Positions 1 through 64,000 of a DNA stretch of 64,000 bases are shown here, in pieces; the first letter of the stretch is position 1, and the number at the start of each line of letters is the position of its first letter. The notes beneath the pieces are model-generated. The model was not told the DNA's origin. It worked only from the letters and a program-made list of their open reading frames with translations, and did not search any database. Position numbers and translations under genes: made by a program. The stretch is taken from contig JAJZVO010000004.1 in assembly GCA_021845665.1 (NCBI GenBank), positions 62,001 through 126,000 on the forward strand, given 5' to 3'. This stretch comes from Bacteroidota bacterium. GTDB taxonomy: Bacteria; Bacteroidota; Ignavibacteria; Kryptoniales; JAKASW01.

Positions 1-428
1 TGATGCAGACCGGATCCGACGAGCACATCGAAGAATTCGGGCTTTTGCCTGAAACTGAAGTTTGTGTGAACGACGGTATAGATGTTCCTCGAGACTGCTT
101 CCCTTATCATTCCAGGCGTTTCATGGTACAGGAGAGGTTCACCCCAGTTGAAGAGGATGAGCACCTTGACCGACGGCATCTTGTCCAACACCATCTTGAA
201 AGTGTCGAAGGACATTTTTCCCTTGTCATAGTCCTGGTTCCTGGATGCGCAGAGCGGGCAATCCAGGTTACAGACGTTTACCGGGTCGAGCGTAAGGGCG
301 CTAGGAAGAGGCGGGTGCAGATTATTCGGGTTGAACCGGAATTTGAGCCATTCAGCGATTCTGTTCTGAATATTTATCGGGACTCTTTGCCAGAAAAAAA
401 GGTAAGCCTGAAAGAGAAACCTGTTCAT
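1..428 (-). CDS. Radical SAM protein, C-terminus cut by window edge
   Basis: This reading frame is not in the ORF track because it runs off the window. I translated it from an ATG at 428 on the minus strand. About 70 residues in it shows CNLDCPLC, the CxxxCxxC motif that holds the 4Fe-4S cluster of radical SAM enzymes, followed by 'LFNWGEPLLY', the usual GGEP-type S-adenosylmethionine-binding strand. Only about 142 residues are present, so the fold is truncated and any C-terminal SPASM cluster lies outside. It begins 2 nt after the stop of the upstream glycosyltransferase gene, so the two are almost certainly co-transcribed. This suggests a role in making or modifying a surface glycan or peptide, but the substrate cannot be deduced. 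Confidence 0.8.
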   Translation of the reverse strand, partial: MNRFLFQAYLFFWQRVPINIQNRIAEWLKFRFNPNNLHPPLPSALTLDPVNVCNLDCPLCASRNQDYDKGKMSFDTFKMVLDKMPSVKVLILFNWGEPLLYHETPGMIREAVSRNIYTVVHTNFSFRQKPEFFDVLVGSGLH

Positions 429-430
429 GC

Positions 431-1159
431 TTACCTGATAGCTTCCCAGTTCTTGTAGAACCGCTTCAACTTGATCAAAGGTAACGAACTCAGCAGCCAC
501 GCCGAGATGGTTCGCCGGTACCCCCAGGCGCGATATCGTCGCGGAGATTCATAGACGGTTACCGCCCATGTGAACAGGATTCTCCCGTGTTTCCTTATTC
601 TCGTGAAAAGATCGAAGTCTTCACCGGTTATAAGTTCTTCCCTGTAACCGCCGACATTTTCGTAGACTTTCCGCCTGATTACCTGGAATTCGCCACGGGC
701 CATCCCCAGTCCGGCCAAATTCGAAAAATAGTAATAGACATTGCAGACGGCGCTGAAACATTTGTCGCTCAGCTTTTCCTGTTCCGGCACGCATTTTATG
801 GGACAGGTCATCGCGACGTACCCGTCCGACGCGAACTTCATCTCTGCCGTCGTCAGAAGTCTCTCGACGTCGAAAGTGACGTCGGCATTTATGAAGAGGA
901 GATTCTCACCGCTCGCGGATTTTGCTCCTTTCGACCTGCAAGCCGAGATAGACCTCACCTCCCCCTTTTCATAGCGGACGACCTTATCACAGTGCTGACG
1001 TGCAATCTCCAGCGTCCGGTCGGTGCTCCCCCCGTCCGAGACAATGACCTCGTAATCGAACTTCGATTTGAGAACCGGTTTGCACAACGATCCGAGGAGA
1101 CCGGGAAGCAGTTTTTCTTCGTTCAGAGTAGGAATGATGATAGAATATTTCAAGTTCAA
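431..1159 (-). CDS. Family 2 glycosyltransferase
   Basis: A 242-residue GT-A fold glycosyltransferase. The N-terminal strand 'YSIIIPTLNEE' and 'SDGGSTD' (about residues 41-47) form the nucleotide-sugar site. 'NADV' at about 91-94 replaces the classical DXD, and 'GEDFDL' further on supplies the likely catalytic acid region. The C-terminus is basic and amphipathic ('RRTISAWLLSSLPLIKLKRFYKNW'), consistent with membrane association. The start codon is TTG (1159-1157), sharing a TTGA overlap with the stop of the upstream outer membrane protein gene; no ATG lies near the conserved N-terminus. It is probably translationally coupled to that gene. The acceptor and sugar are unknown; a lipid-linked or surface saccharide is the usual target of such short GT2 enzymes. 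Confidence 0.88.
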   Translation of the reverse strand: MNLKYSIIIPTLNEEKLLPGLLGSLCKPVLKSKFDYEVIVSDGGSTDRTLEIARQHCDKVVRYEKGEVRSISACRSKGAKSASGENLLFINADVTFDVERLLTTAEMKFASDGYVAMTCPIKCVPEQEKLSDKCFSAVCNVYYYFSNLAGLGMARGEFQVIRRKVYENVGGYREELITGEDFDLFTRIRKHGRILFTWAVTVYESPRRYRAWGYRRTISAWLLSSLPLIKLKRFYKNWEAIR

Positions 1160-2940
1160 AAGTCCGTAGATATTGTGGCGTAAAAGTACTGATCCAGAAA
1201 GGTATGCGACGCATAGATTTTGTCGACCGATTGGAGCGAGTAATCGACATCTAAATAATACTGCCGGATAGGTTCGATTCGCGCCGACAGAGTTAGAATA
1301 TCTCTGTTGACCCTGTAGCCCATGAGGAAATCGTTCGTGTATTTCCCATCGAGGTCGCCCCGGTTGACATCGCCGCCGAAGTTTCTCGTAATGGCTCCCT
1401 GGTCGTTCAGCGTGAAATTTCCGTTGGCATCCAGGAAACCGATTCCCGACCTCTGGTGCCTGTACAGCATTTCCAGCGTTATACGATTCGTAAGGTAGTA
1501 CTGCAACTCGAGCGCAATCTGATCGGAATTCGGCGGGAGGGGCGATCCCATGCTGATTCCCCAGTTTGTGTATGTGCTCGCATTAGTCCTGTGCGAGTAA
1601 ACGAACGGGTCGAGGAGTGTGTATTCGAGGATAGCCGTAAGGTTACTGATGCCAAACGGCTCCACATACATGAAGCCGGCCTGGTAACCAAACTTGTTGT
1701 CGTCGCCTCTTGGAGTCTTGTTGCCGAGGGTGCTGAAGTTGAGATCGTCTATAAGCAGGGTAAGTTGCAGCCCCATGTCTGTGGCGGGCCTGATCTCGCA
1801 ATCGAATCCCATCATCGCGTTGCTACGCGAGTCGGCCGTTGGTCCCGTGCTGATTTGTTCCGACTCCAGGATGCTTGCGGGATTCATATAGGTGAAAGAA
1901 AGCCCATCATTGCTGAGTATTAGGCTTTCGTACATTCCGAACCTGAAGGAGGGCGATAGTACGATATCCAACCGATGACCCACAATGTTTTTGGACGTAA
2001 GCGGAGCGCCCAGAGAATCACCTTTCAAATTGCCGTAGAAGAATGTGTAATGAAAGAACTTATAGTCGATATCCACCCTCGCGAAATCAAAAGGAGGGAT
2101 ATTATCCGACATGAAGAGTTTGTCAATGTACCCGTCTCCCATTTCGAAGTTGTCTCTGCCGATCATCAGCGCGACGGCATTGCTGTCAAACGAGTACCGA
2201 AGGTATCCGGAGTTGAACGCAGTGACGTATTTCTCGCCCACAAATTTGTACGATGCCGTAAGCAAAGGGTCATACGCCGAAGCAACCTGCCGGGCAAACT
2301 GACCGCCGCCAATCGACTGCCCCTCGGTAACACGGAGATAGTATCCAAGGTTATTGAACACCGTCCCCCTCAGCGACGGGCCGATCTCGAAAATTGAAAG
2401 ATGGGTATTGGGAAAGTCTTCAGGGCTGAAGTCGTTGTAGGAAATCGAGCCGATCCCGTTCAAGAAAAGGGGCGGGTAACTCTTGATACTGTAAGATCTA
2501 TAAGAGAGGGCGGCCTGGCCATCAAGGAACAGCGTGAAATTCGGATCGGTATACGACACCAGGTGTTTCTGCTTTCGGTCGTTGAAGATCTGCAGTATGC
2601 TGTCAGGTTTGAAATCTGCCGTGAAAGAATACGAATCATTCATGTTCCTGTTGATATCGTAACTAAACTCGACCATCAGATCACCGAGAATCTTCCGCTC
2701 GACGGAGCTCATCTTGTTCTTCTCTTTATCCAGTTGGACCAGATACTCCGATACTCTCCGCCGGCTGATAGGAATGTTTGCGTCGTTATAATTGATCAGT
2801 CCCTTCATGCTCATCATTTCCAGGAAAGGATAGACTTTATGGTTGACGGGCACCAGCTCGGTTTGTGCAAATAAAGCGGGGGCGCACAGCAGCGAGAATA
2901 AGAATAACAGCCGCAGCAAACCCATCGATAATTTTTTCAT
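1156..2940 (-). CDS. Wzi-like outer membrane beta-barrel protein
   Basis: A 594-residue protein with a clear signal peptide ending 'APALFAQ'. The N-terminal part 'VYPFLEMMSMKGLINYNDANIPISRRRVSEYL' matches the pattern of the capsule-assembly Wzi family, where a short helical segment precedes a large barrel. The rest alternates short aromatic-rich strands and ends in 'YFYATISTDF', an outer-membrane-type terminal strand with Phe last. An AGGGGA ribosome site sits about 10 nt before the ATG. Neighbouring glycosyltransferase and radical SAM genes fit a role in displaying a surface polysaccharide. The family call is by pattern only; another large porin-like family is possible. Confidence 0.68.
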   Translation of the reverse strand: MKKLSMGLLRLLFLFSLLCAPALFAQTELVPVNHKVYPFLEMMSMKGLINYNDANIPISRRRVSEYLVQLDKEKNKMSSVERKILGDLMVEFSYDINRNMNDSYSFTADFKPDSILQIFNDRKQKHLVSYTDPNFTLFLDGQAALSYRSYSIKSYPPLFLNGIGSISYNDFSPEDFPNTHLSIFEIGPSLRGTVFNNLGYYLRVTEGQSIGGGQFARQVASAYDPLLTASYKFVGEKYVTAFNSGYLRYSFDSNAVALMIGRDNFEMGDGYIDKLFMSDNIPPFDFARVDIDYKFFHYTFFYGNLKGDSLGAPLTSKNIVGHRLDIVLSPSFRFGMYESLILSNDGLSFTYMNPASILESEQISTGPTADSRSNAMMGFDCEIRPATDMGLQLTLLIDDLNFSTLGNKTPRGDDNKFGYQAGFMYVEPFGISNLTAILEYTLLDPFVYSHRTNASTYTNWGISMGSPLPPNSDQIALELQYYLTNRITLEMLYRHQRSGIGFLDANGNFTLNDQGAITRNFGGDVNRGDLDGKYTNDFLMGYRVNRDILTLSARIEPIRQYYLDVDYSLQSVDKIYASHTFLDQYFYATISTDF

Positions 2941-3014
2941 ACCGCAATCCCCTTTTAATCAGTTCGTCTGGATCAGGGCGCGGCAGATCAGCACGATGCC
3001 GCGCCGGAACACAA

Positions 3015-4526
3015 TCACACTTTCTCTTGCACCGAGCCACCACCACCCAAATTGAGTGTCTGCATTCGGAGGGCAAATTCCTTTCGGCGCTTCTTCTCGA
3101 GGAATCGCCCCTGAGTCAGGTGATGGAAGACCCAGTTCGGATAATGGTACAGCATCATCACCACGACCTTCAGGAAGAACAGAGGATATCTTTTCCAGAT
3201 CCTCTTGTACACGCCGCCGTCCGTAAAAGTCATGTGATTCATCGAGTCGATAACCCTGTAAAGCTCATAAGAATCGAGATGGTCCGTCCTTATGTTCGCG
3301 TTTATACAATCGTAAGATGAGTAATCATGCAGGTTGGTGATGTAATTGCCTGCGATAAGTTCCTGTCTTAACTCAGTACCCGGGTACGGGGTAAGCGTGA
3401 AGAAAAGCACGGCGTCGAGACCGAGCTTCTTCGTGTACTCGTAAGTTCGCCAGAGCGTCTCTTTGTCGTCAGTGGGATTACCGACAATGAAGCCGCCGAA
3501 CACGAAAACGCCGCTTTCCTGAAGGCTCTTTACCACGGCTTCGGTTTCGCTCGTCTCGAACTGGTTGTCCTTGTTGAAAAATTTGAGAGACTCATCCGAA
3601 TCGCTTTCGATTCCCAGGAACACCCATTCGAAACCGGCTTTCCTCATCAGCTTTGTGAGGTACATATTTCTGCTGAACCCCTGCACACTCGCCTGCGTGA
3701 GAAACTTGATATCGTTCAGGCCGCGTTCGATTATTCCGTTGCAGAGCTCTTCAAAATGGTTTTTGTTGAGGACGATATTATCATCGGTAAAAAAAATCGC
3801 CCTCGCACCATGGTCTTTTGCATCCTGGATATCGTCCAGAACTCTTTCCAGGTCATATTTTCTGTAGCTCCGGCCGTACATCTTCGTTATCGTACAGTAA
3901 TTGCAGGTGAAGGTGCAACCCCTCGAAGTCTCGACAACGTCGCCCTGGTAACCGAAGATCCTAAACTTCTTGTTTTTGATCACCCTGCAACTCCTGTCAG
4001 GCAGCTTCAGTTCATCGAGATTAAGAAGGCTGCCGGGAGGATTCTCAATAATCCTTCCGTCTTTTCTAAAGGAAACGCCCGGTATATCATCCGGGATGTT
4101 TCCGTTGTAAATCGCCTCCGTTAGACTTCGGAAAGCCGCCTCTCCTTCGCCCCTTACCACGAAATCGATGTAGTCCATATCGCTGCTGTGAAGGATCTCG
4201 TCATAGGCTACCGTCGCATGGTAACCCCCGAGGACGGTCTTTACATTCGGATTCAGTTTCTTCGCAATCTTTGCCAGCTCAAGCATCTCGGCATACTGGA
4301 ACACCATTGAGCTGAAGCCTATTACGTCAAAACGGTTTTTCTGGATATATCTGGTGTAGTACTCTTTTGCTTTGAACCGGACCGGCACGAGATCGAGAAT
4401 CTTCACGTCACATATTTCGTGATTCACGTTTGCGGCCAGAGAGGAAAGACCGCCGTTCGGTTGTGTCATCAAGAACGCGCCATAACCAGTGATCCTGGAA
4501 CTCGCAACAAGCAAACAATTAATCAT
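3015..4526 (-). CDS. B12-binding-domain radical SAM protein
   Basis: About 503 residues. The first ~150 residues resemble the cobalamin-binding Rossmann domain found before many radical SAM cores, with the strands 'FDVIGFSSMVFQY' and 'KTVLGGYHATV'. The base-off DxHxxG motif is not visible. The radical SAM core starts at 'ETSRGCTFTCNYC', where C-x3-C-x2-C binds the 4Fe-4S cluster. A C-terminal 'FLEKKRRKEFALRMQTLN' segment follows. I moved the start two codons in from the track, to the ATG at 4526, because GGGGA lies 6 nt before it but directly abuts the first ATG. It is followed 74 nt later by the Wzi-like gene. Such enzymes often do methylations or ring chemistry on lipids, but no substrate is implied here. 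Confidence 0.85.
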   Translation of the reverse strand: MINCLLVASSRITGYGAFLMTQPNGGLSSLAANVNHEICDVKILDLVPVRFKAKEYYTRYIQKNRFDVIGFSSMVFQYAEMLELAKIAKKLNPNVKTVLGGYHATVAYDEILHSSDMDYIDFVVRGEGEAAFRSLTEAIYNGNIPDDIPGVSFRKDGRIIENPPGSLLNLDELKLPDRSCRVIKNKKFRIFGYQGDVVETSRGCTFTCNYCTITKMYGRSYRKYDLERVLDDIQDAKDHGARAIFFTDDNIVLNKNHFEELCNGIIERGLNDIKFLTQASVQGFSRNMYLTKLMRKAGFEWVFLGIESDSDESLKFFNKDNQFETSETEAVVKSLQESGVFVFGGFIVGNPTDDKETLWRTYEYTKKLGLDAVLFFTLTPYPGTELRQELIAGNYITNLHDYSSYDCINANIRTDHLDSYELYRVIDSMNHMTFTDGGVYKRIWKRYPLFFLKVVVMMLYHYPNWVFHHLTQGRFLEKKRRKEFALRMQTLNLGGGGSVQEKV

Positions 4527-4683
4527 GTACATTCCCCGACTTAATTATCGCCGCGTGATTTTCGGAACAATATATAGCTTCCTGACGCACTTCGCAAATT
4601 ATTTGTCACGCCTGTAGGGTCTGCGAGTGTTATATTGTCACGTTACGGCTGTTTGATGCTCAAAGAAAGAAAACGGATCTCTA

Positions 4684-6204
4684 ATGAAGATAGAAAATAG
4701 TGGAATTTTCCCCGCTTTAGTTTCATTCGTCCTTGTCCTTGGACTAATTCTAAACGCAGACGGGCAAAGTCGATACGACTCATTGATTACACGCGCGAAC
4801 GATCTGTCGTACAACGTACATTTCAAAGAGGCAGAGAACCTTTTCGCAGAGGCGGCGCGCATCTCCCCTGACAGAGGAGAAAGCTACTTCGGCATCACGC
4901 AAATTCACCTATGGATCTATCTTGGCACTAAGGACAAGTCTCAATACGATGCCTTCATGAAGTGGTATAACGTCACGGTCTCGAAAGAAAAGAAGATACT
5001 CGAGATAACCCCGGACAATTACAGGGTCAACGAACTGCTCGGTGAGACGTATCTCCTGCGTTCGCTCGCGTGCATCACCGCTCGTTCTTACATTGACGCT
5101 TTCTGGGCGGTCAAGTCGGCACACAACTATTTCAAAGAGACGTTGCGACTTGACCCGCATTTCTATGACGCTTACAGGGGGCTCGGAGAGATTCACTATT
5201 TCCTCGATTTCATTCCCGGCAGTGTTCGATGGGCGATCGGGATATTCGGACTCGAGGGGAACAAGCCGAAAGGGTTTGCCGAGATCAGACTGGCGTACGA
5301 AAAAGGGAGTGGAGACCGAATCAAGTCGATGCTTTCGCTGGCGCAAATCTACTCCAACTACCTGGCAGACTATGACAGTGCAGAGATCCTGATGCGCCGG
5401 CTCGTGAAGCAATTTCCGCGCAATCCGATGTTCAATTATCACCTCGCTGTGGAATTAATCAAGCAACGCCGGCTCAATGAAGCGGAGCAATTCCTCGACT
5501 TGATCCTGCGTGAGAACAATCCCGATTTCGAGTTACTGAACGGCCTCTCCCTTTTTCTCAAAGGAGACATCTATTTCAAGCTGAATGATTTTCCGAACTC
5601 CATCAAATACAACAGGATGTTCCTCGACAGGACGCGCGATCCAGACTACACGGGGATAGCCAGTTACAGGATGGCCGTCGGTTACAGGGCCATGGGCAAC
5701 GACACGATGATGGAGAAGAGTTTGCGGAGAGCCATGCATGGCAACCAGGGCATTTACGACGACTCGCGTGCGAGGGAAAGGAGCAGGGAATTCCTAAGGA
5801 AAGGGATTTCTCAGGACGAACTGATGACACTGGAAGCCAGGAACGACGTCGACGCGGGAAAATACGAGAATGCTTATTCTATTTTGATGCCGGCCGTGAA
5901 GAACTTCAGGGACCGGGACACGCGAGCGGAGGCGTTTCTTGTCTTATCCGAATCGGCGATCCACCTCGGCAAGTTTGCCGAAGGGATACGTTTTGCGGGG
6001 ATGGCGGACTCTGCAGGCAAGGTCGACGAGGAGTGGATCGGGCCCCGATCGTGGTACATCGCCGCGCTGGGCAATTACCGCGAGGGAAACGTCACGGCAG
6101 CGAAGGATCTGCTGGAGAAGGCCAAGGACACGAGCGAGTACAGGTCCAACAATCTCCTGAATGCCTTAATCAACAACCTGGATGAGAATCTGAAGGAGAG
6201 ATGA
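4684..6204 (+). CDS. Secreted TPR-repeat protein
   Basis: 506 residues beginning with a signal-peptide-like segment ('FPALVSFVLVLGLILNADGQ'), so it is probably periplasmic or exported. The body is alpha-helical tetratricopeptide repeats: 'HFKEAENLFAEAARISPDRGESYFGI', 'AHNYFKETLRLDPHFYDAYRGLGEIHYFL', and 'DYDSAEILMRRLVKQFPRNPMFNYHLAVELIKQRRLNEAEQFL' among others. TPR scaffolds mediate protein contacts; no enzymatic motif is seen. It stands alone on the plus strand, divergent from the radical SAM gene 158 nt away, and ends at the bidirectional hairpin at 6243. I saw no convincing promoter in the divergent gap. Confidence 0.82.
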   Translation: MKIENSGIFPALVSFVLVLGLILNADGQSRYDSLITRANDLSYNVHFKEAENLFAEAARISPDRGESYFGITQIHLWIYLGTKDKSQYDAFMKWYNVTVSKEKKILEITPDNYRVNELLGETYLLRSLACITARSYIDAFWAVKSAHNYFKETLRLDPHFYDAYRGLGEIHYFLDFIPGSVRWAIGIFGLEGNKPKGFAEIRLAYEKGSGDRIKSMLSLAQIYSNYLADYDSAEILMRRLVKQFPRNPMFNYHLAVELIKQRRLNEAEQFLDLILRENNPDFELLNGLSLFLKGDIYFKLNDFPNSIKYNRMFLDRTRDPDYTGIASYRMAVGYRAMGNDTMMEKSLRRAMHGNQGIYDDSRARERSREFLRKGISQDELMTLEARNDVDAGKYENAYSILMPAVKNFRDRDTRAEAFLVLSESAIHLGKFAEGIRFAGMADSAGKVDEEWIGPRSWYIAALGNYREGNVTAAKDLLEKAKDTSEYRSNNLLNALINNLDENLKER

Positions 6205-6242
6205 CGCAGAATCTGTTTCCCGGCAAGGATGCCGGAAGACGG

Positions 6243-6268
6243 GAAGCCCCGCGTGAACGCGGGGCTTC
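6243..6268. terminator. Bidirectional intrinsic terminator hairpin
   Basis: A perfect 11-bp GC-rich stem, GAAGCCCCGCG/CGCGGGGCTTC, with a TGAA loop, lying between the convergent TPR and hpf genes. A short T/C run (TTCCT) follows on the plus strand. It probably serves both genes. Confidence 0.8.
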
Positions 6269-6275
6269 TTCCTAC

Positions 6276-6620
6276 TCATAGCATTTGTTTCGCTCGCACA
6301 GCTACCTGAGGGATTCTCCCTTCATGTTTTATCTTCTGCTTGAACTTCACTAATTGCACTTCCAGTTTATCGACAGCTTTATCGACTGCCTTGAAGTAAT
6401 CGTCGGTCGTCTCTGCTGCCTTCAGGATCTTATCGTGGACCGAAAGTTTTATCTCCACCATTTTATCAGTTCCGTTGGGTTTGGAGTGTTCATTCAGAAA
6501 AACGACGTTACAATGTACCACTCCGTCGAAGAATCTGTTCAACTTCGAGACTTTGTCTTCAGCGTAAGTCTTCAAAGCGGGTTCAGCCTTGAAATGTCTG
6601 GAAGTGATGCTGATGTTCAT
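6276..6620 (-). CDS. hpf: Ribosome hibernation-promoting factor (HPF/RaiA family)
   Basis: A 114-residue short-form HPF. The sequence 'MNISITSRHFKAEPALKTYAEDKVSKLNRFFDGVVHCNVVF' matches the beta-alpha-beta start of the family, and 'SVHDKILKAAETTDDYFKAVDKAVDKLEVQLVKFKQKIK' is the typical second half that binds the 30S decoding region. The track start at 6698 is too early; the ATG at 6620 has a strong GGAGGA site 6 nt upstream and gives the family N-terminus. It dims or stores ribosomes in stationary phase by occupying the mRNA/tRNA channel. It lies downstream of xerC with a 180-nt leader containing a near-palindrome (CCTAAGGGTCCCTTGG), which suggests its own promoter. Confidence 0.92.
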   Translation of the reverse strand: MNISITSRHFKAEPALKTYAEDKVSKLNRFFDGVVHCNVVFLNEHSKPNGTDKMVEIKLSVHDKILKAAETTDDYFKAVDKAVDKLEVQLVKFKQKIKHEGRIPQVAVRAKQML

Positions 6621-6802
6621 AAGATTCCTCCATATTGTTGTGTTCACTTTTCCGAACGGGTCGGAATTTATCGTTAGTATCCGCGAGGAGAAAGGCAAAC
6701 CTGCGAGTCCAAACCGGACCGCGCGGGGCCTGGCCGGCGCCTCTACCCGGACCTTTCCTAAGGGTCCCTTGGATATCCGAGCGCCCGTGAGTTGATAACC
6801 GC

Positions 6803-7735
6803 TCAGATGCCTGACCTCTGAGTGCCCGCCCGAGGATGTGCATTTTTGTAGACTTTTTTTAACTGCTCAACAGATAAGTGTGTATAAATCTGAGTCGTCG
6901 AAAGGCTTTCGTGACCGAGAAGCTGCCTCACCGCCTCCAGATCGGCACCGTGATTAAGAAGGTGAGTCGCAAACGAATGCCGCAGCGTATGAGGTCCTTT
7001 CCTCTCGACGTTCGAGACCCGGCTGATCCGCCTCGCCACGATGCGGTAGACTGAAGCCGGAATAATTCTCTTTCCATTGGATGAAACGAAAAGCGCCCGT
7101 TCGTCCAATACTCCTGAACTCAGACTGTCCCGGACTTTAATGTAACCGCGCACCGCATCGACAGCCCTGTCGATTACAGGTATGACGCGCTGCTTCCTGC
7201 GCTTTCCTAAGACGGTCACCACACGACCGTCAAAGTCGATATCACCGAAATTCAAGCCACACAGTTCGCTGACACGCATGCCAGTGCCGTAGAGAAGCTC
7301 GAGTATCGCCTTGTCGCGATAGTCGGCGGGTGAATCGAGCCGGACCTTGAGCATCTTCTCGATCCCGTCCTCTTCGATGAAAACGGGGATCGGTTTACGG
7401 GCCTTGGGAGTATTTATGTAACCGGTGAAATCCTTGTCTATGTATTCGAATTTCACGAGATACTTGGCGAATGACCTGACGCTTGAGAGTTTCTTTCTGA
7501 CCGTTCGCCGGTCGTTGCCTCGCTTATCCAACTCGACAAGAAACGCCCGGACGCTCTCCCCTTCGGAAAGAGTCTCGAGCGGGACTTCTGCTGAGCCGGA
7601 GTATTCGAAAAGAAAATTATTGAATTCTCTGAGCGACTGCTCATACGTGGCAATCGTATTTGCCGATGCATTTTTCTCCTTCTTGAGGTAATCGAGGAAG
7701 GAGTCTGCTAATTCACGGACAGTTCTCTCATTCAC
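6803..7735 (-). CDS. xerC: Tyrosine recombinase XerC/XerD type
   Basis: 310 residues, the usual Xer length. The N-terminal SAM-like DNA-binding domain covers about 1-105. The catalytic domain shows the complete tyrosine-recombinase set: R154 ('GTGMRVSEL'), K178 ('GKRRKQRV'), H249 and R252 ('HTLRHSFATH'), H275 ('LGHESLSTTQ') and nucleophile Y284 ('IYTHL'). It resolves chromosome dimers at dif with a partner recombinase. The ATG overlaps the topA stop by 4 nt, and topA-xerC adjacency is a common arrangement, which is why I prefer XerC over XerD. A 6-bp inverted repeat (CTCAGA...TCTGAG) overlaps its stop codon. Confidence 0.85.
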   Translation of the reverse strand: MNERTVRELADSFLDYLKKEKNASANTIATYEQSLREFNNFLFEYSGSAEVPLETLSEGESVRAFLVELDKRGNDRRTVRKKLSSVRSFAKYLVKFEYIDKDFTGYINTPKARKPIPVFIEEDGIEKMLKVRLDSPADYRDKAILELLYGTGMRVSELCGLNFGDIDFDGRVVTVLGKRRKQRVIPVIDRAVDAVRGYIKVRDSLSSGVLDERALFVSSNGKRIIPASVYRIVARRISRVSNVERKGPHTLRHSFATHLLNHGADLEAVRQLLGHESLSTTQIYTHLSVEQLKKVYKNAHPRAGTQRSGI

Positions 7736-10158
7736 TTTGCTGCGACTCCTCCAAACGATCCTTCGGATACTTTTCCGCCGGCCTCAGCCTTGTTCTGAGT
7801 CTGGCCGCCGGCAGTTTCCGGGCTCTGCGGTGCCTGCGCCTCTTCCGGTGAGAATTCGCTCTCGCACTTGGGACACTTGTAGTAGTTTCCCTTCGTTTTC
7901 GTGTACTTCGAAAGGAGGAAGGGTGAGTCGCCGAGGGGACAAGGGATGTTGACAGGTTTGTCCCACGTGGCATAATGACACTTCGGATAGTTCGTGCAGC
8001 CGTAGAAAATTCTTTTCTTGCGGGTGAAGCGCTGCGCGAGCTCTCCCTTGCCGCATTCCGGGCACTTGACGCCCGTAGTGATACTCTTTGTGAATTTGCA
8101 TGCCGGGTAGTTCGAGCAGCCGATGAACTTGCCGAACCTGCTGTTCTTATAAATGAGATCGTTGCCGCACTCGGGGCACTTGTCGCCGGTCGGACGGTTG
8201 TTGTCGTCATGAGCGTCTATCGGCTTTGTGTTCTTGCATTCAGGGTACTTGCTGCACGCAAGGAATCTTCCGCGGCGGCTCCACTTGATGACCATAGGGG
8301 ATCCGCACACGTCGCAGTTAACCTGCTGCCCATCGACAGACGATTTAATCTCATCTATCTTTCCTTCGACACCTTTTACCGCCGTGTCGAAGGGGTGATA
8401 AAACTCGTTCAGCACATCGAGATACTTCTTCGTGCCGCCGGCGATTTCATCGAGTTCGGATTCCATCTCGGCGGTAAACTTCACGTCGAAGAATTCGGGG
8501 AGGTTCGCGGATAGGATTTTGTTAACGTTCATCCCGAGGTCGGTGGCAAACAGACGCCTTTCTCTCAGCTCGACGTATCCCCTATCCTCGATTGTGGAGA
8601 CGATTGACGAGTAAGTGCTCGGCCTTCCGATGCCGAGCGACTCGAGCTCTTTGACGAGGCTGCTCTCGGTGTAACGCGCGGGGGGTTTGGTAAAGTGCTG
8701 TCTCGTATAGACGTCGTCGAGACCGAGCGCCTCTCCCTCTTTGAGCGTTGCCGGAAGCGCGAATTTCTGAAGTTCATCGCTGTCTTCGTCGGATTTCGGA
8801 GTGTCGGCATCTTCTGCAGTGATGTCATAAATTTGCAAAAAGCCCGGGAACTTGACATGAGAGTCGGTTGCTTTGAAGACAAACATCTCGCCGTCTTTAG
8901 CGGCTTTCGGCGCTCCCTCGACCGAAACGGTAATCTGATCGTAAACGGCCGGGTTCATCTGGGATGCGATGAACCTTTTCCATATTAAGTCATACAGCAG
9001 AAACATTTCTCTCGGAAGATGTTTCTTGATGTCCTTGGGGAGGTACTCCATGTGAGTCGGGCGAATCGCTTCGTGAGCGTCCTGAGATGCCTTCGACTTC
9101 TTGAAGTGTCTCGCTTCTTTCGGAAGAAACTCCTGTCCGAATTCCGTCTTGATGTAATTTCTCGCCGCGTCGATTGCTTCGTCGCTGATCCTGGTCGAGT
9201 CGGTCCTCATATAAGTGATCAACCCGACGCGCCCTTCCGGTCCGAGTTCAACGCCTTCATAAAGCTGCTGAGCCAGCATCATCGTCCGCTTCGGTGAGAA
9301 GCCCAGCCTTGTGGAAGCAGCTTGCTGAAGTGTGCTTGTTATGAATGGAGGAGCAGGATTTCGCTTCTGTTCTTTGCGCTGTATTGAGGTGACGGCATAC
9401 TTTGCGGACTTGATATCCGCCACAAATTTCTCCGCTTCCTCCTGGCTTCCGATGAAGAACTCTTTCTTTGAACGGTCCTTGGCGTTCGCGCTCCCCTGCG
9501 GGTCCTTGAGGTCCTTCCCCGCGATAGAATAGAGCTTCGCTTCAAACTCTTCCTGCTTCTCAGTCGTGAATTTTCCGAGCACGGACCAATACTCTATGGG
9601 GGAAAAGCCGTTGATCTCGTTTTCACGCTCGCAGACGAGCTTCAGAGCAACGGATTGGACCCTGCCGGCGGAAAGGCCCGGGTAGACAGCTTTCCAGATA
9701 AGCGGGCTGACTTTGTAGCCGACCAGCCTGTCCATCACGCGACGCGCTTGCTGGGCATAAACAAGGTGGGAGTCGATCTTTAGGGGTTTCTCCATTGCTT
9801 TGGAAACGCCCGATTGAGTGATCTCCGTGAAGAGGACCCTGAAAACATTTTCTGAGGAATGCTTGAGCTCTTCGGCAATATGCTGTGCGATCGCCTCCCC
9901 CTCGCGGTCCGGGTCAGTCGCAATGTACACCTGTTGCGCCTTCTCAGAAAGGTCTTTAAGCTTTTTGATGATCTCGCTTTTGCCGCGTATGGTTTTGTAC
10001 TCAGGCTCGAAGCCTTTTTCGACATCGACGCCGAGTTTACTCTTCGGCAAATCTTTTATATGACCAACAGTAGCCTCGACCACATAGTCGTTCCCGAGGT
10101 ACCTATTTATGGTTTTTGCTTTTGATGGCGATTCGACAATTACGAGTTTTTTTGCCAT
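7732..10158 (-). CDS. topA: DNA topoisomerase I
   Basis: 808 residues. The Toprim start 'KKLVIVESPSKAKTINRYLG' and 'ATDPDREGEAIA' (metal-binding DxD) are intact. The catalytic tyrosine lies in 'GLITYMRTDSTRIS' near residue 310. The C-terminal quarter carries tandem zinc ribbons: 'CDVCGSP...CSKYPEC', 'CPECGND...CSNYPAC', 'CPECGKG...CTNYPKC', and a last degenerate one ('CPLGDSP...CPKC'). It relaxes negative supercoils during transcription and replication. It is the first gene of the topA-xerC pair. The end is low-complexity 'PQSPETAGGQTQNKAEAGGK', a probable disordered tail. Confidence 0.96.
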   Translation of the reverse strand: MAKKLVIVESPSKAKTINRYLGNDYVVEATVGHIKDLPKSKLGVDVEKGFEPEYKTIRGKSEIIKKLKDLSEKAQQVYIATDPDREGEAIAQHIAEELKHSSENVFRVLFTEITQSGVSKAMEKPLKIDSHLVYAQQARRVMDRLVGYKVSPLIWKAVYPGLSAGRVQSVALKLVCERENEINGFSPIEYWSVLGKFTTEKQEEFEAKLYSIAGKDLKDPQGSANAKDRSKKEFFIGSQEEAEKFVADIKSAKYAVTSIQRKEQKRNPAPPFITSTLQQAASTRLGFSPKRTMMLAQQLYEGVELGPEGRVGLITYMRTDSTRISDEAIDAARNYIKTEFGQEFLPKEARHFKKSKASQDAHEAIRPTHMEYLPKDIKKHLPREMFLLYDLIWKRFIASQMNPAVYDQITVSVEGAPKAAKDGEMFVFKATDSHVKFPGFLQIYDITAEDADTPKSDEDSDELQKFALPATLKEGEALGLDDVYTRQHFTKPPARYTESSLVKELESLGIGRPSTYSSIVSTIEDRGYVELRERRLFATDLGMNVNKILSANLPEFFDVKFTAEMESELDEIAGGTKKYLDVLNEFYHPFDTAVKGVEGKIDEIKSSVDGQQVNCDVCGSPMVIKWSRRGRFLACSKYPECKNTKPIDAHDDNNRPTGDKCPECGNDLIYKNSRFGKFIGCSNYPACKFTKSITTGVKCPECGKGELAQRFTRKKRIFYGCTNYPKCHYATWDKPVNIPCPLGDSPFLLSKYTKTKGNYYKCPKCESEFSPEEAQAPQSPETAGGQTQNKAEAGGKVSEGSFGGVAAK

Positions 10159-10214
10159 GTCGGAATTTTACCAGTCTTGTTAAAGAATGCACATAACAAT
10201 CAGGTGCTCTACGT

Positions 10215-10670
10215 TCAATTTATGGTATCGGAACTATTGAGCATGATCCTGCTTCCCGGTTTTCCGGGTGAATTATAATCGAAAAGGACGCTTGCCACGA
10301 TCGATTTTACTTCGTCCCTGTCAACTAGATTGGATCCTGACATCAGCGAACGCTCTATGATGTTTTCCAAGTCGAGCTGGTCGACAAGTCCGAGTTCATA
10401 CATCTCGACGAGAAAGCCTCTCGCCTCTTTCGTCATAATTTGTCTCTCGGCTTCATGGAAGATTCTGTAAGAGCGTGCGCGGGGTCCCTTAATGCGTTTG
10501 AGCGGCTCGCGGAGATTCATTTTGTCATAAATCCAGCTTAGCGCCGTAGAAATTTCGGTTTGGCTGTATCCGCTTTCGCTCAACTTGGATACATCGACTT
10601 TCGAAATGTCCTTCGTCTCCCGTATCTCGCGCATGAGAACGACTATCAGTTCTATGATCTTTTCCTGCAT
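10215..10670 (-). CDS. Smg/DUF494 family protein
   Basis: 151 residues, mostly helical. 'MQEKIIELIVVLMREIRE', 'LSESGYSQTEISTALSWIYDKM' and 'EARGFLVEMYELGLVDQLDLENIIERSLM' follow the Smg pattern (E. coli Smg lies next to dprA and a topA-like zinc-finger gene). The family function is not established; it may be a nucleic-acid-associated adaptor. It sits just upstream of topA in the same orientation, a linkage seen for smg homologues elsewhere. The C-terminus ('NYNSPGKPGSRIMLNSSDTIN') is divergent. Confidence 0.72.
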   Translation of the reverse strand: MQEKIIELIVVLMREIRETKDISKVDVSKLSESGYSQTEISTALSWIYDKMNLREPLKRIKGPRARSYRIFHEAERQIMTKEARGFLVEMYELGLVDQLDLENIIERSLMSGSNLVDRDEVKSIVASVLFDYNSPGKPGSRIMLNSSDTIN

Positions 10671-10720
10671 TTCCTATGTATCCTCAAGACCAATATATGT
10701 TGAAAAATTCCAAAGTCAAG

Positions 10721-11155
10721 CTATCCTTTGTCACGCCGGTCAAAAAACGACTCAATGAACGCATTTTCGCGTTTTCTCATTCTCAACTTTTGCGATCTGG
10801 TCTTATCATCCCAGCCACAAAGGTGCAGGACACCGTGGACAATCAGCCGAAGGACTTCTTTTTCAAGAGGCACATCGTAGCGTCTCGCCTGAACGCGAGC
10901 CCTGTCGACGCTTACGTAAATTTCTCCCTCGATGCTGTCGGTGTCGGCGAGGTCAAATGATATGACGTCGGTGCGGTAATTGTGGTTAAGAAATTTTCGG
11001 TTAACTTCGAGGAGGTAATCGTCGCTGACCAGCACGATGTTGATGCTGTCGGCAATCTTATCTTCTTCTTTGAGGATGCGGCGGACAAGTGCGGTGAGAC
11101 GTACGCGCTCAAACTTCGGCGCACGCGGATAATCGACAAAGAGATTTATTCTCAC
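10721..11155 (-). CDS. ybeY: Endoribonuclease/rRNA maturation factor YbeY
   Basis: 144 residues with the UPF0054 signature: 'NRKFLNHNYRTDVISFDLADTDSIEGEIYVSVDRA' and the metal site 'VHGVLHLCGWDD'. YbeY acts in 16S rRNA 3'-end processing and ribosome quality control. Only two zinc histidines are visible; the position of the third, normally GxDH, is Asp. It starts with GTG at 11155 in a GTGA overlap with the stop of the upstream unknown gene, so translation is probably coupled. Confidence 0.9.
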   Translation of the reverse strand: MRINLFVDYPRAPKFERVRLTALVRRILKEEDKIADSINIVLVSDDYLLEVNRKFLNHNYRTDVISFDLADTDSIEGEIYVSVDRARVQARRYDVPLEKEVLRLIVHGVLHLCGWDDKTRSQKLRMRKRENAFIESFFDRRDKG

Positions 11156-11583
11156 TTAATGCTTGTCTCAGCGAGAGAGAGCGCGATGCTGCTGAGCATA
11201 ATCTCCGGACCCATACGCGTGAAGTCGCCCGACAGTGCGCTCTTGTCAACATTAGCGTAGAGCGAGCAGCCTGCCTCACGTTCGACGATCAGTCCACTGA
11301 TCTTGCCGTCGGCTTCCGAATAGAACGTCACTTCGCCGAGCAGGTCGGAAGCGAGATAGCCAGTACATTGGTGTAGTTGGAGATGAGAATTGATCGTGTA
11401 GACCGTGATGAGGTTGCTTTTTTGCCTGCCGGTTTTCAAGGACGGGTAGATTTCGACGGCAAGTTTGCGCCTGGATTTCCTGTCAAAGAGATCGAAGCGG
11501 TACAAGTTCCCGCGCTTCACGCCCTTCGTCTTAAGAACCGTACCGATGCTTTCGATGTCTTTAGACTTAAACTCAAAACTCAT
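11152..11583 (-). CDS. Conserved hypothetical protein upstream of ybeY
   Basis: 143 residues that I do not recognise. It is a soluble mixed alpha/beta protein without signal peptide or membrane segment. Notable stretches are 'LYRFDLFDRKSRRKLAVEIYPSLKTGRQ', 'SHLQLHQCTGYLASDLLGEVTFYSE' and 'GISGLIVEREAGCSLYANV'-like beta segments near the C-terminus. It is read as real because it overlaps ybeY by 4 nt in the same orientation and fills the space between two solid genes. No function is proposed. Confidence 0.7.
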   Translation of the reverse strand: MSFEFKSKDIESIGTVLKTKGVKRGNLYRFDLFDRKSRRKLAVEIYPSLKTGRQKSNLITVYTINSHLQLHQCTGYLASDLLGEVTFYSEADGKISGLIVEREAGCSLYANVDKSALSGDFTRMGPEIMLSSIALSLAETSIK

Positions 11584-11608
11584 ATAATTTCCTTAATAGT
11601 ATAATATA

Positions 11609-11645
11609 AAACCCAATGCCGTGAAATCCTCCCGACATTGGGTTT
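11609..11645 (-). terminator. Intrinsic terminator after the cold-shock gene
   Basis: On the minus strand AAACCCAATG pairs with CATTGGGTTT over a 17-nt loop and is followed directly by a T-rich run (TTTTATATTATA). It lies 24 nt after the cold-shock gene stop and insulates it from the ybeY pair. Confidence 0.85.
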
Positions 11646-11668
11646 ATCAAAGAAATGAAACCGCAGTA

Positions 11669-11872
11669 CTATTTTGCGGTAACGTTGACTGCCTTCAGAC
11701 CTCTGGCGCCTTCCACAATCTCGAATTCCACTTCTGTACCCTTGTCCAGCGTTTTGTACTGCTTATCGCTTTTTATGTCGCTGTAGTGGACAAACACATC
11801 CTCACCGTTGTCCTGTTCGATGAACCCGAACCCTTTTTTTCCATCGAACCACTTAACTTTACCGTTCGGCAT
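11669..11872 (-). CDS. cspA: Cold-shock domain protein
   Basis: 67 residues, a single cold-shock domain. '[17 protein letters not shown]' includes RNP1 and '[10 protein letters not shown]' is RNP2; the end '[14 protein letters not shown]' is typical. It is a single-stranded RNA/DNA-binding chaperone that melts mRNA structure. A very strong GGAGGAGG ribosome site precedes the ATG. It is monocistronic, with its own promoter about 260 nt upstream and a terminator just after it. The long leader suggests post-transcriptional, possibly temperature-dependent control, as known for cspA-type genes. Confidence 0.96.
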
Positions 11873-12136
11873 GATACCTCCTCCAAATAAGTCAGCAGCT
11901 CTGGCGGCCGTGAATCGGGCAAGTCACTCAAATAGTTAGTTTTTCGGCCGCTTTTCGCCACATAGGGCCTGCCCAATAAGCCAATGGATCTTTTGATAAT
12001 CGTGCTTGAAGAGAAAGGAATGACCTCAAGGTGTTTACTTGTTCCGCAAATAGCCTTTAGTGATGGGGAAGTCGGCGCCAAGCCTCCGGCGCCCGTTGTC
12101 GATATGTCCGTGCTCATAATCTGCAAAATTTGAATT
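11873..12136 (-). other. Long 5' leader of the cold-shock mRNA
   Basis: About 260 nt between the promoter and the cold-shock start codon with no credible gene. It holds a GGCGCC-8 nt-GGCGCC hairpin (12074-12093) and ends with the GGAGGAGG site. The overlapping 144-residue ORF in the track extends into the csp gene out of frame and is rejected. Confidence 0.6.
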
Positions 12137-12165
12137 AATTTAGCCGGACACTCAGTGAATGTCAA
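12137..12165 (-). promoter_or_regulatory. Sigma-70-type promoter for the cold-shock gene
   Basis: On the minus strand a perfect -35 TTGACA is separated by exactly 17 nt from TAAATT, a near-consensus -10. The spacer contains the small palindrome CACTCAGTG (read on plus), a possible operator. This matches the general consensus better than the TAnnTTTG type of classical Bacteroidota promoters. Confidence 0.75.
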
Positions 12166-12222
12166 GCTTTGTGGCAAATCAAATCGGGATTCCCTACAGT
12201 CCGTCAAAGCGAGGAGTCGAAC

Positions 12223-12768
12223 TCATTCCTCCAGATTCTTCCTCCTGGAGACACCGAACAGGTTCGCATTGAACTCCTTTAATAGCCCTTTGGCTTCATC
12301 CACCTGATCATCGCGAACAAAAAACTTCGCCGGCTGAATGAGTGGGTACACGGCAAGGAAGTCCTCGCCCGATACATAGTAATCTATGTCTGAATCGTCC
12401 AGAAATGACTTGAGTAGCGCGATATCTCCTTGATTCCGTGAGGAGAAGACTTCGGTATATTTCTTATCCTTTAAGACCATGGGAGGATTTACCGTGAAGT
12501 CGAGATAAGCTTCACATTCAGGACAATGAAATATTCTTGCCACCCGTTCTTCTTTCGCCAAACGAAGCTCACTCGAACAACTCGGGCAGATGATAACCTC
12601 GGGAAGTAAACTTGCGGCAGACTCAAGCCTCATGGTGTCCTGGCAGGCAGGTTTCCTGCAATAGTAATATTCGTTTCCCTCAACAAGACATGCCTCGCAA
12701 TAAGCTTCACCGCAATTGTGGCAAACAGAAATCGCCTTCCTGTTCGGATGATTGGCGCAATGTTCCAT
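12223..12768 (-). CDS. B-box-type zinc finger / DUF2007-like protein
   Basis: 181 residues. The N-terminus 'MEHCANHPNRKAISVCHNCGEAYCEACL' is a B-box-like zinc finger (C/H pattern), followed by a second zinc ribbon 'CPSCSSEL...FHCPECEAYL'. The C-terminal third ('YTEVFSSRNQGDIALLKSFLDDSDIDYYVSGED...FFVRDDQVDEAKGLLKEF') matches DUF2007, a small alpha/beta domain of unknown role described as putative signal-transducing. The track start is 8 codons too early: the ATG at 12768 follows an AAGGTGG site and gives the zinc-finger start. It has its own promoter and no close partner gene. Confidence 0.8.
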   Translation of the reverse strand: MEHCANHPNRKAISVCHNCGEAYCEACLVEGNEYYYCRKPACQDTMRLESAASLLPEVIICPSCSSELRLAKEERVARIFHCPECEAYLDFTVNPPMVLKDKKYTEVFSSRNQGDIALLKSFLDDSDIDYYVSGEDFLAVYPLIQPAKFFVRDDQVDEAKGLLKEFNANLFGVSRRKNLEE

Positions 12769-12826
12769 AGAACCCACCTTTGTCCTTCGCATCTCGTTTC
12801 GGCGCCGCCGGCGCTCTTTCGAGTAT

Positions 12827-12832
12827 ATTATA
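12827..12832 (-). promoter_or_regulatory. -10 element upstream of the zinc-finger gene
   Basis: A perfect TATAAT on the minus strand lies about 55 nt before the start codon. The -35 is weak (TTGCTT at 15 nt or CTTGCT at 16 nt spacing). A GC-rich GCGCCGGCGGCGC hairpin lies in the short leader. Confidence 0.5.
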
Positions 12833-13027
12833 GTGATACCCCGGATGAAGCAAGTCTACCGTCCGAGGCTGTGTAAAAATCGGATGGCTACTTTTGGGAA
12901 GCCTCCGCTCATCCGCAGTCGATCCGGTCTCAGTGGCTCTCGGGCATCTATGTCACAATAAAACTCAATTCCTCTTTTGTCGACAATATCCCGGTTGTCT
13001 AGAGACGCGGCCGAAAAGTCCAACATA

Positions 13028-13128
13028 CGAGAGCACGAAGATTTTTCACGAAGGACACGAAGGGCTCTATTCATTTATCGCTCTTTCTTTGTGCTCTTTG
13101 CGCCCTTTCTTCGTGACCTCGTGGTTAA
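13028..13128. repeat. Degenerate CACGAAG/CTTCGTG repeat element
   Basis: The intergenic DNA between the zinc-finger gene and the VOC remnant carries several copies of CACGAAG-like words in both orientations: 'GCACGAAGATTTTTCACGAAGGACACGAAGG' on plus, then 'CTTTCTTCGTGACCTCGTGGTTAAA'. The two ends are roughly inverted, so it can fold as an imperfect hairpin of about 100 nt. The remaining stretch 12833-13027 shows no gene I can support. Confidence 0.6.
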
Positions 13129-13427
13129 ATAGTTTTGCAGCGGGTTTTCGGCCCGGCTTCTATGGGCGAAAATCGGATCGGGTAATAGTCCTCAAACGCC
13201 ATCACCGGTGGGCGCGTCGACCACGAGCCGTCGTTGAATCTTGCATCAGGAATGGTCGGCTGGAAAAGCTCTGTCGGATTACCGGAGGGATCGTCTACAA
13301 AGCATTGTTTTCCACCAGCCCCTATAACGATGTCGTTCCGAAAAAGGACATCTGCCAGCCGGAGTTCCATAGCGGACAACTCGATGTCCTCCTCTCCACA
13401 AAGCATCCTAAGATTGGACCAGTTCAA
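13125..13427 (-). pseudogene. VOC (glyoxalase/dioxygenase) superfamily remnant
   Basis: A 100-residue frame. The block 'ELRLADVLFRNDIVIGAGGKQCFVDDPSGNPTELFQP' is the C-terminal half of a vicinal-oxygen-chelate protein, in which the Glu of 'TELF' is a metal ligand. The N-terminal half with the first metal ligand is absent; upstream sequence becomes panB within 40 nt. The frame starts at TTG without a good ribosome site, and the tail after 'ELFQP' reads poorly. I therefore call it a truncated, decayed gene. A short living C-terminal domain protein is less likely. Confidence 0.6.
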
Positions 13428-13467
13428 TCCGCACCGACTTTGGATTCATTACGCGTTTGGAGAGGAT

Positions 13468-14283
13468 TCAATAGCTTTCTTCTTTCGACGGGAACTTGCC
13501 TTTCTTCACATCGTCGATGTACGCGATAAAGGCTTTGTGCATTTGCTCGGCGAGATTGGCATAATGGCGCACGAATCGCGGCTTGAACTCCTGAGTCAGG
13601 CCGAGCATATCGGCATAGACGAGAATCTGGCCGTCGCATCCCTGACCGGCGCCAATTCCGATCGTAGGGACTTTGACGGTTTTCGTGACCTTCGCTGCAA
13701 GCTGGGCAGGGATCTTCTCGAGAACAATCGCAAATACACCGGCGCTTTCAAGGAGCTTCGCGTCTGCCAGTATCGCGGCAGCTTCTTCTTTTTCTTCGCC
13801 TCGCGGACGATAGCCTCCGAACTTGTTTATCGACTGCGGCGTCAGCCCGAGATGTCCCATAACCGGAATTCCCACCTCCGTCATTCGACCGACGGATTCC
13901 GCAATGGCTTTCCCACCCTCGACTTTTACCGCGCTGGCACCTGTTTCTTTAAGGATGCGGCCGGCATTACGCAGCGTCTCTTGAGTGTCTACCTGATAAC
14001 TCATGAAGGGCATATCGACCACGACGAGCGCCCGCTTCACCGATCTGGTTACCACTTTTGCATGATAAATCATTTCATCAAGCGTCACGGGAATCGTTGT
14101 ATCGTTTCCCTGGAAGACGTTTGAGAGGGAATCGCCGACGAGAATTATGTCAATGCCGGCCTCATCCAGTACGTGTGCCGTTATGGCATCGTAGGCGGTG
14201 AGCGCGGCTACCCTATCGCCGCTTCTCTTCGATTCCAATACCGTACGCGTCGTAACGGCCTTCACTTTACTTTTTTCTGCCAT
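13468..14283 (-). CDS. panB: 3-methyl-2-oxobutanoate hydroxymethyltransferase
   Basis: 271 residues, the normal PanB length. It converts alpha-ketoisovalerate and methylene-tetrahydrofolate to ketopantoate, the first committed step of pantothenate synthesis. The motifs are '[30 protein letters not shown]', the metal-binding 'MPFMSYQ', 'AVKVEGG', '[16 protein letters not shown]' and '[23 protein letters not shown]' (active-site region). It lies last in the lpxA-lipoate ligase-panB run. Note that coaX, the next kinase of the CoA pathway, lies elsewhere in this window (55605). Confidence 0.96.
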
Positions 14284-14322
14284 TTCACATTCCTTTCCCG
14301 GCAGTCCACTGTCGGCCTTCTT

Positions 14323-15150
14323 TCAGTTCTCCCGGATAGTGTTCGCTTCGAAATCATTGCGGACCGGAAATGAGGTGCCTGAGAACACGGCACCGAACGT
14401 TTCCGAAAAACCATCCTTCAAAGCAGCGACCAAATCTTTCCGGTCCGCAGCGAAGCCGAGGATTTCACCAAGAGTCACCGTATGCGACTCAAGGTCAGCC
14501 GTAGTTTTCTCCCGCACCGCTTCATCGACATTCAAATATTGGACGATGCGCTTGTGAAATCCGCCCGTCAATATCGACCCATGCTGGAGGAGAGTATGAC
14601 CGAACCTATGCTGTGCGCTACCGACCAGTTTTTTCCCTTTGTGTTCAACCTCGAATACGGCGGACGTGGAGAAACAAGGGATAGCTCTCGGGTCGCGGAA
14701 GAGCTTCTGAAAATCTGCGGAGCTCTGCGACAGGTCGAGTTCGGCCCCGAGTTTCCTAAGTCCGACCACGAGAGCCGAGCTTATCCGGTTATAGGTCTCG
14801 CGGACCGATAACCCGTCGGTCTGCATGACTACGGAATAAGTGAGTTCCTCTGCGTGCAGGACAGCCTTCCCGCCCGTTGGACGCTTCACTATGTCAATTC
14901 CATCGCGGCGGGCATGTTCCACATCTATGTCAGATTCATTTTGATTTCTCCCCAGGGAGATACAGTAAGGTCTCCACCCGTATAATCGCAACATCGGGAT
15001 ACCGGTAATCCTGAACTCGTCCGCGAGGCTGAGGTCGAACTTCATATTGAACTCTCCGGAGTTGTCGCGGGTATCTACGAAGAACCACTCTTTTGAGGCA
15101 TGTTTCCGCGGAGAGTCCGCCGGTCGATCTAACCGCTCACCGGCAGCCAC
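14323..15150 (-). CDS. Lipoate-protein ligase A-like (BPL/LplA/LipB family)
   Basis: 275 residues. 'EWFFVDTRDNSGEFNMKFDLSLADEF' is the LplA/LipM-type N-terminus. 'ISLGRNQNESDIDVEHARRDGIDIVKRPTGGKAVLHAEELTYSVV' contains the RRxxGGxAVxH-like lipoyl-AMP-binding loop, and 'KKLVGSAQHRFGHTLLQHGSI' has the invariant catalytic lysine. It attaches lipoate or octanoate to carrier domains. The start is a GTG at 15150, 2 nt after the lpxA stop, with AGGAG 7 nt upstream; about 20 extra residues precede the conserved region. No separate LplA C-terminal accessory domain is present, so a LipM-type octanoyltransferase is equally possible. Confidence 0.82.
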   Translation of the reverse strand: MAAGERLDRPADSPRKHASKEWFFVDTRDNSGEFNMKFDLSLADEFRITGIPMLRLYGWRPYCISLGRNQNESDIDVEHARRDGIDIVKRPTGGKAVLHAEELTYSVVMQTDGLSVRETYNRISSALVVGLRKLGAELDLSQSSADFQKLFRDPRAIPCFSTSAVFEVEHKGKKLVGSAQHRFGHTLLQHGSILTGGFHKRIVQYLNVDEAVREKTTADLESHTVTLGEILGFAADRKDLVAALKDGFSETFGAVFSGTSFPVRNDFEANTIREN

Positions 15151-15152
15151 GA

Positions 15153-15932
15153 TCAGCTCCTGATGATACCGCGTGCAGAGTTCTTGAGAAAAGAAAGGAT
15201 GGTGGAGATTTCATCGGAAGGCGGGAAATCGTTTTCGATTTTGCGGATGGCATCGCTGAACATCAGACCTGAGGAGTAAAGCACCCAGTAAGCATTCTCG
15301 ATAGCCGTTATTTTCTCGCTCGTGAATCCTCTCCGCCTGAGACCGATGACGTTGACGCCTTCGTACCTCATCGGTTCCCGGCCCGCAAGTACATAAGGCG
15401 GGATATCCTTGGTGACTCTGAACGCGCCGCCGATCATGCTGTGTGCGCCAATCTGAACAAACTGGTGCACCGGAGTCCCTCCCCCGATCGTTACCCAATC
15501 GCTCACGGTTACATGTCCCGCGAGTGCCACCAGGTTCGCGAAGATACAGTGGTTGCCGACGCGGCAGTCGTGGGCGATATGGACATTGGCCATGAGAAGG
15601 CAGTCACTCCCGATGACTGTCTTACCGGTCTCGACAGTCCCTTTATGGAGAGTGGCAAATTCCCTTACCACCGTATTGTCGCCGATCTCGAGCGTGGTCT
15701 GCTCGCCCGCGAATTTCAAATCCTGCGGGACGTTGGAAACGACCGCACCATGATGGATCACACAATTTCTTCCGATACGGGCACCTGCTGCTATCAGAGC
15801 GGAAGAGCCTATCGTACAACCATCTCCGATAACGACATCGCTCTCCACGACGGTAAAAGGTCCGACCTTAACGTTATCGCCGATTTGTGCCTTGGGGTTA
15901 ACTACGGCACTCGGATGAATAGTTGTGGCCAT
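15153..15932 (-). CDS. lpxA: UDP-N-acetylglucosamine acyltransferase
   Basis: 259 residues of left-handed beta-helix hexapeptide repeats ('IHPSAVVNPKAQIGDNVKVGPF...'). The catalytic histidine region 'LMANVHIAHDCRVGNHCIFAN' and the family segment 'NVPQDLKFAGEQTTLEIGDN' are present, followed by a helical C-terminus. It adds 3-hydroxyacyl to UDP-GlcNAc, the first step of lipid A synthesis. The track start (15977) overlaps the fabZ end; the ATG at 15932 (MATTIHPSAVV) lies just after that stop and matches the family, so I use it, although the nearest GAGGAA lies rather far upstream. Same operon as lpxC-fabZ and lpxD. Confidence 0.95.
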   Translation of the reverse strand: MATTIHPSAVVNPKAQIGDNVKVGPFTVVESDVVIGDGCTIGSSALIAAGARIGRNCVIHHGAVVSNVPQDLKFAGEQTTLEIGDNTVVREFATLHKGTVETGKTVIGSDCLLMANVHIAHDCRVGNHCIFANLVALAGHVTVSDWVTIGGGTPVHQFVQIGAHSMIGGAFRVTKDIPPYVLAGREPMRYEGVNVIGLRRRGFTSEKITAIENAYWVLYSSGLMFSDAIRKIENDFPPSDEISTILSFLKNSARGIIRS

Positions 15933-15939
15933 CTGGATT

Positions 15940-17358
15940 CTATTTTTCCTCTGCTGTTGAGTTATTGGCATCGACAATTGCTGCGGTCATCTCGGCCTCG
16001 GCGACAAGGGATCCATCGACAAAGGCTTTGCCGGTCATTGTCGCAATCTTGTTACGTCTCGACGCCATCTCGAGTTGCATGATGATCTGGTCTCCCGGGA
16101 CGACCGGTTTCCTGAACTTCACGTTATTCAACGACATGAAGTAAACCAGCTTCCCATCGGCATTCTCCATGCCGTTGAGAAGAAGGACACCGCCGGTTTG
16201 CGCCATGGCTTCGACTATAAGAACGCCGGGCATTATCGGCTTTCCGGGGAAATGTCCCTGAAAGAAAGGCTCGTTCGTCGTTACGTTCTTCACTCCTACG
16301 ACTCTTTCGTCGATCTTGAACTCGACTATCTTATCCACCAGAAGGAAAGGATACCTGTGCGGAAGTATCCGTTTGATGGCGTCGTTATCGAAGATCACAC
16401 CTTCGGTCTTCGTGAACTGATACTTCTTGACCAATTTTTTCTGCTGGTAAAGCTTTCTGATCTTTCTCGCAAATTCGACATTGTGCGGGTGACCGGGTCT
16501 CGCGGCAAGTATTTGCGCCTTCATCGGAGCACCGACGAGGGCAAGATCGCCGAGGAGATCGAGAAGTTTGTGGCGGGCAGGCTCGTTCTTGTACCTTAAT
16601 GTCCGATCATTTAGGATGCCCGTCGAGCCGAGAATAACAGACCCATTGATTCCAAGTCTTGTGGCAAGCCTTTTCAGCTCCGCCGCTTCCATCTCATCGT
16701 CAACTATGACGATCGCGTTCTCGAGATTTCCTCCGCGTATCAGTCCATTTTCCCTGAGCATCTCCACTTCCTTCAAGAAGCAGAAGGTTCTTGCCGAAGA
16801 GAACTCATTGACGAACTCGTCTTCAAGAGAGAAAAGACCGGTATGCTGACTTCCGAGGGCCGGATTCTTGTAATCTATCATAATGGTAACCCTGAAGTCG
16901 TCGAGCGGGAGGGCAACCATTTGCACATCCTTCTTTTCGTTGAGGAACTCGACGGTTTGGTCGATGATCAGGTAATCCTTCGGGGCGTCCTGGACAGTGA
17001 ATCCGGCTTTGAGCAGCACGTCCACAAAAGGCTTCGAGCTTCCGTCTCCGACGGGAGGTTCGGGCGCGTCAAGTTCGATCATCACATTGTCGATCTCGAG
17101 TCCGGCCACAGCGGCAAGGACATGTTCCACGGTGTGGACTTTGACATCACCGATGCCGAGTGTGGTTCCGCGCGACACGTCAACGACATAATCGGCAAGC
17201 GCAGGTATTTCGGGCTTACCGCCGACATCGGTTCTTCGGAAGACAATACCGTGATTCTCGGGCGCGGGAAGAAAAGTGATCGTCGATTCGCAGCCGGTGT
17301 GCAGCCCCCCACCGGAAACCGAGACTTTATTGGTAATGGTACGCTGTTGAACAAGCAT
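15940..17358 (-). CDS. lpxC-fabZ: LpxC-FabZ fusion (UDP-acyl-GlcNAc deacetylase / hydroxyacyl-ACP dehydratase)
   Basis: 472 residues combining two enzymes. About 1-300 is LpxC, the zinc deacetylase committing to lipid A, with 'VHTVEHVLAAVAGLEIDNVMIELDAPEPPVGDGSSKPF' and the C-terminal 'AARPGHPHNVEFARKIRKL' holding zinc/catalytic histidines. About 320-472 is FabZ, with 'ILPHRYPFLLVDKI' (catalytic His) and 'FFQGHFPGKPIMPGVLIVEAMAQTGG'. FabZ draws the same hydroxyacyl-ACP towards fatty acids that LpxA uses for lipid A, so the fusion fixes their ratio. The fusion is a known trait of Bacteroidota/Chlorobiota. It lies between lpxD and lpxA. Confidence 0.97.
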   Translation of the reverse strand: MLVQQRTITNKVSVSGGGLHTGCESTITFLPAPENHGIVFRRTDVGGKPEIPALADYVVDVSRGTTLGIGDVKVHTVEHVLAAVAGLEIDNVMIELDAPEPPVGDGSSKPFVDVLLKAGFTVQDAPKDYLIIDQTVEFLNEKKDVQMVALPLDDFRVTIMIDYKNPALGSQHTGLFSLEDEFVNEFSSARTFCFLKEVEMLRENGLIRGGNLENAIVIVDDEMEAAELKRLATRLGINGSVILGSTGILNDRTLRYKNEPARHKLLDLLGDLALVGAPMKAQILAARPGHPHNVEFARKIRKLYQQKKLVKKYQFTKTEGVIFDNDAIKRILPHRYPFLLVDKIVEFKIDERVVGVKNVTTNEPFFQGHFPGKPIMPGVLIVEAMAQTGGVLLLNGMENADGKLVYFMSLNNVKFRKPVVPGDQIIMQLEMASRRNKIATMTGKAFVDGSLVAEAEMTAAIVDANNSTAEEK

Positions 17359-17366
17359 CTATGTGA

Positions 17367-18401
17367 CTACTCCTTGTCTGTCAGTTTTTCTACTTTATTG
17401 CGCAGTGCGGTAACCTCTTCGATCAGTTCCGGAAGCATACGAATGGCGCCTTCGATGCGTTTCGCCTCTCTTAATTCCTTTGCGGGATATCCAAACAGCA
17501 TTTTCCCCGACTCTTTTACGGATTTCGAAACACCGGACTGCGCCCCGATGGAAGTGTTATCCGCAATTTCGAGATGGCCTGAAATTCCCACCTGGCCACC
17601 TATCATGCAATGTTTCCCCACCCTTGTGCTCCCTGCGACACCGGATAGCGCGGCCATGACGGTATGTTCTCCGATCACGACGTTGTGGGCAATCTGAACA
17701 AGGTTGTCCAACTTCGCACCCCGGCAAATTCTCGTTTCGCCCAGCGTCGCGCGGTCGACCGAGCAATTCGATCCGATCTCCACGTCATCCTCGATGACGA
17801 CGATTCCGAGCTGCGGGATCTTTTCGTAACTCCCGTCAGCTTTGGGAGCAAAGCCGAAGCCGTCACTCCCGATTACCGTACCGCTGTGTATCATAGCATT
17901 CTTCCCAATCTTGCAGCCGGGATAGATTGTGACGTTGGGATAGAGAACAGAGTTTTCGCCGACTTCCGCCCCTTCGCCCACGACGGAGCCATGCGAAATT
18001 TTCGCGCCGTCTCCGATTTTCGCGCCGTCCAGGATGCAAGCAAATGCGCCGATCCCGACGTCCCTTCCCAGTACGGCTTTCGGGGAAACGTACGCCGCAG
18101 GATTTATTCCCGGCCGGAGCGGATCGACGACCGGCATCATACTCTTAAGCGCAAACACGAACGCGATGTATGGATCTTTGGCTCTCAGCAGTGTAATATC
18201 GCTTCGATTGGAATTGAAGTCCTCGGAAACGATCACTGCCGAAGCTTCTGTAGTATCAAAGAATTTCCGGTACTTTGGGTTGGCCAGGAAAGTAAGCTCA
18301 CCTTTCCTGGCCTCTTCAATTTTCCCGATACCGGATATTTCTAAATCGGCATTCCCTTCGACTTTCGCCCCGACGAGCCTGGCTATGTCGGAGACGTTCA
18401 T
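17367..18401 (-). CDS. lpxD: UDP-3-O-acylglucosamine N-acyltransferase
   Basis: 344 residues. The N-terminal uridine-binding domain ('MNVSDIARLVGAKVEGNADLEISGIGKIEEARKGELTFLANPKYRKF') is followed by hexapeptide beta-helix repeats, with 'KIPQLGIVVIEDDVEIGSNCSVDRATLGETRI' and the catalytic histidine in 'LDNLVQIAHNVVIGEHTV'. It adds the N-linked acyl chain in lipid A synthesis. The start ATG overlaps the OmpH stop (TAATG), showing tight coupling. Confidence 0.96.
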   Translation of the reverse strand: MNVSDIARLVGAKVEGNADLEISGIGKIEEARKGELTFLANPKYRKFFDTTEASAVIVSEDFNSNRSDITLLRAKDPYIAFVFALKSMMPVVDPLRPGINPAAYVSPKAVLGRDVGIGAFACILDGAKIGDGAKISHGSVVGEGAEVGENSVLYPNVTIYPGCKIGKNAMIHSGTVIGSDGFGFAPKADGSYEKIPQLGIVVIEDDVEIGSNCSVDRATLGETRICRGAKLDNLVQIAHNVVIGEHTVMAALSGVAGSTRVGKHCMIGGQVGISGHLEIADNTSIGAQSGVSKSVKESGKMLFGYPAKELREAKRIEGAIRMLPELIEEVTALRNKVEKLTDKE

Positions 18402-18994
18402 TAATGAATGCCCTGGGCCGGGTTCTGCGGATTTGTCGTCGGTGTCCCTGCCGGTGAGGTTGTGGAAGGGATCTTCAGTTTATCTAGAACCTGCTGCGTC
18501 ACATCGTACTTAGGATTCGAGTACATGAGAAGAATCTGGCCACTCTTGTCGAAGACATAATCGTATTTATCTTCCTTGGCAACTTCCTGAATGGCCTGGA
18601 GAATCTTCTCCTGGACCGGGCGCATGATAGCATTCTGCTGCTGGGTAAGGTCGCCGTTCGGACCAAACCGTTGGTTTCTGAGGTCCACGATTTTCTTCTG
18701 CATATCGCTCAGCTTCTGCTCTTCCTGGACGCGCGCCTGCTCGGGGAGAATGAGTCTTCTTCGCTGGTAATCGTTGGCTGCCTGGTTGAAATCGGTCTGA
18801 AGCTTATTGATTTCGCTTTGCCATTGAGCTACCAGGTTATCGAGTTTATTCTGCGCTTCGACGGCTGCCGGAAGTTTCTTCATAATAACCTGCGTGTCCA
18901 CCCATCCGATCTTCTGCTGGGCGAATCCGGTGAGGCTAGAAAGAAAGATGAAAGCAGAAACGAGCGCCCAAAATTTCAAACCACTCGTCTTCAT
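18401..18994 (-). CDS. Skp/OmpH family periplasmic chaperone, copy 2
   Basis: 197 residues with a signal peptide ('FWALVSAFIFLSSLTGFAQQ'). The mature part is the Skp helical hairpin: 'KIGWVDTQVIMKKLPAAVEAQNKLDNLVAQWQSEINKLQTDFNQAANDYQRR' and a returning helix, then 'VAKEDKYDYVFDKSGQILLMYSNPKYDVTQQVLDKLKI'. A Pro/Thr-rich tail ('STTSPAGTPTTNPQNPAQG') follows. It escorts outer-membrane proteins to BamA, encoded two genes upstream. It is a diverged tandem duplicate of the next gene. Confidence 0.9.
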   Translation of the reverse strand: MKTSGLKFWALVSAFIFLSSLTGFAQQKIGWVDTQVIMKKLPAAVEAQNKLDNLVAQWQSEINKLQTDFNQAANDYQRRRLILPEQARVQEEQKLSDMQKKIVDLRNQRFGPNGDLTQQQNAIMRPVQEKILQAIQEVAKEDKYDYVFDKSGQILLMYSNPKYDVTQQVLDKLKIPSTTSPAGTPTTNPQNPAQGIH

Positions 18995-19002
18995 GATGTT
19001 TC

Positions 19003-19554
19003 TCAGTTTCCTTGTCGTGTTAGTATATCAAGAACCTTGAAAGTTAGATCGTAATCCGGGTCGGCATAGAGGAGTACCGCCGCCTGGTCACTCTTATCGA
19101 AAACGAACTGCATGTGTTGCAATCTGGCAACCTGCGCGATGACGGAATAAACGCGGTCCCGAATGGGCTTCAGGAGTTTCTCTCGCGTCTGGTCGAGTTC
19201 GCCGCCCTGACCGACCTTTTCCTGACGATAGGCGAGTATCTGTTGCTGGAGCTGGTTGATCTCATTCTGGGCTTGTTCCTTCGCCTGAGTGGTCATCATC
19301 GCCGACTGCTTTGTGTATGCGTCTACCTTGCCCTGGTATTCCTTCGACATCTGGTCCACGGTATCGCTCCAGGCCTTCATCAGAGCATCAAGCTTTCTCT
19401 GGGCAGCCTGCGCGTCCGGGAGCTGATTCAAAATGGTGGTCGAATTGACGTACCCGATTTTCAGCGGCTCATTTTTCGGTGCAGCCGCGAACATGAAACC
19501 TAACGCCGACACGATAAGAGCCGACGAAAGCAGAACGATGAATTTCTCTTTCAC
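19003..19554 (-). CDS. Skp/OmpH family periplasmic chaperone, copy 1
   Basis: 183 residues. The signal peptide ends at 'VSALGFMFAAA', and then 'LKIGYVNSTTILNQLPDAQAAQRKLDALMKAWSDTVDQMSKEYQGKVDAYTKQ' starts the coiled hairpin of the Skp fold. The end 'QFVFDKSDQAAVLLYADPDYDLTFKVLDILTR' closely parallels the neighbouring copy, so the pair arose by duplication. It lies between bamA and its paralogue, 8 nt from the latter. Confidence 0.92.
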   Translation of the reverse strand: MKEKFIVLLSSALIVSALGFMFAAAPKNEPLKIGYVNSTTILNQLPDAQAAQRKLDALMKAWSDTVDQMSKEYQGKVDAYTKQSAMMTTQAKEQAQNEINQLQQQILAYRQEKVGQGGELDQTREKLLKPIRDRVYSVIAQVARLQHMQFVFDKSDQAAVLLYADPDYDLTFKVLDILTRQGN

Positions 19555-19599
19555 TTCTAACCTCTTTTTTAGTTTAACACAAGTTAACAGTCCTGAATT

Positions 19600-21963
19600 T
19601 CAAAAACTCTTTCCGAACTCGAAATTGAAATGCCATCCCGATACCGGCCCGTTCGGGGTGGTCGAGTCGAAGCCGTAGCCATAATCGAACCCGACGAGGC
19701 CGATAGGATTAATAAGGATCCTTGCCCCGAATCCGGCGGCCCGTTTCAGTTGAAACAGGTTCGTTTGGCCGAGATTTGCCCAGACGTTTCCACCCTCCGC
19801 GAACAGGAGGACGTACAAGGGCATTGGGTCCTGCAAAACCGAGAAGCGCAGCTCCAGGGTTTGTTTGAACATCACATTGCCGCCGATGGGGTTACCGCTC
19901 GCATCCTTAGGCCCGACGCTCTGGTCGGCATAACCTCTCAAAGCAGTCGTCGAAATATATCCGAGACCAGTACCGCCCATGAAGAATCTCTCGAGCGGAG
20001 GCGCACCGAGCAGCTTGGTATCAATCAAGCCGATAACTCCGAACCTCGTGCCGCTGTAAAGGACAATCTTGTCGGTGCCGAACATCGTGGTATAGAAGTC
20101 TGCGGAGAAGACATGCTTGTGGAAGCTCGTCTCACCGGGAAGCGGCGGGCCGGCTATTTCGTCAGTCAGAGAAACGTTCGAGCCGACGGTTGGGAAAATC
20201 GGGCTGTCCGTACTATTCCTCGATATTACCTGTGTAAGGCTCACCTCGCTGCTTGGTCCGACTGTGTAAAGGAGCGTCGGCCCGCTAATGAAGTCGTTCT
20301 TCTGGGCTGTCACAATCCAGTTGATGCGGAAATAACGGTCGGGCCACATCAGCCTTCTTCCGATGCTGATCGAACCGCCGGTCATTCTGTAGTCGTAAGT
20401 GTAAATCTGCCTGGTGTCGAACACGTTCACGCCGAGAGAAGTCGGCGTGTCCATAAACCAGGGCTCGGCGAAGCCGAGAGAGAAGGTACGGTAATAGCTG
20501 CTCACGCCGAACTGCCATGTAAAATTGAGCGACTGGCCGGCGCCGCCCTGGAGGGGATGGGCGATGTCGAAATTGTTGAAGCTCAACCCGATCGCACCCG
20601 TGAAACCGAAAAGCTGGCTGTAACCGACCGACATATTGAAAGTGTCGCTCGATTTTTCTTTCACGCTGTAGGTGACATCTACGGTTGAATCGTTAACGAT
20701 GTAATAATCAGGCTTTATCTTTTCAGGGTCGAAGTAATTCATCTGGGACAGTTGCCTGACGCTGTTGATTATCATAGCACGGGAGAAAAAGTCGCCCGGG
20801 ACCGTAAAGAGCTCGCGCCTGATAACTTTGTCCTGCGTTTTGGTATTTCCGTTGATGATGACCTGTCCGATCCTGAACTGGTTTCGTTCCTGGATGGTTA
20901 TGTGGAGGTCCACCGAGTCGGGCGGGACACGGGTCACAGTCGGATCGATGTTCATTGTCAGATAGCCGGTATCGAGATAGAGTGAAGCGACGTCGGTTTG
21001 TTCTTTATTTCCGCGCAGGTTCTCGTCGAATTTCACCTCGTTGAATATCTGGCCGGGCTTCATTCCCAGCCGTTCGTTGAGTATGCTCGTCGGGAATCTG
21101 GTGTTCCCTTCCCAGGTAATATGCCTTATATAATACTTTTTCCCCTCGTAGACATCGATATGGATGAACATATCTTTTTTGTTGGCGCTGTACCAGATCG
21201 AATCCGAGACGATCGAGGCATCGATATAGCCATGCTTCCTGTAGAAATCGACGATATGCTGCTTGTCTTTATCGAACTTCTTTTTGTCGAATTTCGAGCT
21301 TTGCCAGAACATCCACCAGACATCCTGATGGGTATCCTTCATTGCGCCGCGAAGATCGCTCGACTTGAAAGCATGATTGCCGCTAAAAGTGATCTTCTTA
21401 ATCTTGACTTCCTGTCCTTCGTCAACATTCACGACGAGGTTAACCGGAGCATCCGCTGAGTCTGCTACAGGTTCCAGTTTTGGTGTTATCTTTGCGAGGA
21501 GATACCCCTTCTTCTCATATTTTTTCTTGACGTTGTATACGAGAGTGCTGAGATCTTCCGGGTTGATTATCTGTCCTTTGATAAGGTTGATATCTTCCTT
21601 GATATCCTTTTCGCTCAACTGATGGTTTCCTTTGATCACAATGTTGTTGAGTCTCGGATATTCCTTGACCTTGATTAATAGGAATGCTCCATCGCCGACG
21701 CGGTTATCGAGGAGGACTTTTATATCAGAGAAAATTCCGAGCGACCAGAGCTGTTTTATGGCCTGGCGAATCTTATCGCCGCCGGGGGTAAACTCCTCCC
21801 CAACCTGCAATCCGGAATAGCGGATAACGGCAGACGCTTCAGTTTGCTTGTTCCCTTCGACTGAGATCCCAAGAATCTTCAGAGGCTTGGCCTTCTGTTC
21901 TGTCTGCGCGAACGCGTTCACGCAGAGGAGGCCGAGGGTCAGAAATACAAAAAGATACTTCAT
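19600..21963 (-). CDS. bamA: Outer membrane protein assembly factor BamA
   Basis: About 787 residues. The signal peptide is 'MKYLFVFLTLGLLCVNAFAQ'. Five POTRA domains follow ('LKILGISVEGNKQTEASAVIRYSGLQVGEEF', 'RLNNIVIKGNHQLSEKDI', 'VKIKKITFSGNHAFKSSDL', 'YYIRHITWEGNTRFPTSIL', 'FRIGQVIINGNTKTQDKVI'), then the Omp85 barrel, including 'FMGGTGLGYISTTALRGYAD' (the LRGF-like loop) and the ending 'GWHFNFEFGKSF', a proper Phe-terminated beta-signal. It inserts barrels into the outer membrane. The track start at 21996 adds 11 residues; I prefer the ATG at 21963 because it begins a clean signal peptide, but its ribosome site is weak, so either is possible. Confidence 0.96.
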   Translation of the reverse strand: MKYLFVFLTLGLLCVNAFAQTEQKAKPLKILGISVEGNKQTEASAVIRYSGLQVGEEFTPGGDKIRQAIKQLWSLGIFSDIKVLLDNRVGDGAFLLIKVKEYPRLNNIVIKGNHQLSEKDIKEDINLIKGQIINPEDLSTLVYNVKKKYEKKGYLLAKITPKLEPVADSADAPVNLVVNVDEGQEVKIKKITFSGNHAFKSSDLRGAMKDTHQDVWWMFWQSSKFDKKKFDKDKQHIVDFYRKHGYIDASIVSDSIWYSANKKDMFIHIDVYEGKKYYIRHITWEGNTRFPTSILNERLGMKPGQIFNEVKFDENLRGNKEQTDVASLYLDTGYLTMNIDPTVTRVPPDSVDLHITIQERNQFRIGQVIINGNTKTQDKVIRRELFTVPGDFFSRAMIINSVRQLSQMNYFDPEKIKPDYYIVNDSTVDVTYSVKEKSSDTFNMSVGYSQLFGFTGAIGLSFNNFDIAHPLQGGAGQSLNFTWQFGVSSYYRTFSLGFAEPWFMDTPTSLGVNVFDTRQIYTYDYRMTGGSISIGRRLMWPDRYFRINWIVTAQKNDFISGPTLLYTVGPSSEVSLTQVISRNSTDSPIFPTVGSNVSLTDEIAGPPLPGETSFHKHVFSADFYTTMFGTDKIVLYSGTRFGVIGLIDTKLLGAPPLERFFMGGTGLGYISTTALRGYADQSVGPKDASGNPIGGNVMFKQTLELRFSVLQDPMPLYVLLFAEGGNVWANLGQTNLFQLKRAAGFGARILINPIGLVGFDYGYGFDSTTPNGPVSGWHFNFEFGKSF

Positions 21964-22118
21964 CCTTACCAGATTCTTTCCGAGAAAATCATTCACTTGG
22001 TGATGTCGTAAGCTCGCGTTGGACGCCGCCCTATACGACTAAGTTCCTCTCTTAGACAAAAAAATGACGCGGCGGTTGCATCCCCGGTGGATATCGGTCT
22101 TTTTGGGTAGTAGGCTTA

Positions 22119-22901
22119 TCAGATCGTTTGGAAGCGCTTTACCTGCTCGCTCACAAGCCCAAACCTACGCTCGCGTTTTTGAAAATCGCTTATTGCCTCA
22201 TATAGCTGCCTGCGACGGAAATCGGGCCAAAAAACTCTCGAGAAATATATTTCCGTATAGGCCGACTGGTACAGGAGGAAGTTGCTTATACGGAGCTCGC
22301 CGCTGGTTCTTATCAATAAGTCAGGATCGGGCATCGAACCTGTGCTGAGGTACCTTGAGAAGAGAGACTCATCTATATCGTCAGCAGACAGTTTACCTGC
22401 GGCAACATCAGAGGCAATTTTCCTGGCAGTCTCGACGATCTCGCGCCTGCCTGAGTAGCTGAGTGCCAGATTCAGGTTCAGGCCGGTGTTGCGCGTCGTC
22501 TTTTCAAATGCCTCGTTCAATTCACGCTGCACTCCCGCAGGCAGTGAGCCGAGGTCGCCGATTGCCGTGAGGCGGACATTGTTCCTGTAGAGTCTGTCGG
22601 TCTCGTCACGCAGTGCCTTAACCAGGAGTCGCATCAGTGTAGAGACTTCCTGCGTCGGACGTTTCCAGTTCTCGGTCGAGAAAGTGTAAAGTGTCAGGCA
22701 CTTTACGCCCAACTCACCGCAGGCCTCGACAATGTCGCGAACGGAGTTCACACCTTCACGGTGCCCTGCCGCACGCGGCAACGCACGCTGCTTCGCCCAC
22801 CTTCCATTGCCATCCATTATGATCGCAATGTGTTTGGGTATACTGCCGCTGGCCTTCAGTTCTTTCTGTAGACCCTTGTCATCAGAACCGAGCCTGATCA
22901 A
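22119..22901 (-). CDS. uppS: Isoprenyl (undecaprenyl) diphosphate synthase
   Basis: 260 residues. 'IAIIMDGNGRWAKQRALPRAAGHREGVNSVR' contains the catalytic Asp and diphosphate-binding residues, with 'LTLYTFSTENWKRP', 'NLNLALSYSGRREIV' and 'PDPDLLIRTSGELRISNFLLYQSAYTEIYF' completing the cis-prenyltransferase signature. It makes the C55 lipid carrier for peptidoglycan and surface glycans. It is upstream of bamA on the same strand, the order found in many Gram-negatives (uppS ... bamA-skp-lpxD-fabZ-lpxA). Confidence 0.96.
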   Translation of the reverse strand: MIRLGSDDKGLQKELKASGSIPKHIAIIMDGNGRWAKQRALPRAAGHREGVNSVRDIVEACGELGVKCLTLYTFSTENWKRPTQEVSTLMRLLVKALRDETDRLYRNNVRLTAIGDLGSLPAGVQRELNEAFEKTTRNTGLNLNLALSYSGRREIVETARKIASDVAAGKLSADDIDESLFSRYLSTGSMPDPDLLIRTSGELRISNFLLYQSAYTEIYFSRVFWPDFRRRQLYEAISDFQKRERRFGLVSEQVKRFQTI

Positions 22902-23024
22902 TCTTTCCGCCTCATTTTTTGCTGTGAAATTTAAACCGGCATATAGTAAAAATCAAGGATTTGAAAGACACGCGAACGGGATAACGTTCAATTTTTCCGT
23001 AAGTTACGTCAGCCTCGCCTGTAA

Positions 23025-25397
23025 TTATCGCCAATTCAAGATGTGCGATGAGCCCGAAACAAGCCTAAAACATACAGCCCCCATCGAATCGGTCCTCAAA
23101 GTTTGCACTCCCGCCCGATCCATCCTCTGAATCACGCTTCCGGAAGGGTGACCGAATCGATTCCCAGTTCCTACGGAAATGACTCCATACCGCGCTCGAA
23201 CGGACCTGATGAATTCGCTCGAGGAGCTTGTTTCGCTTCCATGATGTGCCAACTTCAAAATTTCCGACGCAAGAAAATGGCCGTAAACCTTGACAAGCTC
23301 ATGTTCCACCCCATGCTCGATGTCGCCGCACAGGAGAACAGACTCACTCCCTGTGCAAACCTTCAGGACTATTGAGCCGTCATTGAATCTTGACCGGTAA
23401 GACGATCCGGCAGCACCAACGTACCTCCCATTCGGATGAAGGACATACACCCTGTGCATCGCACCGGAATCGAGTATCATTCCCGCGCGTGCACACCGTG
23501 ACGGAATTTTCATCGTCTCCACCGTAGCCAGAGTCGTTCTCCAGACCTTCGATCCGGAATATTGATCGGGATAAATGAAATTGCGGACCTTCAAATTCCG
23601 GAGCACACTCGCGGCACCGCCGATGTGATCGGTATGAAGATGTGTTATCACGAAATAGTCGATGCGGGTTACTCCTCTCTTCTTAAGAAAAGGAACGATG
23701 ATGCGTGCGCCGGCATCGGTCATGCCGAAGCTGACTCCGGCATCTATAAGGAAATTTTTCCCAGACGGGAGTTCAATATAAATTGCGTCACCCTGCCCGA
23801 CATCCAACACGTAAAGTCGCGCTTCAGACCGGCTGAAAAATATCGATGAATAGAGAATCAAGTCCCCGCCAAATAGAACCGCAAAGACAAGCTTTTTCAG
23901 GATGGACTTATTCCCAAACAGAAAGACCGAGACAAGCCACACGAAGTAAAGAGCGCTGAATAACATCACCGAGTCGTCGATTCTTACTATACTCGCGTTC
24001 CAGGAGCCTATGATTGAATTGATTCTGAGGATCATGAAACCGACGATCTGGGCGGCAGCTCCATAAATTGAAGCGAGCGTGGACGAAAACGTGCTGAACC
24101 CCAGAAATGTGAAAGTCATCGAAGTAAATAAGGCAGAAAGAGGAACGATCAAGAGATTTGCGAATACACTGACAAGCGAGATTCTTTCAAAATAGAAGAC
24201 CGTAATCGGAACGGTGCCGAGGGTAGCGGCAATTGTCAGTAATGAAGCGGATAAGAGAGTATTCACCCAGGGAAGTTCAACCACTTTCGGAAAGGACTTC
24301 CTCGCTGAAGTCACCATTCTTTCATAGAAGAAAGCGATAGAGAGGACTGCGGCAAAGGAGAGTTGAAATCCGGGAAAAAAAAGCTGCGACGGCGAGAAGG
24401 TAAAAATAATCAGCGCGGCGAACCCCAGCGAGTTCACTAGATTGCTTTTTCTCTGGAGCAACACTCCGAAGAGAACAACAATCGCCATGATCACCGCGCG
24501 GACCACGCTTGGCCCCGATCCGACGACCAAAGCATAGACGATCAGTAGCGGAGCGACAATAAAGAAACGAAGCCTTCGCGGCACTCTCAGCACTGAGGAA
24601 AGCGTCATTAGAATTCCGGTCAGGAAACCGATGTGGAGACCTGATACCGAAAGGATATGGACCGTTCCGGAATTCATGAAGTTCTCGTTCATCTCCCTGC
24701 TAATTGCGCTTCTCTCCCCAAGGACCATTGCCTTTGCCAATCCCGACACATCACCGGCAACAAACCTTCCCGTTTTCTCCCTGACGAAATCCCTGATCGG
24801 CTGGACCAGTGACTTTTTCAGGTTGAAACTGTCATCGTGTTTTACGCCTATCACGTCATTGGGACTGCGAAGGAATATCCTTCCGGCCAATCCGTTCAAC
24901 ATGTAATAATTCTTCACGTTGAATTGGCCTGGATTTCTCGCTAACGACAGAGTGCCCGCTTTTCCCCTGAAGACAATCCTGTCGCCGATCTCAAGAGACA
25001 ATGGTGCCTGAGGTGTAAGGACCAGATCGCCGCGGATTCGCTTCCAGCCTTTGTTGAATCCATGGCAGTCCGTCAAGATGATGGAAGGCCTCAGAGTGTC
25101 GGGAGAGATCTCGCTCACAGCCCCCGAATAAAACTGGAAGTCGGAAGGATGGATTTCGCTCAACGACACGAAACCGATATTGATATAGAAGGCGAATGAC
25201 AGAAACAGCGAAGCGTATCCCAGCACGGAGAGGCTGGTGGAATGTCTCTCTTTGCGCGCGAAATACAGGGCAAAGGAAACAAGGAAAATCACGGCAACCC
25301 CCAAAGGAATGATGACGGGATACTTCTGGAGGAGTCTTCCTGCCGTTATGCCTGCGGCAGCTACGAGCGCAGCCTTAAATGCTGGTAAATGTTTCAT
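23025..25397 (-). CDS. comEC: ComEC/Rec2 DNA-uptake channel protein
   Basis: 790 residues with three parts. There is an N-terminal membrane and OB-like region ('LVLTPQAPLSLEIGDRIVFRGKAGTL'). The multi-helix competence domain includes 'GLAKAMVLGERSAISREMNENFMNSGTVHILSVSGLHIGFLTGIL'. The C-terminal metallo-beta-lactamase-like domain has 'YVLDVGQGDAIYIELPSGKNFLIDAG' and an intact metal motif 'THLHTDHIGG'. It transports single-stranded DNA across the inner membrane during transformation; the lactamase-like part is thought to degrade the other strand. Together with dprA at 46423 it suggests natural competence. The 269 nt upstream to nadB hold nothing I can name. Confidence 0.95.
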   Translation of the reverse strand: MKHLPAFKAALVAAAGITAGRLLQKYPVIIPLGVAVIFLVSFALYFARKERHSTSLSVLGYASLFLSFAFYINIGFVSLSEIHPSDFQFYSGAVSEISPDTLRPSIILTDCHGFNKGWKRIRGDLVLTPQAPLSLEIGDRIVFRGKAGTLSLARNPGQFNVKNYYMLNGLAGRIFLRSPNDVIGVKHDDSFNLKKSLVQPIRDFVREKTGRFVAGDVSGLAKAMVLGERSAISREMNENFMNSGTVHILSVSGLHIGFLTGILMTLSSVLRVPRRLRFFIVAPLLIVYALVVGSGPSVVRAVIMAIVVLFGVLLQRKSNLVNSLGFAALIIFTFSPSQLFFPGFQLSFAAVLSIAFFYERMVTSARKSFPKVVELPWVNTLLSASLLTIAATLGTVPITVFYFERISLVSVFANLLIVPLSALFTSMTFTFLGFSTFSSTLASIYGAAAQIVGFMILRINSIIGSWNASIVRIDDSVMLFSALYFVWLVSVFLFGNKSILKKLVFAVLFGGDLILYSSIFFSRSEARLYVLDVGQGDAIYIELPSGKNFLIDAGVSFGMTDAGARIIVPFLKKRGVTRIDYFVITHLHTDHIGGAASVLRNLKVRNFIYPDQYSGSKVWRTTLATVETMKIPSRCARAGMILDSGAMHRVYVLHPNGRYVGAAGSSYRSRFNDGSIVLKVCTGSESVLLCGDIEHGVEHELVKVYGHFLASEILKLAHHGSETSSSSEFIRSVRARYGVISVGTGNRFGHPSGSVIQRMDRAGVQTLRTDSMGAVCFRLVSGSSHILNWR

Positions 25398-25666
25398 CGA
25401 GCCGCCCTGACATTTTGCCCGTGAAAATTGCGACGCTTCCGACCGAGATCTCAGAACATTTTATTGCAACCGGTTTCGGTTTGAAATCTTCTCAATGAAA
25501 ATTCCGGTCCGTTCCCGCGGACAGGCACAAGCGTTGATTAGCCTGATCGGCCAGATAAAAGAAAGCGCACAAGAATGTGATATTTTACCAGACAAAAACC
25601 CGCTGCGGTCCGTTTGAACCGGTAATATTCGTGCGCCATCTTTCCAAAGAACAACTCCGGGACAAG

Positions 25667-27253
25667 CTATATCCTGTAATGACAGCCGACGCTGCTCTTA
25701 TTTTCCCAGGCGGAGAGTGTCACGATCAATCCCGCTCTAAGTGCATTTCTTAGTCCGACGAGTTCGTCGGTAAGCCGTACGGCCCTGTAAAAATTCTCTA
25801 TCTCCGATTCGAGATGCCGAAGCTCGCGGATAGCCCTGCGGAGCCGTCGCGTTGTGCGAACAAGCCCGACATAGTTCCACATTATGTGTTTGAGTACGCT
25901 CATATCCTGAGTGATCAGAGCGGGATCGGCGGTTTCCGTGCCGGTATCTTCCCAGAGCGGAATTTCAAATGTGGACGGATCGGGTGCGCCATCCATTTTT
26001 CGAACGATATCTTCGGCAGCACGGACTCCCCACACGAGGCCTTCCAGAAGCGATGTACTGGCGAGCCTGTTGGCACCGTGAAGGCCAGTGCATGCCACCT
26101 CGCCAACGGCGTATAACGAATCGACAGAAGTCCTCCCCCACTCGTCGACCCAGACACCGCCACAGAAATAATGCGCAGCGGGGACAACTGGGACTAAATC
26201 GGTGGCGATATTGATTCCGTAAATCAGGCACTGCTCGCGGATCGAAGGGAACAATTCGGCTATCTTATCCTTCGGAATGTACGAGCGCAGGTCTAGATAG
26301 ACGTTGGGGACATCTTTCGAGAGCATCTCCTGGTGAATGCTTCTGGAGACGACGTCGCGGGGGGCGAGGTCTTTCCATTCGGGAGCGTATTTATCCATGA
26401 ACGGTTTCCCATCGGCGTCGACAAGTCTTGCCCCTTCGCCGCGGACCGCTTCGGATATCAGAAAGCTCGGCGCGTTGGGTTGGTAAAAAGTAGTCGGATG
26501 AAACTGTACGAACTCGCTATTTATTACCCTGGCGCCGGCACGAAATGCCATGGAGAGTCCGTCCCCGCGCGCGCCGACCGGGTTTGTCGTGCGGAGAAAA
26601 ATCTGTCCGATCCCGCCTGTCGCAAGAACTGTCTTGCGCGCAAGGCACCTGATAACGGAGCCGCTGTCCTGGTCGAGAAGATATGCTCCGACGCAGGACA
26701 GCGGGTCGTAAATCCTGAGCCGGTCGGTCGAATGATGTGCTGGAGTCAGGAGGTCTACTGCGGTGTGCCCTGTAAGGAGCCGGACATTGGGATGACCTTC
26801 GAGCGCCTTCATTAGAGATATTTCGATCGCGCGCCCGGTCGCGTCGGTGGCATGGACAATCCTGTTGATCGAATGTCCCCCTTCGCGGACGAGCGAAAGC
26901 TCGTCGTTCTCTGAGCGGTCGAAGGGGACTTTAACCTTCTCCATCAATATCTCGCGGGCAAGCCTCGGACCTTCCGCCGCGATTATTTCCACCGCTTTCC
27001 GATTGCAGTAGCCGGCTCCGGCTCGAATAATATCCTCTGTGAGCAATTCCCTTGAGTCTTCATGCGCCGTGTAGACAATGCCTCCCTGTGCATAGAATGT
27101 ATTGGACTCTTCGGGTTTCCTGGCACGGGTCACGAGGGTAACATCGATCCCCGCATCGCCCAGCTGAAGCGCGGTCACCGAACCGGCAATTCCGCTTCCG
27201 ATTATGAGTACTTCGGTCTCTATCCCCGAGTGTCCCTGGACTTTGTTCGTCAT
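25667..27253 (-). CDS. nadB: L-aspartate oxidase
   Basis: 528 residues of the succinate dehydrogenase/fumarate reductase flavoprotein family. 'VLIIGSGIAGSVTALQLGDAG' binds FAD, 'ESNTFYAQGGI' and 'EFVQFHPTTFY' are family blocks, and 'LISEAVRGEGARLVD' carries the active-site Arg. 'GEVACTGLHGANRLASTSLLEGLVWG' is the second FAD block. It oxidises aspartate to iminoaspartate for quinolinate synthesis. It is last in the nadC-nadA-nadB run, 47 nt after nadA. Confidence 0.96.
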   Translation of the reverse strand: MTNKVQGHSGIETEVLIIGSGIAGSVTALQLGDAGIDVTLVTRARKPEESNTFYAQGGIVYTAHEDSRELLTEDIIRAGAGYCNRKAVEIIAAEGPRLAREILMEKVKVPFDRSENDELSLVREGGHSINRIVHATDATGRAIEISLMKALEGHPNVRLLTGHTAVDLLTPAHHSTDRLRIYDPLSCVGAYLLDQDSGSVIRCLARKTVLATGGIGQIFLRTTNPVGARGDGLSMAFRAGARVINSEFVQFHPTTFYQPNAPSFLISEAVRGEGARLVDADGKPFMDKYAPEWKDLAPRDVVSRSIHQEMLSKDVPNVYLDLRSYIPKDKIAELFPSIREQCLIYGINIATDLVPVVPAAHYFCGGVWVDEWGRTSVDSLYAVGEVACTGLHGANRLASTSLLEGLVWGVRAAEDIVRKMDGAPDPSTFEIPLWEDTGTETADPALITQDMSVLKHIMWNYVGLVRTTRRLRRAIRELRHLESEIENFYRAVRLTDELVGLRNALRAGLIVTLSAWENKSSVGCHYRI

Positions 27254-27300
27254 TTTGATTCGCTACCGGTTTTTATTTGGAATAGAATTCATCTGAAGCA

Positions 27301-28326
27301 TCAGCCTATGGCAATCATCCGCTCGACAGCCTTCGCGGCCCTGACCCTTATCTGTTCCGGGACTTCGATGACATATTGAGTCTTTCGCAGTGCATCGAGG
27401 GTATCTTCGAGTGTAATCTGGTTCATATGCGGACATCGGATGGTGCAAAGCCTGAGCATCTCCTTATCCGGATTCGCGGCGGCTACGTTGTCGCCCATGG
27501 AGCATTCCGTCAGCAGCAGATACCTGGGGGATTTCGACTCGCGCACGAAGCGTTCCATGGCCGTCGTGCTTCCCGAAAAATCGGAGGCTTCGACGACCTC
27601 CGGGCTGCACTCCGGGTGGGCAAGAACTACGACGTCGGGGAATTGCTTGCGGACATTTGATATGTCTTCTACCGTAAATCGTTCGTGTACCTCGCATCGG
27701 CCCTGCCATCCGATAATCTGGAAAGGCTTTTCAAGTTCGGCCGCATCTTTCCTCGGAAAAACGATCTTCTTCCCGGTTTCAGCGGCCACGTTACTTGCGA
27801 GATATTCATCGGGAAGAAAGATAACGACGTCGCTGTCAAGCGATCTGACTACTGCGGCAGCGTTGCCAGAAGTGCAGCAGATATCAGATTCCGCCTTGAC
27901 GTCCGCATAGGTGTTGACATAAGTGACGACCGGAGCGCCGGGGAACTGAGCCCTGAGATTCCGCACATCTTCCGCGGTGACGCTCGCAGCAAGTGAACAC
28001 CCCGCCTTCTCGGCCGGAAGGAGGACGGTCTTTTCGGGATTGAGTATTTTCGCTGTCTCGGCCATGAAGCGCACGCCACAGAATATGATTATGTCCTTGT
28101 CGGTCTGAGCGGCCTTTCTGGACAGTTCGAGAGAATCGCCGACAAAATCGGGAATCGAGTAGTATAGGGCGGGCTCCATATAGTTATGGCCGAGAATCAC
28201 GGCGTTGCGCTCGGCCTTGAGTCTGTTGATCTCGTAGGCGATCTCGGACTTTATCCTAAGCTCAGGCTCAGGGACAACGTCTCTCAATCTATTTTTCAGA
28301 TTCGAATAAATTTCCTGAACAGTCAT
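27301..28326 (-). CDS. nadA: Quinolinate synthase
   Basis: 341 residues. It condenses iminoaspartate with dihydroxyacetone phosphate to quinolinate using a labile 4Fe-4S cluster. The motifs are 'NAVILGHNYMEPALYYSIPDFVGDSLELS', 'GVRFMAETAKILNPEKTVLLPAEKAGCSLAASV' (first cluster Cys), 'YVNTYADVKAESDICCTSGNAA' (second) and 'CTIRCPHMNQITLEDTLDAL' near the C-terminus (third). 'HPECSPEVVEASDFSGSTTAM' is also conserved. It starts 13 nt after nadC, in the same operon. Confidence 0.97.
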   Translation of the reverse strand: MTVQEIYSNLKNRLRDVVPEPELRIKSEIAYEINRLKAERNAVILGHNYMEPALYYSIPDFVGDSLELSRKAAQTDKDIIIFCGVRFMAETAKILNPEKTVLLPAEKAGCSLAASVTAEDVRNLRAQFPGAPVVTYVNTYADVKAESDICCTSGNAAAVVRSLDSDVVIFLPDEYLASNVAAETGKKIVFPRKDAAELEKPFQIIGWQGRCEVHERFTVEDISNVRKQFPDVVVLAHPECSPEVVEASDFSGSTTAMERFVRESKSPRYLLLTECSMGDNVAAANPDKEMLRLCTIRCPHMNQITLEDTLDALRKTQYVIEVPEQIRVRAAKAVERMIAIG

Positions 28327-28339
28327 CGTAAACCCTCAA

Positions 28340-29176
28340 TCATTTATCGTTATCTATCATCAAACTTATGTCCATCGCGGTTACTGAATGTGTCAATGCG
28401 CCGACAGAAATATAGTCGACGCCGGTCGCCGCAACCGCCGCGACTCTCCTAAGAGTCATGTTTCCGGAAGCTTCCAGCGACACGCGGCCCGCTGAGATCT
28501 TAACGGCCTTCCTCATCGTATTGGTATCCATGTTGTCGAGTAAAACGCGATCGACATCGAGCTGAAGCACTTCCCTCAGCTCATCCAGAGTTCTAGCTTC
28601 GACTTCAATTTGGATTCCTGCGGGCGCATTGGCTCTTGCGCGGCGAACCGCCTCGGTTATTCCGCGCGCCTCGGCGATGTGATTATCCTTTATAAGAATC
28701 ATGTCGTACAAACCTATCCGGTGGTTGGAAGCTCCGCCGATTCTTACGGCCATCTTGTCGAGCACTCTCAGGCCCGGTGCGGTCTTTCTCGTATCGAGTA
28801 TCACCGCCTTCGTGCCGGCCGCGGCCTCGACGAATCGTCTGGCGGCTGTCGCGATCCCGGACATTCGCTGAAAGAAATTCAATGCCACACGCTCGCCCGC
28901 AAGTATCGCCTTGCCCGGGCCGCTTACACTACCTATGACTTCTCCTGGTTTTACATCGGCGCCGTCCGACACGGATTGGATTACTTTCACCCGGTCGTCG
29001 ATGAACCTGAAGGTTGCCTTGACCACATCCCAGCCGGCTACCGTCCCGCTCGATTTGGCAATGAACCGTCCGTTGGCCTGCAATTCCTGAGACACAATCG
29101 AGTTAGTGGTAACGTCCCCCGGTCCGATATCTTCGGCGAGCGCTCGCTTTACGATCTCTTCAATCTCTTTATTCAT
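28340..29176 (-). CDS. nadC: Nicotinate-nucleotide pyrophosphorylase (carboxylating)
   Basis: 278 residues. 'IVKRALAEDIGPGDVTTNSIV' is the family start, 'GERVALNFFQRMSGIATAARRFVEAA' and 'ILDTRKTAPGLRVLDKMAVRIGGASNHRIGLYDMILIKDNHI' line the quinolinate site, and 'IEVEARTLDELREVL...VLLDNM' and 'EASGNMTLRRVAAVAATGVDYISVGALTHS' complete the barrel. It converts quinolinate plus PRPP to nicotinate mononucleotide. The track ORF has 41 extra N-terminal residues; the ATG at 29176 (MNKEIEEIVKRAL) gives the family start. It is first in the NAD operon. Confidence 0.96.
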   Translation of the reverse strand: MNKEIEEIVKRALAEDIGPGDVTTNSIVSQELQANGRFIAKSSGTVAGWDVVKATFRFIDDRVKVIQSVSDGADVKPGEVIGSVSGPGKAILAGERVALNFFQRMSGIATAARRFVEAAAGTKAVILDTRKTAPGLRVLDKMAVRIGGASNHRIGLYDMILIKDNHIAEARGITEAVRRARANAPAGIQIEVEARTLDELREVLQLDVDRVLLDNMDTNTMRKAVKISAGRVSLEASGNMTLRRVAAVAATGVDYISVGALTHSVTAMDISLMIDNDK

Positions 29177-29348
29177 CAAATATCTTGAATATTCGCTATT
29201 TAGGTGGATGTTAACAGGATAGATACAATCACACCCGGCAGAAAGAATGTAATCAAAGCCCGGGTTAAACTGCAATCTACCGTTACCGGTCGGGTCCATA
29301 ATTCACGGGAACCGACTGTGCCCCGTCAGTGTTGCAAAAGTCAAGGAA

Positions 29349-29376
29349 CCGGCTTTGGAGGAGAAGCCGGCTTCTC
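29349..29376. promoter_or_regulatory. Overlapping alternative hairpins upstream of the CHRD gene
   Basis: Two mutually exclusive pairings share the same bases: CCGGCTT (29349-29355) with AAGCCGG (29364-29370), and the perfect 16-nt palindrome GAGAAGCCGGCTTCTC (29361-29376). It lies in the 257-nt divergent gap between nadC and the CHRD gene. It could be an operator or an attenuator; I have no further evidence. Confidence 0.35.
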
Positions 29377-29433
29377 TTCATGGCGGGAAGTGAGAGCAGC
29401 ATGAGACGATATGAGAAGAACAAGGAGGAGTAA

Positions 29434-31269
29434 ATGAGAAGAACAATAATGGTATTTCTGCTCTTAGCGTCCGCATTTCTTACCAGGGAAGCTTCGGCCC
29501 AGGTGTTCTTCACCGCCAGTCTTGGACCGGGACCATCTGTAGTTTCAAACGGGACCGGAACGGCGTGGGCTGTGCTGAACATGGCACAGAAGTCACTCAC
29601 CTTCAGAATCACGTACGCTAAGCTAGACAGCACATTCACACACGCACATTTTCATCTCGGTGCGGCAGGGACGAACGGGCCGGTAGTATTTCCGCTCGAT
29701 GCATTCTTTGTCGGGAACACCGCGGAGGGTACATGGAACAACATACCGGACTCCCTGATTTCCGCCCTCATGAAAGGCGACATTTATATAAATATTCACA
29801 CGCTAAAATATCCGGCGGGTGAAATTCGCGGCCAGTTAGAGGCCTCTCCCGACATCGGAATCTCAATGAGCCTTGACGGCTCGCAGGATGTTCAGCCTCT
29901 ACCGGTAGGGGGAACGGGAACCGGGTGGGCGATTTTCAATCCTGATTCCAATGTTCTTTACTACCGCGTGACTGTCGCCGGTCTAACATCGGGTATAACG
30001 GGATCCCATTTCCACCTCGGCCCTGCGGGGACTAACGGACCTGTCGTATTTCCATTCGCCATGACCGACAGCACCGCGACCGGCTATTGGGCCTTCCCGG
30101 ATTCGATGTGGGCAGATCTCGTGTCTAACCAGTTATATGTGAACATACACACGCAGAAAAACCCTGCTGGCGAAATAAGGGGACAATTCACTTTGGAACC
30201 GACTTCGAATATTTTCCTTTCAGCTTCCCTGGACGGAGCGAACCAGGTACCGGCAGTGACTTCGAACGGAGCGGGCACGGCATGGGTAATTCTCAACGTT
30301 ACTCCGTCAGCCACCGACTCTTACGGGAACGTCACACCCGGCTCGGGCTCGCTCACATACAGGCTGACGTACGCCGACCTGGACAGCACCTTTACCGCAG
30401 CACATTTCCATCAAGGTGCACCCGGTACTAATGGTCCTGTAGTCATGCCGATCACAACATTCTCGGGCAACTCCGCCCAGGGCACCTGGTCGAACATACC
30501 CGACAGTCTAGTCGACGCAATGCTGAGCGGGGATATCTACCTGAATGTTCATTCAGCTGCTCATCCTGCCGGAGAGTTGCGCGGTCAACTCGAAAGACCG
30601 GACGGCGTTCCGTTTTCGATCAGCCTCTCGAGTAATCAAAGCGTGCCGGCTCTCTCCACCACAGGTACCGGCACGGGCTGGGCGGTGCTCGACACCACCG
30701 GCACGAACGTCAGCTACGACATAACAGTTGCGACGCTATCCTCAAACATAATCGCAGTCCACTTCCACGACGGCGCCTCGGGTGTGAACGGGCCGGTGGT
30801 CGAGCCGCTTTCATATACCATGATCGGTGCGAGCGGCATATGGACCCCGGTGCCCGATAGTCTCATTCCGACGCTACTCAGCGGTGATATTTACTCGAAC
30901 TTCCATTCTTCCGATCACCCGACGGGAGAGATACGCGGTCAGCTCCTCCTTGACAACGGCTCGCTGCTGACAGCCATCGTCCAGACAAAGGACCCTGTCC
31001 CGAACACGTTCCGGTTGAGCCAGAATTACCCCAACCCGTTCAACCCATCGACGATAATTCAGTATAGCGTCCCGGCGAAGTCCCAGGTGAAACTCATCGT
31101 GTACAACATACTCGGCGAGAAAGTGACTACTCTTGTCGACGCGGTCGAAAGTCCCGGAACCCACGAAGTCATCTTCAACGGAAACCGGCTTGCCAGCGGG
31201 GTCTATTTCTACAGGTTATCCGCAAACGGGAATACATTCCTGACGAAGAAAATGGTTCTGCTGAAATAA
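29434..31269 (+). CDS. Secreted four-CHRD-domain protein with T9SS sorting tail
   Basis: 611 residues. The signal peptide ends 'REASAQ'. Four tandem CHRD domains of about 120 residues follow, each with the pattern 'GTGTAWAVLN...HFHLGAAGTNGPVVFPL...GDIYINIHTLKYPAGEIRGQL'; repeats 1-4 end near residues 147, 252, 389 and 510. The C-terminal ~85 residues 'YPNPFNPSTIIQYSVP...LASGVYFYRLSAN...KMVLLK' are a type IX secretion sorting domain, so the product is exported and probably surface-anchored. CHRD domains are named after chordin; their bacterial function is not known. A very strong GGAGGAG site precedes the ATG, and a terminator follows. Confidence 0.92.
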   Translation: MRRTIMVFLLLASAFLTREASAQVFFTASLGPGPSVVSNGTGTAWAVLNMAQKSLTFRITYAKLDSTFTHAHFHLGAAGTNGPVVFPLDAFFVGNTAEGTWNNIPDSLISALMKGDIYINIHTLKYPAGEIRGQLEASPDIGISMSLDGSQDVQPLPVGGTGTGWAIFNPDSNVLYYRVTVAGLTSGITGSHFHLGPAGTNGPVVFPFAMTDSTATGYWAFPDSMWADLVSNQLYVNIHTQKNPAGEIRGQFTLEPTSNIFLSASLDGANQVPAVTSNGAGTAWVILNVTPSATDSYGNVTPGSGSLTYRLTYADLDSTFTAAHFHQGAPGTNGPVVMPITTFSGNSAQGTWSNIPDSLVDAMLSGDIYLNVHSAAHPAGELRGQLERPDGVPFSISLSSNQSVPALSTTGTGTGWAVLDTTGTNVSYDITVATLSSNIIAVHFHDGASGVNGPVVEPLSYTMIGASGIWTPVPDSLIPTLLSGDIYSNFHSSDHPTGEIRGQLLLDNGSLLTAIVQTKDPVPNTFRLSQNYPNPFNPSTIIQYSVPAKSQVKLIVYNILGEKVTTLVDAVESPGTHEVIFNGNRLASGVYFYRLSANGNTFLTKKMVLLK

Positions 31270-31290
31270 ATTCCAGAAAGCCAGAAAGTC

Positions 31291-31319
31291 AAAGGCCCGC
31301 CGGGTTGGCGGGCCTTTTT
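31291..31319 (+). terminator. Intrinsic terminator of the CHRD gene
   Basis: AAAGGCCCGCC, loop GGGTT, GGCGGGCCTTTTT: an 8-bp GC stem extended by A-T pairs and followed by a T run, 22 nt after the stop. Confidence 0.92.
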
Positions 31320-31444
31320 GATTACGTCAGGTTTAATCTCCCTACGATGACAAAGAGTCTCTTCGATGGCGCAACTCCAGCGCTCTTCTGATCCCATTAA
31401 CCCCGGGATCCTGCCAGCCTTCAGTTCATGCGGCACATTTGCTT

Positions 31445-32453
31445 CTACTCATAGATGAATCCCCTGTCTATGTAGTAGGTCACTCCGAGATTAATGGCAT
31501 TAATTATGTTGACACTGGTAGGCTCATACAATGAATAATTACCATATAGATAGAGGAACGAGTATGAAGTCGACAAAGAGATGTTATCTTCGACAAAGTA
31601 ATTCACCGTGACACCCAGAGCATTTGACAAGTTCTTTGACTTGGGTCCCATGTTCTGCAACTCAGAATTGAACACATCCGACGTCAAGACGACAATGCGG
31701 TCGGTTAATTCGTAGTTATATCCTATGCTGGCGACTGCAAGGTATCTCTGTCTTATCTGCGAGTCCCCGGCAATATTCGGGCCGCCCGCCAAGTTAATGC
31801 CAAAAGACAACTGGGAGTTGAGGTTCAATTGGTGACTGTACTGCAAATAGGCATTTGCCAATGTGAAAAATGGCTCGATCCTGCTTGCTGGTATCCCGCG
31901 AGAGAACGAATTGAAGTACTCCAGCTGTAGATTCACCCCTGCGACACAGCCTTCGTAGCGGTTGAACCTGAGCTCATTCGGGATCTCCCTCAGATAAGAA
32001 TCCGCGTACTGATTCAGGCCTGCAAGAGAAACTCCATCCCTCGAAAGGGTATTCTGGACGTCCTGCCAGAAGAACTTATCGGGGCGCACATGAACATCAC
32101 CATAATAGCCTTCCCTGTAGAATTGCTGCGCGAGATTCTCTATGGCGCTTTCGCTCAGATCGCCGTTAAGGAGATTGAGCTGTTTCAGCCTTTGTTGGAA
32201 CCGAATGGCTGAGACTACTGCCGTAACGTTTCTCATTTTGCCGACGCCTATGCCGAAAGTGATCCGACTCCTGCAGGAAATAGTACTTTGGAGCAAGGCC
32301 GAGATTCAGATTTGAAGTCAAACTTTTGCTGTTAGGCTGTCCGTCAGGTGACACGAGGGAATTATCTGAGTAGTAATTGAAATTGGAATTGAACCGTAAG
32401 GCGCTGAGTTCAGTTTTGGGAATAATAACAGGATAGCGCCCGCTCCCTGTCAA
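31445..32453 (-). pseudogene. Frameshifted outer-membrane-barrel-like gene
   Basis: Two overlapping frames form one protein. The upstream frame (32453 to about 32265) reads 'TELSALRFNSNFNYYSDNSLVSPDGQPNSKSLTSNLNLGLAPKYYFLQ', and the downstream frame continues 'RITFGIGVGKMRNVTAVVSAIRFQQRLKQLN...' to 'INLGVTYYIDRGFIYE'. Beta-strand character (alternating aromatic/polar) carries over the junction near 32265, so a 1-nt shift is the simple explanation. The product would be about 330 residues with no signal peptide: the upstream frame begins at TTG directly after the archaemetzincin stop, so the 5' end is also missing or altered. Either a decayed gene or a sequencing error plus wrong start. Confidence 0.65.
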
Positions 32454-32457
32454 GCCA

Positions 32458-33009
32458 TCAGTTGTTGCTCAGCTTTGACAACAATTGCCCCGAGCAAGTC
32501 GAACAGAACCTGTCGGTCTTGACGTCGATTTCCTCGACTCCGGTGGATGAGTGCATGACACACAGGTAATTGCCGCAATGGAGCAGACCGAACGCATGAC
32601 CCAGCTCGTGCACCGATTCCTTAACGAGACGAAGATTCAGCAGATTCGCATCGGGGGCGAGTCCGTAGAATTCATCGCGGAGCCGGTGAGAGGAGACTAC
32701 CGCCACCTTTCCGTCGAGCTGAGCTTCGCCGAAAACATAGGTGAGCACAGGGACGAACAGATCACCTGAAGTCACGCCGAGAATCCTTCCGTCGAAGTCT
32801 TCGAATTTTTCAAGCAACGACGTGATGAGGGCCGTAGAGGAGTATTGGTTCCTGGACAGATTGAACGCGAAGGATCCGTCGAGCGGCAAGGCTCGGGTAA
32901 CCTCGACACGGCATCGAAAAGCGGAGGTAAGTGGCTTCACGAGAGGTGGAAGGGGCGTGCGGTCGACGGGATTGATCGCGACGATGAGGATCGAAGAGGT
33001 GCTCGCCAT
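32458..33009 (-). CDS. Archaemetzincin-family zinc protease
   Basis: 183 residues. The full archaemetzincin metal pattern is present: HELGH at 134-138, GLLHC at 141-145, then C150, M152, and a C-x2-C at 169-172, fitting HExxHxxGxxHC-x4-C-x-M-x16/17-C-x2-C. One catalytic zinc (three His) and one structural zinc (Cys) are expected. There is no signal peptide, so it should be cytosolic. Known relatives are small aminopeptidase-like enzymes of poorly defined substrate. It starts 18 nt after the sigma-54 regulator gene and is the distal gene of the redox/two-component cluster. Confidence 0.9.
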   Translation of the reverse strand: MASTSSILIVAINPVDRTPLPPLVKPLTSAFRCRVEVTRALPLDGSFAFNLSRNQYSSTALITSLLEKFEDFDGRILGVTSGDLFVPVLTYVFGEAQLDGKVAVVSSHRLRDEFYGLAPDANLLNLRLVKESVHELGHAFGLLHCGNYLCVMHSSTGVEEIDVKTDRFCSTCSGQLLSKLSNN

Positions 33010-33027
33010 GGGGCTACCGGTCTCCGG

Positions 33028-34398
33028 TTAAGCCTGAGGCTTTTTCAATCCGTATTTCGAGATCTTGCTGTAGAGAGTTACGCGATCGATTCCAAGCGCC
33101 TCCGCACTGCGGGTGATGTTCCAGTTGTGCTTTGCCAGGACCTTCGCGATGTGGATCTTCTCCATGCTCGTGATAAGATCGTCCTGCTGCTCTACCGCCT
33201 CATGAGGTTGTGAAAGCTGGAAAGGAAGATCGCCGGTGTTAATGGCGGGCGGCTTAGCCAGTACCATGGCACGCTCGATTACGTTCTCCAGTTCGCGGAT
33301 ATTGCCAGGCCACCTGTTACGGATTAGAAGGTCCATCGCCTCAGGAGCTATCCCTACTGTCTGTTTGTTCATGAGGGTTGCATACTTCTGAACGAAATGA
33401 TCGACGAGCGGCGGGATATCAACGCGTCTTTCCCTTAAAGGAGGGATGAAGATAGTAAACACATTGAGCCTGTAATACAGGTCCTCACGAAAGCTGCCGT
33501 CGCCTATCGCCGCTTCGAGGTCGCGGTTGGTAGCACAAATCACGCGGAAATCGCTGGAGATCATCTCGTTGCCCCCGACCCGTGTAAACTGTTTAGTTTC
33601 CAGCACGCGGAGGAGCTGCACCTGCATCTTCTGGCTGATGGTGCCGATCTCATCGAGGAAGATCGTCCCGCCGTCGGCCATTTCAAACTTGCCCTTCCGC
33701 CTGAACTGCGCGCCGGTGAAGGCTCCTTTCTCATGCCCGAAGAGCTCGCTCTCAAGAAGGGTCTCAGGCACGGCTCCGCAATTTACCGTGATTATCGGGA
33801 AATATTTTCTGGCCGAGTTGGCGTGAATGGTCCTCGCGACAAGTTCCTTGCCGGTTCCGCTTTCACCTCTGATCATTACCGTTGTGTCGGTCTGTGCGAC
33901 TGTCTTCGCGAGGTCGATCACCTTCTGCATTTGTGAGCTCTCGCCGACGATTTCCTCGACGCCGGACAACTCAGACATCTGCTGGCGAAGCCGCCAGTTT
34001 TCATCGGTCAATTTTTTCGTTCTCAGCGCATTCTGGACAAGATGAGAGAGATGTTCCGGATCGACAGGTTTCGTGACGTAATCGAAAGCACCTTCCTTCA
34101 ATGCTTGGACGGCGCTGTCGACAGCCGCGAAAGCAGTAATCATGATCACGCAGGCACTCTTGTCGATTTCCATGATTCTTTTCTGAAGCTCCAGACCATC
34201 CATGCCCGGCATCTTGATGTCGAGCAGAATCACGTCCCAAGGTCCGTCGCTCATGAGCGTCAACGCCTTATTGGCGTTTTCGGCGGACCCCACCTTGAAG
34301 CCGTCCTCCCTGAACCACTTGCTCAGCGAATCGCGGACCGAAAGCTCGTCATCGACGATCAGGATGCTCGATTGAGAGATCTTCTCACTGTTTGCCAT
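33028..34398 (-). CDS. Sigma-54-dependent response regulator (NtrC type)
   Basis: 456 residues in three parts. There is a receiver domain ('ILIVDDE...DVILLDIKMPGMDG', phospho-acceptor D60). The central AAA+ domain has Walker A 'GESGTGKE' and the sigma-54-contact loop 'GAFTGA', plus 'GGTIFLDEIGTISQKMQVQLLRVLE'. The C-terminal Fis-type helix-turn-helix is 'NWNITRSAEALGIDRVTLYSKISKYGLKK'. All parts are intact, so it should activate RpoN-dependent promoters from upstream enhancer sites. It follows the heme-motif kinase gene by 9 nt, its probable partner. The palindromes at 40152-40265 are the candidate binding sites. Confidence 0.96.
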   Translation of the reverse strand: MANSEKISQSSILIVDDELSVRDSLSKWFREDGFKVGSAENANKALTLMSDGPWDVILLDIKMPGMDGLELQKRIMEIDKSACVIMITAFAAVDSAVQALKEGAFDYVTKPVDPEHLSHLVQNALRTKKLTDENWRLRQQMSELSGVEEIVGESSQMQKVIDLAKTVAQTDTTVMIRGESGTGKELVARTIHANSARKYFPIITVNCGAVPETLLESELFGHEKGAFTGAQFRRKGKFEMADGGTIFLDEIGTISQKMQVQLLRVLETKQFTRVGGNEMISSDFRVICATNRDLEAAIGDGSFREDLYYRLNVFTIFIPPLRERRVDIPPLVDHFVQKYATLMNKQTVGIAPEAMDLLIRNRWPGNIRELENVIERAMVLAKPPAINTGDLPFQLSQPHEAVEQQDDLITSMEKIHIAKVLAKHNWNITRSAEALGIDRVTLYSKISKYGLKKPQA

Positions 34399-34407
34399 AT
34401 TCGTTTC

Positions 34408-36036
34408 TCAATTCTTCTTAACATTCGCCAATATTGTTCCCCCGGCCTTTTGCGGGTTCACCGGCAGCAAAATAGTGACCGTTGTCCCGGCGCCAGGTCT
34501 GGAGTCCACTTCAATTCTCCCGTTATGCCGCTCGATGATCCCGTGGACGACGGCGAGTCCGAGACCTGTCCCTTTTCCGTCTTTCTTCGTCGTGAAGAAT
34601 GGCTCAAAAATGTGTTCGAGATCCTCGTCGTTTATCCCGATGCCGTTGTCGATCACTTTAATCTCGATCTCGTTTTGACTCACGAGTTTTTTCATCGTAA
34701 TTCTCAGCGTGCCACCGTCCGGCATCGCTTCAATGGCATTGATTTCGAGTGCTATCAACGCCTGCTCGATTTGCTGAGGGTCGCATATCGTTTCCACCGG
34801 AGTTTCCGGGACATCGACTTCCGGCATGACATTGTTCATGGCCAGATGATGCGAGATCAGCTTAAGACTTTGATGTATGACAGGGCCCAGATTCTGAAGC
34901 TGGAATTCACCTATCTTCTGCCTCGAGAAGAGGAGGAGGTTATTGACGATGTTGCCGCATCTCGTGCTCTCGTCGGCAATCATTGTCAACTCGTCGCCTA
35001 TGCCTTTAATGCCCTCCTCGGTCAGGTCTCCCTTCGCGAGCTGTTTCTTAAGCAACTTGGCGTACGCAAGGATGCCGGCAAGGGGATTGTTCAACTCGTG
35101 CGCGACGCTGGCCGCCAGTTTCCCCAAAGAAGCCATCTTCTCCATCTGTACCATGTTGGACAGAGCCCTGCGGAGTTCATCGGTCTTTTGTTCCACACGC
35201 TCTTCGAGGGTTTGAGTCCACTCGGTAAGCTCATCCCTCGCCCTGCCGAGTTCTTCGGTCATCTTGTTGAACGAATCGGCCAGATCGCCGATCTCATCAG
35301 ACGAACGCACTCTGATCCTGTGATCCAGGTTCCCTTTTGTTATCTCGCGAGTTCCTTCGGTCAGTTTCCTCACCGGGATATTGACCATCGTCCAGATGAA
35401 GATTCCAGCAAATATCGTGACACTCAGCACCATAAGCGCTCCGCCGAAATACGAATACTGTCTAAGCTGTACAAGGCTGGCATCCATAGCTTTGAGCGGC
35501 AGCATGACGTCGAGGACGCCGAGCACCGTCTGATTGGCCGGATGTTCATGGCACGCCGCCTTATAGCAGCTCGGTTCGTTTTTAATCGGAGTAATTACAC
35601 CTAACACGCGGTAGCCCTTCGGAGAATAGAAAATCCTTGTCAAGGCCGTATTTCCGTTTGTCGGCAGCGCCTTCCCGGGCTTGTGGCACGCATTGCATGC
35701 TTCGGCGTTCATATTGACATACTTGCCGACTTCGCTCGCCACGGTGGAATAAGTTATCTCGCCTTTTTTGTTGTAGATACGGATAGCCTGTATCCCGGGC
35801 TCTGATCCGAGCGTATTGATCGTCCGGTAAATGTCTTCCCTTCGGTTTTCGAGCATGCTGTAGTGTGTCGATCTTTTGATCAGATCGCTTGTACGGAGAG
35901 CCCAGTCGGTTGTAATGCTCAGATACTTTTCGGTATGCCAGTTCAACATGACGGCCGTGAAAATCGCCGTAGCAATGATCATGACAAGAAGCACGATCAC
36001 GAATAATCGAAATGCCAGGTATCTGGTTATGCGCAT
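34408..36036 (-). CDS. Membrane histidine kinase with two c-type heme motifs
   Basis: 542 residues. TM1 is at about 8-30, the periplasmic sensor at 31-195, TM2 at 196-218 ('YFGGALMVLSVTIFAGIFIWTMV'), then a HAMP domain ('PVRKLTEGTREITKGNLDHRI'), a HisKA domain with 'SLGKLAASVAHELNNPLAGI', and a HATPase with 'DNGIGI' and 'KGTGLGLAVVHGIIERHNG'. The sensor carries CNACH (114-118, CxxCH) and CYKAACH (157-163, Cx4CH), both recognised forms of covalent heme c attachment site. It probably reads the redox state or a gas ligand in the periplasm and phosphorylates the adjacent NtrC-type regulator. It lies in the same run as the HybAB/GcvH-like genes. Confidence 0.93.
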   Translation of the reverse strand: MRITRYLAFRLFVIVLLVMIIATAIFTAVMLNWHTEKYLSITTDWALRTSDLIKRSTHYSMLENRREDIYRTINTLGSEPGIQAIRIYNKKGEITYSTVASEVGKYVNMNAEACNACHKPGKALPTNGNTALTRIFYSPKGYRVLGVITPIKNEPSCYKAACHEHPANQTVLGVLDVMLPLKAMDASLVQLRQYSYFGGALMVLSVTIFAGIFIWTMVNIPVRKLTEGTREITKGNLDHRIRVRSSDEIGDLADSFNKMTEELGRARDELTEWTQTLEERVEQKTDELRRALSNMVQMEKMASLGKLAASVAHELNNPLAGILAYAKLLKKQLAKGDLTEEGIKGIGDELTMIADESTRCGNIVNNLLLFSRQKIGEFQLQNLGPVIHQSLKLISHHLAMNNVMPEVDVPETPVETICDPQQIEQALIALEINAIEAMPDGGTLRITMKKLVSQNEIEIKVIDNGIGINDEDLEHIFEPFFTTKKDGKGTGLGLAVVHGIIERHNGRIEVDSRPGAGTTVTILLPVNPQKAGGTILANVKKN

Positions 36037-36217
36037 AATTTTGCCGAAGCCCTCAACTCAGGTGAAAAAGGTCAATTCTTATGCCGCGACCGTCGAGGGC
36101 ACGGGATCCAAATTACTCGAAAATGGCGAGAAATCAGGGATTTCAGGCGGAAAATGATTGGCTCAATAGCGCCACGGCGAGTAATTCACGGCCAACGTGG
36201 CATAATTCCGCGTCGCT

Positions 36218-37033
36218 CTACTTCCGGCCTGCGAAGAGGATTTCGAGGAAAGAGACATATCTTGAAGTTCCCAGAAGGTCCTTCAAATTGTGGGGACGGA
36301 TACCGCCATCCATCAATGTCACGCCGAGAGAAGGCAGCCGGGCATCGAATTCCATGATGAGCTGCTGTTTCAACCCCGTGAACTGTTCTTTGGAACTGGA
36401 CTCTATCGTTGATGCATCGACACTTGTTGCCGGGCTCTCATCGAAACAGGATATCTCACTGAACCAACCGGCTCCGTAAGGATCCCTTCTGACAATCACG
36501 ATAGATTCCATAACTTCCGGGTTCACACGCTTGATCTTTCCGTCCAGAGGCGATTTCACGGCGATGGTACCTTCTTCGCATGTCATCCAGGCGCATGGAT
36601 TATCTTTGAGTGTTGAGGTTCCGGACTTAGGCAGCACGATGGTTCCCACTCCCTCAAGGAGACCGGCGGCAAAATGGTCTATACCGATCTGGTAAGTGTT
36701 TAGCGCCGTCTTCTTCAACCATACGTGACCCTGCGTATACATCCTGTCTGAGGGAGGCTTGATAGACAAGGGGCCGCCGAAAACACCCCTGATGACATCG
36801 AGCATGGAGTCTTGTTTGACTCGCGATTTCGGACCGGTGACATCTGAGGCGGGCTTACCGGTGCGGGTAGCAGAGGCGGGGATCGATTTCTGCCGCATTA
36901 CCTGATCGAAGGGACAATCATCGCATTCAAAATTCCGGTCGCACAGTTTATACGAAACAAGGCCGGCATCGACCCAGATGCAATTAAGTTCGCCTTCCGG
37001 TATCACTTTGCTTATTGTCTTCTTTTCTTCCAT
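36218..37033 (-). CDS. Cytosolic GcvH-like protein with Cys cluster, no lipoyl lysine
   Basis: 271 residues. The N-terminal part has four cysteines in 'CIW...YKLCDRNFECDDCPFDQVM' (C18, C31, C37, C40), a likely metal or cluster site. From about 95 on it has the H-protein fold signature: 'YTQGHVWLKKTALNTYQIGIDHFAAGLLEGVGTIVLP', then 'TCEEGTIAVKSPLDGKIKRVNPEV' and 'RRDPYGAGWFSEI'. In true GcvH the lipoylated Lys lies in ESVKA, eight residues before the 'P' of 'APVSG'; here that position is Glu. The tail contains GVTLMDGG, shared with the GcvH-like gene upstream in this cluster. I infer a structural or electron-transfer role in the HybAB-type complex rather than glycine cleavage. Confidence 0.8.
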   Translation of the reverse strand: MEEKKTISKVIPEGELNCIWVDAGLVSYKLCDRNFECDDCPFDQVMRQKSIPASATRTGKPASDVTGPKSRVKQDSMLDVIRGVFGGPLSIKPPSDRMYTQGHVWLKKTALNTYQIGIDHFAAGLLEGVGTIVLPKSGTSTLKDNPCAWMTCEEGTIAVKSPLDGKIKRVNPEVMESIVIVRRDPYGAGWFSEISCFDESPATSVDASTIESSSKEQFTGLKQQLIMEFDARLPSLGVTLMDGGIRPHNLKDLLGTSRYVSFLEILFAGRK

Positions 37034-37058
37034 GTCACACCCGCCTCTGCTGAGTTGA

Positions 37059-38300
37059 CTATTTTGCCTGCATGCCGAAGGACGGCTCGCCTCTTAGCGG
37101 GGCATCGTCTTCAATGACCACGACTTCGAAGCTTTCGCCCCGGGCAGGCTCGTTCGCCGCCACACTCTCGGGAAAGACTGCAAGGTTTTTCGCGGCCCAG
37201 GCAAAAGCCCCGAAGCCGAAAGCGACTATCATAAGAGTTACCGAGATTTCCATCCAGCTTGGGAAGTAGGCTACGCCGTAATGTCTTTCCAGCGAAGTCA
37301 CGCTGACGTTCATCCTGTTAAGAACGAATCCCATCACTGCAAAGAGAGCAGCATAGTACAAACCGCGTTTGTTGTTCCTGATCCTGGGGATCACAAGCAT
37401 CGTAATCGGGATGACGACTCCGATCATGATCTCTGCCCAGAAGAGTATCCCTTCCGTATTGAAGGTAAAGAGATAAGAGAAGAGGTGATAGTTTATCATA
37501 TCTTCGATCCTAAGGACGAGATACACTGCGAGTGCCACTGCCGTGACCTTACCAAGCTTCGACAATATCGGCATTTCAATTTCCCGGTGGAATGCGCGCG
37601 AGCTGAGAAACGATTCCATTATTACCATGGCCGGTCCGACAGCCACCGCCGAGATGAAGAAAAGGAACGGGAGGTTTCCGGTATACCATAAAGGGTAGAC
37701 TTTCTCCGGCATGACGAGGTACAACGACCCGAGGGACGACTGGTGAAGAGAGGAGAGCATGACGCCGAGAATCACGAGTGGAACGATCATCTTGTGAACC
37801 ACTTCAGCGGCTTTATGAAGATGGAACCGCTCAAAGACCATGGGGCTGAATTCAAAAGCAAGGACCGTTGTGTAGAGCATGACACACCACGCGAGCTCGA
37901 ACATGGGGGAATGTGGATTCCACATGACGAGCGGGTGCCAGATGTTCCACGGCCTTCCGAGATCGAACATAAGTGCGAACACAACAAGCACGTAGCCGAG
38001 GAACGCTGTCAATACTGCAGGCCTGACGATCGGCTTGTAATAGTCCAGATGGAAGACATACACGGCGCCGGCCACAACGAACCCACCGGCGGCCAGACCG
38101 ACACCGCAAAGGACGTCGAATCCGATCCATATTCCCCATGGGAACTTGTCGCTCAAGTTAGTTGCTGCCCCCAGGCCATAGACGAAGCGGACGTAAGTGG
38201 AATACAAACCGGCCACGACAAGCACAAGGAGCACAGACTTCCAAAAAGTCATATGCCTGAACCAATACACTATTTTCGATAGAACTCCGTTATTCAGCAT
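37059..38300 (-). CDS. NrfD/HybB-type integral membrane quinone-interacting subunit
   Basis: 413 residues with about ten membrane helices. 'VYGLGAATNLSDKFPWGIWIGFDVLCGVGLAAGGFVVAGAVYVF' and 'FALMFDLGRPWNIWHPLVMWNPHSPMFELAWCVMLY' are hallmarks of the HybB/NrfD family, which passes electrons between a ferredoxin subunit and the quinone pool. The track start is 17 codons early; the ATG at 38300 follows GGAGGA by 4 nt and overlaps the ferredoxin gene end by 11 nt. No catalytic molybdopterin or hydrogenase large subunit is encoded nearby, so the electron donor or acceptor is unknown. Confidence 0.93.
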   Translation of the reverse strand: MLNNGVLSKIVYWFRHMTFWKSVLLVLVVAGLYSTYVRFVYGLGAATNLSDKFPWGIWIGFDVLCGVGLAAGGFVVAGAVYVFHLDYYKPIVRPAVLTAFLGYVLVVFALMFDLGRPWNIWHPLVMWNPHSPMFELAWCVMLYTTVLAFEFSPMVFERFHLHKAAEVVHKMIVPLVILGVMLSSLHQSSLGSLYLVMPEKVYPLWYTGNLPFLFFISAVAVGPAMVIMESFLSSRAFHREIEMPILSKLGKVTAVALAVYLVLRIEDMINYHLFSYLFTFNTEGILFWAEIMIGVVIPITMLVIPRIRNNKRGLYYAALFAVMGFVLNRMNVSVTSLERHYGVAYFPSWMEISVTLMIVAFGFGAFAWAAKNLAVFPESVAANEPARGESFEVVVIEDDAPLRGEPSFGMQAK

Positions 38301-39096
38301 CGTTTCCTCCACTCGTCTGCTCTTTGATTTCCAGTTCGGCGGGTTCTGCATTCCCGCGCTTCAATTGTTCTTCGTACTCTGCTACTTTCTTCTTCCGGTT
38401 GGTAAGCCACCAGAAGCCCGCCATCAAAGTACTCCCCCAGACGAAATAGTCCGGGATCTTCTCCATAATGTCCCAGGTATACTTGGGCAGCGCCCTCTTC
38501 GGCAGGTTTGTTGGAAAACCGAGTTTACCGAAGTCCTCGCCGGCCAGATAGATAGTTGAAGTGCCGCCGACTTCAGTAGTCCCGAATATATGCTGGATAT
38601 ACGTCCCGGGGTTGTTCTTAATTCGTTTCTTTGCTTCTTCGATCAGATCATCGCGGAATCCGAATATTCTGGCCTGTGCCGGACACACCTCGACGCAGGC
38701 GGGCTGTTTTCCCTTCAGCTGGCGCGGGTAGCACATGTCGCACTTCGTGACTTTCGGAGCAGGCTTATTCCATTGGTACTTCGGTATCTGGAACGGGCAG
38801 GCCTGCACGCAGTATCGGCATCCCATGCATTTGTCTACATCGTAAACGACGGGCCCGGCGGCGGTCTTGTGAATTGCTCCAACCGGGCAGACCGATGCGC
38901 AAGTGGGATCCTCGCAGTGCATGCAGAGCCGTGCGACATAAGTCTGTCCGTATTGCTGAACGACGGTATTCTTTTCACACGACAGCTCGTGCACATCCGT
39001 ATGAGGGAACCCCCATCTATCGGCGCACGCATCCTCACAGGCCATGCATCCGATACACTGCGTCGTGTCTACTAAAATTCCTACCTGCTTTTTCAT
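38290..39096 (-). CDS. Four-cluster ferredoxin subunit (HybA/DmsB-like)
   Basis: 268 residues. The cysteine runs 'CIGCMACEDAC', 'CMHCEDPTCASVCPVG', 'CMGCRYCVQACPF' and 'CDMC...CVEVCP' give ligands for four 4Fe-4S clusters. A C-terminal membrane helix ('YFVWGSTLMAGFWWL') anchors it, as in HybA, followed by a charged tail. There is no twin-arginine signal, so the clusters probably face the cytosol, unlike HybA. It should hand electrons to the overlapping NrfD/HybB subunit. Confidence 0.93.
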   Translation of the reverse strand: MKKQVGILVDTTQCIGCMACEDACADRWGFPHTDVHELSCEKNTVVQQYGQTYVARLCMHCEDPTCASVCPVGAIHKTAAGPVVYDVDKCMGCRYCVQACPFQIPKYQWNKPAPKVTKCDMCYPRQLKGKQPACVEVCPAQARIFGFRDDLIEEAKKRIKNNPGTYIQHIFGTTEVGGTSTIYLAGEDFGKLGFPTNLPKRALPKYTWDIMEKIPDYFVWGSTLMAGFWWLTNRKKKVAEYEEQLKRGNAEPAELEIKEQTSGGNDAE

Positions 39097-39122
39097 CTCG
39101 ATTGTCCTTTTGCTGTTAACGA

Positions 39123-39839
39123 CTACGAATTAGCTGATTTCTTCCCGTTTCCTGCGGTCAGGAAATCCGTCTCGAACCTTTGCCAGATTTCCTGCGGAGA
39201 GTGTTCCATGACGTCGTTAACCGGCGCGCCTCCATCCATTAGAGTAACACCTGCAGGCAACGCGGAGCCGGATGCTGCGGGCACTTCCGTCTGGGCGGTA
39301 ATGAAATTTCTGAATCTCTTGATCTCTTCCCTGAGCCACAATGCTGCCTCATTACCGATGGACAGCTGCTTAATATCGGCCGCCAGATTTGTCGGCTCGA
39401 TCAACAGGACCCAACCTTCTTTGTAAGGCTCTTTCCTCACGACACCTGGCGAGTGTACCAGATCGTCGTTGATACCGACAACTTTACCAGAGATGGGGGC
39501 ACGAAACGACACTTCTTTTCCTCCCTGACGAAGAGTAAAGAGTCTATCTCCCTTTTGAACGACGGTGTTCGCAGGAAGGAGCTCGACCGCGCTGACGGGG
39601 CCGATAATCTTCTGGACGAAATCGTCGACGCCGACGCGCGTCAGCCCATCCGGAAGGAGCTCGACCCATGTGTGTCCCTTTCCGAAAAAGTATCCTTTGG
39701 GGATTACGAACCTCGGCTTTGCAGAAACGTGGGCGGCAGGAGCAAGTGCTGCCTTACGTTTCGCAGCCCGTTGCACGAAATAATCGATGACCAAAAAGAC
39801 GATTATCGTCGCGACTACGAATAACGCAACCATTTTCAA
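39123..39839 (-). CDS. Membrane-anchored GcvH-like protein, first gene of the redox cluster
   Basis: 238 residues. An N-terminal membrane helix ('VALFVVATIIVFLVIDYFV') precedes an H-protein-like domain: 'FFGKGHTWVELLPDGLTRVGVDDFVQKIIGPVSAVELLP', 'RQGGKEVSFRAPISGKVVGIND' and 'RKEPYKEGWVLLIEPTNL'. The ESVKA lipoyl site is absent; a Lys lies one position off in 'RQGGKEV', so lipoylation is doubtful. 'GVTLMDGG' near the C-terminus is repeated in the second GcvH-like protein of the cluster. It starts right after an AGGAGG site and leads the operon. Confidence 0.82.
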   Translation of the reverse strand: MKMVALFVVATIIVFLVIDYFVQRAAKRKAALAPAAHVSAKPRFVIPKGYFFGKGHTWVELLPDGLTRVGVDDFVQKIIGPVSAVELLPANTVVQKGDRLFTLRQGGKEVSFRAPISGKVVGINDDLVHSPGVVRKEPYKEGWVLLIEPTNLAADIKQLSIGNEAALWLREEIKRFRNFITAQTEVPAASGSALPAGVTLMDGGAPVNDVMEHSPQEIWQRFETDFLTAGNGKKSANS

Positions 39840-39930
39840 CCTCCTAAGATTTTGCTGTAGTATTCAGATCCATTCGAGCGGAAGACATTCACAGAAGTTT
39901 GCGGAGACCTGCCGGATTTCGTGCTTGAAA

Positions 39931-39945
39931 GCAAATCAGGTCCAT
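39931..39945 (-). promoter_or_regulatory. Imperfect sigma-54 promoter candidate
   Basis: Minus-strand TGGACCTGATTTGCT, about 95 nt before the first gene of the redox cluster, resembles TGGCAC-N5-TTGCT. The GG and GC are 9 rather than the usual 10 nt apart, which weakens the call. No better GG-N10-GC site was found between 39840 and 40150. Confidence 0.35.
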
Positions 39946-40151
39946 ATCCGGTACTGCAGTTTTTAAATGAATTCCATTCTCTCTTCATTTCATTCGCCTT
40001 TTTCTTAATCACTATAGGTACTATTTCAAATGCTGTTCCGAAAATGCGCAAACCGAGGAAAGGAATCGAAAGAGTAACTACCGGTTAATCAGTGGGTTGC
40101 CGTGACGGGAAAATCGACACAATGCAAATCGTATGTCCGCAACGAACGCCA

Positions 40152-40166
40152 GTTGAATTGCTCAAC
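40152..40166. promoter_or_regulatory. Palindromic enhancer-like site 1
   Basis: GTTGA-ATTGC-TCAAC, a perfect 5-bp inverted repeat with a 5-nt centre, flanked by GCCA and ACCG. Confidence 0.65.
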
Positions 40167-40184
40167 ACCGCATACGGAGGAAAT

Positions 40185-40199
40185 GTTGAGAATCCGCTT
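40185..40199. promoter_or_regulatory. Half-site of the same palindrome
   Basis: GTTGA is intact but the second arm is lost (GTTGA-GAATC-CGCTT). The centre is 33 bp from site 1. Confidence 0.4.
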
Positions 40200-40228
40200 A
40201 AGCTCATCGGAATTGCATAAAGCGCCAG

Positions 40229-40243
40229 ATTGAAATACTCAAC
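40229..40243. promoter_or_regulatory. Palindromic enhancer-like site 2
   Basis: ATTGA-AATAC-TCAAC, one mismatch, again followed by ACCG as in site 1. The centre is 44 bp from the half-site and 77 bp from site 1. Confidence 0.6.
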
Positions 40244-40250
40244 ACCGTCC

Positions 40251-40265
40251 GTTTAACATCTCAAC
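40251..40265. promoter_or_regulatory. Palindromic enhancer-like site 3
   Basis: GTTTA-ACATC-TCAAC, one mismatch, with its centre 22 bp from site 2. Together the set lies 313-426 bp upstream of the redox cluster start and downstream of the deoC terminator. The rest of 39840-40402 holds no supportable gene. Confidence 0.6.
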
Positions 40266-40342
40266 GGAGAGACGAAGAAATACAGTCGAAGCTCGAGTTA
40301 ATGTCGAAATCGGTGATAAATAAATGGAAGGATTTCAGACGG

Positions 40343-40386
40343 AAAACCCGCCGGTGTATGTCTTGAATCCCAACACACGGCGGGTC
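40343..40386 (-). terminator. Terminator after deoC
   Basis: Minus strand ACCCGCCGTGTGT pairs imperfectly with ACACCGGCGGGT and is followed by TTTTCC, 17 nt after the deoC stop. It separates deoC from the redox cluster control region. Confidence 0.8.
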
Positions 40387-40402
40387 TTGTATAATGACCC
40401 CG

Positions 40403-41083
40403 CTACTGAATGCTATCTCGGATGATCCTGACTCCGGAGCTTGCACCTATCCTCGTGGCACCGTGCTCGATCATTAAAAGCGCATCAGCGTAAGTCCTGA
40501 TGCCGCCCGATGCTTTCACCCCCATTGAAGGTCCTACGACTCTTCTCATCAGCGAGACATCCGATGCGGTCGCTCCACCTTTACTGAAGCCGGTTGACGT
40601 CTTCACGAAATCAGCCCCCACTTTTTTCGCGATCAGGCAGACTCGCTCCTTCTCCTCTTCGGTAAGGAGACATGTCTCGATTATCACCTTGGCGATAGCT
40701 GACCTTGAGTGAGCCAAATCCACCACTGCACGAATATCTTCTTCAACATACCTGACATCTCCGGCCTTCAGACGCCCGATGTTGACAACCATGTCCACTT
40801 CCTGTGCGCCGTTCGAAATGGCCTCCCCGGTCTCGCGGACCTTAGAAGCTGTCGTTGTCGCGCCGAGAGGAAAGCCTATCACGGTGCATACCTTGACGGA
40901 AGAGCCTTTGAGCTTCTCCTTTACAAGGACTACGAATGAGGGATTAACGCAGACACTCGCAAATTTGTATTCGACCGCTTCAGCACAGACACTCTCCACC
41001 TCGGATGGGGTCGCCTCCGGCTTTAGAAGAGTATGATCGATCATGCGCGCCAGTTCGGCACCCGCAATTTTCATGTCGCTCAC
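40403..41083 (-). CDS. deoC: Deoxyribose-phosphate aldolase
   Basis: 226 residues. '[39 protein letters not shown]' is the family start, '[20 protein letters not shown]' and 'VDMVVNIG' follow, and '[16 protein letters not shown]' holds the Schiff-base lysine. It splits deoxyribose 5-phosphate into glyceraldehyde 3-phosphate and acetaldehyde. The start is GTG at 41083, in a GTGA overlap with the upstream gene's stop; the ATG at 41074 is an alternative. Confidence 0.95.
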
Positions 41084-43656
41084 TTGTCCCCCCCTTCAGA
41101 ATTGTTCAACCGATCGTACAGCTCCAGATCGGACTTCATAAGCTGCCGCGAAGGAGCCGCCGGAGTGTACGGTTTGAAGTCCGGCGTCTTCGAGAAAATT
41201 CCGAACATCGGCACCGCGAGCGCGTCGCCGAGGTTCAGCGGCTCCAGCCCGAGAATCAGCTCAATCGTCCGCAGCATGCTCAGCTGGTCGTACCGGTCGT
41301 GTACCACCACGTCACGCTCCACGTACGGTCCGGCAGCGAGCGCCACAGTCCTGGTCGCGTCCACATGATCCGGCCCGTTCTGCGCATCATCCTCCTCAAC
41401 GAGTATCAGGCTGTTCTTCCAGATCGGGCTATGTGATATAGTCTTAACGATCAACCCAAGTGCTGCATCATTTTGAGAGACAAGCTGATAAGGATTCGGA
41501 AGTTTCGGGTTAGTCCCGCCAGTGTGGTCGTTCGGCAACCAGATATATTCGAACGACGGGACACCGCCGTGATGGAGAAGATAATCGAAGTCTTCCCTCC
41601 AGCCTTCAAATCTCTTCAGGTCGGAATACTTCAGATCCCACGTGTAATAATTAAATGCGAAATGATAGAGGAATTCAGCGAACCTCTGCCTGAAGAGCCG
41701 ATTCGTTTTAAACGCCTGGTACATCGATCCGTCGCCAACGAAGATCTTGGATATCCCCATTCCAAAATCGTCGGTGAGAAGAAGACTAGCTATCTCACCC
41801 GCGGAATGAGAATCCTTATAAAACTTCGGCGAGAAATCGCAGAAAGCCTTTCCCCTGTCGGTGACCCATGCGAGGTTCATGCTCTGCGCGTAGAACTTCT
41901 TCGCCATCTCGCTGCTAGCCCCAAAAGTCCCGGCGATAACCTTATAAGCCGCTGTCGACAGGTAGTACGGTTCGCCGTAGACCTTGAATGAAACTCCTTT
42001 GGCCTTAAGGGCATCCCAAATATACTCTGGTGAAAACACTGACGGGACGGTCCCGAACGGATAGCCGTCATAGCGGCCGGAGTAAGCGACATTGCCGAGC
42101 AGTTCGAGGAACGGGCTGGCGTAACCGCTTGTCGTGAAGCTGTGTCCGAGAACGCTTATCTCGCCGTCTGCGAAATAGTTGTCGAGGTCGACGAAAGTTC
42201 TGGCGATCTTGTGCCCATTCGGTGTAATTGCGTTTCCAAAGAGCGTCAGCGTCGAGTCACCGTTGCCGCGCCCGAGGTCACCGAGGACCTGGTCGTATGT
42301 CCTGTTTTCCCTGATAATGTAAAAGACGTGTTTAATCGGGAGCTTGAACCCTTTGGCCGGGCTATAAAGCGGCGAACCGTTCTCAACAATCCTGGTCCAG
42401 GAATTCAAGTTGGGATCGACATCTTTCAGCGGAACTATCGATGCGGTTCCTTTAAGCAAATCGAGAACGTACTCTGGTCCACCTTTTCCCTTGACCGGCT
42501 GTGGGCCATCAAGGTTCGGCCTTCTCCCGCGAATACCTTTGGCACTGATAGTCATCACCTTTCCGCTATTGACAAGCACGGTCGTCGGGTACCATCCCGC
42601 CGGGATGTAGCCGAGGAGCCTTCCGCTGAACCTGTCCATGACTGCGACGGCATTCATTGTCGCCTCGCTTACGAAGAGCCTGCTTCCTTCCACCGCGCAT
42701 GATGTCGGCGCAGCGCCGTAGCTCTCTCCTTTCGCCGACACGTTTATCTTCTTCTCGACCCGGTTAGTCGCGGCATTGATGACGAACACGGCATCGGAAT
42801 TCTGGTTGACAACATAGACAATCTTCCCGTCGACGGTCATATTTCCGGGACCTCGCCCCACCTCAAGAGTCGTCTCCAATTTCAGGTCTCTGCTGAAAAC
42901 CTCAACCTTATTCTCTCCGAGAACCGAGACAAAAATTTTGCCGTCCGCATAAGCGACCGAGTAAGGGAAATACCCCGCCTCCGTTTCGCGCTCGATCTTC
43001 CCTGTTTCGACATTGAGGATAGCGACTTTCCCTCTTCCATATCTGCCTTCAGGGTTGGTCGCCGTCAGGAGGGCAACCGCGAGGTGGTTCGCGTCAATCG
43101 CGCAGACGCCGGACGCGTAACCGTCCACCGCGAACGAGTGTTCGAGCGAGAAATCCTTGCCGATGCGATAGACATGGGAATCAAACCCACCGCTGACATA
43201 AAGGTAGCCATCCTCGCCGACGCACGCGGATGGAAATATTGAATTCAGCTTCACTGTCTTTACGACTTCCGCTTTATCGATGTCGACGATCGACAGTTCC
43301 TGCGGCTCTTTCCAGTAATCGCCCGCATTAAGGACAACCAGACGACCGTTGTACACTATCGCGTCGCAGGGAAATCTGCCGAGCTCAACCTGCTTCCCCG
43401 CGGGAGCTATCTTCCAGCCTGTCGGAAGGGATATCTCTCCCGATTCAGAAGCCTCAGAAAGGGCGTGCTCCCTCTTCAGGTATGATTGTATAGATGAGTA
43501 AGGCGTACCTTTCGCAAAAGTCCAAAGCTCGCTATTAAGAACATGTTCTGTCCCAGGGACATCAAAGCCTTCATTATCGGTTTGTGCCGAAACGATCGCC
43601 GGGAGATACAAGATTGAAATAAAAACAATTGGAAAGAGGAGGTTCCTTCGTATCAT
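41080..43656 (-). CDS. Secreted beta-propeller / phosphoesterase family protein
   Basis: About 858 residues. The signal peptide is '[25 protein letters not shown]'. The first half is a YVTN-type beta-propeller ('[13 protein letters not shown]', '[30 protein letters not shown]', '[35 protein letters not shown]'). The second half is the phosphoesterase (phospholipase C/acid phosphatase) fold, with '[25 protein letters not shown]' as metal site and nucleophile region and '[22 protein letters not shown]' near the C-terminus. It is probably a periplasmic or exported phosphatase. The track start is 24 codons early; I chose the ATG at 43656, which begins the signal peptide. It overlaps deoC by 4 nt, so the two may be co-translated. 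Confidence 0.88.
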
Positions 43657-43863
43657 GATTCTACCTTCAATGTATTGGTATGAGCCGGTGTATGTACAAA
43701 GATACTCGTTGTGGAGTGGATTAAGCAACGTGGCGTTTCACATATTTGCCCGGAAAAGACAAAAAGACTCCTGAGGGGTAGCCACGGATTTCGGGAATTG
43801 AGATACCGACCTGTATTTATCCCAGCGATATGAATTAGACCGCCAACTTTTCCGACATAACGA

Positions 43864-43909
43864 TGTGACCGCCACATCCCCCCAGGAGGTCAGGCTTGTG
43901 ACGGTCACA
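43864..43909 (-). terminator. Hairpin after the truncated T9SS gene
   Basis: TGTGACCG pairs with CGGTCACA over a long loop, 30 nt past the end of the T9SS-domain remnant. There is no T run on the minus strand, so function is uncertain. Confidence 0.4.
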
Positions 43910-43938
43910 GACATGCAGTTACTTTTGAAACATCTGTA

Positions 43939-44808
43939 CTATTTCAACTCAAGCATCTTATTTACCTGGTCTATGCCGGGACCTGTCAGACGGTAGAAGT
44001 ACACTCCGCTTGCCAGAGCCGTTCCATTGAACTCCGCGCTATGGACACCCGCGTTCCGGTACCCGTCCACCAGTGTCTCCACCTTTTGTCCAAGCACATT
44101 GTACACAGTAAGTGTCACGTGGCCCGCAGTCTTCAGATCATAGCTTATCATCGTCGTCGGGTTAAACGGATTGGGATAATTCTGCACCAGCCCGTTTACA
44201 GATTGCTCAGACATGAGCGCGGACTGCTGTTCGCTCATATCAGGCATCTTCCCGGTTGCCGGATCGACATACGTCTTCAGGGCGTATTCCGCATCAGACA
44301 CTTCCATCAGTGTTCCGGTTTGGGCTTCACCCGGAAGCCGCGCAAGGAGAGTCTCGTTTCCTTCCACACTCTTCAGGATTGCCGATGCGCCTGTGGGATC
44401 GTGTTTCTTAAAGAGAGTGATATAGAAATCGTTCAGCTCGGCCAAAAGCAGTCTCTGGTCTGCCGATGCCTGTGAAGGAAGTGACTGAAAGTAGCTGATA
44501 ATATCAGGAACCGTTTCACTGTCCGCACAATTATAGAGATACACATATCTCGCCTGAGTGTCCGGGTGCCTACCAAGATATGATTCGAAGAAATGCTCAG
44601 CGTCCTTCCGTTTGTGCTGCTCGATCATGCCGATACCGGTCCACAGTGAATCTGTTGACCCCTGCTCGCTCTCCAGTGAACCGCCACTCGTTTCAAGGTT
44701 CTCGGCCTCAGAAGTGCTCGCCACAACTTCGGGACCTTTTACTCCTCCCTGGACCGGCGATTGCATGGAAGGGATTGGCGTCCCTGACCAGAAGTCGTTG
44801 GGATAAGA
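43939..44808 (-). pseudogene. 5'-truncated T9SS-sorted protein
   Basis: At least 275 residues from an internal ATG at 44766; the frame stays open upstream to 44808 ('SYPNDFWSGTPIPSM') and then stops where transposase-derived sequence begins. There is no signal peptide, although the C-terminus 'NYPNPFNPTTMISYDLK...LASGVYFYRLTG...NKMLELK' is a T9SS sorting domain that needs one. A TPR-like middle ('HKRKDAEHFFESYLGRHPDTQARYVYLYNC') is seen. I read it as the C-terminal part of a larger secreted protein whose 5' end was replaced by the IS remnant. Confidence 0.7.
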
Positions 44809-44811
44809 TCA

Positions 44812-45165
44812 GTGGAAGGCGAAGCAGGAAGTCCGGCGATAGACCCGCAGGTAATGATCGGCTTGTGGATATACTCGTACAGCAAATGGATTAGTTCAGC
44901 GAGGGAGATATCACGGCTGTGTGGGTATGATCCTGCGTATCAATGGATAACAGGGATGGAGAAGATAAACTATCACAGTTTGTCAGACTTCAGGGCAAAG
45001 CATGGTGAAGGGCTGAAGGAAGTATTCATAGAAGTGCTTGGTGTGTTGAGTGGAGAGGGATTGGTTGGTCTGGAGAGAGTGATGCAGGATGGTACAAAGA
45101 TAAAGGCATGTTGTAGTTCAGACACGTTTCGACGTGAGGATAGTATATATCCACCAATGGATTAG
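44812..45165 (+). pseudogene. IS1182-type transposase remnant
   Basis: 117 residues matching the N-terminal region of IS1182-family transposases: 'PAIDPQVMIGLWIYSYSKWISSAREISRLCGYDPAYQWITGM', 'INYHSLSDFRAKHGE', 'GLVGLERVMQDGTKIKACCSSDTFRRE'. The first ~40 residues and the whole catalytic C-terminus are missing, an in-frame stop lies just upstream, and no terminal inverted repeats were found. The 45166-45258 stretch beyond it is non-coding. It is a dead fragment marking an old insertion and deletion. Confidence 0.8.
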
Positions 45166-45258
45166 ACCGTGCTGGAGTCCAAAATTTGTACCGGTGGCTG
45201 CTTAAGGTGATAATAGATGAGCGGCTACAAAGAACGTTTCAAGGGTTTACCTACTTAC

Positions 45259-46254
45259 TTACTCGCCGAGCCGCTTCCCCGGCGCCAGATAGTTCCTCAC
45301 GTAATCCGACACTGCATCCTCGATCGACATCATCGGCCCGGTATATCCTGCTTTCCGGATCTTCGATATATCGGCGCAGGTATAATACTGATATTTGTCG
45401 CGTATCGTCTCAGGCATCTCCACGTACTCGATGTTCTTCGTTTTTCCCATCGCGGCAAAGATCGCGGCTGCAAGCCTGTTCCACGTATTCGGAGTGCCGC
45501 TGCCGATGTTGAAGAGTCCCGCTGCCGACTTGTTCTCCAGGAAAAAGAGCGTCATCTCGACGGCGTCCTTCACATAAATGAAATCGCGGACCTGCTCACC
45601 GTCCTTGTACTCGTTCCTGTACGACTTGAAGAGCTTTATCTTCTCGGTTTCGCCGATCTGCTCGAAAGCTTTCATCACGACGGAGCGCATGTCGCCTTTA
45701 TGATTCTCGTTCGGGCCGTAGACGTTGAAATACTTCAGGCCGACTATCCTGTCGAGGAGTCCGTGCCTTAGTGCCCACTGATCGAAAAGCTGCTTGGAGT
45801 AACCGTACATGTTGAGAGGCTTCAGGGAATCGATCGTGCTTTCGTTGTCCGAAAAGCCTTTGCCGCCATCGCCGTAAGTAGCCGCGCTGGACGCATAAAT
45901 GAAACGCGATCCTTCGCCGATCGCGGCGATGGCAAGCTGTCTCGTATATTCGAAGTTGTTTCGTATCAGATAGCCCGCATCAAGTTCCGTTGTCGCGGAG
46001 CAGGCCCCCATGTGAATGATCGCTTCGATAGGCTCATTGTCCGATCTCAGCCTTGCCGCGAGCCTCTGGTTGTCTACCAGGCTCAGGAACTCGTCCTTCT
46101 CCATGTAATCGTGATAGCGCAGTGATACGAGGTTCTTCCACTTTTCATCGGTCCCGAGGCTGTCGACGATGAGTATGTTCTCTCTTCCAAGTTGGTTCAA
46201 GCGCCAGACTATCGCGCTTCCTATGAAGCCTGCACCGCCGGTTACAATAATCAT
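45259..46254 (-). CDS. hldD: ADP-L-glycero-D-manno-heptose 6-epimerase
   Basis: 331 residues of the short-chain epimerase family. 'MIIVTGGAGFIGSAIVWRLNQLGRENILIVDSL' binds NADP; 'HMGACSATTELDAGYLIRNNFEYTRQLA' and 'FIYASSAATYGDG' (catalytic Ser/Thr) and 'NMYGYSKQLFDQWAL' (YxxxK) form the active site; 'GLKYFNVYGPNENHKGDMRSVVMKAF' is typical of HldD/RfaD. It makes the heptose for the LPS inner core, which fits the lpx genes elsewhere in the window. Confidence 0.92.
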   Translation of the reverse strand: MIIVTGGAGFIGSAIVWRLNQLGRENILIVDSLGTDEKWKNLVSLRYHDYMEKDEFLSLVDNQRLAARLRSDNEPIEAIIHMGACSATTELDAGYLIRNNFEYTRQLAIAAIGEGSRFIYASSAATYGDGGKGFSDNESTIDSLKPLNMYGYSKQLFDQWALRHGLLDRIVGLKYFNVYGPNENHKGDMRSVVMKAFEQIGETEKIKLFKSYRNEYKDGEQVRDFIYVKDAVEMTLFFLENKSAAGLFNIGSGTPNTWNRLAAAIFAAMGKTKNIEYVEMPETIRDKYQYYTCADISKIRKAGYTGPMMSIEDAVSDYVRNYLAPGKRLGE

Positions 46255-46329
46255 AAGAATCCTTTTCCAGTTTCAGCTTGCCTGAAATTATCGAAAAGCC
46301 GCATGGCGAAAGGAGCAAAGCGTGAGCCA

Positions 46330-46420
46330 TCAGACTCGATACTGAATGCTGAATGTTACTCCGATTGCCTCTATTGCCCTTTGCCCTATGCTCTCTGCAC
46401 CATGCTCTATGCGCTCTGTG
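46330..46420. repeat. Low-complexity GCATAGAGCAT-type intergenic repeat
   Basis: The hldD-dprA gap contains degenerate tandem words: plus 'CTATTGCCCTTTGCCCTATGCTCTCTGCACCATGCTCTATGCGCTCTGTG', preceded by 'CTGAATGCTGAATGTT'. No coding potential is credible; the two overlapping track ORFs are compositional artefacts. Confidence 0.55.
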
Positions 46421-46422
46421 TT

Positions 46423-47520
46423 TCACGCGCACTTAACAAAATACTTACCGGGGAGCTGTTTAACAACGCCTTTGAGTTCAAGACTGAGAAGTTGGACGAG
46501 CAAATCGGGGATCGACATGCGGCACTTTTCCGCGAGAGCATCTATATGTTCCGCATCTTCGGTGAGCGCGTCGAAGATTTTCTCTTCGAAGATCGTCAGC
46601 TGGACTTTCGGCTGTGAAACCGGCTGGTCTTTCAGCAGCGGGCGGAGTTTATAGCGGAGCTCTTCGAGGACATCTCCGATGCCCTCGACCAGCTTGGCAC
46701 GCCCTTCTTTAATAAGCTTACTCGTACCCCTGCTCTTCTTTTCGAATATCGATCCCGGAACCGCAAACACTTCACGGTTCTGGTCGAGAGCGGTACCCGC
46801 TGTTATCATCGCACCTCCGTCGCGGTCTGTTTCGACGAGTATAGTACCGAGTGATATCCCGCTTATGATCCTGTTTCGACGTGGGAAGTTCATCGCATCG
46901 GGTTTCGACCCCATATAGTATTCCGAGACTACCGCGCCGCCGACCAGTATCTGGTCGACCAGCTTTTTATTCTCACTCGGATAAATGACATCGACTCCGC
47001 TGCCGAGGATTGCGATGGTCCTGCCGCCGGACCTGACCGTGACGGAGTGGGCAACGGTGTCGACACCGCGCGCGAGGCCCGACACGACGACGACTCCCTG
47101 ATCTGCCAGCTCCGCGGCGAACTTTTCAGTTACACGTTTACCGTAAGTCGTAGGGTTGCGGGTCCCGACGATTGCTATCGAGTATTTGTCCTCCTCCTTC
47201 AGGCTCCCGCGTGCGAAAAGCATCACCGGTGGATCGTAAATCTTCTTCAGGCTTTCCGGATATTCCTTGTCCCAGAAAGTCACGATCCTGGCTTCGGATT
47301 TATTGAGCCTCGAAAGTTGTACCTGAATCTCCTTGTTAAAGTCTCTGTTCGACAATATCCTTTTCGCGAGGCCCCGATCTATTCCTTCGACGGCGGCAAG
47401 CTCTCGCTCATTCGCCTCCAGAACAGATTCCGCGTCACCAAAATGGGTGACCAAAGCCCGCAGCCTTGCGGGTCCTATTCCGGGGACCATTGAAAGGCTC
47501 AAGAGCGTGCGAACATCCAT
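46423..47520 (-). CDS. dprA: DNA processing protein DprA
   Basis: 365 residues. The N-terminal helix-hairpin-helix part 'LLSLSMVPGIGPARLRALVTHFG' is followed by the Rossmann domain with 'SIAIVGTRNPTTYGKRVTEKFAAELADQGVVVVSGLARGVDTVAHSV', 'TIAILGSGVDVIYPSENKKL' and 'FPRRNRIISGISLGTILVE'. A C-terminal winged-helix-like DML1 domain ('AEHIDALAEKCRMSIPDLLVQLLSLELKGVVKQLPGKYFVK') is present. It loads RecA on incoming single-stranded DNA. With comEC it supports natural transformation. Confidence 0.96.
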   Translation of the reverse strand: MDVRTLLSLSMVPGIGPARLRALVTHFGDAESVLEANERELAAVEGIDRGLAKRILSNRDFNKEIQVQLSRLNKSEARIVTFWDKEYPESLKKIYDPPVMLFARGSLKEEDKYSIAIVGTRNPTTYGKRVTEKFAAELADQGVVVVSGLARGVDTVAHSVTVRSGGRTIAILGSGVDVIYPSENKKLVDQILVGGAVVSEYYMGSKPDAMNFPRRNRIISGISLGTILVETDRDGGAMITAGTALDQNREVFAVPGSIFEKKSRGTSKLIKEGRAKLVEGIGDVLEELRYKLRPLLKDQPVSQPKVQLTIFEEKIFDALTEDAEHIDALAEKCRMSIPDLLVQLLSLELKGVVKQLPGKYFVKCA

Positions 47521-47591
47521 ACCGGCTAAGCGGCCTTCGCCCTTTTATCGAAAAGTCCAGCAGGCTTCCATGAAACGTCCAGCCGCATGTT

Positions 47592-48713
47592 TCAGTCCTT
47601 TCCTGCCGCCGGCAGGACGACGGTAAATTTCGTCCCTTTGCCGAGTGAAGATTCGACAAAGACTCTCCCGCCATGTGCCTCTGATATACGTTTCACGATT
47701 GTCAGGCCAAGCCCGGTACCTTTTAGGGATGAACCTTTGGCACTCTTCGCCTGACGATACCGGTCGAATATGAGGGGCAGCTCTTCCTCAGAAATGCCGA
47801 CACCCGTGTCGACGACATCGAGCGCTGCGTAATTGCCCTTCAGATCGGGCTGTTCATCGCCGAAGTTTTTGCCGTATACTCTTATCGCTATTTTCCCCTC
47901 TCTGGGTGTGAACTTGATCGCATTGCCAAGAAGGTTTGTGACCACCTGGTCGATCTTGCCGCTGTCGCATTCACAGATCGGCAGGTCGTCCGCCAGCTCG
48001 ACCTTAAGATTGATCTCCTTTTCCCGGATGAGGAGTTTAATTCTCCCTACGGCTCCTGCGACAATCGCATTCAGATCGTTCGGCTGCTTGTTCAACTGGA
48101 TCTTCCCGGCTTCGAGCTTGGCGACATCGAGGATGTCGTTAATGAGACCGAGCATCCTCTGCGAGGTTTCGAGAGCGGACTTCAAGAACTCTTTCCGCTC
48201 ATCCGGGTTATTGTCGAATTCCCCCCGTGCTCCCAACTGGAGAACCCCTATGATGACGGACAAAGGACTCCTCAGATCGTGGACAAGCATCGACTGAAAA
48301 TCCGCCTTCAACTGCTCCACCTCGCGTTCGGCCTTCACCACGCGAAGTATCGATTTGACTCTCGCTATCAGCTCGTCCTTATCGATCGGTTTGGTGAGGT
48401 ACTCATCCGCTCCAAGTGAGAATCCCTCCTCTATGCTTTTCGCGTCCTTCGAGTTCGCGGTAAGAATTATGACGGGAATGTCCTTCGTGATCTCGTTCGA
48501 TCTCAGATGCTTCAGTGTTTCGAACCCGTCCATCTCCGGCATCGCGACGTCCAGGATAATCATGTCCGGATGTTCCGACGCGCTCGCGGCCAGGCATTCT
48601 CTTCCGCTCGATGCTTTGAGGACATCAAAGCCCTGCCGTTTCAACATCCTTTCAAGGAGTATCAAATTATCCGGCGCATCGTCGACCGCTAATATTTTTT
48701 GACGTTCATCCAT
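47592..48713 (-). CDS. Response regulator-histidine kinase (REC-HisKA-HATPase)
   Basis: 373 residues, soluble. The receiver domain is at 1-120 ('ILAVDDAPDNLILLERMLKRQGF', acceptor in 'MIILDVAMPEMDG'). A HisKA domain follows with 'LVHDLRSPLSVIIGVLQLG' (phospho-His), then a HATPase with 'NLLGNAIKFTP', 'DTGVGI' and 'LKGTGLGLTIVKRISEAHGGRV'. A receiver in front of the kinase suggests control by another kinase, probably the 1522-residue hybrid kinase encoded just upstream. It has no membrane segment. Confidence 0.93.
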   Translation of the reverse strand: MDERQKILAVDDAPDNLILLERMLKRQGFDVLKASSGRECLAASASEHPDMIILDVAMPEMDGFETLKHLRSNEITKDIPVIILTANSKDAKSIEEGFSLGADEYLTKPIDKDELIARVKSILRVVKAEREVEQLKADFQSMLVHDLRSPLSVIIGVLQLGARGEFDNNPDERKEFLKSALETSQRMLGLINDILDVAKLEAGKIQLNKQPNDLNAIVAGAVGRIKLLIREKEINLKVELADDLPICECDSGKIDQVVTNLLGNAIKFTPREGKIAIRVYGKNFGDEQPDLKGNYAALDVVDTGVGISEEELPLIFDRYRQAKSAKGSSLKGTGLGLTIVKRISEAHGGRVFVESSLGKGTKFTVVLPAAGKD

Positions 48714-48759
48714 TTCTCGGTGCCGTTTTGTTGATCAGCCTGATCATTCTCTGGATTGA

Positions 48760-51700
48760 TCAAGACTTCCGCTCTTTTCTCTGTATGAATTTATTGACTT
48801 CGCGAAGAATTATTTCACGAGTCAGCCCTTCTTTCCTGACAATATTCTTAATCCGGGAATTGAGCATTTTCCTCTCCTCGTCGGTGATTTCTTTGGCCGT
48901 GAGGACAACGACAGGGACATCTTTGAGTTTCTCATCTTCCTGCATTTTCTCGACGACTTTGAAACCATCCATCTCCGGCATCAGGAGGTCGAGAAATACC
49001 AGCGAAGGGACGCTGGACTTCAGGAACTCGACCGCTTCGATTCCGTTTCGGGCGGTCGAAATATTGAATTTACTTCTCTCCAAAATGTTACGAAGAAAAT
49101 CGGTGAAGTCCTCGTTGTCGTCGACGACGAGTATTTCGCCGCTGTCCGTCCCCGTGGAAGCGCGAACGATAGAAACGATTTTGTCCGCCTCGACGGGTTT
49201 GACCACGTAAGATTCGGCACCGAGAGAAAGGGCGAGAACCTTGTTATCAACGATAGAATGAATAATTACAGGTATATCTTTCACCTCCGGGTCGGCTTTA
49301 AGCTCCTGCAACACCTGCCACCCATCTTTTTCAGGCATCATTATATCGAGCGTAACCAAAACGGGTCTCATCTCCTGCACGGTATCGAGTGCTCTCGTGG
49401 AGTCGGTAACTCCGACGAATTCGAACCCTTCTCCTTCAAGATGGGTCTTCAGCAGCATCAACACCTCTGGGTCGTCGTCCACGCAAACGACAAGGTTATT
49501 GGCATCCAACGGTCCGTTTGAAGTCGGCGGCGCCTCCGTTTTGGCAAAAACCTCATTCTTCTCCGCAAACTTGTAGACTGCCGGCAATGTCACCGTGAAG
49601 GTCGACCCCTTACCAAACTCGCTTCTCACCGTCAGGTCTCCCCCCAGCATCCTGGCAAGTCTCCTGGATATCGAAAGGCCAAGCCCCGTACCACCATACT
49701 TGCGTGTATTGGAACCGTCCACCTGTCTGAATTCCTCAAAAATCAATTCGAGATAGTCGGCGGGAACACCCGGTCCGGTATCTTCGACGGCAACCGAGAC
49801 GAGGTTCCCCTCCATGAGTTTTGCGTTGACCTTTATATATCCGCTCTCCGTAAATTTTGCCGCATTGCTGAGCAGGTTCAATATTATCTGCTTTATTCTG
49901 GCAGGGTCGGACTCGAATGCCGGAATAGCCGGATCGATCTCGGAAATGAGTTCGACGTGTTTGCCGCCGACCAACGGGGCAACTGTCGACAGCGAGTCAG
50001 CGATCACCGTGTCGAGGCTGAACTGCTCGGTCAATATCGTGATCCGTCCTGCTTCAATCTTGGACAAATCGAGTATGTCGTTGATGAGCGCAAGGAGGTT
50101 CCTTGCATTCCTCAGGACTATCTCAAGACCCTCTTTCTGTTCTCCGGTGGGCGGTGTGATATCGTCGGTCAGCATGAGGTTCGTGAATCCGATGATAGAA
50201 TTAAGGGGGGTCCGGAGTTCGTGGCTCATATTTGCGAGAAACTGGCTCTTCAAGCTGCTTGCCTCTTCAAGCTGCTGATTGGCCAGTACGAGCTGAGCGT
50301 TCGCTTCTTCCACCCAGACCTTCGAGATTCTAAGCTGCTCGTTGAAGTCCTCCAATTCCTTGGACTTCTCGATGATGTCTGAATAGAGGAAAGCATTCTC
50401 GACGGCACCGCCGAGCACGCGGGAGATCATTACAAAGAACTCCATGTCGGACTCTTCGGACTCCAGCATCTCATTCGATACTGCTAGGAGAACGCCATGG
50501 GTCTTTCTTGTCCCTATAATCGGAACCACGGCGGCCGAAGTCATCCCTTCTCTGCGAAGCGCCTGAAATATAACGGACGGCTTCAGCTCTTCACCCATCG
50601 AGAGTATTGCTTTAGGCACGCCGAGCCTCATCGATTCGAAAAGAACACCGTCGGCAATCGGGAACGAATGAACTGCCTGGTTCTTCAGGAAGTAAGTGCT
50701 GAAACCGAGTGAAGCGGCGAGATTCATATTACCGGTAGCTTCGTTGACTAGATACACGGCGGCAGCTGAAATTCCCTCGAATTCCATGAGACGCGTAAGG
50801 CTCTTATTCAAAATCTCAAACACATCGAGAGCGTCTTTGACGGCCATGGCCGTCCTGTTTATGACGGACAGCCTTCGGTTCTGTTTTTTTACCGCAAGCT
50901 CATTTCTCTTCTGATCGGTTGTGTCGCTGAATGTAACGACGGCACCGCTGACTACCCTGCCTGGGTCGATCAGTGGCGAAGCGCTTATCGAAATAACGCG
51001 CTCTGTTCCGTTTCGTATTATGAGGAGCTCGCCGTTCCGGACATCTTTGCCGTCGACCGCCGCCAGTTTCACGGGGTTTTCGTCTTCGGTAAGAGGTGTA
51101 CCGTCCAGTTTGCGAACGCCCAGCGTGTCGGAGTAATCCGCAAAGCTCAGCGAGGGTATCTCGGTAAGTCCGAAAGTCCTTTTGCCGCCTTCGTTCATCA
51201 GGATAACTTTGCCTTTCCTGTCGACGAGGGCAATCCCTTCCGCTGCGCTCGCAAAGATTTTCTCGAGCTGGTCGGACTGTTCGGCGACCTTTCCACCCAG
51301 TTTCAATTTCTGAAATCCCGCAGCCAGTTCGTTCGCTGCTGCATCCGCAAGATCCGCCTCGTACTTTATGTTTCCCGGGGCAGCTATTGAAACGTATTGA
51401 AGTACCCCGACAAGTTGACCTGATGTAACCAGCGGAAGGCTTATCAGGCCCACAGCATCCCTGAAGAAAGGCTCGTTTCCGAAATCTGAGAACTCCGTTT
51501 CTGCGAGCGATCGGCTGAAAACCATCTTGCAGAGTTTCGCCGCCCGTTCCGCATTTGTCTCGGAACCCGCTTCGAACTTCTGCACCGGAAGGACGGACGA
51601 TGTTCTTCCCAGGGCGTTGCGCTGCGTGAGGAGCTGAAGGGATGCACCCGCTTCATCGTACGAGTAAAGAGCTGAAAGAGGAGAGCCCAGCGCCTCTGTA

Positions 51701-53328
51701 AGAAACGCGACGGCAGAATCTGCCAGCTCGCCGATGGTGCTGCTCGAGAAAGCGAGCTGGGCAACCCCGTAAGCGGCCTCTTTCCTTTTTTCTTCCCACT
51801 TCTTCGCGGTAATGTCTTCACAGATTCCAACAAGCGCGATTATATCCCCATTCGTGTCCTTGATCGAACTGGTACTTAGAGAGATGAAGTATTCGGTACC
51901 GTCCTTCTTCCTGTTGAGCACCTCTCCCCTCCAACTCCCTTTGCGGACGGTTTGCACGTAGATGTCACGTGCCTTGTAATAGCCGAAGCTGGGAGAGACA
52001 ATTGTCCAGAGGCTCCGACCGGGTAGTTCATCCAAAGTATATCCGAAGAGCTTCTCCGCCGCGGTGTTAAGATAAGTAACGATCCCTTCGGGATCGGTCA
52101 GTGCTATTGCTTCGTCCGTATTTTCCACAGCCGCACTCAAAACTTGATTGTGGTGCTCCAGTTGTTTCCTTCTAGTGATGTCCCTGTAAACCGTGATCGT
52201 ACCCAGTCTTTTCCCCTCGATGACGATGAGCGCCGAATTCAAGAAAGCCTCTCTTCTCTCCCTTCCTTTCGTAATGACAGTTAACTCGAGCTCACTGGCC
52301 CTCCCCTGTTCGACCTGTTCGGCATACCTGCCCGCCTTCTCTCTTTCGTCCTGTTCATAGAGATCGTCTATCGGCTTCACTCTCATTTCCGCCAGGGTGT
52401 ACCCGAAGACATTTTCGAATGCCGGGTTCACATACAGAGTGAATCCTGTCTCATTCACGATTCTCACCGGATCAGGGACTTTTTCGAGATATACCTGGTA
52501 CTTCAAAAGTTCACGGTTTGCCGATTTTAATTCTTCAGAACTCCGAACGTAGTCGGCGAATATATGGCCGACATCGACGAGGCTTCCGACAGCACCGATC
52601 ACATAGGCGATAGACGATATGCCGAGGCGTACAGCAGTAGCGCTATCGCCGATTCCTATGGAGAACGCACCCACGAGTGTTCCGAGCGTCATCAGGAACA
52701 GGGCGATGCTGATCGAGTAATTGAAAAGGGTGGGATACTTGAGATAGTTCCGGCTCACTCCGAAGAACGCAATGAGAAAGAACGCGGCGATGACAATATC
52801 AATGGGGCGCACATTACCGGAAGAGAGTTCCTCGCCAAGCCTTTGTCCCTGCGGGACAAAGACCACGACGATTACGACAATTCCCGCGACCACGATGCCG
52901 GCGAATGCATCGAAGAGGGTCGACTTCGGTTTAGGATAGATCCAGACCAGCACTGTGCCCACAGCGAGCATCAAAGCGAGGAGAAAGCTCCCTCCCTGCC
53001 AGGCGGCCAGCTGGAAGCTGAAAGCAGACTGTCCTCCGCCGACGACACCCAGGTCCGCTGCGACAATTGCGGTGACCCTTGTGAATCCGCCGACGAGGAA
53101 CGCGAGCGCGATGAATTGCAACAGGCGATCTCTCAAGACTACGTACCTCGAAAAGGCAAATAGGGAGATCGCGATCGATATCATATTGGTGATAAGAATG
53201 GCATCGAGGAGGAGCCGGGAGTCAATCGAGACATGTGAAAAAAAACCAAAAAGGGCGATAATGATGGCAAACACCCATGCCCCGCTGACACCGATGACGA
53301 GAGAGAACAGCCCTCTGTTCTGTTTCAT
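48760..53328 (-). CDS. Large multisensor hybrid histidine kinase
   Basis: 1522 residues. The order is: a membrane region of seven or eight helices (about 1-270, MASE-like), two PAS domains ('FTLYVNPAFENVFGYTLAEM', 'GIVTYLNTAAEKLFGYTLDELPG' with a PAC), GAF ('LPLVTSGQLVGVLQYVSIA'), a third PAS ('GKVILMNEGGKRTFGLTEI'), a second GAF, a coiled coil, HisKA 'ANMSHELRTPLNSIIGFTNLML', HATPase 'DTGPGVPADYLELIFEEF', and two receivers ('LVTLDIMMPEKDG' and 'LVFLDLLMPEMDG'). The track start overlaps the upstream gene; the ATG at 53328, after GGAGAGTAGG, avoids that. No unique ligand is evident. Confidence 0.92.
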   Translation of the reverse strand: MKQNRGLFSLVIGVSGAWVFAIIIALFGFFSHVSIDSRLLLDAILITNMISIAISLFAFSRYVVLRDRLLQFIALAFLVGGFTRVTAIVAADLGVVGGGQSAFSFQLAAWQGGSFLLALMLAVGTVLVWIYPKPKSTLFDAFAGIVVAGIVVIVVVFVPQGQRLGEELSSGNVRPIDIVIAAFFLIAFFGVSRNYLKYPTLFNYSISIALFLMTLGTLVGAFSIGIGDSATAVRLGISSIAYVIGAVGSLVDVGHIFADYVRSSEELKSANRELLKYQVYLEKVPDPVRIVNETGFTLYVNPAFENVFGYTLAEMRVKPIDDLYEQDEREKAGRYAEQVEQGRASELELTVITKGRERREAFLNSALIVIEGKRLGTITVYRDITRRKQLEHHNQVLSAAVENTDEAIALTDPEGIVTYLNTAAEKLFGYTLDELPGRSLWTIVSPSFGYYKARDIYVQTVRKGSWRGEVLNRKKDGTEYFISLSTSSIKDTNGDIIALVGICEDITAKKWEEKRKEAAYGVAQLAFSSSTIGELADSAVAFLTEALGSPLSALYSYDEAGASLQLLTQRNALGRTSSVLPVQKFEAGSETNAERAAKLCKMVFSRSLAETEFSDFGNEPFFRDAVGLISLPLVTSGQLVGVLQYVSIAAPGNIKYEADLADAAANELAAGFQKLKLGGKVAEQSDQLEKIFASAAEGIALVDRKGKVILMNEGGKRTFGLTEIPSLSFADYSDTLGVRKLDGTPLTEDENPVKLAAVDGKDVRNGELLIIRNGTERVISISASPLIDPGRVVSGAVVTFSDTTDQKRNELAVKKQNRRLSVINRTAMAVKDALDVFEILNKSLTRLMEFEGISAAAVYLVNEATGNMNLAASLGFSTYFLKNQAVHSFPIADGVLFESMRLGVPKAILSMGEELKPSVIFQALRREGMTSAAVVPIIGTRKTHGVLLAVSNEMLESEESDMEFFVMISRVLGGAVENAFLYSDIIEKSKELEDFNEQLRISKVWVEEANAQLVLANQQLEEASSLKSQFLANMSHELRTPLNSIIGFTNLMLTDDITPPTGEQKEGLEIVLRNARNLLALINDILDLSKIEAGRITILTEQFSLDTVIADSLSTVAPLVGGKHVELISEIDPAIPAFESDPARIKQIILNLLSNAAKFTESGYIKVNAKLMEGNLVSVAVEDTGPGVPADYLELIFEEFRQVDGSNTRKYGGTGLGLSISRRLARMLGGDLTVRSEFGKGSTFTVTLPAVYKFAEKNEVFAKTEAPPTSNGPLDANNLVVCVDDDPEVLMLLKTHLEGEGFEFVGVTDSTRALDTVQEMRPVLVTLDIMMPEKDGWQVLQELKADPEVKDIPVIIHSIVDNKVLALSLGAESYVVKPVEADKIVSIVRASTGTDSGEILVVDDNEDFTDFLRNILERSKFNISTARNGIEAVEFLKSSVPSLVFLDLLMPEMDGFKVVEKMQEDEKLKDVPVVVLTAKEITDEERKMLNSRIKNIVRKEGLTREIILREVNKFIQRKERKS

Positions 53329-53329
53329 C

Positions 53330-53722
53330 CTACTCTCCGGTAGAAGATTCACCTGATATGTATTTCTTAAGAGTCATGACCAGGAACGCCGGGTCAATGG
53401 GTTTTGTGAGGTAGTCGTCGCATCCAGCTTCGAGGGCGCGTTCCCTGTCTCCCAGCATGGCCTGCGCCGTCACCGCAATTACGGGTATGTTGCTCGTGGT
53501 CTTGTTCGATTTCAATGCAGCCGCCGTTTCATACCCATCCATGTCCGGCATCTTCATGTCGAGAAGTATCAGATCGGGATTCCGTTCGACGGCAAGTTTG
53601 TATGTCTCTCGTCCCGTCTGCGCTTCGATACACTCGATTTCCTTTCCCAATCGCCGGATCAATCGCCTCATGAGGAGAATGTTATCTGAATTGTCGTCGG
53701 CGATCAGGAAAAGACGAGGCAT
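53330..53722 (-). CDS. Single-domain response regulator
   Basis: 130 residues, only a receiver: 'LFLIADDNSDNILLMRRLIRRLG', phospho-acceptor Asp in 'LILLDMKMPDMDGYE', 'VIAVTAQAM' and the switch lysine in 'YLTKPIDP'. The track ORF adds 46 spurious residues; the ATG at 53722 overlaps the glmM stop (TGATG). It probably shuttles phosphate in a relay with the adjacent hybrid kinase. Confidence 0.92.
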   Translation of the reverse strand: MPRLFLIADDNSDNILLMRRLIRRLGKEIECIEAQTGRETYKLAVERNPDLILLDMKMPDMDGYETAAALKSNKTTSNIPVIAVTAQAMLGDRERALEAGCDDYLTKPIDPAFLVMTLKKYISGESSTGE

Positions 53723-55122
53723 CAGGACTTGCCTGGTTTCAGTACAGTCTGAACAACCTTCATGACTTCGGCTGCACGTGCGCCGGCTTCTTCGCGAGAA
53801 GTGGCTTCCGAAATGACTCTTATGATAGGCTCGGTATTGGATTTCCTCAAGTGGATCCAATAGTCGGGGGCGTCGATCTTAAGTCCATCTTCGGTATTGG
53901 TCTTGAATTTAGAATAACTCTTCCTCACCGATTCGATCACCTTATCGGGATTTCCCTTCCCGATGTCGATTCTCATCTTCACAATTTCAAACTTAGGGAG
54001 CGAATCCTTCAGTTGAGAAAGTGTACCACCGAATTCGAGCAGATGTTGGAGCGTAACGCCGATGCCGACCAGCGCGTCGCGGCCGTAATGTACTTCGGGA
54101 AGAATGACGCCTCCGCTCCCTTCCCCTCCTACCACCGCGCCGACGCCCTTCATTTTCTTCACCACGTTTATTTCTCCGACGGCAGACCTATACACCTTCC
54201 CCCCCAGTTCCTGTGCGATAACATCCACCGCCCGAGTAGTCGAGAGATTCACTGCGGCAATACGTTTCTCTTTCGGACTCTTTGAGAAAATGAACTTCAC
54301 TGCCTGCGCGACAGTGTATTCCTCGCTGAATGGCTCGCCTTTCTCGGTGATCAGGACAAGACGGTCGACGTCCGGATCGACGACGATTCCGAGATCGGCT
54401 TTTTCAAGTCTAACCCTTTCCATGACAGCCCCGAGGTTCTCCGGGATGGGTTCCGGCTTCCTCGGAAATTCACCGGTGGGCTCACAGTTCATCTTCACCA
54501 GGCTGCAACCCAGCTCATTCAGAAGAGATGGAACCACGACTGCCCCGCCGGCATTCACACAGTCCACGACGACCTTGAAATGACGCTTTCGAATAGCTTC
54601 AACATCGATCGACTTTATCGCCAGAACTCGTCTTATATGATCGTGTAGAAAGAAATCATTGTGTTCGATCTTACCGGTTGAATTGAACGCGGCGTACTTC
54701 GGATTCATCTCGGCATACTTCCACAGCTCCTTGTTTTCTGCGGCGTCGAGAAAGACCCCTGTTTCATTGATGAACTTCAGACCGTTCCACTCCATGGGGT
54801 TGTGACTCGCGGTCACGGCAACTCCGCCCGCTGCGTCCGAATGTTCGGCAGCGAGCTGCACGGTCGGGGTCGGACAAATTCCTATGTCAACCACGTCACA
54901 ACCGTTTGCCGCCAGCGTACCGATAAGCATTTCTGCCAGCATCTCGCCATGATATCTGCCGTCCCTTCCTACGACTATCTTCCCGCGATCGGTGAATTTT
55001 GCGAAGGCATTCGCGTATTTAGCTACGGTCTCCGGTGTAAGTGAATCTCCCACAATTCCTCTCAAACCGGATATGCTGACGATTAATGAAGAAGTGACGC
55101 TGAATCGTGTAGTCTTACTCAT
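53722..55122 (-). CDS. glmM: Phosphoglucosamine mutase / phosphohexomutase
   Basis: 466 residues. 'SISGLRGIVGDSLTPETVAKYANAFAKF' is the start of the alpha-D-phosphohexomutase family, with the phosphoserine loop 'VTASHNPMEWNGLKF', metal loop 'VDPDVDRLVLI', sugar-binding 'GEGSGGVILPEVHYGRDAL' and phosphate-binding C-terminal 'RKSNTEPIIRVISEA'. The sugar loop with 'GEGSGG' fits the GlmM/PMM group; GlmM makes glucosamine 1-phosphate for cell wall and LPS. A phosphomannomutase role cannot be excluded from sequence alone. It leads the kinase cluster. Confidence 0.88.
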   Translation of the reverse strand: MSKTTRFSVTSSLIVSISGLRGIVGDSLTPETVAKYANAFAKFTDRGKIVVGRDGRYHGEMLAEMLIGTLAANGCDVVDIGICPTPTVQLAAEHSDAAGGVAVTASHNPMEWNGLKFINETGVFLDAAENKELWKYAEMNPKYAAFNSTGKIEHNDFFLHDHIRRVLAIKSIDVEAIRKRHFKVVVDCVNAGGAVVVPSLLNELGCSLVKMNCEPTGEFPRKPEPIPENLGAVMERVRLEKADLGIVVDPDVDRLVLITEKGEPFSEEYTVAQAVKFIFSKSPKEKRIAAVNLSTTRAVDVIAQELGGKVYRSAVGEINVVKKMKGVGAVVGGEGSGGVILPEVHYGRDALVGIGVTLQHLLEFGGTLSQLKDSLPKFEIVKMRIDIGKGNPDKVIESVRKSYSKFKTNTEDGLKIDAPDYWIHLRKSNTEPIIRVISEATSREEAGARAAEVMKVVQTVLKPGKS

Positions 55123-55604
55123 TTCCTACCCTTAGCGGTTATTATCTTTGAGAATTGAATTAATCTCCTGCTCGCAACATAGCCTCGTGCCTTAAGGAAA
55201 GTACCGACCGTTTTATTGTACGCGTAGACGCTCATTAGAATATACTCGACCTCTTCCTCTTTCGCCAATCTCTCGACCGCACTCAATAGTGCTCCTCCGA
55301 TGCCATGGCGACGCCATCCCTTCTTAGTGACCGCATACGGGAGGTAGAAGTAATTCTCGGACCTGTATACGGTAACATACCCGACAACTTCCACCCTGGC
55401 GCGGGCTTTCCCGGGCACCACCGCGACGAACATCGCAGCATCCTTCCCGCCGAGAAAGTGGATGAAGTCGTCAGCACGCATTCTCTGTCCGGGATAGTTC
55501 TCGATTTCCTTTACCCCCGCACTCATTTTCACGATCTCGGCAAGATCTCCACGCCTCGCCTCCCGAATCTTGAAGATCGCCCGTCTTTCATACCCGGATT
55601 TCAT
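55119..55604 (-). CDS. GNAT-family N-acetyltransferase
   Basis: 161 residues. 'IREARRGDLAEIVKMSAGVKEIENYPGQRMRADDF' and the acetyl-CoA loop 'YAVTKKGWRRHGIGGALLSAVERLAKEEEVEYILMSVYAYNKTVGTFLKARGY' are GNAT features; 'HGIGGALL' stands for R/Q-x-x-G-x-G/A. The substrate is unknown. It overlaps glmM by 4 nt and directly abuts coaX, so it is in the same transcript. Confidence 0.85.
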   Translation of the reverse strand: MKSGYERRAIFKIREARRGDLAEIVKMSAGVKEIENYPGQRMRADDFIHFLGGKDAAMFVAVVPGKARARVEVVGYVTVYRSENYFYLPYAVTKKGWRRHGIGGALLSAVERLAKEEEVEYILMSVYAYNKTVGTFLKARGYVASRRLIQFSKIITAKGRK

Positions 55605-56399
55605 CTAATGCCCTTTCCGTGACGGGTTTCTTTTGTGGTTCTTCTCATAAATAAGCCTCACGCCGTCGAGCACCAGCGTCGGTTCCAGATGATTTATTAT
55701 TTCGGTATGCGTCGACATGATGCTTCCGTACCCGCCGGTGGCTACAACGGTTGCGTCTGCGCCGAGAGTATTCTTAATCCTGCGGACAATTCCTTCCATG
55801 GCATCGACCGCACCGAACATGATGCCGCTTTGCATACTCTTGACGGTCGTTTTTCCGATAACGTTGTCCGGGAAGCGCAACTCGATCCTCGGAAGTTTTG
55901 CGGCTTTCCTCTGGAGATCCGCCGCGGCTGTCTCCAGTCCCGGTGCGATTGCGCCTCCGAGATAAATTCCGTCGGCGGAAACCACATCGAAAGTCGTCGC
56001 CGTGCCGAAGTCGAGAATGATGAGCGGGCCGCCATACTTTTTGTATCCGGCCACCGCCGCACATATCCTGTCACTCCCCACGGCCAGCGGCTCGTCATAT
56101 CCGACCTTCAGCCCGAGATCAAGCTCGGAATTCACCACCGTGGCGCCGCAGCCGAAATACTTCTCCGACATCCTTTCCAAAATGCCGGTGAGGTTTGGGA
56201 CAACCGAAGAGATTCCGGTTCCCTCTATCTTCCTCGGCTTGATTCCATCATGCTCAAGCAGCGATAGGATCACGATGCCGATCTCGTCCTCAGTCCGGAC
56301 GACCTCACTGGAGACTCGATAATCATTCCTGAGCTTCCCCCTGTCGTACACGCCGAATTGAGTGTGAGTGTTTCCGACATCTATGCAAAGCAGCATCAT
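55605..56399 (-). CDS. coaX: Type III pantothenate kinase
   Basis: 264 residues. 'MLLCIDVGNTHTQFGVYDRGKLRNDYRVSS' (ATP phosphate loop), 'YKKYGGPLIILDFGTATTFDVVSADGIYLGGAIAPGLETAAADLQRKAAKLP' and 'TTVKSMQSGIMFGAVDAMEGIVRRI' and 'VVATGGYG' identify CoaX. It phosphorylates pantothenate, the first step of coenzyme A synthesis. The ATG overlaps the birA stop (ATGA). coaX-birA pairing is common. It completes, with panB, part of the CoA pathway in this window. Confidence 0.95.
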   Translation of the reverse strand: MMLLCIDVGNTHTQFGVYDRGKLRNDYRVSSEVVRTEDEIGIVILSLLEHDGIKPRKIEGTGISSVVPNLTGILERMSEKYFGCGATVVNSELDLGLKVGYDEPLAVGSDRICAAVAGYKKYGGPLIILDFGTATTFDVVSADGIYLGGAIAPGLETAAADLQRKAAKLPRIELRFPDNVIGKTTVKSMQSGIMFGAVDAMEGIVRRIKNTLGADATVVATGGYGSIMSTHTEIINHLEPTLVLDGVRLIYEKNHKRNPSRKGH

Positions 56400-57160
56400 T
56401 TCATCCCTCCTGTGCCCGGTCCGCTAATTTCAGAAATAGTTATTTCCCCCGCAGTGAACTTCAGCACTCCGGATGAAGTGGCGATGGAAATGGCCCCATC
56501 GTCGGTGACTTCATCCAAAGTGCCTTCGAATTCCCTTCCGGCTACATTGAATTTGATCCTCTTTCCAAACATGAATGATCTGTCTCTCCATCTTTTCATG
56601 ATCGAATAGAAATCTTTTGATTTCAAAGACTGATAATTTTCGTTGAACCTAAAGAGAATGGAAGAGAGAACTTCTTCACGGTCGAAACTGCGTCCGGCGA
56701 TCATCGAAAGCGACACTGCGCTTGCCGTTATTTCTTCCGGGAATACGGTCTGATTCACATTTAGCCCGACACCGAGAACGACATAATTCAGTTTGTCGCC
56801 CTCAAAATTCGATTCGAGCAATATTCCGCACAACTTTTTTCCACGAAAGAGAATATCGTTCGGCCATTTCAACTCACTTTGGATGCGGGTGACATTCTCG
56901 ATGGCATCGGCAACCGCGACTGCGGCCGAAAATGTCAATATGAACACTTCGTCCCTGGGCAAGAATGCCGGACGCAAGAGAATTGAGAAGAGGAGACTCG
57001 AGAGGGGTTCGGCTTGCCACTTCCTGCCAAACCGCCCGCGCCCCGATGTTTGTTCATCCGCGACTGCAACTGTCCCTTCGGGAAAGCCTTTTTCCCCCAG
57101 CTTGAGGAGATAGCTGTTTGTCGAGTCGATTTTTCCGAATCGGTATATATCGTAATTCAA
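56396..57160 (-). CDS. birA: Biotin-[acetyl-CoA-carboxylase] ligase
   Basis: 254 residues. 'IYRFGKIDSTNSYLLKLGEKGFPEGTVAVADEQTSGRGRFGRKWQAEP' holds the GRGRxGRxW biotinyl-AMP loop; 'QSELKWPNDILFRGKKLCGILLES' carries the catalytic Lys; 'VVLGVGLNVNQ' follows; 'AGREFEGTLDEVTDDGAISIATSSGVLKFTAGEI' is the C-terminal SH3-like domain. There is no N-terminal helix-turn-helix, so it is a ligase without repressor function. Confidence 0.95.
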   Translation of the reverse strand: MNYDIYRFGKIDSTNSYLLKLGEKGFPEGTVAVADEQTSGRGRFGRKWQAEPLSSLLFSILLRPAFLPRDEVFILTFSAAVAVADAIENVTRIQSELKWPNDILFRGKKLCGILLESNFEGDKLNYVVLGVGLNVNQTVFPEEITASAVSLSMIAGRSFDREEVLSSILFRFNENYQSLKSKDFYSIMKRWRDRSFMFGKRIKFNVAGREFEGTLDEVTDDGAISIATSSGVLKFTAGEITISEISGPGTGGMK

Positions 57161-57448
57161 AGTAGTGCCAAAATTTAACCCTGACGGGGCTTAAAGCAAA
57201 GGACGTTCCAATCAACAACTTCAATGGCAGTGTTAGATTCCGGTCACAATTGAAGTGGAACCTGTTGCATGTGAACTACCTGAATTCAGTCTTTATTGGA
57301 CCTTGCGGGTGCGGCTGATTTCAATCTAGCAGAAAAAAAAATCTACATCAACGATTTCAGTTGGTGTCCCATATTCGTGTAAGTAGCAAATTTCCGGCTT
57401 TAGGCATGCAAGCAATAGAAACCCAAACAAAAATCAAAGGAGAAAACT

Positions 57449-57541
57449 ATGCTTCGCAAACTTTCTGCAGCACTACTTGCAATGACCGCACGATTCATGG
57501 AAGCCGTCCTTTTCTTTCGGACGGCTTTTTCTGTGAGCTGA
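57449..57541 (+). CDS. Possible 30-residue peptide overlapping a terminator
   Basis: A small ORF too short for the track: 'MLRKLSAALLAMTARFMEAV...' to 'TAFSVS', with an excellent AAAGGAG ribosome site 6 nt before the ATG. The N-terminus resembles a hydrophobic, positively charged leader. Its 3' half overlaps the intrinsic terminator at 57501-57530. It may encode a tiny membrane peptide or be the end of a small RNA. The remaining 57161-57448 and 57542-57841 hold no gene I can support. Confidence 0.4.
   Translation: MLRKLSAALLAMTARFMEAVLFFRTAFSVS
57501..57530 (+). terminator. Intrinsic terminator inside the small ORF
   Basis: AAGCCGTCC and GGACGGCTT form a 9-bp perfect stem with a 9-nt T-rich loop, followed directly by a T run. 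There is no annotated plus-strand gene before it, so it implies a short transcript ending here. Confidence 0.82.
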
Positions 57542-57731
57542 CGCAAGTCGGATACACTTTCTCTTCATTCAGATGAGTTGGCTGTTTCCGCACGGAAGTA
57601 TTGGTACACAGATGAAACGGAATCGACCGTGATTGATCAAGTATCAGATCGAATCTTAACTGTAGGGACCCGTCCTTCTTCCGTATTTTTCTTGTGCAAT
57701 CATTTATCCAAGTATGGGACGCTTTTGACGG

Positions 57732-57752
57732 GAAGAGTCCGGCGGACTCTTC
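57732..57752. terminator. Perfect 21-nt palindrome GAAGAGTCCGGCGGACTCTTC
   Basis: A 10-bp inverted repeat around one base, located about 90 nt before the hydrolase start. It has no clear T run and may be a terminator, a hairpin in the leader, or an operator. Confidence 0.4.
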
Positions 57753-57841
57753 TATTACAGTGATGTAAATTTCTGAAAAAAGGTTGATATTAGTTTAGAG
57801 CATGAGGTTAAAGGAACGCATAAATTGAAGATCGATTGCAG

Positions 57842-58741
57842 ATGATTTATTTGGCCGTAGTAATCATCGCGTTAATAGTTCTCTCACTTGTTCCGATTTC
57901 TATAATTCTAGTCGGATCGAAGATGCTTCTAATGCCGGACCGGAGAAAGCCGGAATACTACCTGGAGAAATTCGGGTTCGATCATCCCTCACAATTAGGA
58001 CTTCACCACGAGGAATGCGTCATTCCCACGAAAGAAGGATTTAGCCTTTCTTACTGGGAGGTGGACGATCCGAACTGCAAGGGCGCGAAGGGAGTTGTAA
58101 TTTTCCTTCATGGGATAACCGACCGCAAGGAAAGCGGGCTGAACTACGCAAAAGAGCTCAGGGAGCTTTGCCAGAAAATGTACCTGGTAGACATGCGCCG
58201 TCACGGGGAGAGCGGAGGAAAATACTGTACCTACGGATATTACGAAAAACATGACGTCGTCGGTCTCATTGACAAGATCAGTGCCGAGAAGCCCGGGTTG
58301 CCGATTACGCTTCTCGGTACATCGATGGGCGCAGCCATCGCAATCCAGGCGGCTGCTATCGACAGCAGGGTCTCCCGGGTTATCGCTGTCGCGCCATTCT
58401 ATGATCTCTTCTCGATAGCGCTCGATCATGAGTACCGGCGTCTGGGAATAAAGAATGAATTTCTGCTGCGGTCCGTTTTCCGGCGTGCGGAGAAGATTGC
58501 GGACTTCGACACATCCGAAGTATCTCCCGCGAAAGACATCATAAAGATCCATGTACCTATTCTGATAGTACACGGCGATCTGGACAAGACAGTGAAGCGT
58601 CAATATCCGGAAAGGCTGGCAGAGCTGAATGAAAAGGCGCAACTTCTCTCCATCAAAGGCGCCGGTCATGTCGACGTATTGGAAAAGGGGGGTAAGGCAT
58701 TCGTCGAGAAAATTTCAGAGTTCTTGAGTTCCCCCGTATAA
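57842..58741 (+). CDS. Membrane-anchored alpha/beta hydrolase
   Basis: 299 residues. The N-terminal membrane helix ('IYLAVVIIALIVLSLVPISIILVGSKML') is followed by an alpha/beta hydrolase domain: 'GVVIFLHGITDRKES' (oxyanion), 'VDMRRHGESGGKYCTYGYYEKHD', nucleophile 'LLGTSMGAAIAIQAAAI', acid in 'PILIVHGDLDKTVKRQ' and catalytic His in 'IKGAGHVDVLEKGG'. All three triad residues are visible. The substrate is unknown. The track begins at TTG; I use the ATG two codons later, though neither has a strong ribosome site. Confidence 0.86.
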   Translation: MIYLAVVIIALIVLSLVPISIILVGSKMLLMPDRRKPEYYLEKFGFDHPSQLGLHHEECVIPTKEGFSLSYWEVDDPNCKGAKGVVIFLHGITDRKESGLNYAKELRELCQKMYLVDMRRHGESGGKYCTYGYYEKHDVVGLIDKISAEKPGLPITLLGTSMGAAIAIQAAAIDSRVSRVIAVAPFYDLFSIALDHEYRRLGIKNEFLLRSVFRRAEKIADFDTSEVSPAKDIIKIHVPILIVHGDLDKTVKRQYPERLAELNEKAQLLSIKGAGHVDVLEKGGKAFVEKISEFLSSPV

Positions 58742-58747
58742 AAAGAA

Positions 58748-58803
58748 ACCCGCCCTGAGTTAGGGCGGGTAGAAGGAGGCATTCTAGGTAGGTCCTTCTT
58801 TTG
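58748..58803 (+). terminator. Tandem terminator hairpins after the hydrolase
   Basis: ACCCGCCCT-GAGTT-AGGGCGGGT forms a 9-bp stem right after the stop; a second hairpin, AGAAGGA...TCCTTCT, ends in TTTT. The following stretch to 59046 is a leader without a gene. Confidence 0.8.
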
Positions 58804-59046
58804 AGTGCTGGCTGAGATATTAGACGGCCCCCTTTTCGGTTTGTTACAGTGTGAAGGGAAATTAATGTTTACGCAAATTGGGCGGAAAAATGCCGCCAGC
58901 GGACGGGCGGGTGACTAAACTTCGTTTTAATCGCCTCCATCAAATCGATTAGTTCCCTTCGCTCAAGCTTCAGGCTGGAACAAAAAACCGTTGATTGTCA
59001 TTTATAGTGTGGAGAGGTAAATTCATAAAAAGGATTATCGGCCAAA

Positions 59047-60120
59047 ATGCGATGGTCACTTCCTGTCGGCAAGCTATTCGGCATTCCGATAAGAGTGCAT
59101 CTTACATTTCTACTGCTCCTTGCATTCATCTGGTACGTCGAATCGTCGGTACAAGGACCGTACGCAGGATTTTACAGCTTAATATTCTGGGTATTGATAT
59201 TCTTCTGCGTGTTCTTACACGAGCTCGGGCATAGCCTGGTAGCTCAATCCTACGGGTTGAAGATCGCTTCGATAATCCTTCTGCCGATCGGTGGCGTTTC
59301 ACAGATAACCGAGATTCCTCGCGACCCGATCAAAGAGGTCGCTATAACGGTCGCAGGGCCGGCGGTGAATTTCCTTATCGCGGGAGTTCTTCTCCTGTTT
59401 GGAAAGGGTCTCTTTCCATCGCTGCAATTTTCAGAGATTTCCCTTCAAAGCGGGAGTATCGTCGTCGACCTTTTCTGGGCAAATGTGATGCTCGGGCTTT
59501 TCAACATCGTCCCGGCCTACCCGATGGATGGCGGAAGGATTCTCCGCGGGCTCATTGCGATGAAGAGAGAATACGTTGAGGCGACCAAACTGGCCGCGGA
59601 CGTAGGCAAGGTGTTTGCGATAGGCTTCATCATAATCGGATTCTTTTACAACTGGTGGCTGATACTGATCGGTATCTTCGTCTTCAGCAGCGCGAGTTCG
59701 GAGGCCGAGGCGACCGTGCTTTCGTCTACTCTTGAGAAGATTGAGGTGCGCGACCTTATGATCACTGATTTCAAGACAATATCTCCGGACGAGCCGCTGA
59801 CGGCGGTCGTCGACAAGTCGCTTCACACATTTCAGAATGACTTCCCCGTCGTCGAGGACGGAAGGTTCGTCGGAATTCTAACTCGCACATCGGTGATCGA
59901 ATCGCTGCGCCACAGACTTCACGAGACTCTCGTGAAGGACATAGCGAAGAAGGATTTTCCCTCGATTCTCCCGGAGGCGAAAGCCGCCGAGGCATTGACG
60001 GCAATGAGGTCTTCACACGTAACTGTGGCTCCTGTCGAACGGGACGGCACATTGTACGGAATTATCACAATTGAAAAGCTCCTTGAAGCATCGGACTTAC
60101 TAAATGACAAAGATAAGTAA
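59047..60120 (+). CDS. Site-2-type (M50) zinc metalloprotease with CBS domains
   Basis: 357 residues. Membrane helices hold the M50 motifs: HELGH in 'VFLHELGHSLVAQSYGL', 'LLPIGGVSQITEIPRDPIKEVAITVAGPAVNFLIAG' and the second metal motif 'NIVPAYPMDGGRILRGLIAM'. A pair of CBS domains covers about 230-350 ('VRDLMITDFKTISPDEPLTAVV', 'SHVTVAPVERDGTLYGIITIEKLLE'). It cleaves transmembrane substrates; the CBS pair probably senses an adenylate. The start ATG follows a weak upstream site. It overlaps the GWxTD gene by 17 nt. Confidence 0.94.
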   Translation: MRWSLPVGKLFGIPIRVHLTFLLLLAFIWYVESSVQGPYAGFYSLIFWVLIFFCVFLHELGHSLVAQSYGLKIASIILLPIGGVSQITEIPRDPIKEVAITVAGPAVNFLIAGVLLLFGKGLFPSLQFSEISLQSGSIVVDLFWANVMLGLFNIVPAYPMDGGRILRGLIAMKREYVEATKLAADVGKVFAIGFIIIGFFYNWWLILIGIFVFSSASSEAEATVLSSTLEKIEVRDLMITDFKTISPDEPLTAVVDKSLHTFQNDFPVVEDGRFVGILTRTSVIESLRHRLHETLVKDIAKKDFPSILPEAKAAEALTAMRSSHVTVAPVERDGTLYGIITIEKLLEASDLLNDKDK

Positions 60121-61390
60121 ACAGATCGGGCGCGGACATATGACTGCGCTTGCCGTCGGCCTTTTCGGCCTTGCGGTGCTGGTATCGGGCTGCGGATCCG
60201 AAATCCATTCGTTCGCCCCGGATTTCAAGAACACACTCTTTCCGCCGCGTTTCGGATTCTTCATAGTAAATTACCCGCTAATGAACAGCGACTCGTCCGT
60301 TAGTGAACTTTACGCAAGAATTCGATACGACGACGTCGTTTTTCTTCACACTGATTCGGGCTTCTCCGCGCATTATCAGTTCTCCACAAACATATTCTCC
60401 GACAAGGAGCTAACTGACGTAGTCTATTCGAAGATCATCGACAAGAGAATCACCGTCCCAAATTATGCCATGACAAACTCCACAACGTCGTTCGATACGG
60501 TCAGGGACAAGGTAACTCTGAAGCCGGGAAAATATCGCATCATATTGAAGTTGTACGATTACAATACTAACCACACGTCCTCGCGGGAAATAGTACACAC
60601 GTTCAAGGACTTCCTGAAAAGTCCGCTCGCCATCAGCGACGTTCTACTCTACGACAATGCAGACACGAGCGGGATCCCGATAGATATTCTTCAGAGCCGT
60701 GAGGATACGCTCCTCGCAGATTTCTACGTCACGATGAAGGACGCCCCGGATGCCTTCTCGCTGCACGCCCTCGCAAAGTCCACCGAGTCACCGACTTCCA
60801 TCGACACGACTATTGAGATTACCCAGGCTAACAGAGTTCAAAAATACAGGCTTCCCATTGAGACACAGGATCTCGCGGCCGGGACATACCAGCTCAGACT
60901 TACCGTCAAAAAGGGGAAAGTTGAAAGCAGTTCGGAATCGACGTTCAGGATACAGAGGAGCAGCATACCCGCAAATGCGGCAGAGTTGGACCAGGAAATA
61001 AGGCCTCTGATCTATATAACTACTCCGGATGAAGTCGCGTTGCTCAAGAAAGGTACTTTCGAGGAGAGACGACAGAGATTTATGGACTTCTGGCTGACAC
61101 GCGCGGACGGCAACGAGGAGAAAGCCGCGGCGATGAGAGCGGAGTTCTACAAAAGGATCGACTACGCGAATCTCCATCTTGGCGGAGGGCTCGGGCAGGG
61201 TTGGGAATCAGACCGTGGCAGAATTTACATCTTATATGGGCCGCCCGATCAGGTCGAGACTCACGACGAAGATTTCACGACTCCGCCGTACCAGATCTGG
61301 TACTACTACAACCTGAAACTTGAATTCGTGTTCCTGGACGAGTTCGGGACGGGAGACTACAGGCTTGTACAGACGAGCTCGCTGGACTAG
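60104..61390 (+). CDS. GWxTD-domain lipoprotein
   Basis: 428 residues. A lipobox 'LVSGC' near residue 30 predicts a lipid-anchored envelope protein. The C-terminal ~100 residues carry the GWxTD domain, here with the variant 'GQGWESDRGRIYILYGPPDQVETHDEDF' preceded by 'MRAEFYKRIDYANLHLGGG'. The long middle is all-beta. GWxTD proteins are a FCB-specific family of unknown function. The ATG at 60104 gives a 12-residue N-extension before 'MTALAVG'; either start keeps the signal. It is coupled to the protease gene by overlap, which suggests a shared role. Confidence 0.85.
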   Translation: MTKISKQIGRGHMTALAVGLFGLAVLVSGCGSEIHSFAPDFKNTLFPPRFGFFIVNYPLMNSDSSVSELYARIRYDDVVFLHTDSGFSAHYQFSTNIFSDKELTDVVYSKIIDKRITVPNYAMTNSTTSFDTVRDKVTLKPGKYRIILKLYDYNTNHTSSREIVHTFKDFLKSPLAISDVLLYDNADTSGIPIDILQSREDTLLADFYVTMKDAPDAFSLHALAKSTESPTSIDTTIEITQANRVQKYRLPIETQDLAAGTYQLRLTVKKGKVESSSESTFRIQRSSIPANAAELDQEIRPLIYITTPDEVALLKKGTFEERRQRFMDFWLTRADGNEEKAAAMRAEFYKRIDYANLHLGGGLGQGWESDRGRIYILYGPPDQVETHDEDFTTPPYQIWYYYNLKLEFVFLDEFGTGDYRLVQTSSLD

Positions 61391-61400
61391 GGCGAAGCTA

Positions 61401-61961
61401 CTATCTGGACTTCTTTTCTTCGATAGCGGAAAGGACCGGATACTTAGCCCGGACGTCGTTTCTCTTAATCTTGGCGAGTTTCGGTTTGAGTATCTGTCTC
61501 TTTACGCTTGACAATCTGTTGATAAAGAATTTCTGCTGGAGATGATCATACTCGTGCTGGAACACCCTGGCCCACATTCCCGATAACTCTCTCTCTACGC
61601 GTTCGAATTTCCCGTCGGTGAACCTGACTCTGATCTCCTGTGCGCGCGTCACCTCGTCATGGATTCCTGGGATGCTGAGGCATCCCTCTTCCGCGGTCTG
61701 TTCTCCGCTGCTTTCGAGAATTTCGGGATTTATGATCACCAAAGGCTGCTCTGAAGCGTAATCGTCCATGACGGAAATGTCGATCACGGCCAGCGAGAGC
61801 GAGAGGCCGACCTGGTTTGCCGCAAGGCCGATTCCGTCGGCGTTATGCATCGTCTCGAACATGTCACGAATTAATCCGACAAGTGCGTCGTCGAATTTCG
61901 TGATTTTCTTCGCGGGTGAATCCCACACCTTCGTGCCGTACATATGAATCGGCATAATCAT
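61401..61961 (-). CDS. def: Peptide deformylase
   Basis: 186 residues. The three signature motifs are intact: 'DGIGLAANQVGLSLSLAVID' (GxGLAAxQ), 'EEGCLSIPGIHDEVTRAQEIRVRF' (EGCLS, metal Cys) and 'VFQHEYDHLQQKFFINRL' (HExDH). It removes the formyl group from nascent N-termini. It is the distal gene of the minus-strand run and is convergent with the GWxTD gene, 10 nt away. Confidence 0.96.
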   Translation of the reverse strand: MIMPIHMYGTKVWDSPAKKITKFDDALVGLIRDMFETMHNADGIGLAANQVGLSLSLAVIDISVMDDYASEQPLVIINPEILESSGEQTAEEGCLSIPGIHDEVTRAQEIRVRFTDGKFERVERELSGMWARVFQHEYDHLQQKFFINRLSSVKRQILKPKLAKIKRNDVRAKYPVLSAIEEKKSR

Positions 61962-61968
61962 GGCAAAA

Positions 61969-62868
61969 TTACTCCAGCATTTCCGGTTTAACTTTAATTA
62001 CTTCAATTTGGTTCTCTTTGTATAGAGCAGCTTCTCCGGCGTAAAAGATAAGCTTGGAGAAAATTCTAAGCAAAACAAATATCTGGCCGGCCACGATTTC
62101 GAGAAGAATCCCATTTAGATTTTCTGTGCGTATGTTGGAGTCAAGGTAAAACCAGCCCGTGATCACGGCGGCACTGAAGATAGATGCACCTCCGTAAACG
62201 CCTGTCGATGAAAGAGGATGCTTTATAACAAATGAGAGACCGCGCACCACTTTGGCGGTCATCGTCTCGTCATCAATCGCAACGGCAGCGCGCACGAAAT
62301 CCGCCACCAAATTCACGATGAAGAAGATTAGCGCGACGGCGGCGTAGCGCCAAAGCTCCGCATGAAAAACCTGGTAATCGGTAAGGGCCTTCCGAGCCGC
62401 TTCCTTGTTTGCCGCGGCCCAGATTGCATTGAACTCATACAGAAGAAAGAGCAGTATCACCTCAGCGAGCGTTATAAGGAGAATCGGAAAGAACTTCGAT
62501 GCGCCCTGCGAAATAAATGTGGCCGACTTCACCTTCCCTTCTGCCGCGAAGGAAGTGAAGAATCCGCCGGCAAAAAACGCCTCTACTAATATAAAGATGG
62601 CGAAGAGGAGCATCACTTGCGGAATGAGCAAGTTGAAATATGCGCCGTTCGCGTGAATGAACTCAACATACCACCGGTAGCTAAATCCCGAAAGAAGAGA
62701 GGAGCTTACCAGGCTTCTCGAAACGTTTTTCATGAAGACTGTTGCGAACGGGAGAGCCAACACCGCTGCGAAAATGAAATCCAGTGCATAGAGAACAAAC
62801 GCGAGCCTCCAGTTTTTCAGCGCTCTTCCGGTTCCCAGAAATAGGGCTTTGGGTGCACCTATATTCAA
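61969..62868 (-). CDS. Integral membrane protein of unknown function
   Basis: About 299 residues with six predicted membrane helices (for example 'LAFVLYALDFIFAAVLALPF', 'LLIPQVMLLFAIFILVEAFFAGGFF', 'FFPILLITLAEVILLFLLYEF', 'AAVALIFFIVNLVADFVRAA', 'SIFSAAVITGWFYLD'). I do not recognise a family function. The track start at 62928 gives a 64-nt overlap with the upstream gene; I prefer the TTG at 62868, whose TTGA overlaps that stop and which gives the common 'NIGAPKALFLGTGRALKNWRLAF' start. It is translationally coupled to the M1-like gene. Confidence 0.7.
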   Translation of the reverse strand: MNIGAPKALFLGTGRALKNWRLAFVLYALDFIFAAVLALPFATVFMKNVSRSLVSSSLLSGFSYRWYVEFIHANGAYFNLLIPQVMLLFAIFILVEAFFAGGFFTSFAAEGKVKSATFISQGASKFFPILLITLAEVILLFLLYEFNAIWAAANKEAARKALTDYQVFHAELWRYAAVALIFFIVNLVADFVRAAVAIDDETMTAKVVRGLSFVIKHPLSSTGVYGGASIFSAAVITGWFYLDSNIRTENLNGILLEIVAGQIFVLLRIFSKLIFYAGEAALYKENQIEVIKVKPEMLE

Positions 62869-64000
62869 ACCAGCGTCCCCATAATCAAGAGCATATTCTG
62901 AAAATAGTTGAATATCCTCCCACCCCATTTCAGGACAGGTAAGAAGAAGGAATGCATACGGAGGCTGTTATTGGAATAATTCGTGTCGAGCGGAATCTTT
63001 CCGGCCGGGTCTACTACGGCATAATCAGGAGGAGCGGTCGTCTTAAAGCTAAATGATTGCCACCGGCTCTCTCCATTCCACAAAGTGTCTACCGCAGTTC
63101 CGTCATCAAGCGCCAGGCGAACATCGACCGGCATCTTAACCTCGCCGTTCCTGGCGACGATGACCGTGGTGAAATAGTTTGATGCTCCCGTGCCGAGATC
63201 GGTCTCCCTATAATAGCTGATGGACTTCACTGCAAAGTCGACCGTCCCTGTTCCATCAACGAACTGCTTGAAGAACCAGTCGAGGTTTTTTCCAGAAACC
63301 TGTTCGCATACCTTTTCAAAATCTTCGGGAGTCGGATGCCTGAATTCAAATTGATTGAAGTAGGTCTTCAGCACCGCCGCCATTGTATCCCGCCCGAGAA
63401 CGCCTTCGAGTGTCCAAAGGACGAGATCAGGCTTGTCGCACGCTATGGCTCTGGACGCCCCACGATCAGAAGATTGACGGTCGTAGTCCGATATGGCGTT
63501 CGTCTCCGCATGCTGGAGATAGAGCGGGAGTTTGTCATATGGATCGCGAACCCGCACCTTACCGATTATAGCCGCGATAGGGACACCGAAGATAGTCGCA
63601 ATCGGGTACATATAGACGGGATAGGTACCTCCAATTTTGAAGACGGAAAAGCCCGGGCCGTAAGCTTTCTCCAGGATTTTATCTGCCAAGTATGAATCCA
63701 ATCCTTCATCCAGCCAGGAGTTCTGAAATCCGCTGTTCGCAACGAGGCCGGACCAGTACTGGTATCCGAACTCGCGTATGATAGCCGTTTCCAGCGAAGG
63801 GTTGCCGCCGAGCGTGTAGTCCGGGGCGCGCACGGATATAAGAGTGGGACATTCCAGGTTGCTACCATCGACCGCCATTGTCCGGGGAAGATCAACCAGA
63901 GTGAGAACAGGATAAGGATAAGGTCCGTACCACAATCCGAAGTACTTCATCGCGGAGTCCACCGCAGAGAAATATGAGTCCGCCCGGCTGCGGTGATCCG
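62865..64000 (-). CDS. M1-family aminopeptidase-like protein lacking the HExxH histidines (partial)
   Basis: Only the last ~378 residues lie in the window; the frame is open to the edge ('DHRSRADSYFSAVDSAMKYFGLWYGPYPYPVLTLVDLP'). The M1 zinc motif, normally HEFGHQYW, reads 'IIREFGYQYWSGLV', while the third ligand Glu remains in 'NSWLDEGLDSYL'. The catalytic Glu of the motif is also present, but both zinc histidines are Arg and Tyr. It ends in a hydrophobic stretch, 'YFQNMLLIMGTLV'. It may be a pseudoenzyme with a structural role, and it is coupled to the membrane protein that follows. Confidence 0.8.
   Translation of the reverse strand, partial: DHRSRADSYFSAVDSAMKYFGLWYGPYPYPVLTLVDLPRTMAVDGSNLECPTLISVRAPDYTLGGNPSLETAIIREFGYQYWSGLVANSGFQNSWLDEGLDSYLADKILEKAYGPGFSVFKIGGTYPVYMYPIATIFGVPIAAIIGKVRVRDPYDKLPLYLQHAETNAISDYDRQSSDRGASRAIACDKPDLVLWTLEGVLGRDTMAAVLKTYFNQFEFRHPTPEDFEKVCEQVSGKNLDWFFKQFVDGTGTVDFAVKSISYYRETDLGTGASNYFTTVIVARNGEVKMPVDVRLALDDGTAVDTLWNGESRWQSFSFKTTAPPDYAVVDPAGKIPLDTNYSNNSLRMHSFFLPVLKWGGRIFNYFQNMLLIMGTLV

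Follow-up and report, generated by a model that had tools for sequence, protein, structure and literature searches.

Two GcvH-like proteins, termed A and B, encoded in the 64,000-nt stretch of DNA analysed here (the window) represent H-protein-fold families that have lost lipoate carriage, a conclusion supported by the computed absence of the lipoyl lysine. Both belong to a conserved module of seven genes, seemingly undescribed, that joins a quinone-linked redox complex to a putative heme-sensing pair of signalling proteins and to an orphan protease. We give roughly even odds (about 0.5) to the reading that A and B are non-lipoylated cytoplasmic adaptors that couple heme-redox signalling to an Hmc-like complex, with tails that are processed by the archaemetzincin of the module.

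A seven-gene module around two GcvH-like proteins

The genes of the module are arranged in the order A, FeS subunit, NrfD-like subunit, B, heme-type histidine kinase, NtrC-type regulator and archaemetzincin. Its features in the window are as follows.

39123..39833, minus strand: GcvH-like protein A (236 aa), with a TM anchor, an H-protein fold without lipoyl lysine, a helix and a DGG tail
39228..39251, minus strand: GVTLMDGG tail motif of A, located ahead of the final helix in a linker modelled at low confidence (block pLDDT ~57-77)
38290..39096, minus strand: HmcB/HybA-like 4Fe-4S (FeS) subunit without Tat signal (NCBIfam HmcB, 7.5e-69)
37059..38300, minus strand: HmcC/NrfD-like membrane subunit (PF03916, 9.7e-24; HmcC, 5.2e-99); the longest ORF runs from 38351, and 38300 is the probable gene start
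36218..37033, minus strand: GcvH-like protein B (271 aa), with an N-terminal Cys4 motif, an H-protein fold without lipoyl lysine and a DGG tail
36914..36982, minus strand: C-x12-C-x5-C-x2-C motif of B (C18, C31, C37, C40), in 58/59 homologues
36302..36325, minus strand: GVTLMDGG tail motif of B, from the sequence; a low-confidence linker in the AF2 model
34408..36036, minus strand: sensor histidine kinase with two TM helices, periplasmic CxxCH and Cx4CH heme-c motifs and HAMP (Pfam)
33028..34398, minus strand: NtrC-type sigma-54 response regulator, REC-AAA-HTH (Pfam)
32458..33009, minus strand: archaemetzincin (peptidase M54) with HELGHAFGLLHC active-site motif (PF07998, 3.2e-23)

The ORF list gives A as 39123-39839 on the minus strand with a TTG start. 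Because AGGAGG at ~39844-39849 lies ~6 nt ahead of the ATG at 39833, the gene most likely occupies 39123-39833. An earlier note on this DNA, covering 36218-39839, had recognized two proteins that are indeed real, but it stopped too early and omitted the histidine kinase, the NtrC regulator and the archaemetzincin, all of which fell outside its coordinates. No Rfam families or tRNAs were found in the window.

We examined 31 well-flanked loci, named in MAG records and representing approximately nine phyla. Almost all of the named hits came from MAGs. Near the gene for B, these loci include the FeS subunit in 28 cases, NrfD in 29, the histidine kinase in 29, the response regulator in 29 and the protease in 20. 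The link to a HybA/NrfD pair drawn in the earlier note thus extends across phyla, although the pair is closer to HmcB/HmcC, and neither subunit reaches the corresponding equivalog cut-off (232 bits against 420 for HmcB; 332 bits against 550 for HmcC). The most frequent gene order has FeS-NrfD between A and B. One locus (L105) keeps A, B, kinase, regulator and protease with no FeS/NrfD nearby, and another (L075) consists of B, A, FeS, NrfD and a 13-heme cytochrome with no kinase or regulator nearby, indicating that no single partner is obligatory; a third (L107) keeps A-FeS-NrfD-B with no regulator nearby.

Like Hmc/NrfD-type complexes (HmcBC, HybAB and NrfCD of Melioribacter, PMC3534657), the module combines an FeS subunit with NrfD, without a Moco subunit, and some module loci include cytochromes with 4 to 18 hemes. 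In contrast to those systems, for which GcvH-like partners are undescribed (PMC3534657), the FeS subunit of the window lineage has no Tat signal, as judged from the N-termini of close relatives. Cytochromes with 12-18 hemes are confined to other phyla and to loci with receiver (REC) fusions, and no multiheme HmcA-type cytochrome was found among the ORFs of the window cluster. Our search of the literature available to us found no paper treating the parts of the module together, and nothing relevant on GcvH with NrfD, HmcB, a histidine kinase, a response regulator or an archaemetzincin.

The heme-c motifs of the histidine kinase are located at residues 114 and 157 and are also found in its relatives. 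A periplasmic CxxCH between two TM helices resembles the heme-c sensor domains of the Mcp40H-20-like family (PF21563), whereas the second motif, Cx4CH, sets the module kinase apart and the Pfam match is below cut-off. In 14 REC-GcvH fusions, distributed over seven loci, both A and B partners are joined to intact receiver domains; all 14 keep each of the receiver residues D12, D13, D57, T87 and K109. On the phylogenetic tree the TM-REC-GcvH form nests within the clade of window A (group support 96/82). The fusions are a derived state, and A and B of the window lack REC. A sigma-54 (-24/-12) promoter through which the NtrC regulator could act was rejected: matches were no better than chance, and none upstream of A was convincing.

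An H-protein fold without its lipoyl lysine

Both proteins match Pfam GCV_H above cut-off (8.7e-20 for A, 2.9e-14 for B) and share with GcvH (PF01597/TIGR00527) its fold, the GHxW start, the SP-x-x-G hairpin and the PY-x-x-GW end. AlphaFold (AF2) models with mean pLDDT of 88.4 for A and 84.7 for B align with solved H-proteins in Foldseek, with target-normalised TM-scores up to 0.95 and 0.89, respectively, in keeping with the H-protein landmarks reported previously for this DNA. Unlike GcvH, A and B fall short of the NCBIfam gcvH equivalog cut-off of 115.85 bits (56.5 and 51.5 bits), are not located beside gcv genes and carry an additional TM or Cys4 head together with the DGG tail. A canonical GcvH is encoded separately in the same genome, on C17. 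A single N-terminal TM helix is predicted for A, which looks cytoplasmic and membrane-held; B also looks cytoplasmic, and its Cys4 site probably binds metal.

At the position of the E. coli lipoyl lysine in the alignment, A has G and B has E. Among non-redundant homologues this column holds K in 7/70 A proteins, scattered and outside an ESVK context, and in 0/59 B proteins, so that the missing lysine pointed out in the earlier note proves to be a property of both families. The pattern E[ASGT][VIMT]K[AST] matched no B homologue and a single A homologue, in which the match falls in a helix and not in the hairpin. The same pattern matched 12/12 canonical sequences, a weak control because most of these had been chosen by their E.VK motif. 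It is very improbable that A and B still function as carriers by attaching lipoate, or some other group, to a displaced residue. Window A does have K directly after the aligned position, and C147 and C152 of window B are close to the hairpin, but neither feature is conserved (the residue after the aligned position is R in 31/70 and K in 19/70 A homologues, and G in 41/59 B homologues). We also looked throughout the carrier hairpin of the 70 A and 59 B homologues for a lysine conserved at a shifted loop position, which would have contradicted the earlier proposal; none was found, and this candidate was likewise rejected.

A close precedent for the recruitment of a GcvH relative to a redox complex is LbpA of sHdr sulfur oxidation, which often occurs as two per locus (PMC6067878). 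LbpA, however, has a strictly conserved lysine and hdr-like and lplA-like gene neighbours (PMC6067878), all of which A and B lack. No LplA/LipB gene is present within the module, a further difference from the LbpA loci that argues against a displaced carrier; the two in the genome are ~17 kb away, one on either side.

The DGG tail and the archaemetzincin

The common GVTLMDGG ending noted previously is real, with DGG present in 62/70 A and 51/59 B homologues, usually 24-27 residues from the C-terminus. Given that a profile-profile alignment of A with B extends through the tail (99.9%, E 2.8e-36) and that most homologues keep DGG, the tail is, on the basis of sequence comparison, homologous rather than a chance resemblance.

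The window archaemetzincin has both the HExxH catalytic site and the Cys motif (HExxHxxGxxHCx4CxM...CxxC) of described archaemetzincins (M54; PMC3427221, PMC4681839), but differs from these in sharing an operon with candidate substrates and a two-component system. The full motif is present in 63/70 relatives, with HExxH kept in the four others examined, and 66/70 archaemetzincins found adjoin the NtrC regulator family of the module. These papers report no natural substrate for archaemetzincins (PMC3427221, PMC4681839); the structural study describes an enzyme that showed no activity on many substrates tested, and regards the biological importance of the family as very poorly known (PMC3427221).

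Presence of DGG tracks presence of the protease. Every A/B protein encoded in a scan locus that includes an archaemetzincin carries DGG (65/65), and M54 is missing from genomes whose A/B forms all lack DGG. Where DGG loci have no protease nearby, M54 is encoded elsewhere in the genome in 7/8 cases, beside the module's regulator in the five examined. A class survey of 80 genomes for DGG-type GcvH against M54 gave 38/1/2/39, a co-occurrence with p ~6e-19 uncorrected for kinship. The sole clear reverse exception is L103, where both proteins have DGG but a search of 4.1 Mb revealed no M54. These data suggest that the tails of A and B are probably processed by the archaemetzincin, for which GVTLMDGG is a candidate target, with cleavage presumably at DGG.

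In the earlier note the common tail was taken to suggest a docking surface used by both proteins. There remains a substantial chance, if somewhat short of even, that DGG is a docking motif and nothing more, on which the protease does not act, the two being absent together through common ancestry. With DGG loss limited to about three lineages, shared history could account for the association, and L103 is compatible with this. Against it stand the 65/65 count, a single locus (L068) in which the protease-linked A/B have DGG and a REC-fused pair does not, and the B protein of L104, from a genome without M54, whose tail is kept except for the GG, DRS replacing DGG.

A possible adaptor role

In the mechanism that we favor, the quinone-linked Hmc-like FeS/NrfD complex would move electrons while the heme-c histidine kinase would read the periplasmic redox state. 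Phosphorylation output from the kinase would pass to the NtrC regulator and, in relatives, also to the receiver domains fused to the GcvH partners. A, at the membrane, and B, with its probable metal-binding site, would relay the redox state to NrfD or the kinase on the cytoplasmic side, and processing of the exposed GxTLxDGG tails by the archaemetzincin may tune or mature these adaptors.

The earlier note had proposed repurposing from lipoate carriage to redox-complex assembly. Its first part, and the link to a redox pair, stand. For the second, signalling or control together with tail processing is at least as likely, because the module includes the kinase, the NtrC regulator and the archaemetzincin, because receiver fusions occur, and because DGG is linked to the protease. 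We consider it rather unlikely that A and B act in the structure or assembly of the FeS/NrfD complex, with the tail used for docking, no signalling of their own and a two-component system that only sets expression. Such a role would suit the near-constant presence of FeS (28/31) and NrfD (29/31), the anchor of A, a Cys4 site through which B could handle Fe-S or metal, and weak matches to the NqrA_N and RnfC barrel-sandwich domains, which provide a fold precedent in redox complexes. It accounts poorly for REC fusions of both partners, for the DGG-protease correspondence, and for L105, where the remaining module persists with no redox pair nearby. In many loci, moreover, FeS is Tat-exported while A and B look cytoplasmic, which also makes FeS doubtful as a direct GcvH partner in all lineages. 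The opposite extreme, in which A and B work for the heme two-component system purely as signalling adaptors and make no contact with a redox complex that is just its regulated target, appears less probable still. REC-GcvH fusions and L105 are what it would predict, but L075 and L107 keep A and B with FeS-NrfD where a regulator is not nearby, and the commonest gene order places the redox pair between them.

More broadly, we propose tentatively, at less than even odds, that lysine-less H-protein-fold proteins constitute a new type of signalling adaptor, one that acts on a respiratory complex under phospho-control by a heme-redox two-component system, and that archaemetzincin has its natural substrate in their GxTLxDGG tails. 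If so, a lipoate-carrier fold would have been turned into a signalling adaptor, and two-component phosphorylation could act on a respiratory complex via such an adaptor. The DGG tail also provides a concrete, testable candidate substrate motif for archaemetzincins.

H-protein-like proteins and the lipoyl lysine

Two GcvH-like proteins, A and B, are encoded by real ORFs of the window:

39123-39833, minus strand, A
36218-37033, minus strand, B

The most likely start codon of A is the ATG at 39833, ~6 nt past an AGGAGG, rather than the TTG at 39839. Both proteins pass the Pfam GCV_H cut-off, neither reaches the gcvH equivalog cut-off, and predicted models of both match solved H-proteins, in agreement with their initial description as H-protein-like. 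Homology between A and B spans the whole domain and extends through the tail, which had been noted as common to both. Structural H-protein residues are retained (in the A family H54, W56, G68, P113, G116 and W141 are invariant), and the four-cysteine cluster noted in B recurs as a C-x12-C-x5-C-x2-C head in 58/59 homologues. Topology was called from hydropathy and charge. Most A members possess one N-terminal transmembrane segment, consistent with the suggested membrane anchor, and because positive charge is greater after this segment in 52/63, the GcvH domain of A is probably cytoplasmic. No such segment was found in 55 of 59 B proteins.

The earlier note had also described the carrier lysine as missing or displaced; homologue alignment revealed that it is gone family-wide. 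The lipoyl-lysine column holds G in window A and E in window B. Among 70 non-redundant A homologues it is mostly G, N or D (K in 7), and among 59 of B mostly W, E, D or G (K in none). The lysines conserved best are found outside this column, at position 75 in A (54%) and at position 29, within the Cys motif, in B (73%). That the two families no longer carry lipoate is well supported. The canonical GcvH of this genome is encoded on another contig, and both of its LplA/LipB-family genes lie inside the window (about 14563-14943 and 56759-57130), ~17 kb either side of the cluster.

A conserved redox and signalling module

The locus recognized earlier ends at 36218, but the cluster goes further: three more genes encode a histidine kinase bearing the heme-c motifs CxxCH and Cx4CH, an NtrC regulator and an archaemetzincin (M54). 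Downstream, adjacent NadA-like and NadC-like genes (by eye) occupy one strand at 27301-29299. Elsewhere in the window, a secreted repeat protein at 29434-31269, CHRD-like by eye, ends in a type IX secretion-style sorting signal, QNYPNPFNPST.

A scan of GTDB genomes for the B family yielded 51 loci, with record titles from Bacteroidetes/Ignavibacteria, Acidobacteria, Planctomycetota, Myxococcales, Gemmatimonadetes, KSB1, Wallbacteria, Deltaproteobacteria, Aminicenantes (here without a clear B) and a few others. The scan was seeded with the Cys motif, so the partner counts hold only for B-bearing loci. In the 31 loci where B is flanked by 6.5 kb on each side, its neighbours were A (29), an HmcB/HybA-like FeS subunit (28), an HmcC/NrfD-like subunit (29), the kinase (29), the regulator (29) and the archaemetzincin (20), with all six together in 20. 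Membership of A and B in this module is well supported. Planctomycetota loci often lack the protease and carry a 12-18 heme cytochrome after NrfD. In the window lineage the FeS subunit lacks a Tat signal, but one is present in many loci, above all of Planctomycetota.

Relatives also possess a paralogous locus type with an additional molybdopterin oxidoreductase and 5-heme cytochrome. Its version in the window's own genome (contig C23; positions 7627-10114 of locus L006) appears decayed: one cysteine-rich GcvH-like protein and one partial, stop-interrupted frame adjoin their own heme kinase, archaemetzincin and NtrC regulator, where relatives have the molybdopterin oxidoreductase, FeS and NrfD.

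Seven loci (L068, L104, L109-L113) encode a pair of GcvH partners with fused receiver domains, TM-REC-GcvH and REC-GcvH; in all but L068 the fusions directly follow FeS, NrfD, a 13-heme cytochrome and heme kinase. The phospho-acceptor Asp and other receiver residues are kept in 14/14 fusions. A tree built from 147 GcvH domains, which on its 125 columns leaves many deep forks without resolution, places the TM-REC-GcvH group within the clade that holds window A (support 96/82) and the REC-GcvH group, with weaker support, near canonical GcvH.

The DGG tail, archaemetzincin and possible role

DGG, part of the tail motif, lies 24-27 residues before the C-terminus in most A and B members, in a low-confidence linker ahead of the last helix in the models. 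It occurs in 65/65 A/B proteins from scan loci with archaemetzincin and is absent from 13/32 in loci without. In the 37 loci flanked by 5 kb on either side, all 20 with the protease have DGG; the 17 without comprise 10 DGG-less, 4 DGG and 3 mixed loci (in one, L098, the tail itself lacks DGG). B reads VGTALNDRSE in L104, whose genome lacks M54, versus VGTTLYDGGE in the protease-bearing L105.

Whole-genome searches located M54 elsewhere in 7/8 DGG genomes without a nearby copy (the exception is G100, locus L103); genomes carrying DGG-less forms only yielded no M54. Five of the copies located elsewhere were inspected, all beside the same regulator. Genome G031 combines the two module types with M54; L090 has DGG outside its usual context and no M54. 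A class survey of 80 genomes gave 38 with DGG-type GcvH and M54, 1 with GcvH only, 2 with M54 only and 39 with neither (p about 6e-19, taking no account of kinship or MAG gaps; G045 and G089 were scored DGG-less by inference from ORF size). A second archaemetzincin type occurs in one family of relatives (L120, L121, L148), outside the module and with no NtrC neighbour.

A literature search found no description of this combination of parts. Its closest precedents are LbpA, which differs in retaining its lysine, and an NrfCD pair that was reported for Melioribacter with GcvH neighbours unmentioned. A role of A and B in complex assembly, as first suggested, is possible. We infer that A and B are adaptors, which would connect heme-redox signalling with the Hmc-like complex and whose tails would be processed by the module protease.

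Follow-up and report, generated by a model that had tools for sequence, protein, structure and literature searches.

A phased palindrome array upstream of a GcvH/Fe-S/NrfD operon, predicted to be a conserved sigma-54 enhancer

A cluster of palindromic sites upstream of an operon for GcvH-like, Fe-S and NrfD proteins, a sensor kinase and a response regulator very probably serves as the enhancer of a sigma-54 promoter, bound by the operon's own phosphorylated regulator. The sites stand in a fixed geometry upstream of a sigma-54 type promoter element, are conserved in orthologous operons and are linked to the regulator gene. They lie in a window (the whole stretch of DNA that was analysed) of 64,000 nucleotides, in which the operon occupies positions 39833-33028 of the minus strand. 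The features of the region are the following:

40343..40388, no strand: inverted repeat, probable deoC terminator hairpin, the far edge of the regulatory region
40251..40265, minus: site A, GTTGAGATGTTAAAC on the operon strand, 1 mismatch; same place in orthologs
40229..40243, minus: site B, GTTGAGTATTTCAAT, 1 mismatch; 22 bp from A
40184..40190, minus: half-site CTCAACA, at B+44
40152..40166, minus: site C, GTTGAGCAATTCAAC, exact palindrome; 77 bp from B
40026..40039, minus: sigma-54 type promoter GGAAC-N5-TTGA, with -24 at 40039-40035 and -12 at 40029-40026; conserved block of the genus
39123..39833, minus: gene 1, membrane-anchored GcvH-like protein (Pfam GCV_H 8.7e-20; ATG with AGGAGG)
38290..39096, minus: 4Fe-4S protein, HmcB/HybA-like by family matches
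37059..38351, minus: NrfD-family membrane protein, HmcC/HybB-like by family matches
36218..37033, minus: second GcvH-like protein with an N-terminal Cys motif
34408..36036, minus: sensor histidine kinase (HAMP, HisKA) with CxxCH and CxxxxCH haem-type motifs
33028..34398, minus: sigma-54-dependent response regulator with receiver, GAFTGA ATPase and Fis HTH; proposed to bind the array

A sequence-only reading of the window had described three full copies of GTTGA-N5-TCAAC and one half-site. The half-site, TGTTGAG at 40184-40190, in which the second arm is missing, was found as described, whereas the array holds a single exact copy (40152-40166, centre 40159); the other two sites, ATTGA-AATAC-TCAAC at 40229-40243 (centre 40236) and GTTTA-ACATC-TCAAC at 40251-40265 (centre 40258), carry one mismatch each. 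The four centres, with that of the half-site projected to 40192, and the spacings of 33, 44 and 22 bp were given correctly. As had also been stated, the sites lie beyond the deoC terminator, the hairpin at 40343-40388 separating the array from deoC, and upstream of the first gene. The start of this gene is better placed at the ATG at 39833-39831, behind AGGAGG at 39845-39840, and the distance given as 313-426 bp is corrected to ~319-432 bp from this ATG.

The exact motif GTTGA-N5-TCAAC occurs 7 times in the whole 4.6 Mb genome, and the paired form at ≤3 mismatches has a single occurrence in it, which is this array. A motif common throughout the genome outside regulatory regions had been named as evidence against an enhancer; the motif was not found clustered elsewhere in the genome. 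The other exact copies were considered as a possible regulon, but none is clustered and those in C75, C116 and C118 are located inside long ORFs, so that no further target was found.

To assess conservation, 61 genomes of the class were searched with the regulator, and the operons that hold its orthologs were compared. The gene order GcvH-like / Fe-S / NrfD / GcvH-like / di-haem-motif kinase / sigma-54 response regulator was found in many relatives, and the initially described pattern, untuned, recurs before the first gene of the orthologous operons at the same relative positions. In a whole-genome scan of the 61 relatives, two palindromes 22 bp apart with ≤3 mismatches were detected mainly before this operon, and all pair matches with ≤2 mismatches were in front of it. 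A scan of named genomes with an NrfD alignment yielded 80 loci, which belong to Bacteroidota/Kryptoniota, Ignavibacteria, Acidobacteriota, Calditrichota, KSB1, Abyssobacteria, Planctomycetota and others (taxa as labelled in the records). In the 69 of them that were new to the comparison (809 kb) the 21-23 bp pair occurred 31 times, compared to 0 for a reversed-pattern control, and in 24 of these loci it was situated ≤700 bp from the operon start; an Abyssobacteria locus contains two perfect palindromes with a spacing of exactly 22 bp.

When 93 upstream regions were pooled, 27 exact sites (reversed control: 0) and 114 sites with ≤1 mismatch (reversed control: 1) were counted, confirming that the motif is conserved with fixed spacing upstream of orthologous operons. 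The refined motif reads YGTTGAR-WWW-YTCAACR. A flank ACCG, which two of the sites were said to share, is not kept in relatives, where the conserved extension amounts to one base per side (Y...R). The pattern-based counts are independent of the PWM; counts made with the PWM are partly circular because it was derived from these same upstream regions. Of 37 distant loci in which a GcvH-like gene occurs together with a kinase or regulator, 11 were without a 21-23 bp pair, perhaps owing to a misplaced operon start or a diverged motif. As judged from the sequences compared, the layout goes with the regulator in Kryptoniota, Ignavibacteria, Acidobacteriota, Calditrichota, KSB1 and Abyssobacteria alike.

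These data bear on the idea that the palindromes arose by chance or reflect base composition or RNA structure, which is hardly credible. Single motif copies do exist elsewhere, and 2-mismatch patterns are mildly enriched in the window (41 vs 28.8). However, none of 500 Markov random windows with the same dinucleotide composition contained three sites (≤1 mismatch) inside 115 bp, two of them containing two sites, and the comparative data refute a chance origin, as spacing and sequence are kept across phyla while the reversed control is near zero.

The spacing of the best pair, corresponding to sites A and B, is 22 bp in 50 and 21-23 bp in 65 of the 93 regions. The distance between B and C is 66-67 bp in 12 and 74-81 bp in 39 of 54 regions, with three outliers (52, 100 and 104 bp) and none at 68-73 bp; these counts take in related genomes and do not represent independent events. 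The two modes have means about one helical turn apart, and the 66-67 bp form is present in both Kryptoniota-like families and Acidobacteriota (L106, L107, L110). The half-site at exactly B+44 was detected in half of the genus members (6 of 12), the background being 0.4%. By themselves the B-C distances single out no period, and pooled site distances were needed, which gave a period of 11.1 bp. This matches the ~11 bp per turn that have been described as the in vivo helical repeat in bacterial looping (PMC8501960). The spacings behind the initial proposal that all sites face the same side of the helix, in multiples of 11 bp, are correct; the helical period is nearer 11.1 bp. The comparative record amounts to a natural spacing experiment, and its spacing pattern together with 11.1 bp per turn is what face-of-helix dependence in negatively supercoiled DNA would predict.

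The promoter element, which the sequence-only reading had overlooked, is present downstream of the array here and in most relatives. In the genus it deviates from the consensus at -12 (TTGA instead of TTGC), and in distant relatives the block reads as the classic TGGCA-N6-TTGCA type. A sigma-54 element scoring ≥13 was found 50-150 bp past C in 37 of 54 arrays and in 1 of 54 complemented controls, the distance from C to the element being 67-141 bp. Transcription is predicted to start near 40014, which sets the centres of C, the half-site, B and A at ~-145, ~-178, ~-222 and ~-244, respectively, and thus within the normal enhancer range (PMC7408454, PMC4641369). Another sigma-54-like match, GGACATACGATTTGCA on the minus strand (~40138-40123), has a slightly higher consensus score but is unconserved, and the conserved GGAAC-N5-TTGA was therefore preferred.

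As in other sigma-54 enhancers, tandem inverted repeats are located at least ~70 bp upstream of a -24/-12 promoter, a sigma-54 factor is present in the genome, which encodes one RpoN (PF04552, E = 4.6e-53, at C62), and the linked activator has an AAA+ domain, a GAFTGA loop and an HTH. Conserved spacing, sigma-54 promoter, linked regulator and RpoN all support the earlier suggestion of NtrC-type enhancer sites, as far as sequence can indicate. Several phased palindromes would suit repressors too, and in one family of relatives (f3) extra sites lie just past the promoter, where repression is possible. Yet it is very improbable that the palindromes act as repressor operators or as a multi-dimer silencer and not as an enhancer, given that the distance of the main array from the sigma-54 promoter is the usual one for enhancers (UAS definition, PMC4641369) and that no conserved repressor gene is linked to it.

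The protein most likely to occupy such an enhancer is encoded in the cluster itself, which, as had been recognized, contains an NtrC-type regulator. This protein combines a receiver, a GAFTGA-bearing sigma-54 ATPase domain and a Fis-type HTH. In the orthologs of this regulator the GAFTGA loop, the phospho-Asp and the recognition helix IDRVTLY are conserved. Departures from the loop sequence were observed in family f2 (L049, L051, L053, L055, L056), where GAFTGA is replaced by GAFTDA though the f2 enhancers are well kept, and in the L067 regulator, which has DAFPGA in its place. All 32 orthologous kinases compared contain CxxCH plus a second haem-type motif 43-47 residues on, which is CxxxxCH in 31 of them and CxxCH in L057. 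The presence of two haem c-type motifs in the periplasmic part suggests that the kinase is a redox or haem-ligand sensor.

The array was absent from module copies with other regulators (L108, L111, L132, L159) and from the second copy in G008 (L173, G008:C4), where kinase and regulator are both lacking. The kinase and regulator genes of G040 are separated from the module by ~78 kb of one contig; there the array accompanies the module, and no array was found in the 20 kb around the regulator. This separation agrees with a regulator acting in trans and an enhancer acting in cis. The array might also be a sigma-54 enhancer of the operon bound by a different NtrC-type regulator of the cell, since many sigma-54 activators are encoded in the genome (27 scored matches, 99 candidates) and family f3 has a second, divergent activator gene adjoining the operon. 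This is unlikely, as across phyla the array goes with the orthologous kinase and regulator and is missing where other regulators accompany the module, and as a divergent activator neighbour is not general, the neighbour in the genus being deoC. We infer that the co-encoded regulator is the protein that binds the palindromes.

With this regulator as the binder, the palindromes would act as the upstream activating sequence of the sigma-54 promoter driving the GcvH/Fe-S/NrfD/kinase/regulator operon. The kinase, which probably senses the periplasmic redox state or a ligand via two c-type haems, would phosphorylate the co-encoded response regulator. Dimers of the regulator are predicted to occupy A, B and C on one DNA face, A and B side by side at 22 bp and C seven (or six) turns beyond. 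The assembled ATPase ring could then reach the sigma-54 polymerase at -24/-12 by looping and open the promoter. Because kinase and regulator belong to the same operon, the circuit would be positively autoregulated.

The site motif of NtrC differs from GTTGA-N5-TCAAC, and the regulator stays under the NCBIfam cut-off for NtrC (421.3 vs 558.6). In the NtrC enhancer of E. coli glnA, tandem palindromes ~90-140 bp upstream of the sigma-54 start are bound by dimers of the phosphorylated response regulator, which act through a DNA loop (PMC7408454). The array shares with it the tandem palindromic sites upstream of a sigma-54 start, binding being predicted here, but has three sites with spacings of 22 and 67/77 bp at ~-145 to ~-244 before an electron-transfer operon. 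It also resembles the enhancer-binding-protein motifs of Desulfovibrio vulgaris, which according to the text of PMC4641369 are conserved palindromes upstream of sigma-54 promoters, several of them of autoregulated operons, established by comparative genomics; neither GTTGA nor TCAAC occurs in that text, the motif logos of the paper being figures.

At the family level, the regulator and the catalytic part of the kinase match AtoSC and ZraSR best, and the regulator has the same domain order. The scores are nevertheless far under the curated cut-offs (AtoC 499.9 vs 714, ZraR 421.8 vs 760), and the kinase here differs in its two periplasmic haem-type motifs. Likewise, the Fe-S protein best matches HmcB/HybA and the NrfD protein HmcC/HybB, but equivalog cut-offs are not reached (HmcB 232 vs 420, HmcC 332 vs 550, HybA 205.6 vs 263), and in place of a multihaem HmcA or a hydrogenase gene, neither of which was seen in the operon, there are two GcvH-like proteins.

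In the literature searched, no description of the GTTGA-N5-TCAAC motif or of the operon was found. The array is most likely an enhancer of a known kind that is unusual in the depth of its conservation and its rigid phasing. We consider it somewhat probable that the di-haem kinase, the sigma-54 regulator and the ~11 bp-phased three-site enhancer are inherited as a unit with the GcvH/Fe-S/NrfD module in at least five phyla. If so, the layout would be among the most deeply conserved of sigma-54 enhancers, with a third site that mostly shifts only by a whole helical turn. The array itself offers a binding code, precise enough to be tested, for a redox two-component system that is widespread but undescribed in that literature, and thereby an approach to what its operon does.

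Several variations were observed among the loci. In family f3 (L060, L062, L063, L064, L066) a second pair of sites, 23-24 bp apart, is situated just past the sigma-54 promoter at ~-60 and ~-38 from the first gene, where feedback repression is possible; in four of these five loci the divergent activator gene (~32-36% identical) adjoins the operon. L120 (a Deltaproteobacteria record) contains two pairs with 21 bp spacing, at 353 and 2295, near other GcvH-like genes and away from the NrfD gene, which are perhaps additional targets. The second Fe-S/NrfD module of G008 (L173) retains the second GcvH-like gene only as a fragment, and the first is missing. The Cys motif of the second GcvH-like protein, C-IW...KLCDR...CxxCPFD, is present in most relatives and missing in family f2. 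In the window, a peptidase M54 (archaemetzincin-like) gene at 32458-33009 immediately follows the regulator gene.
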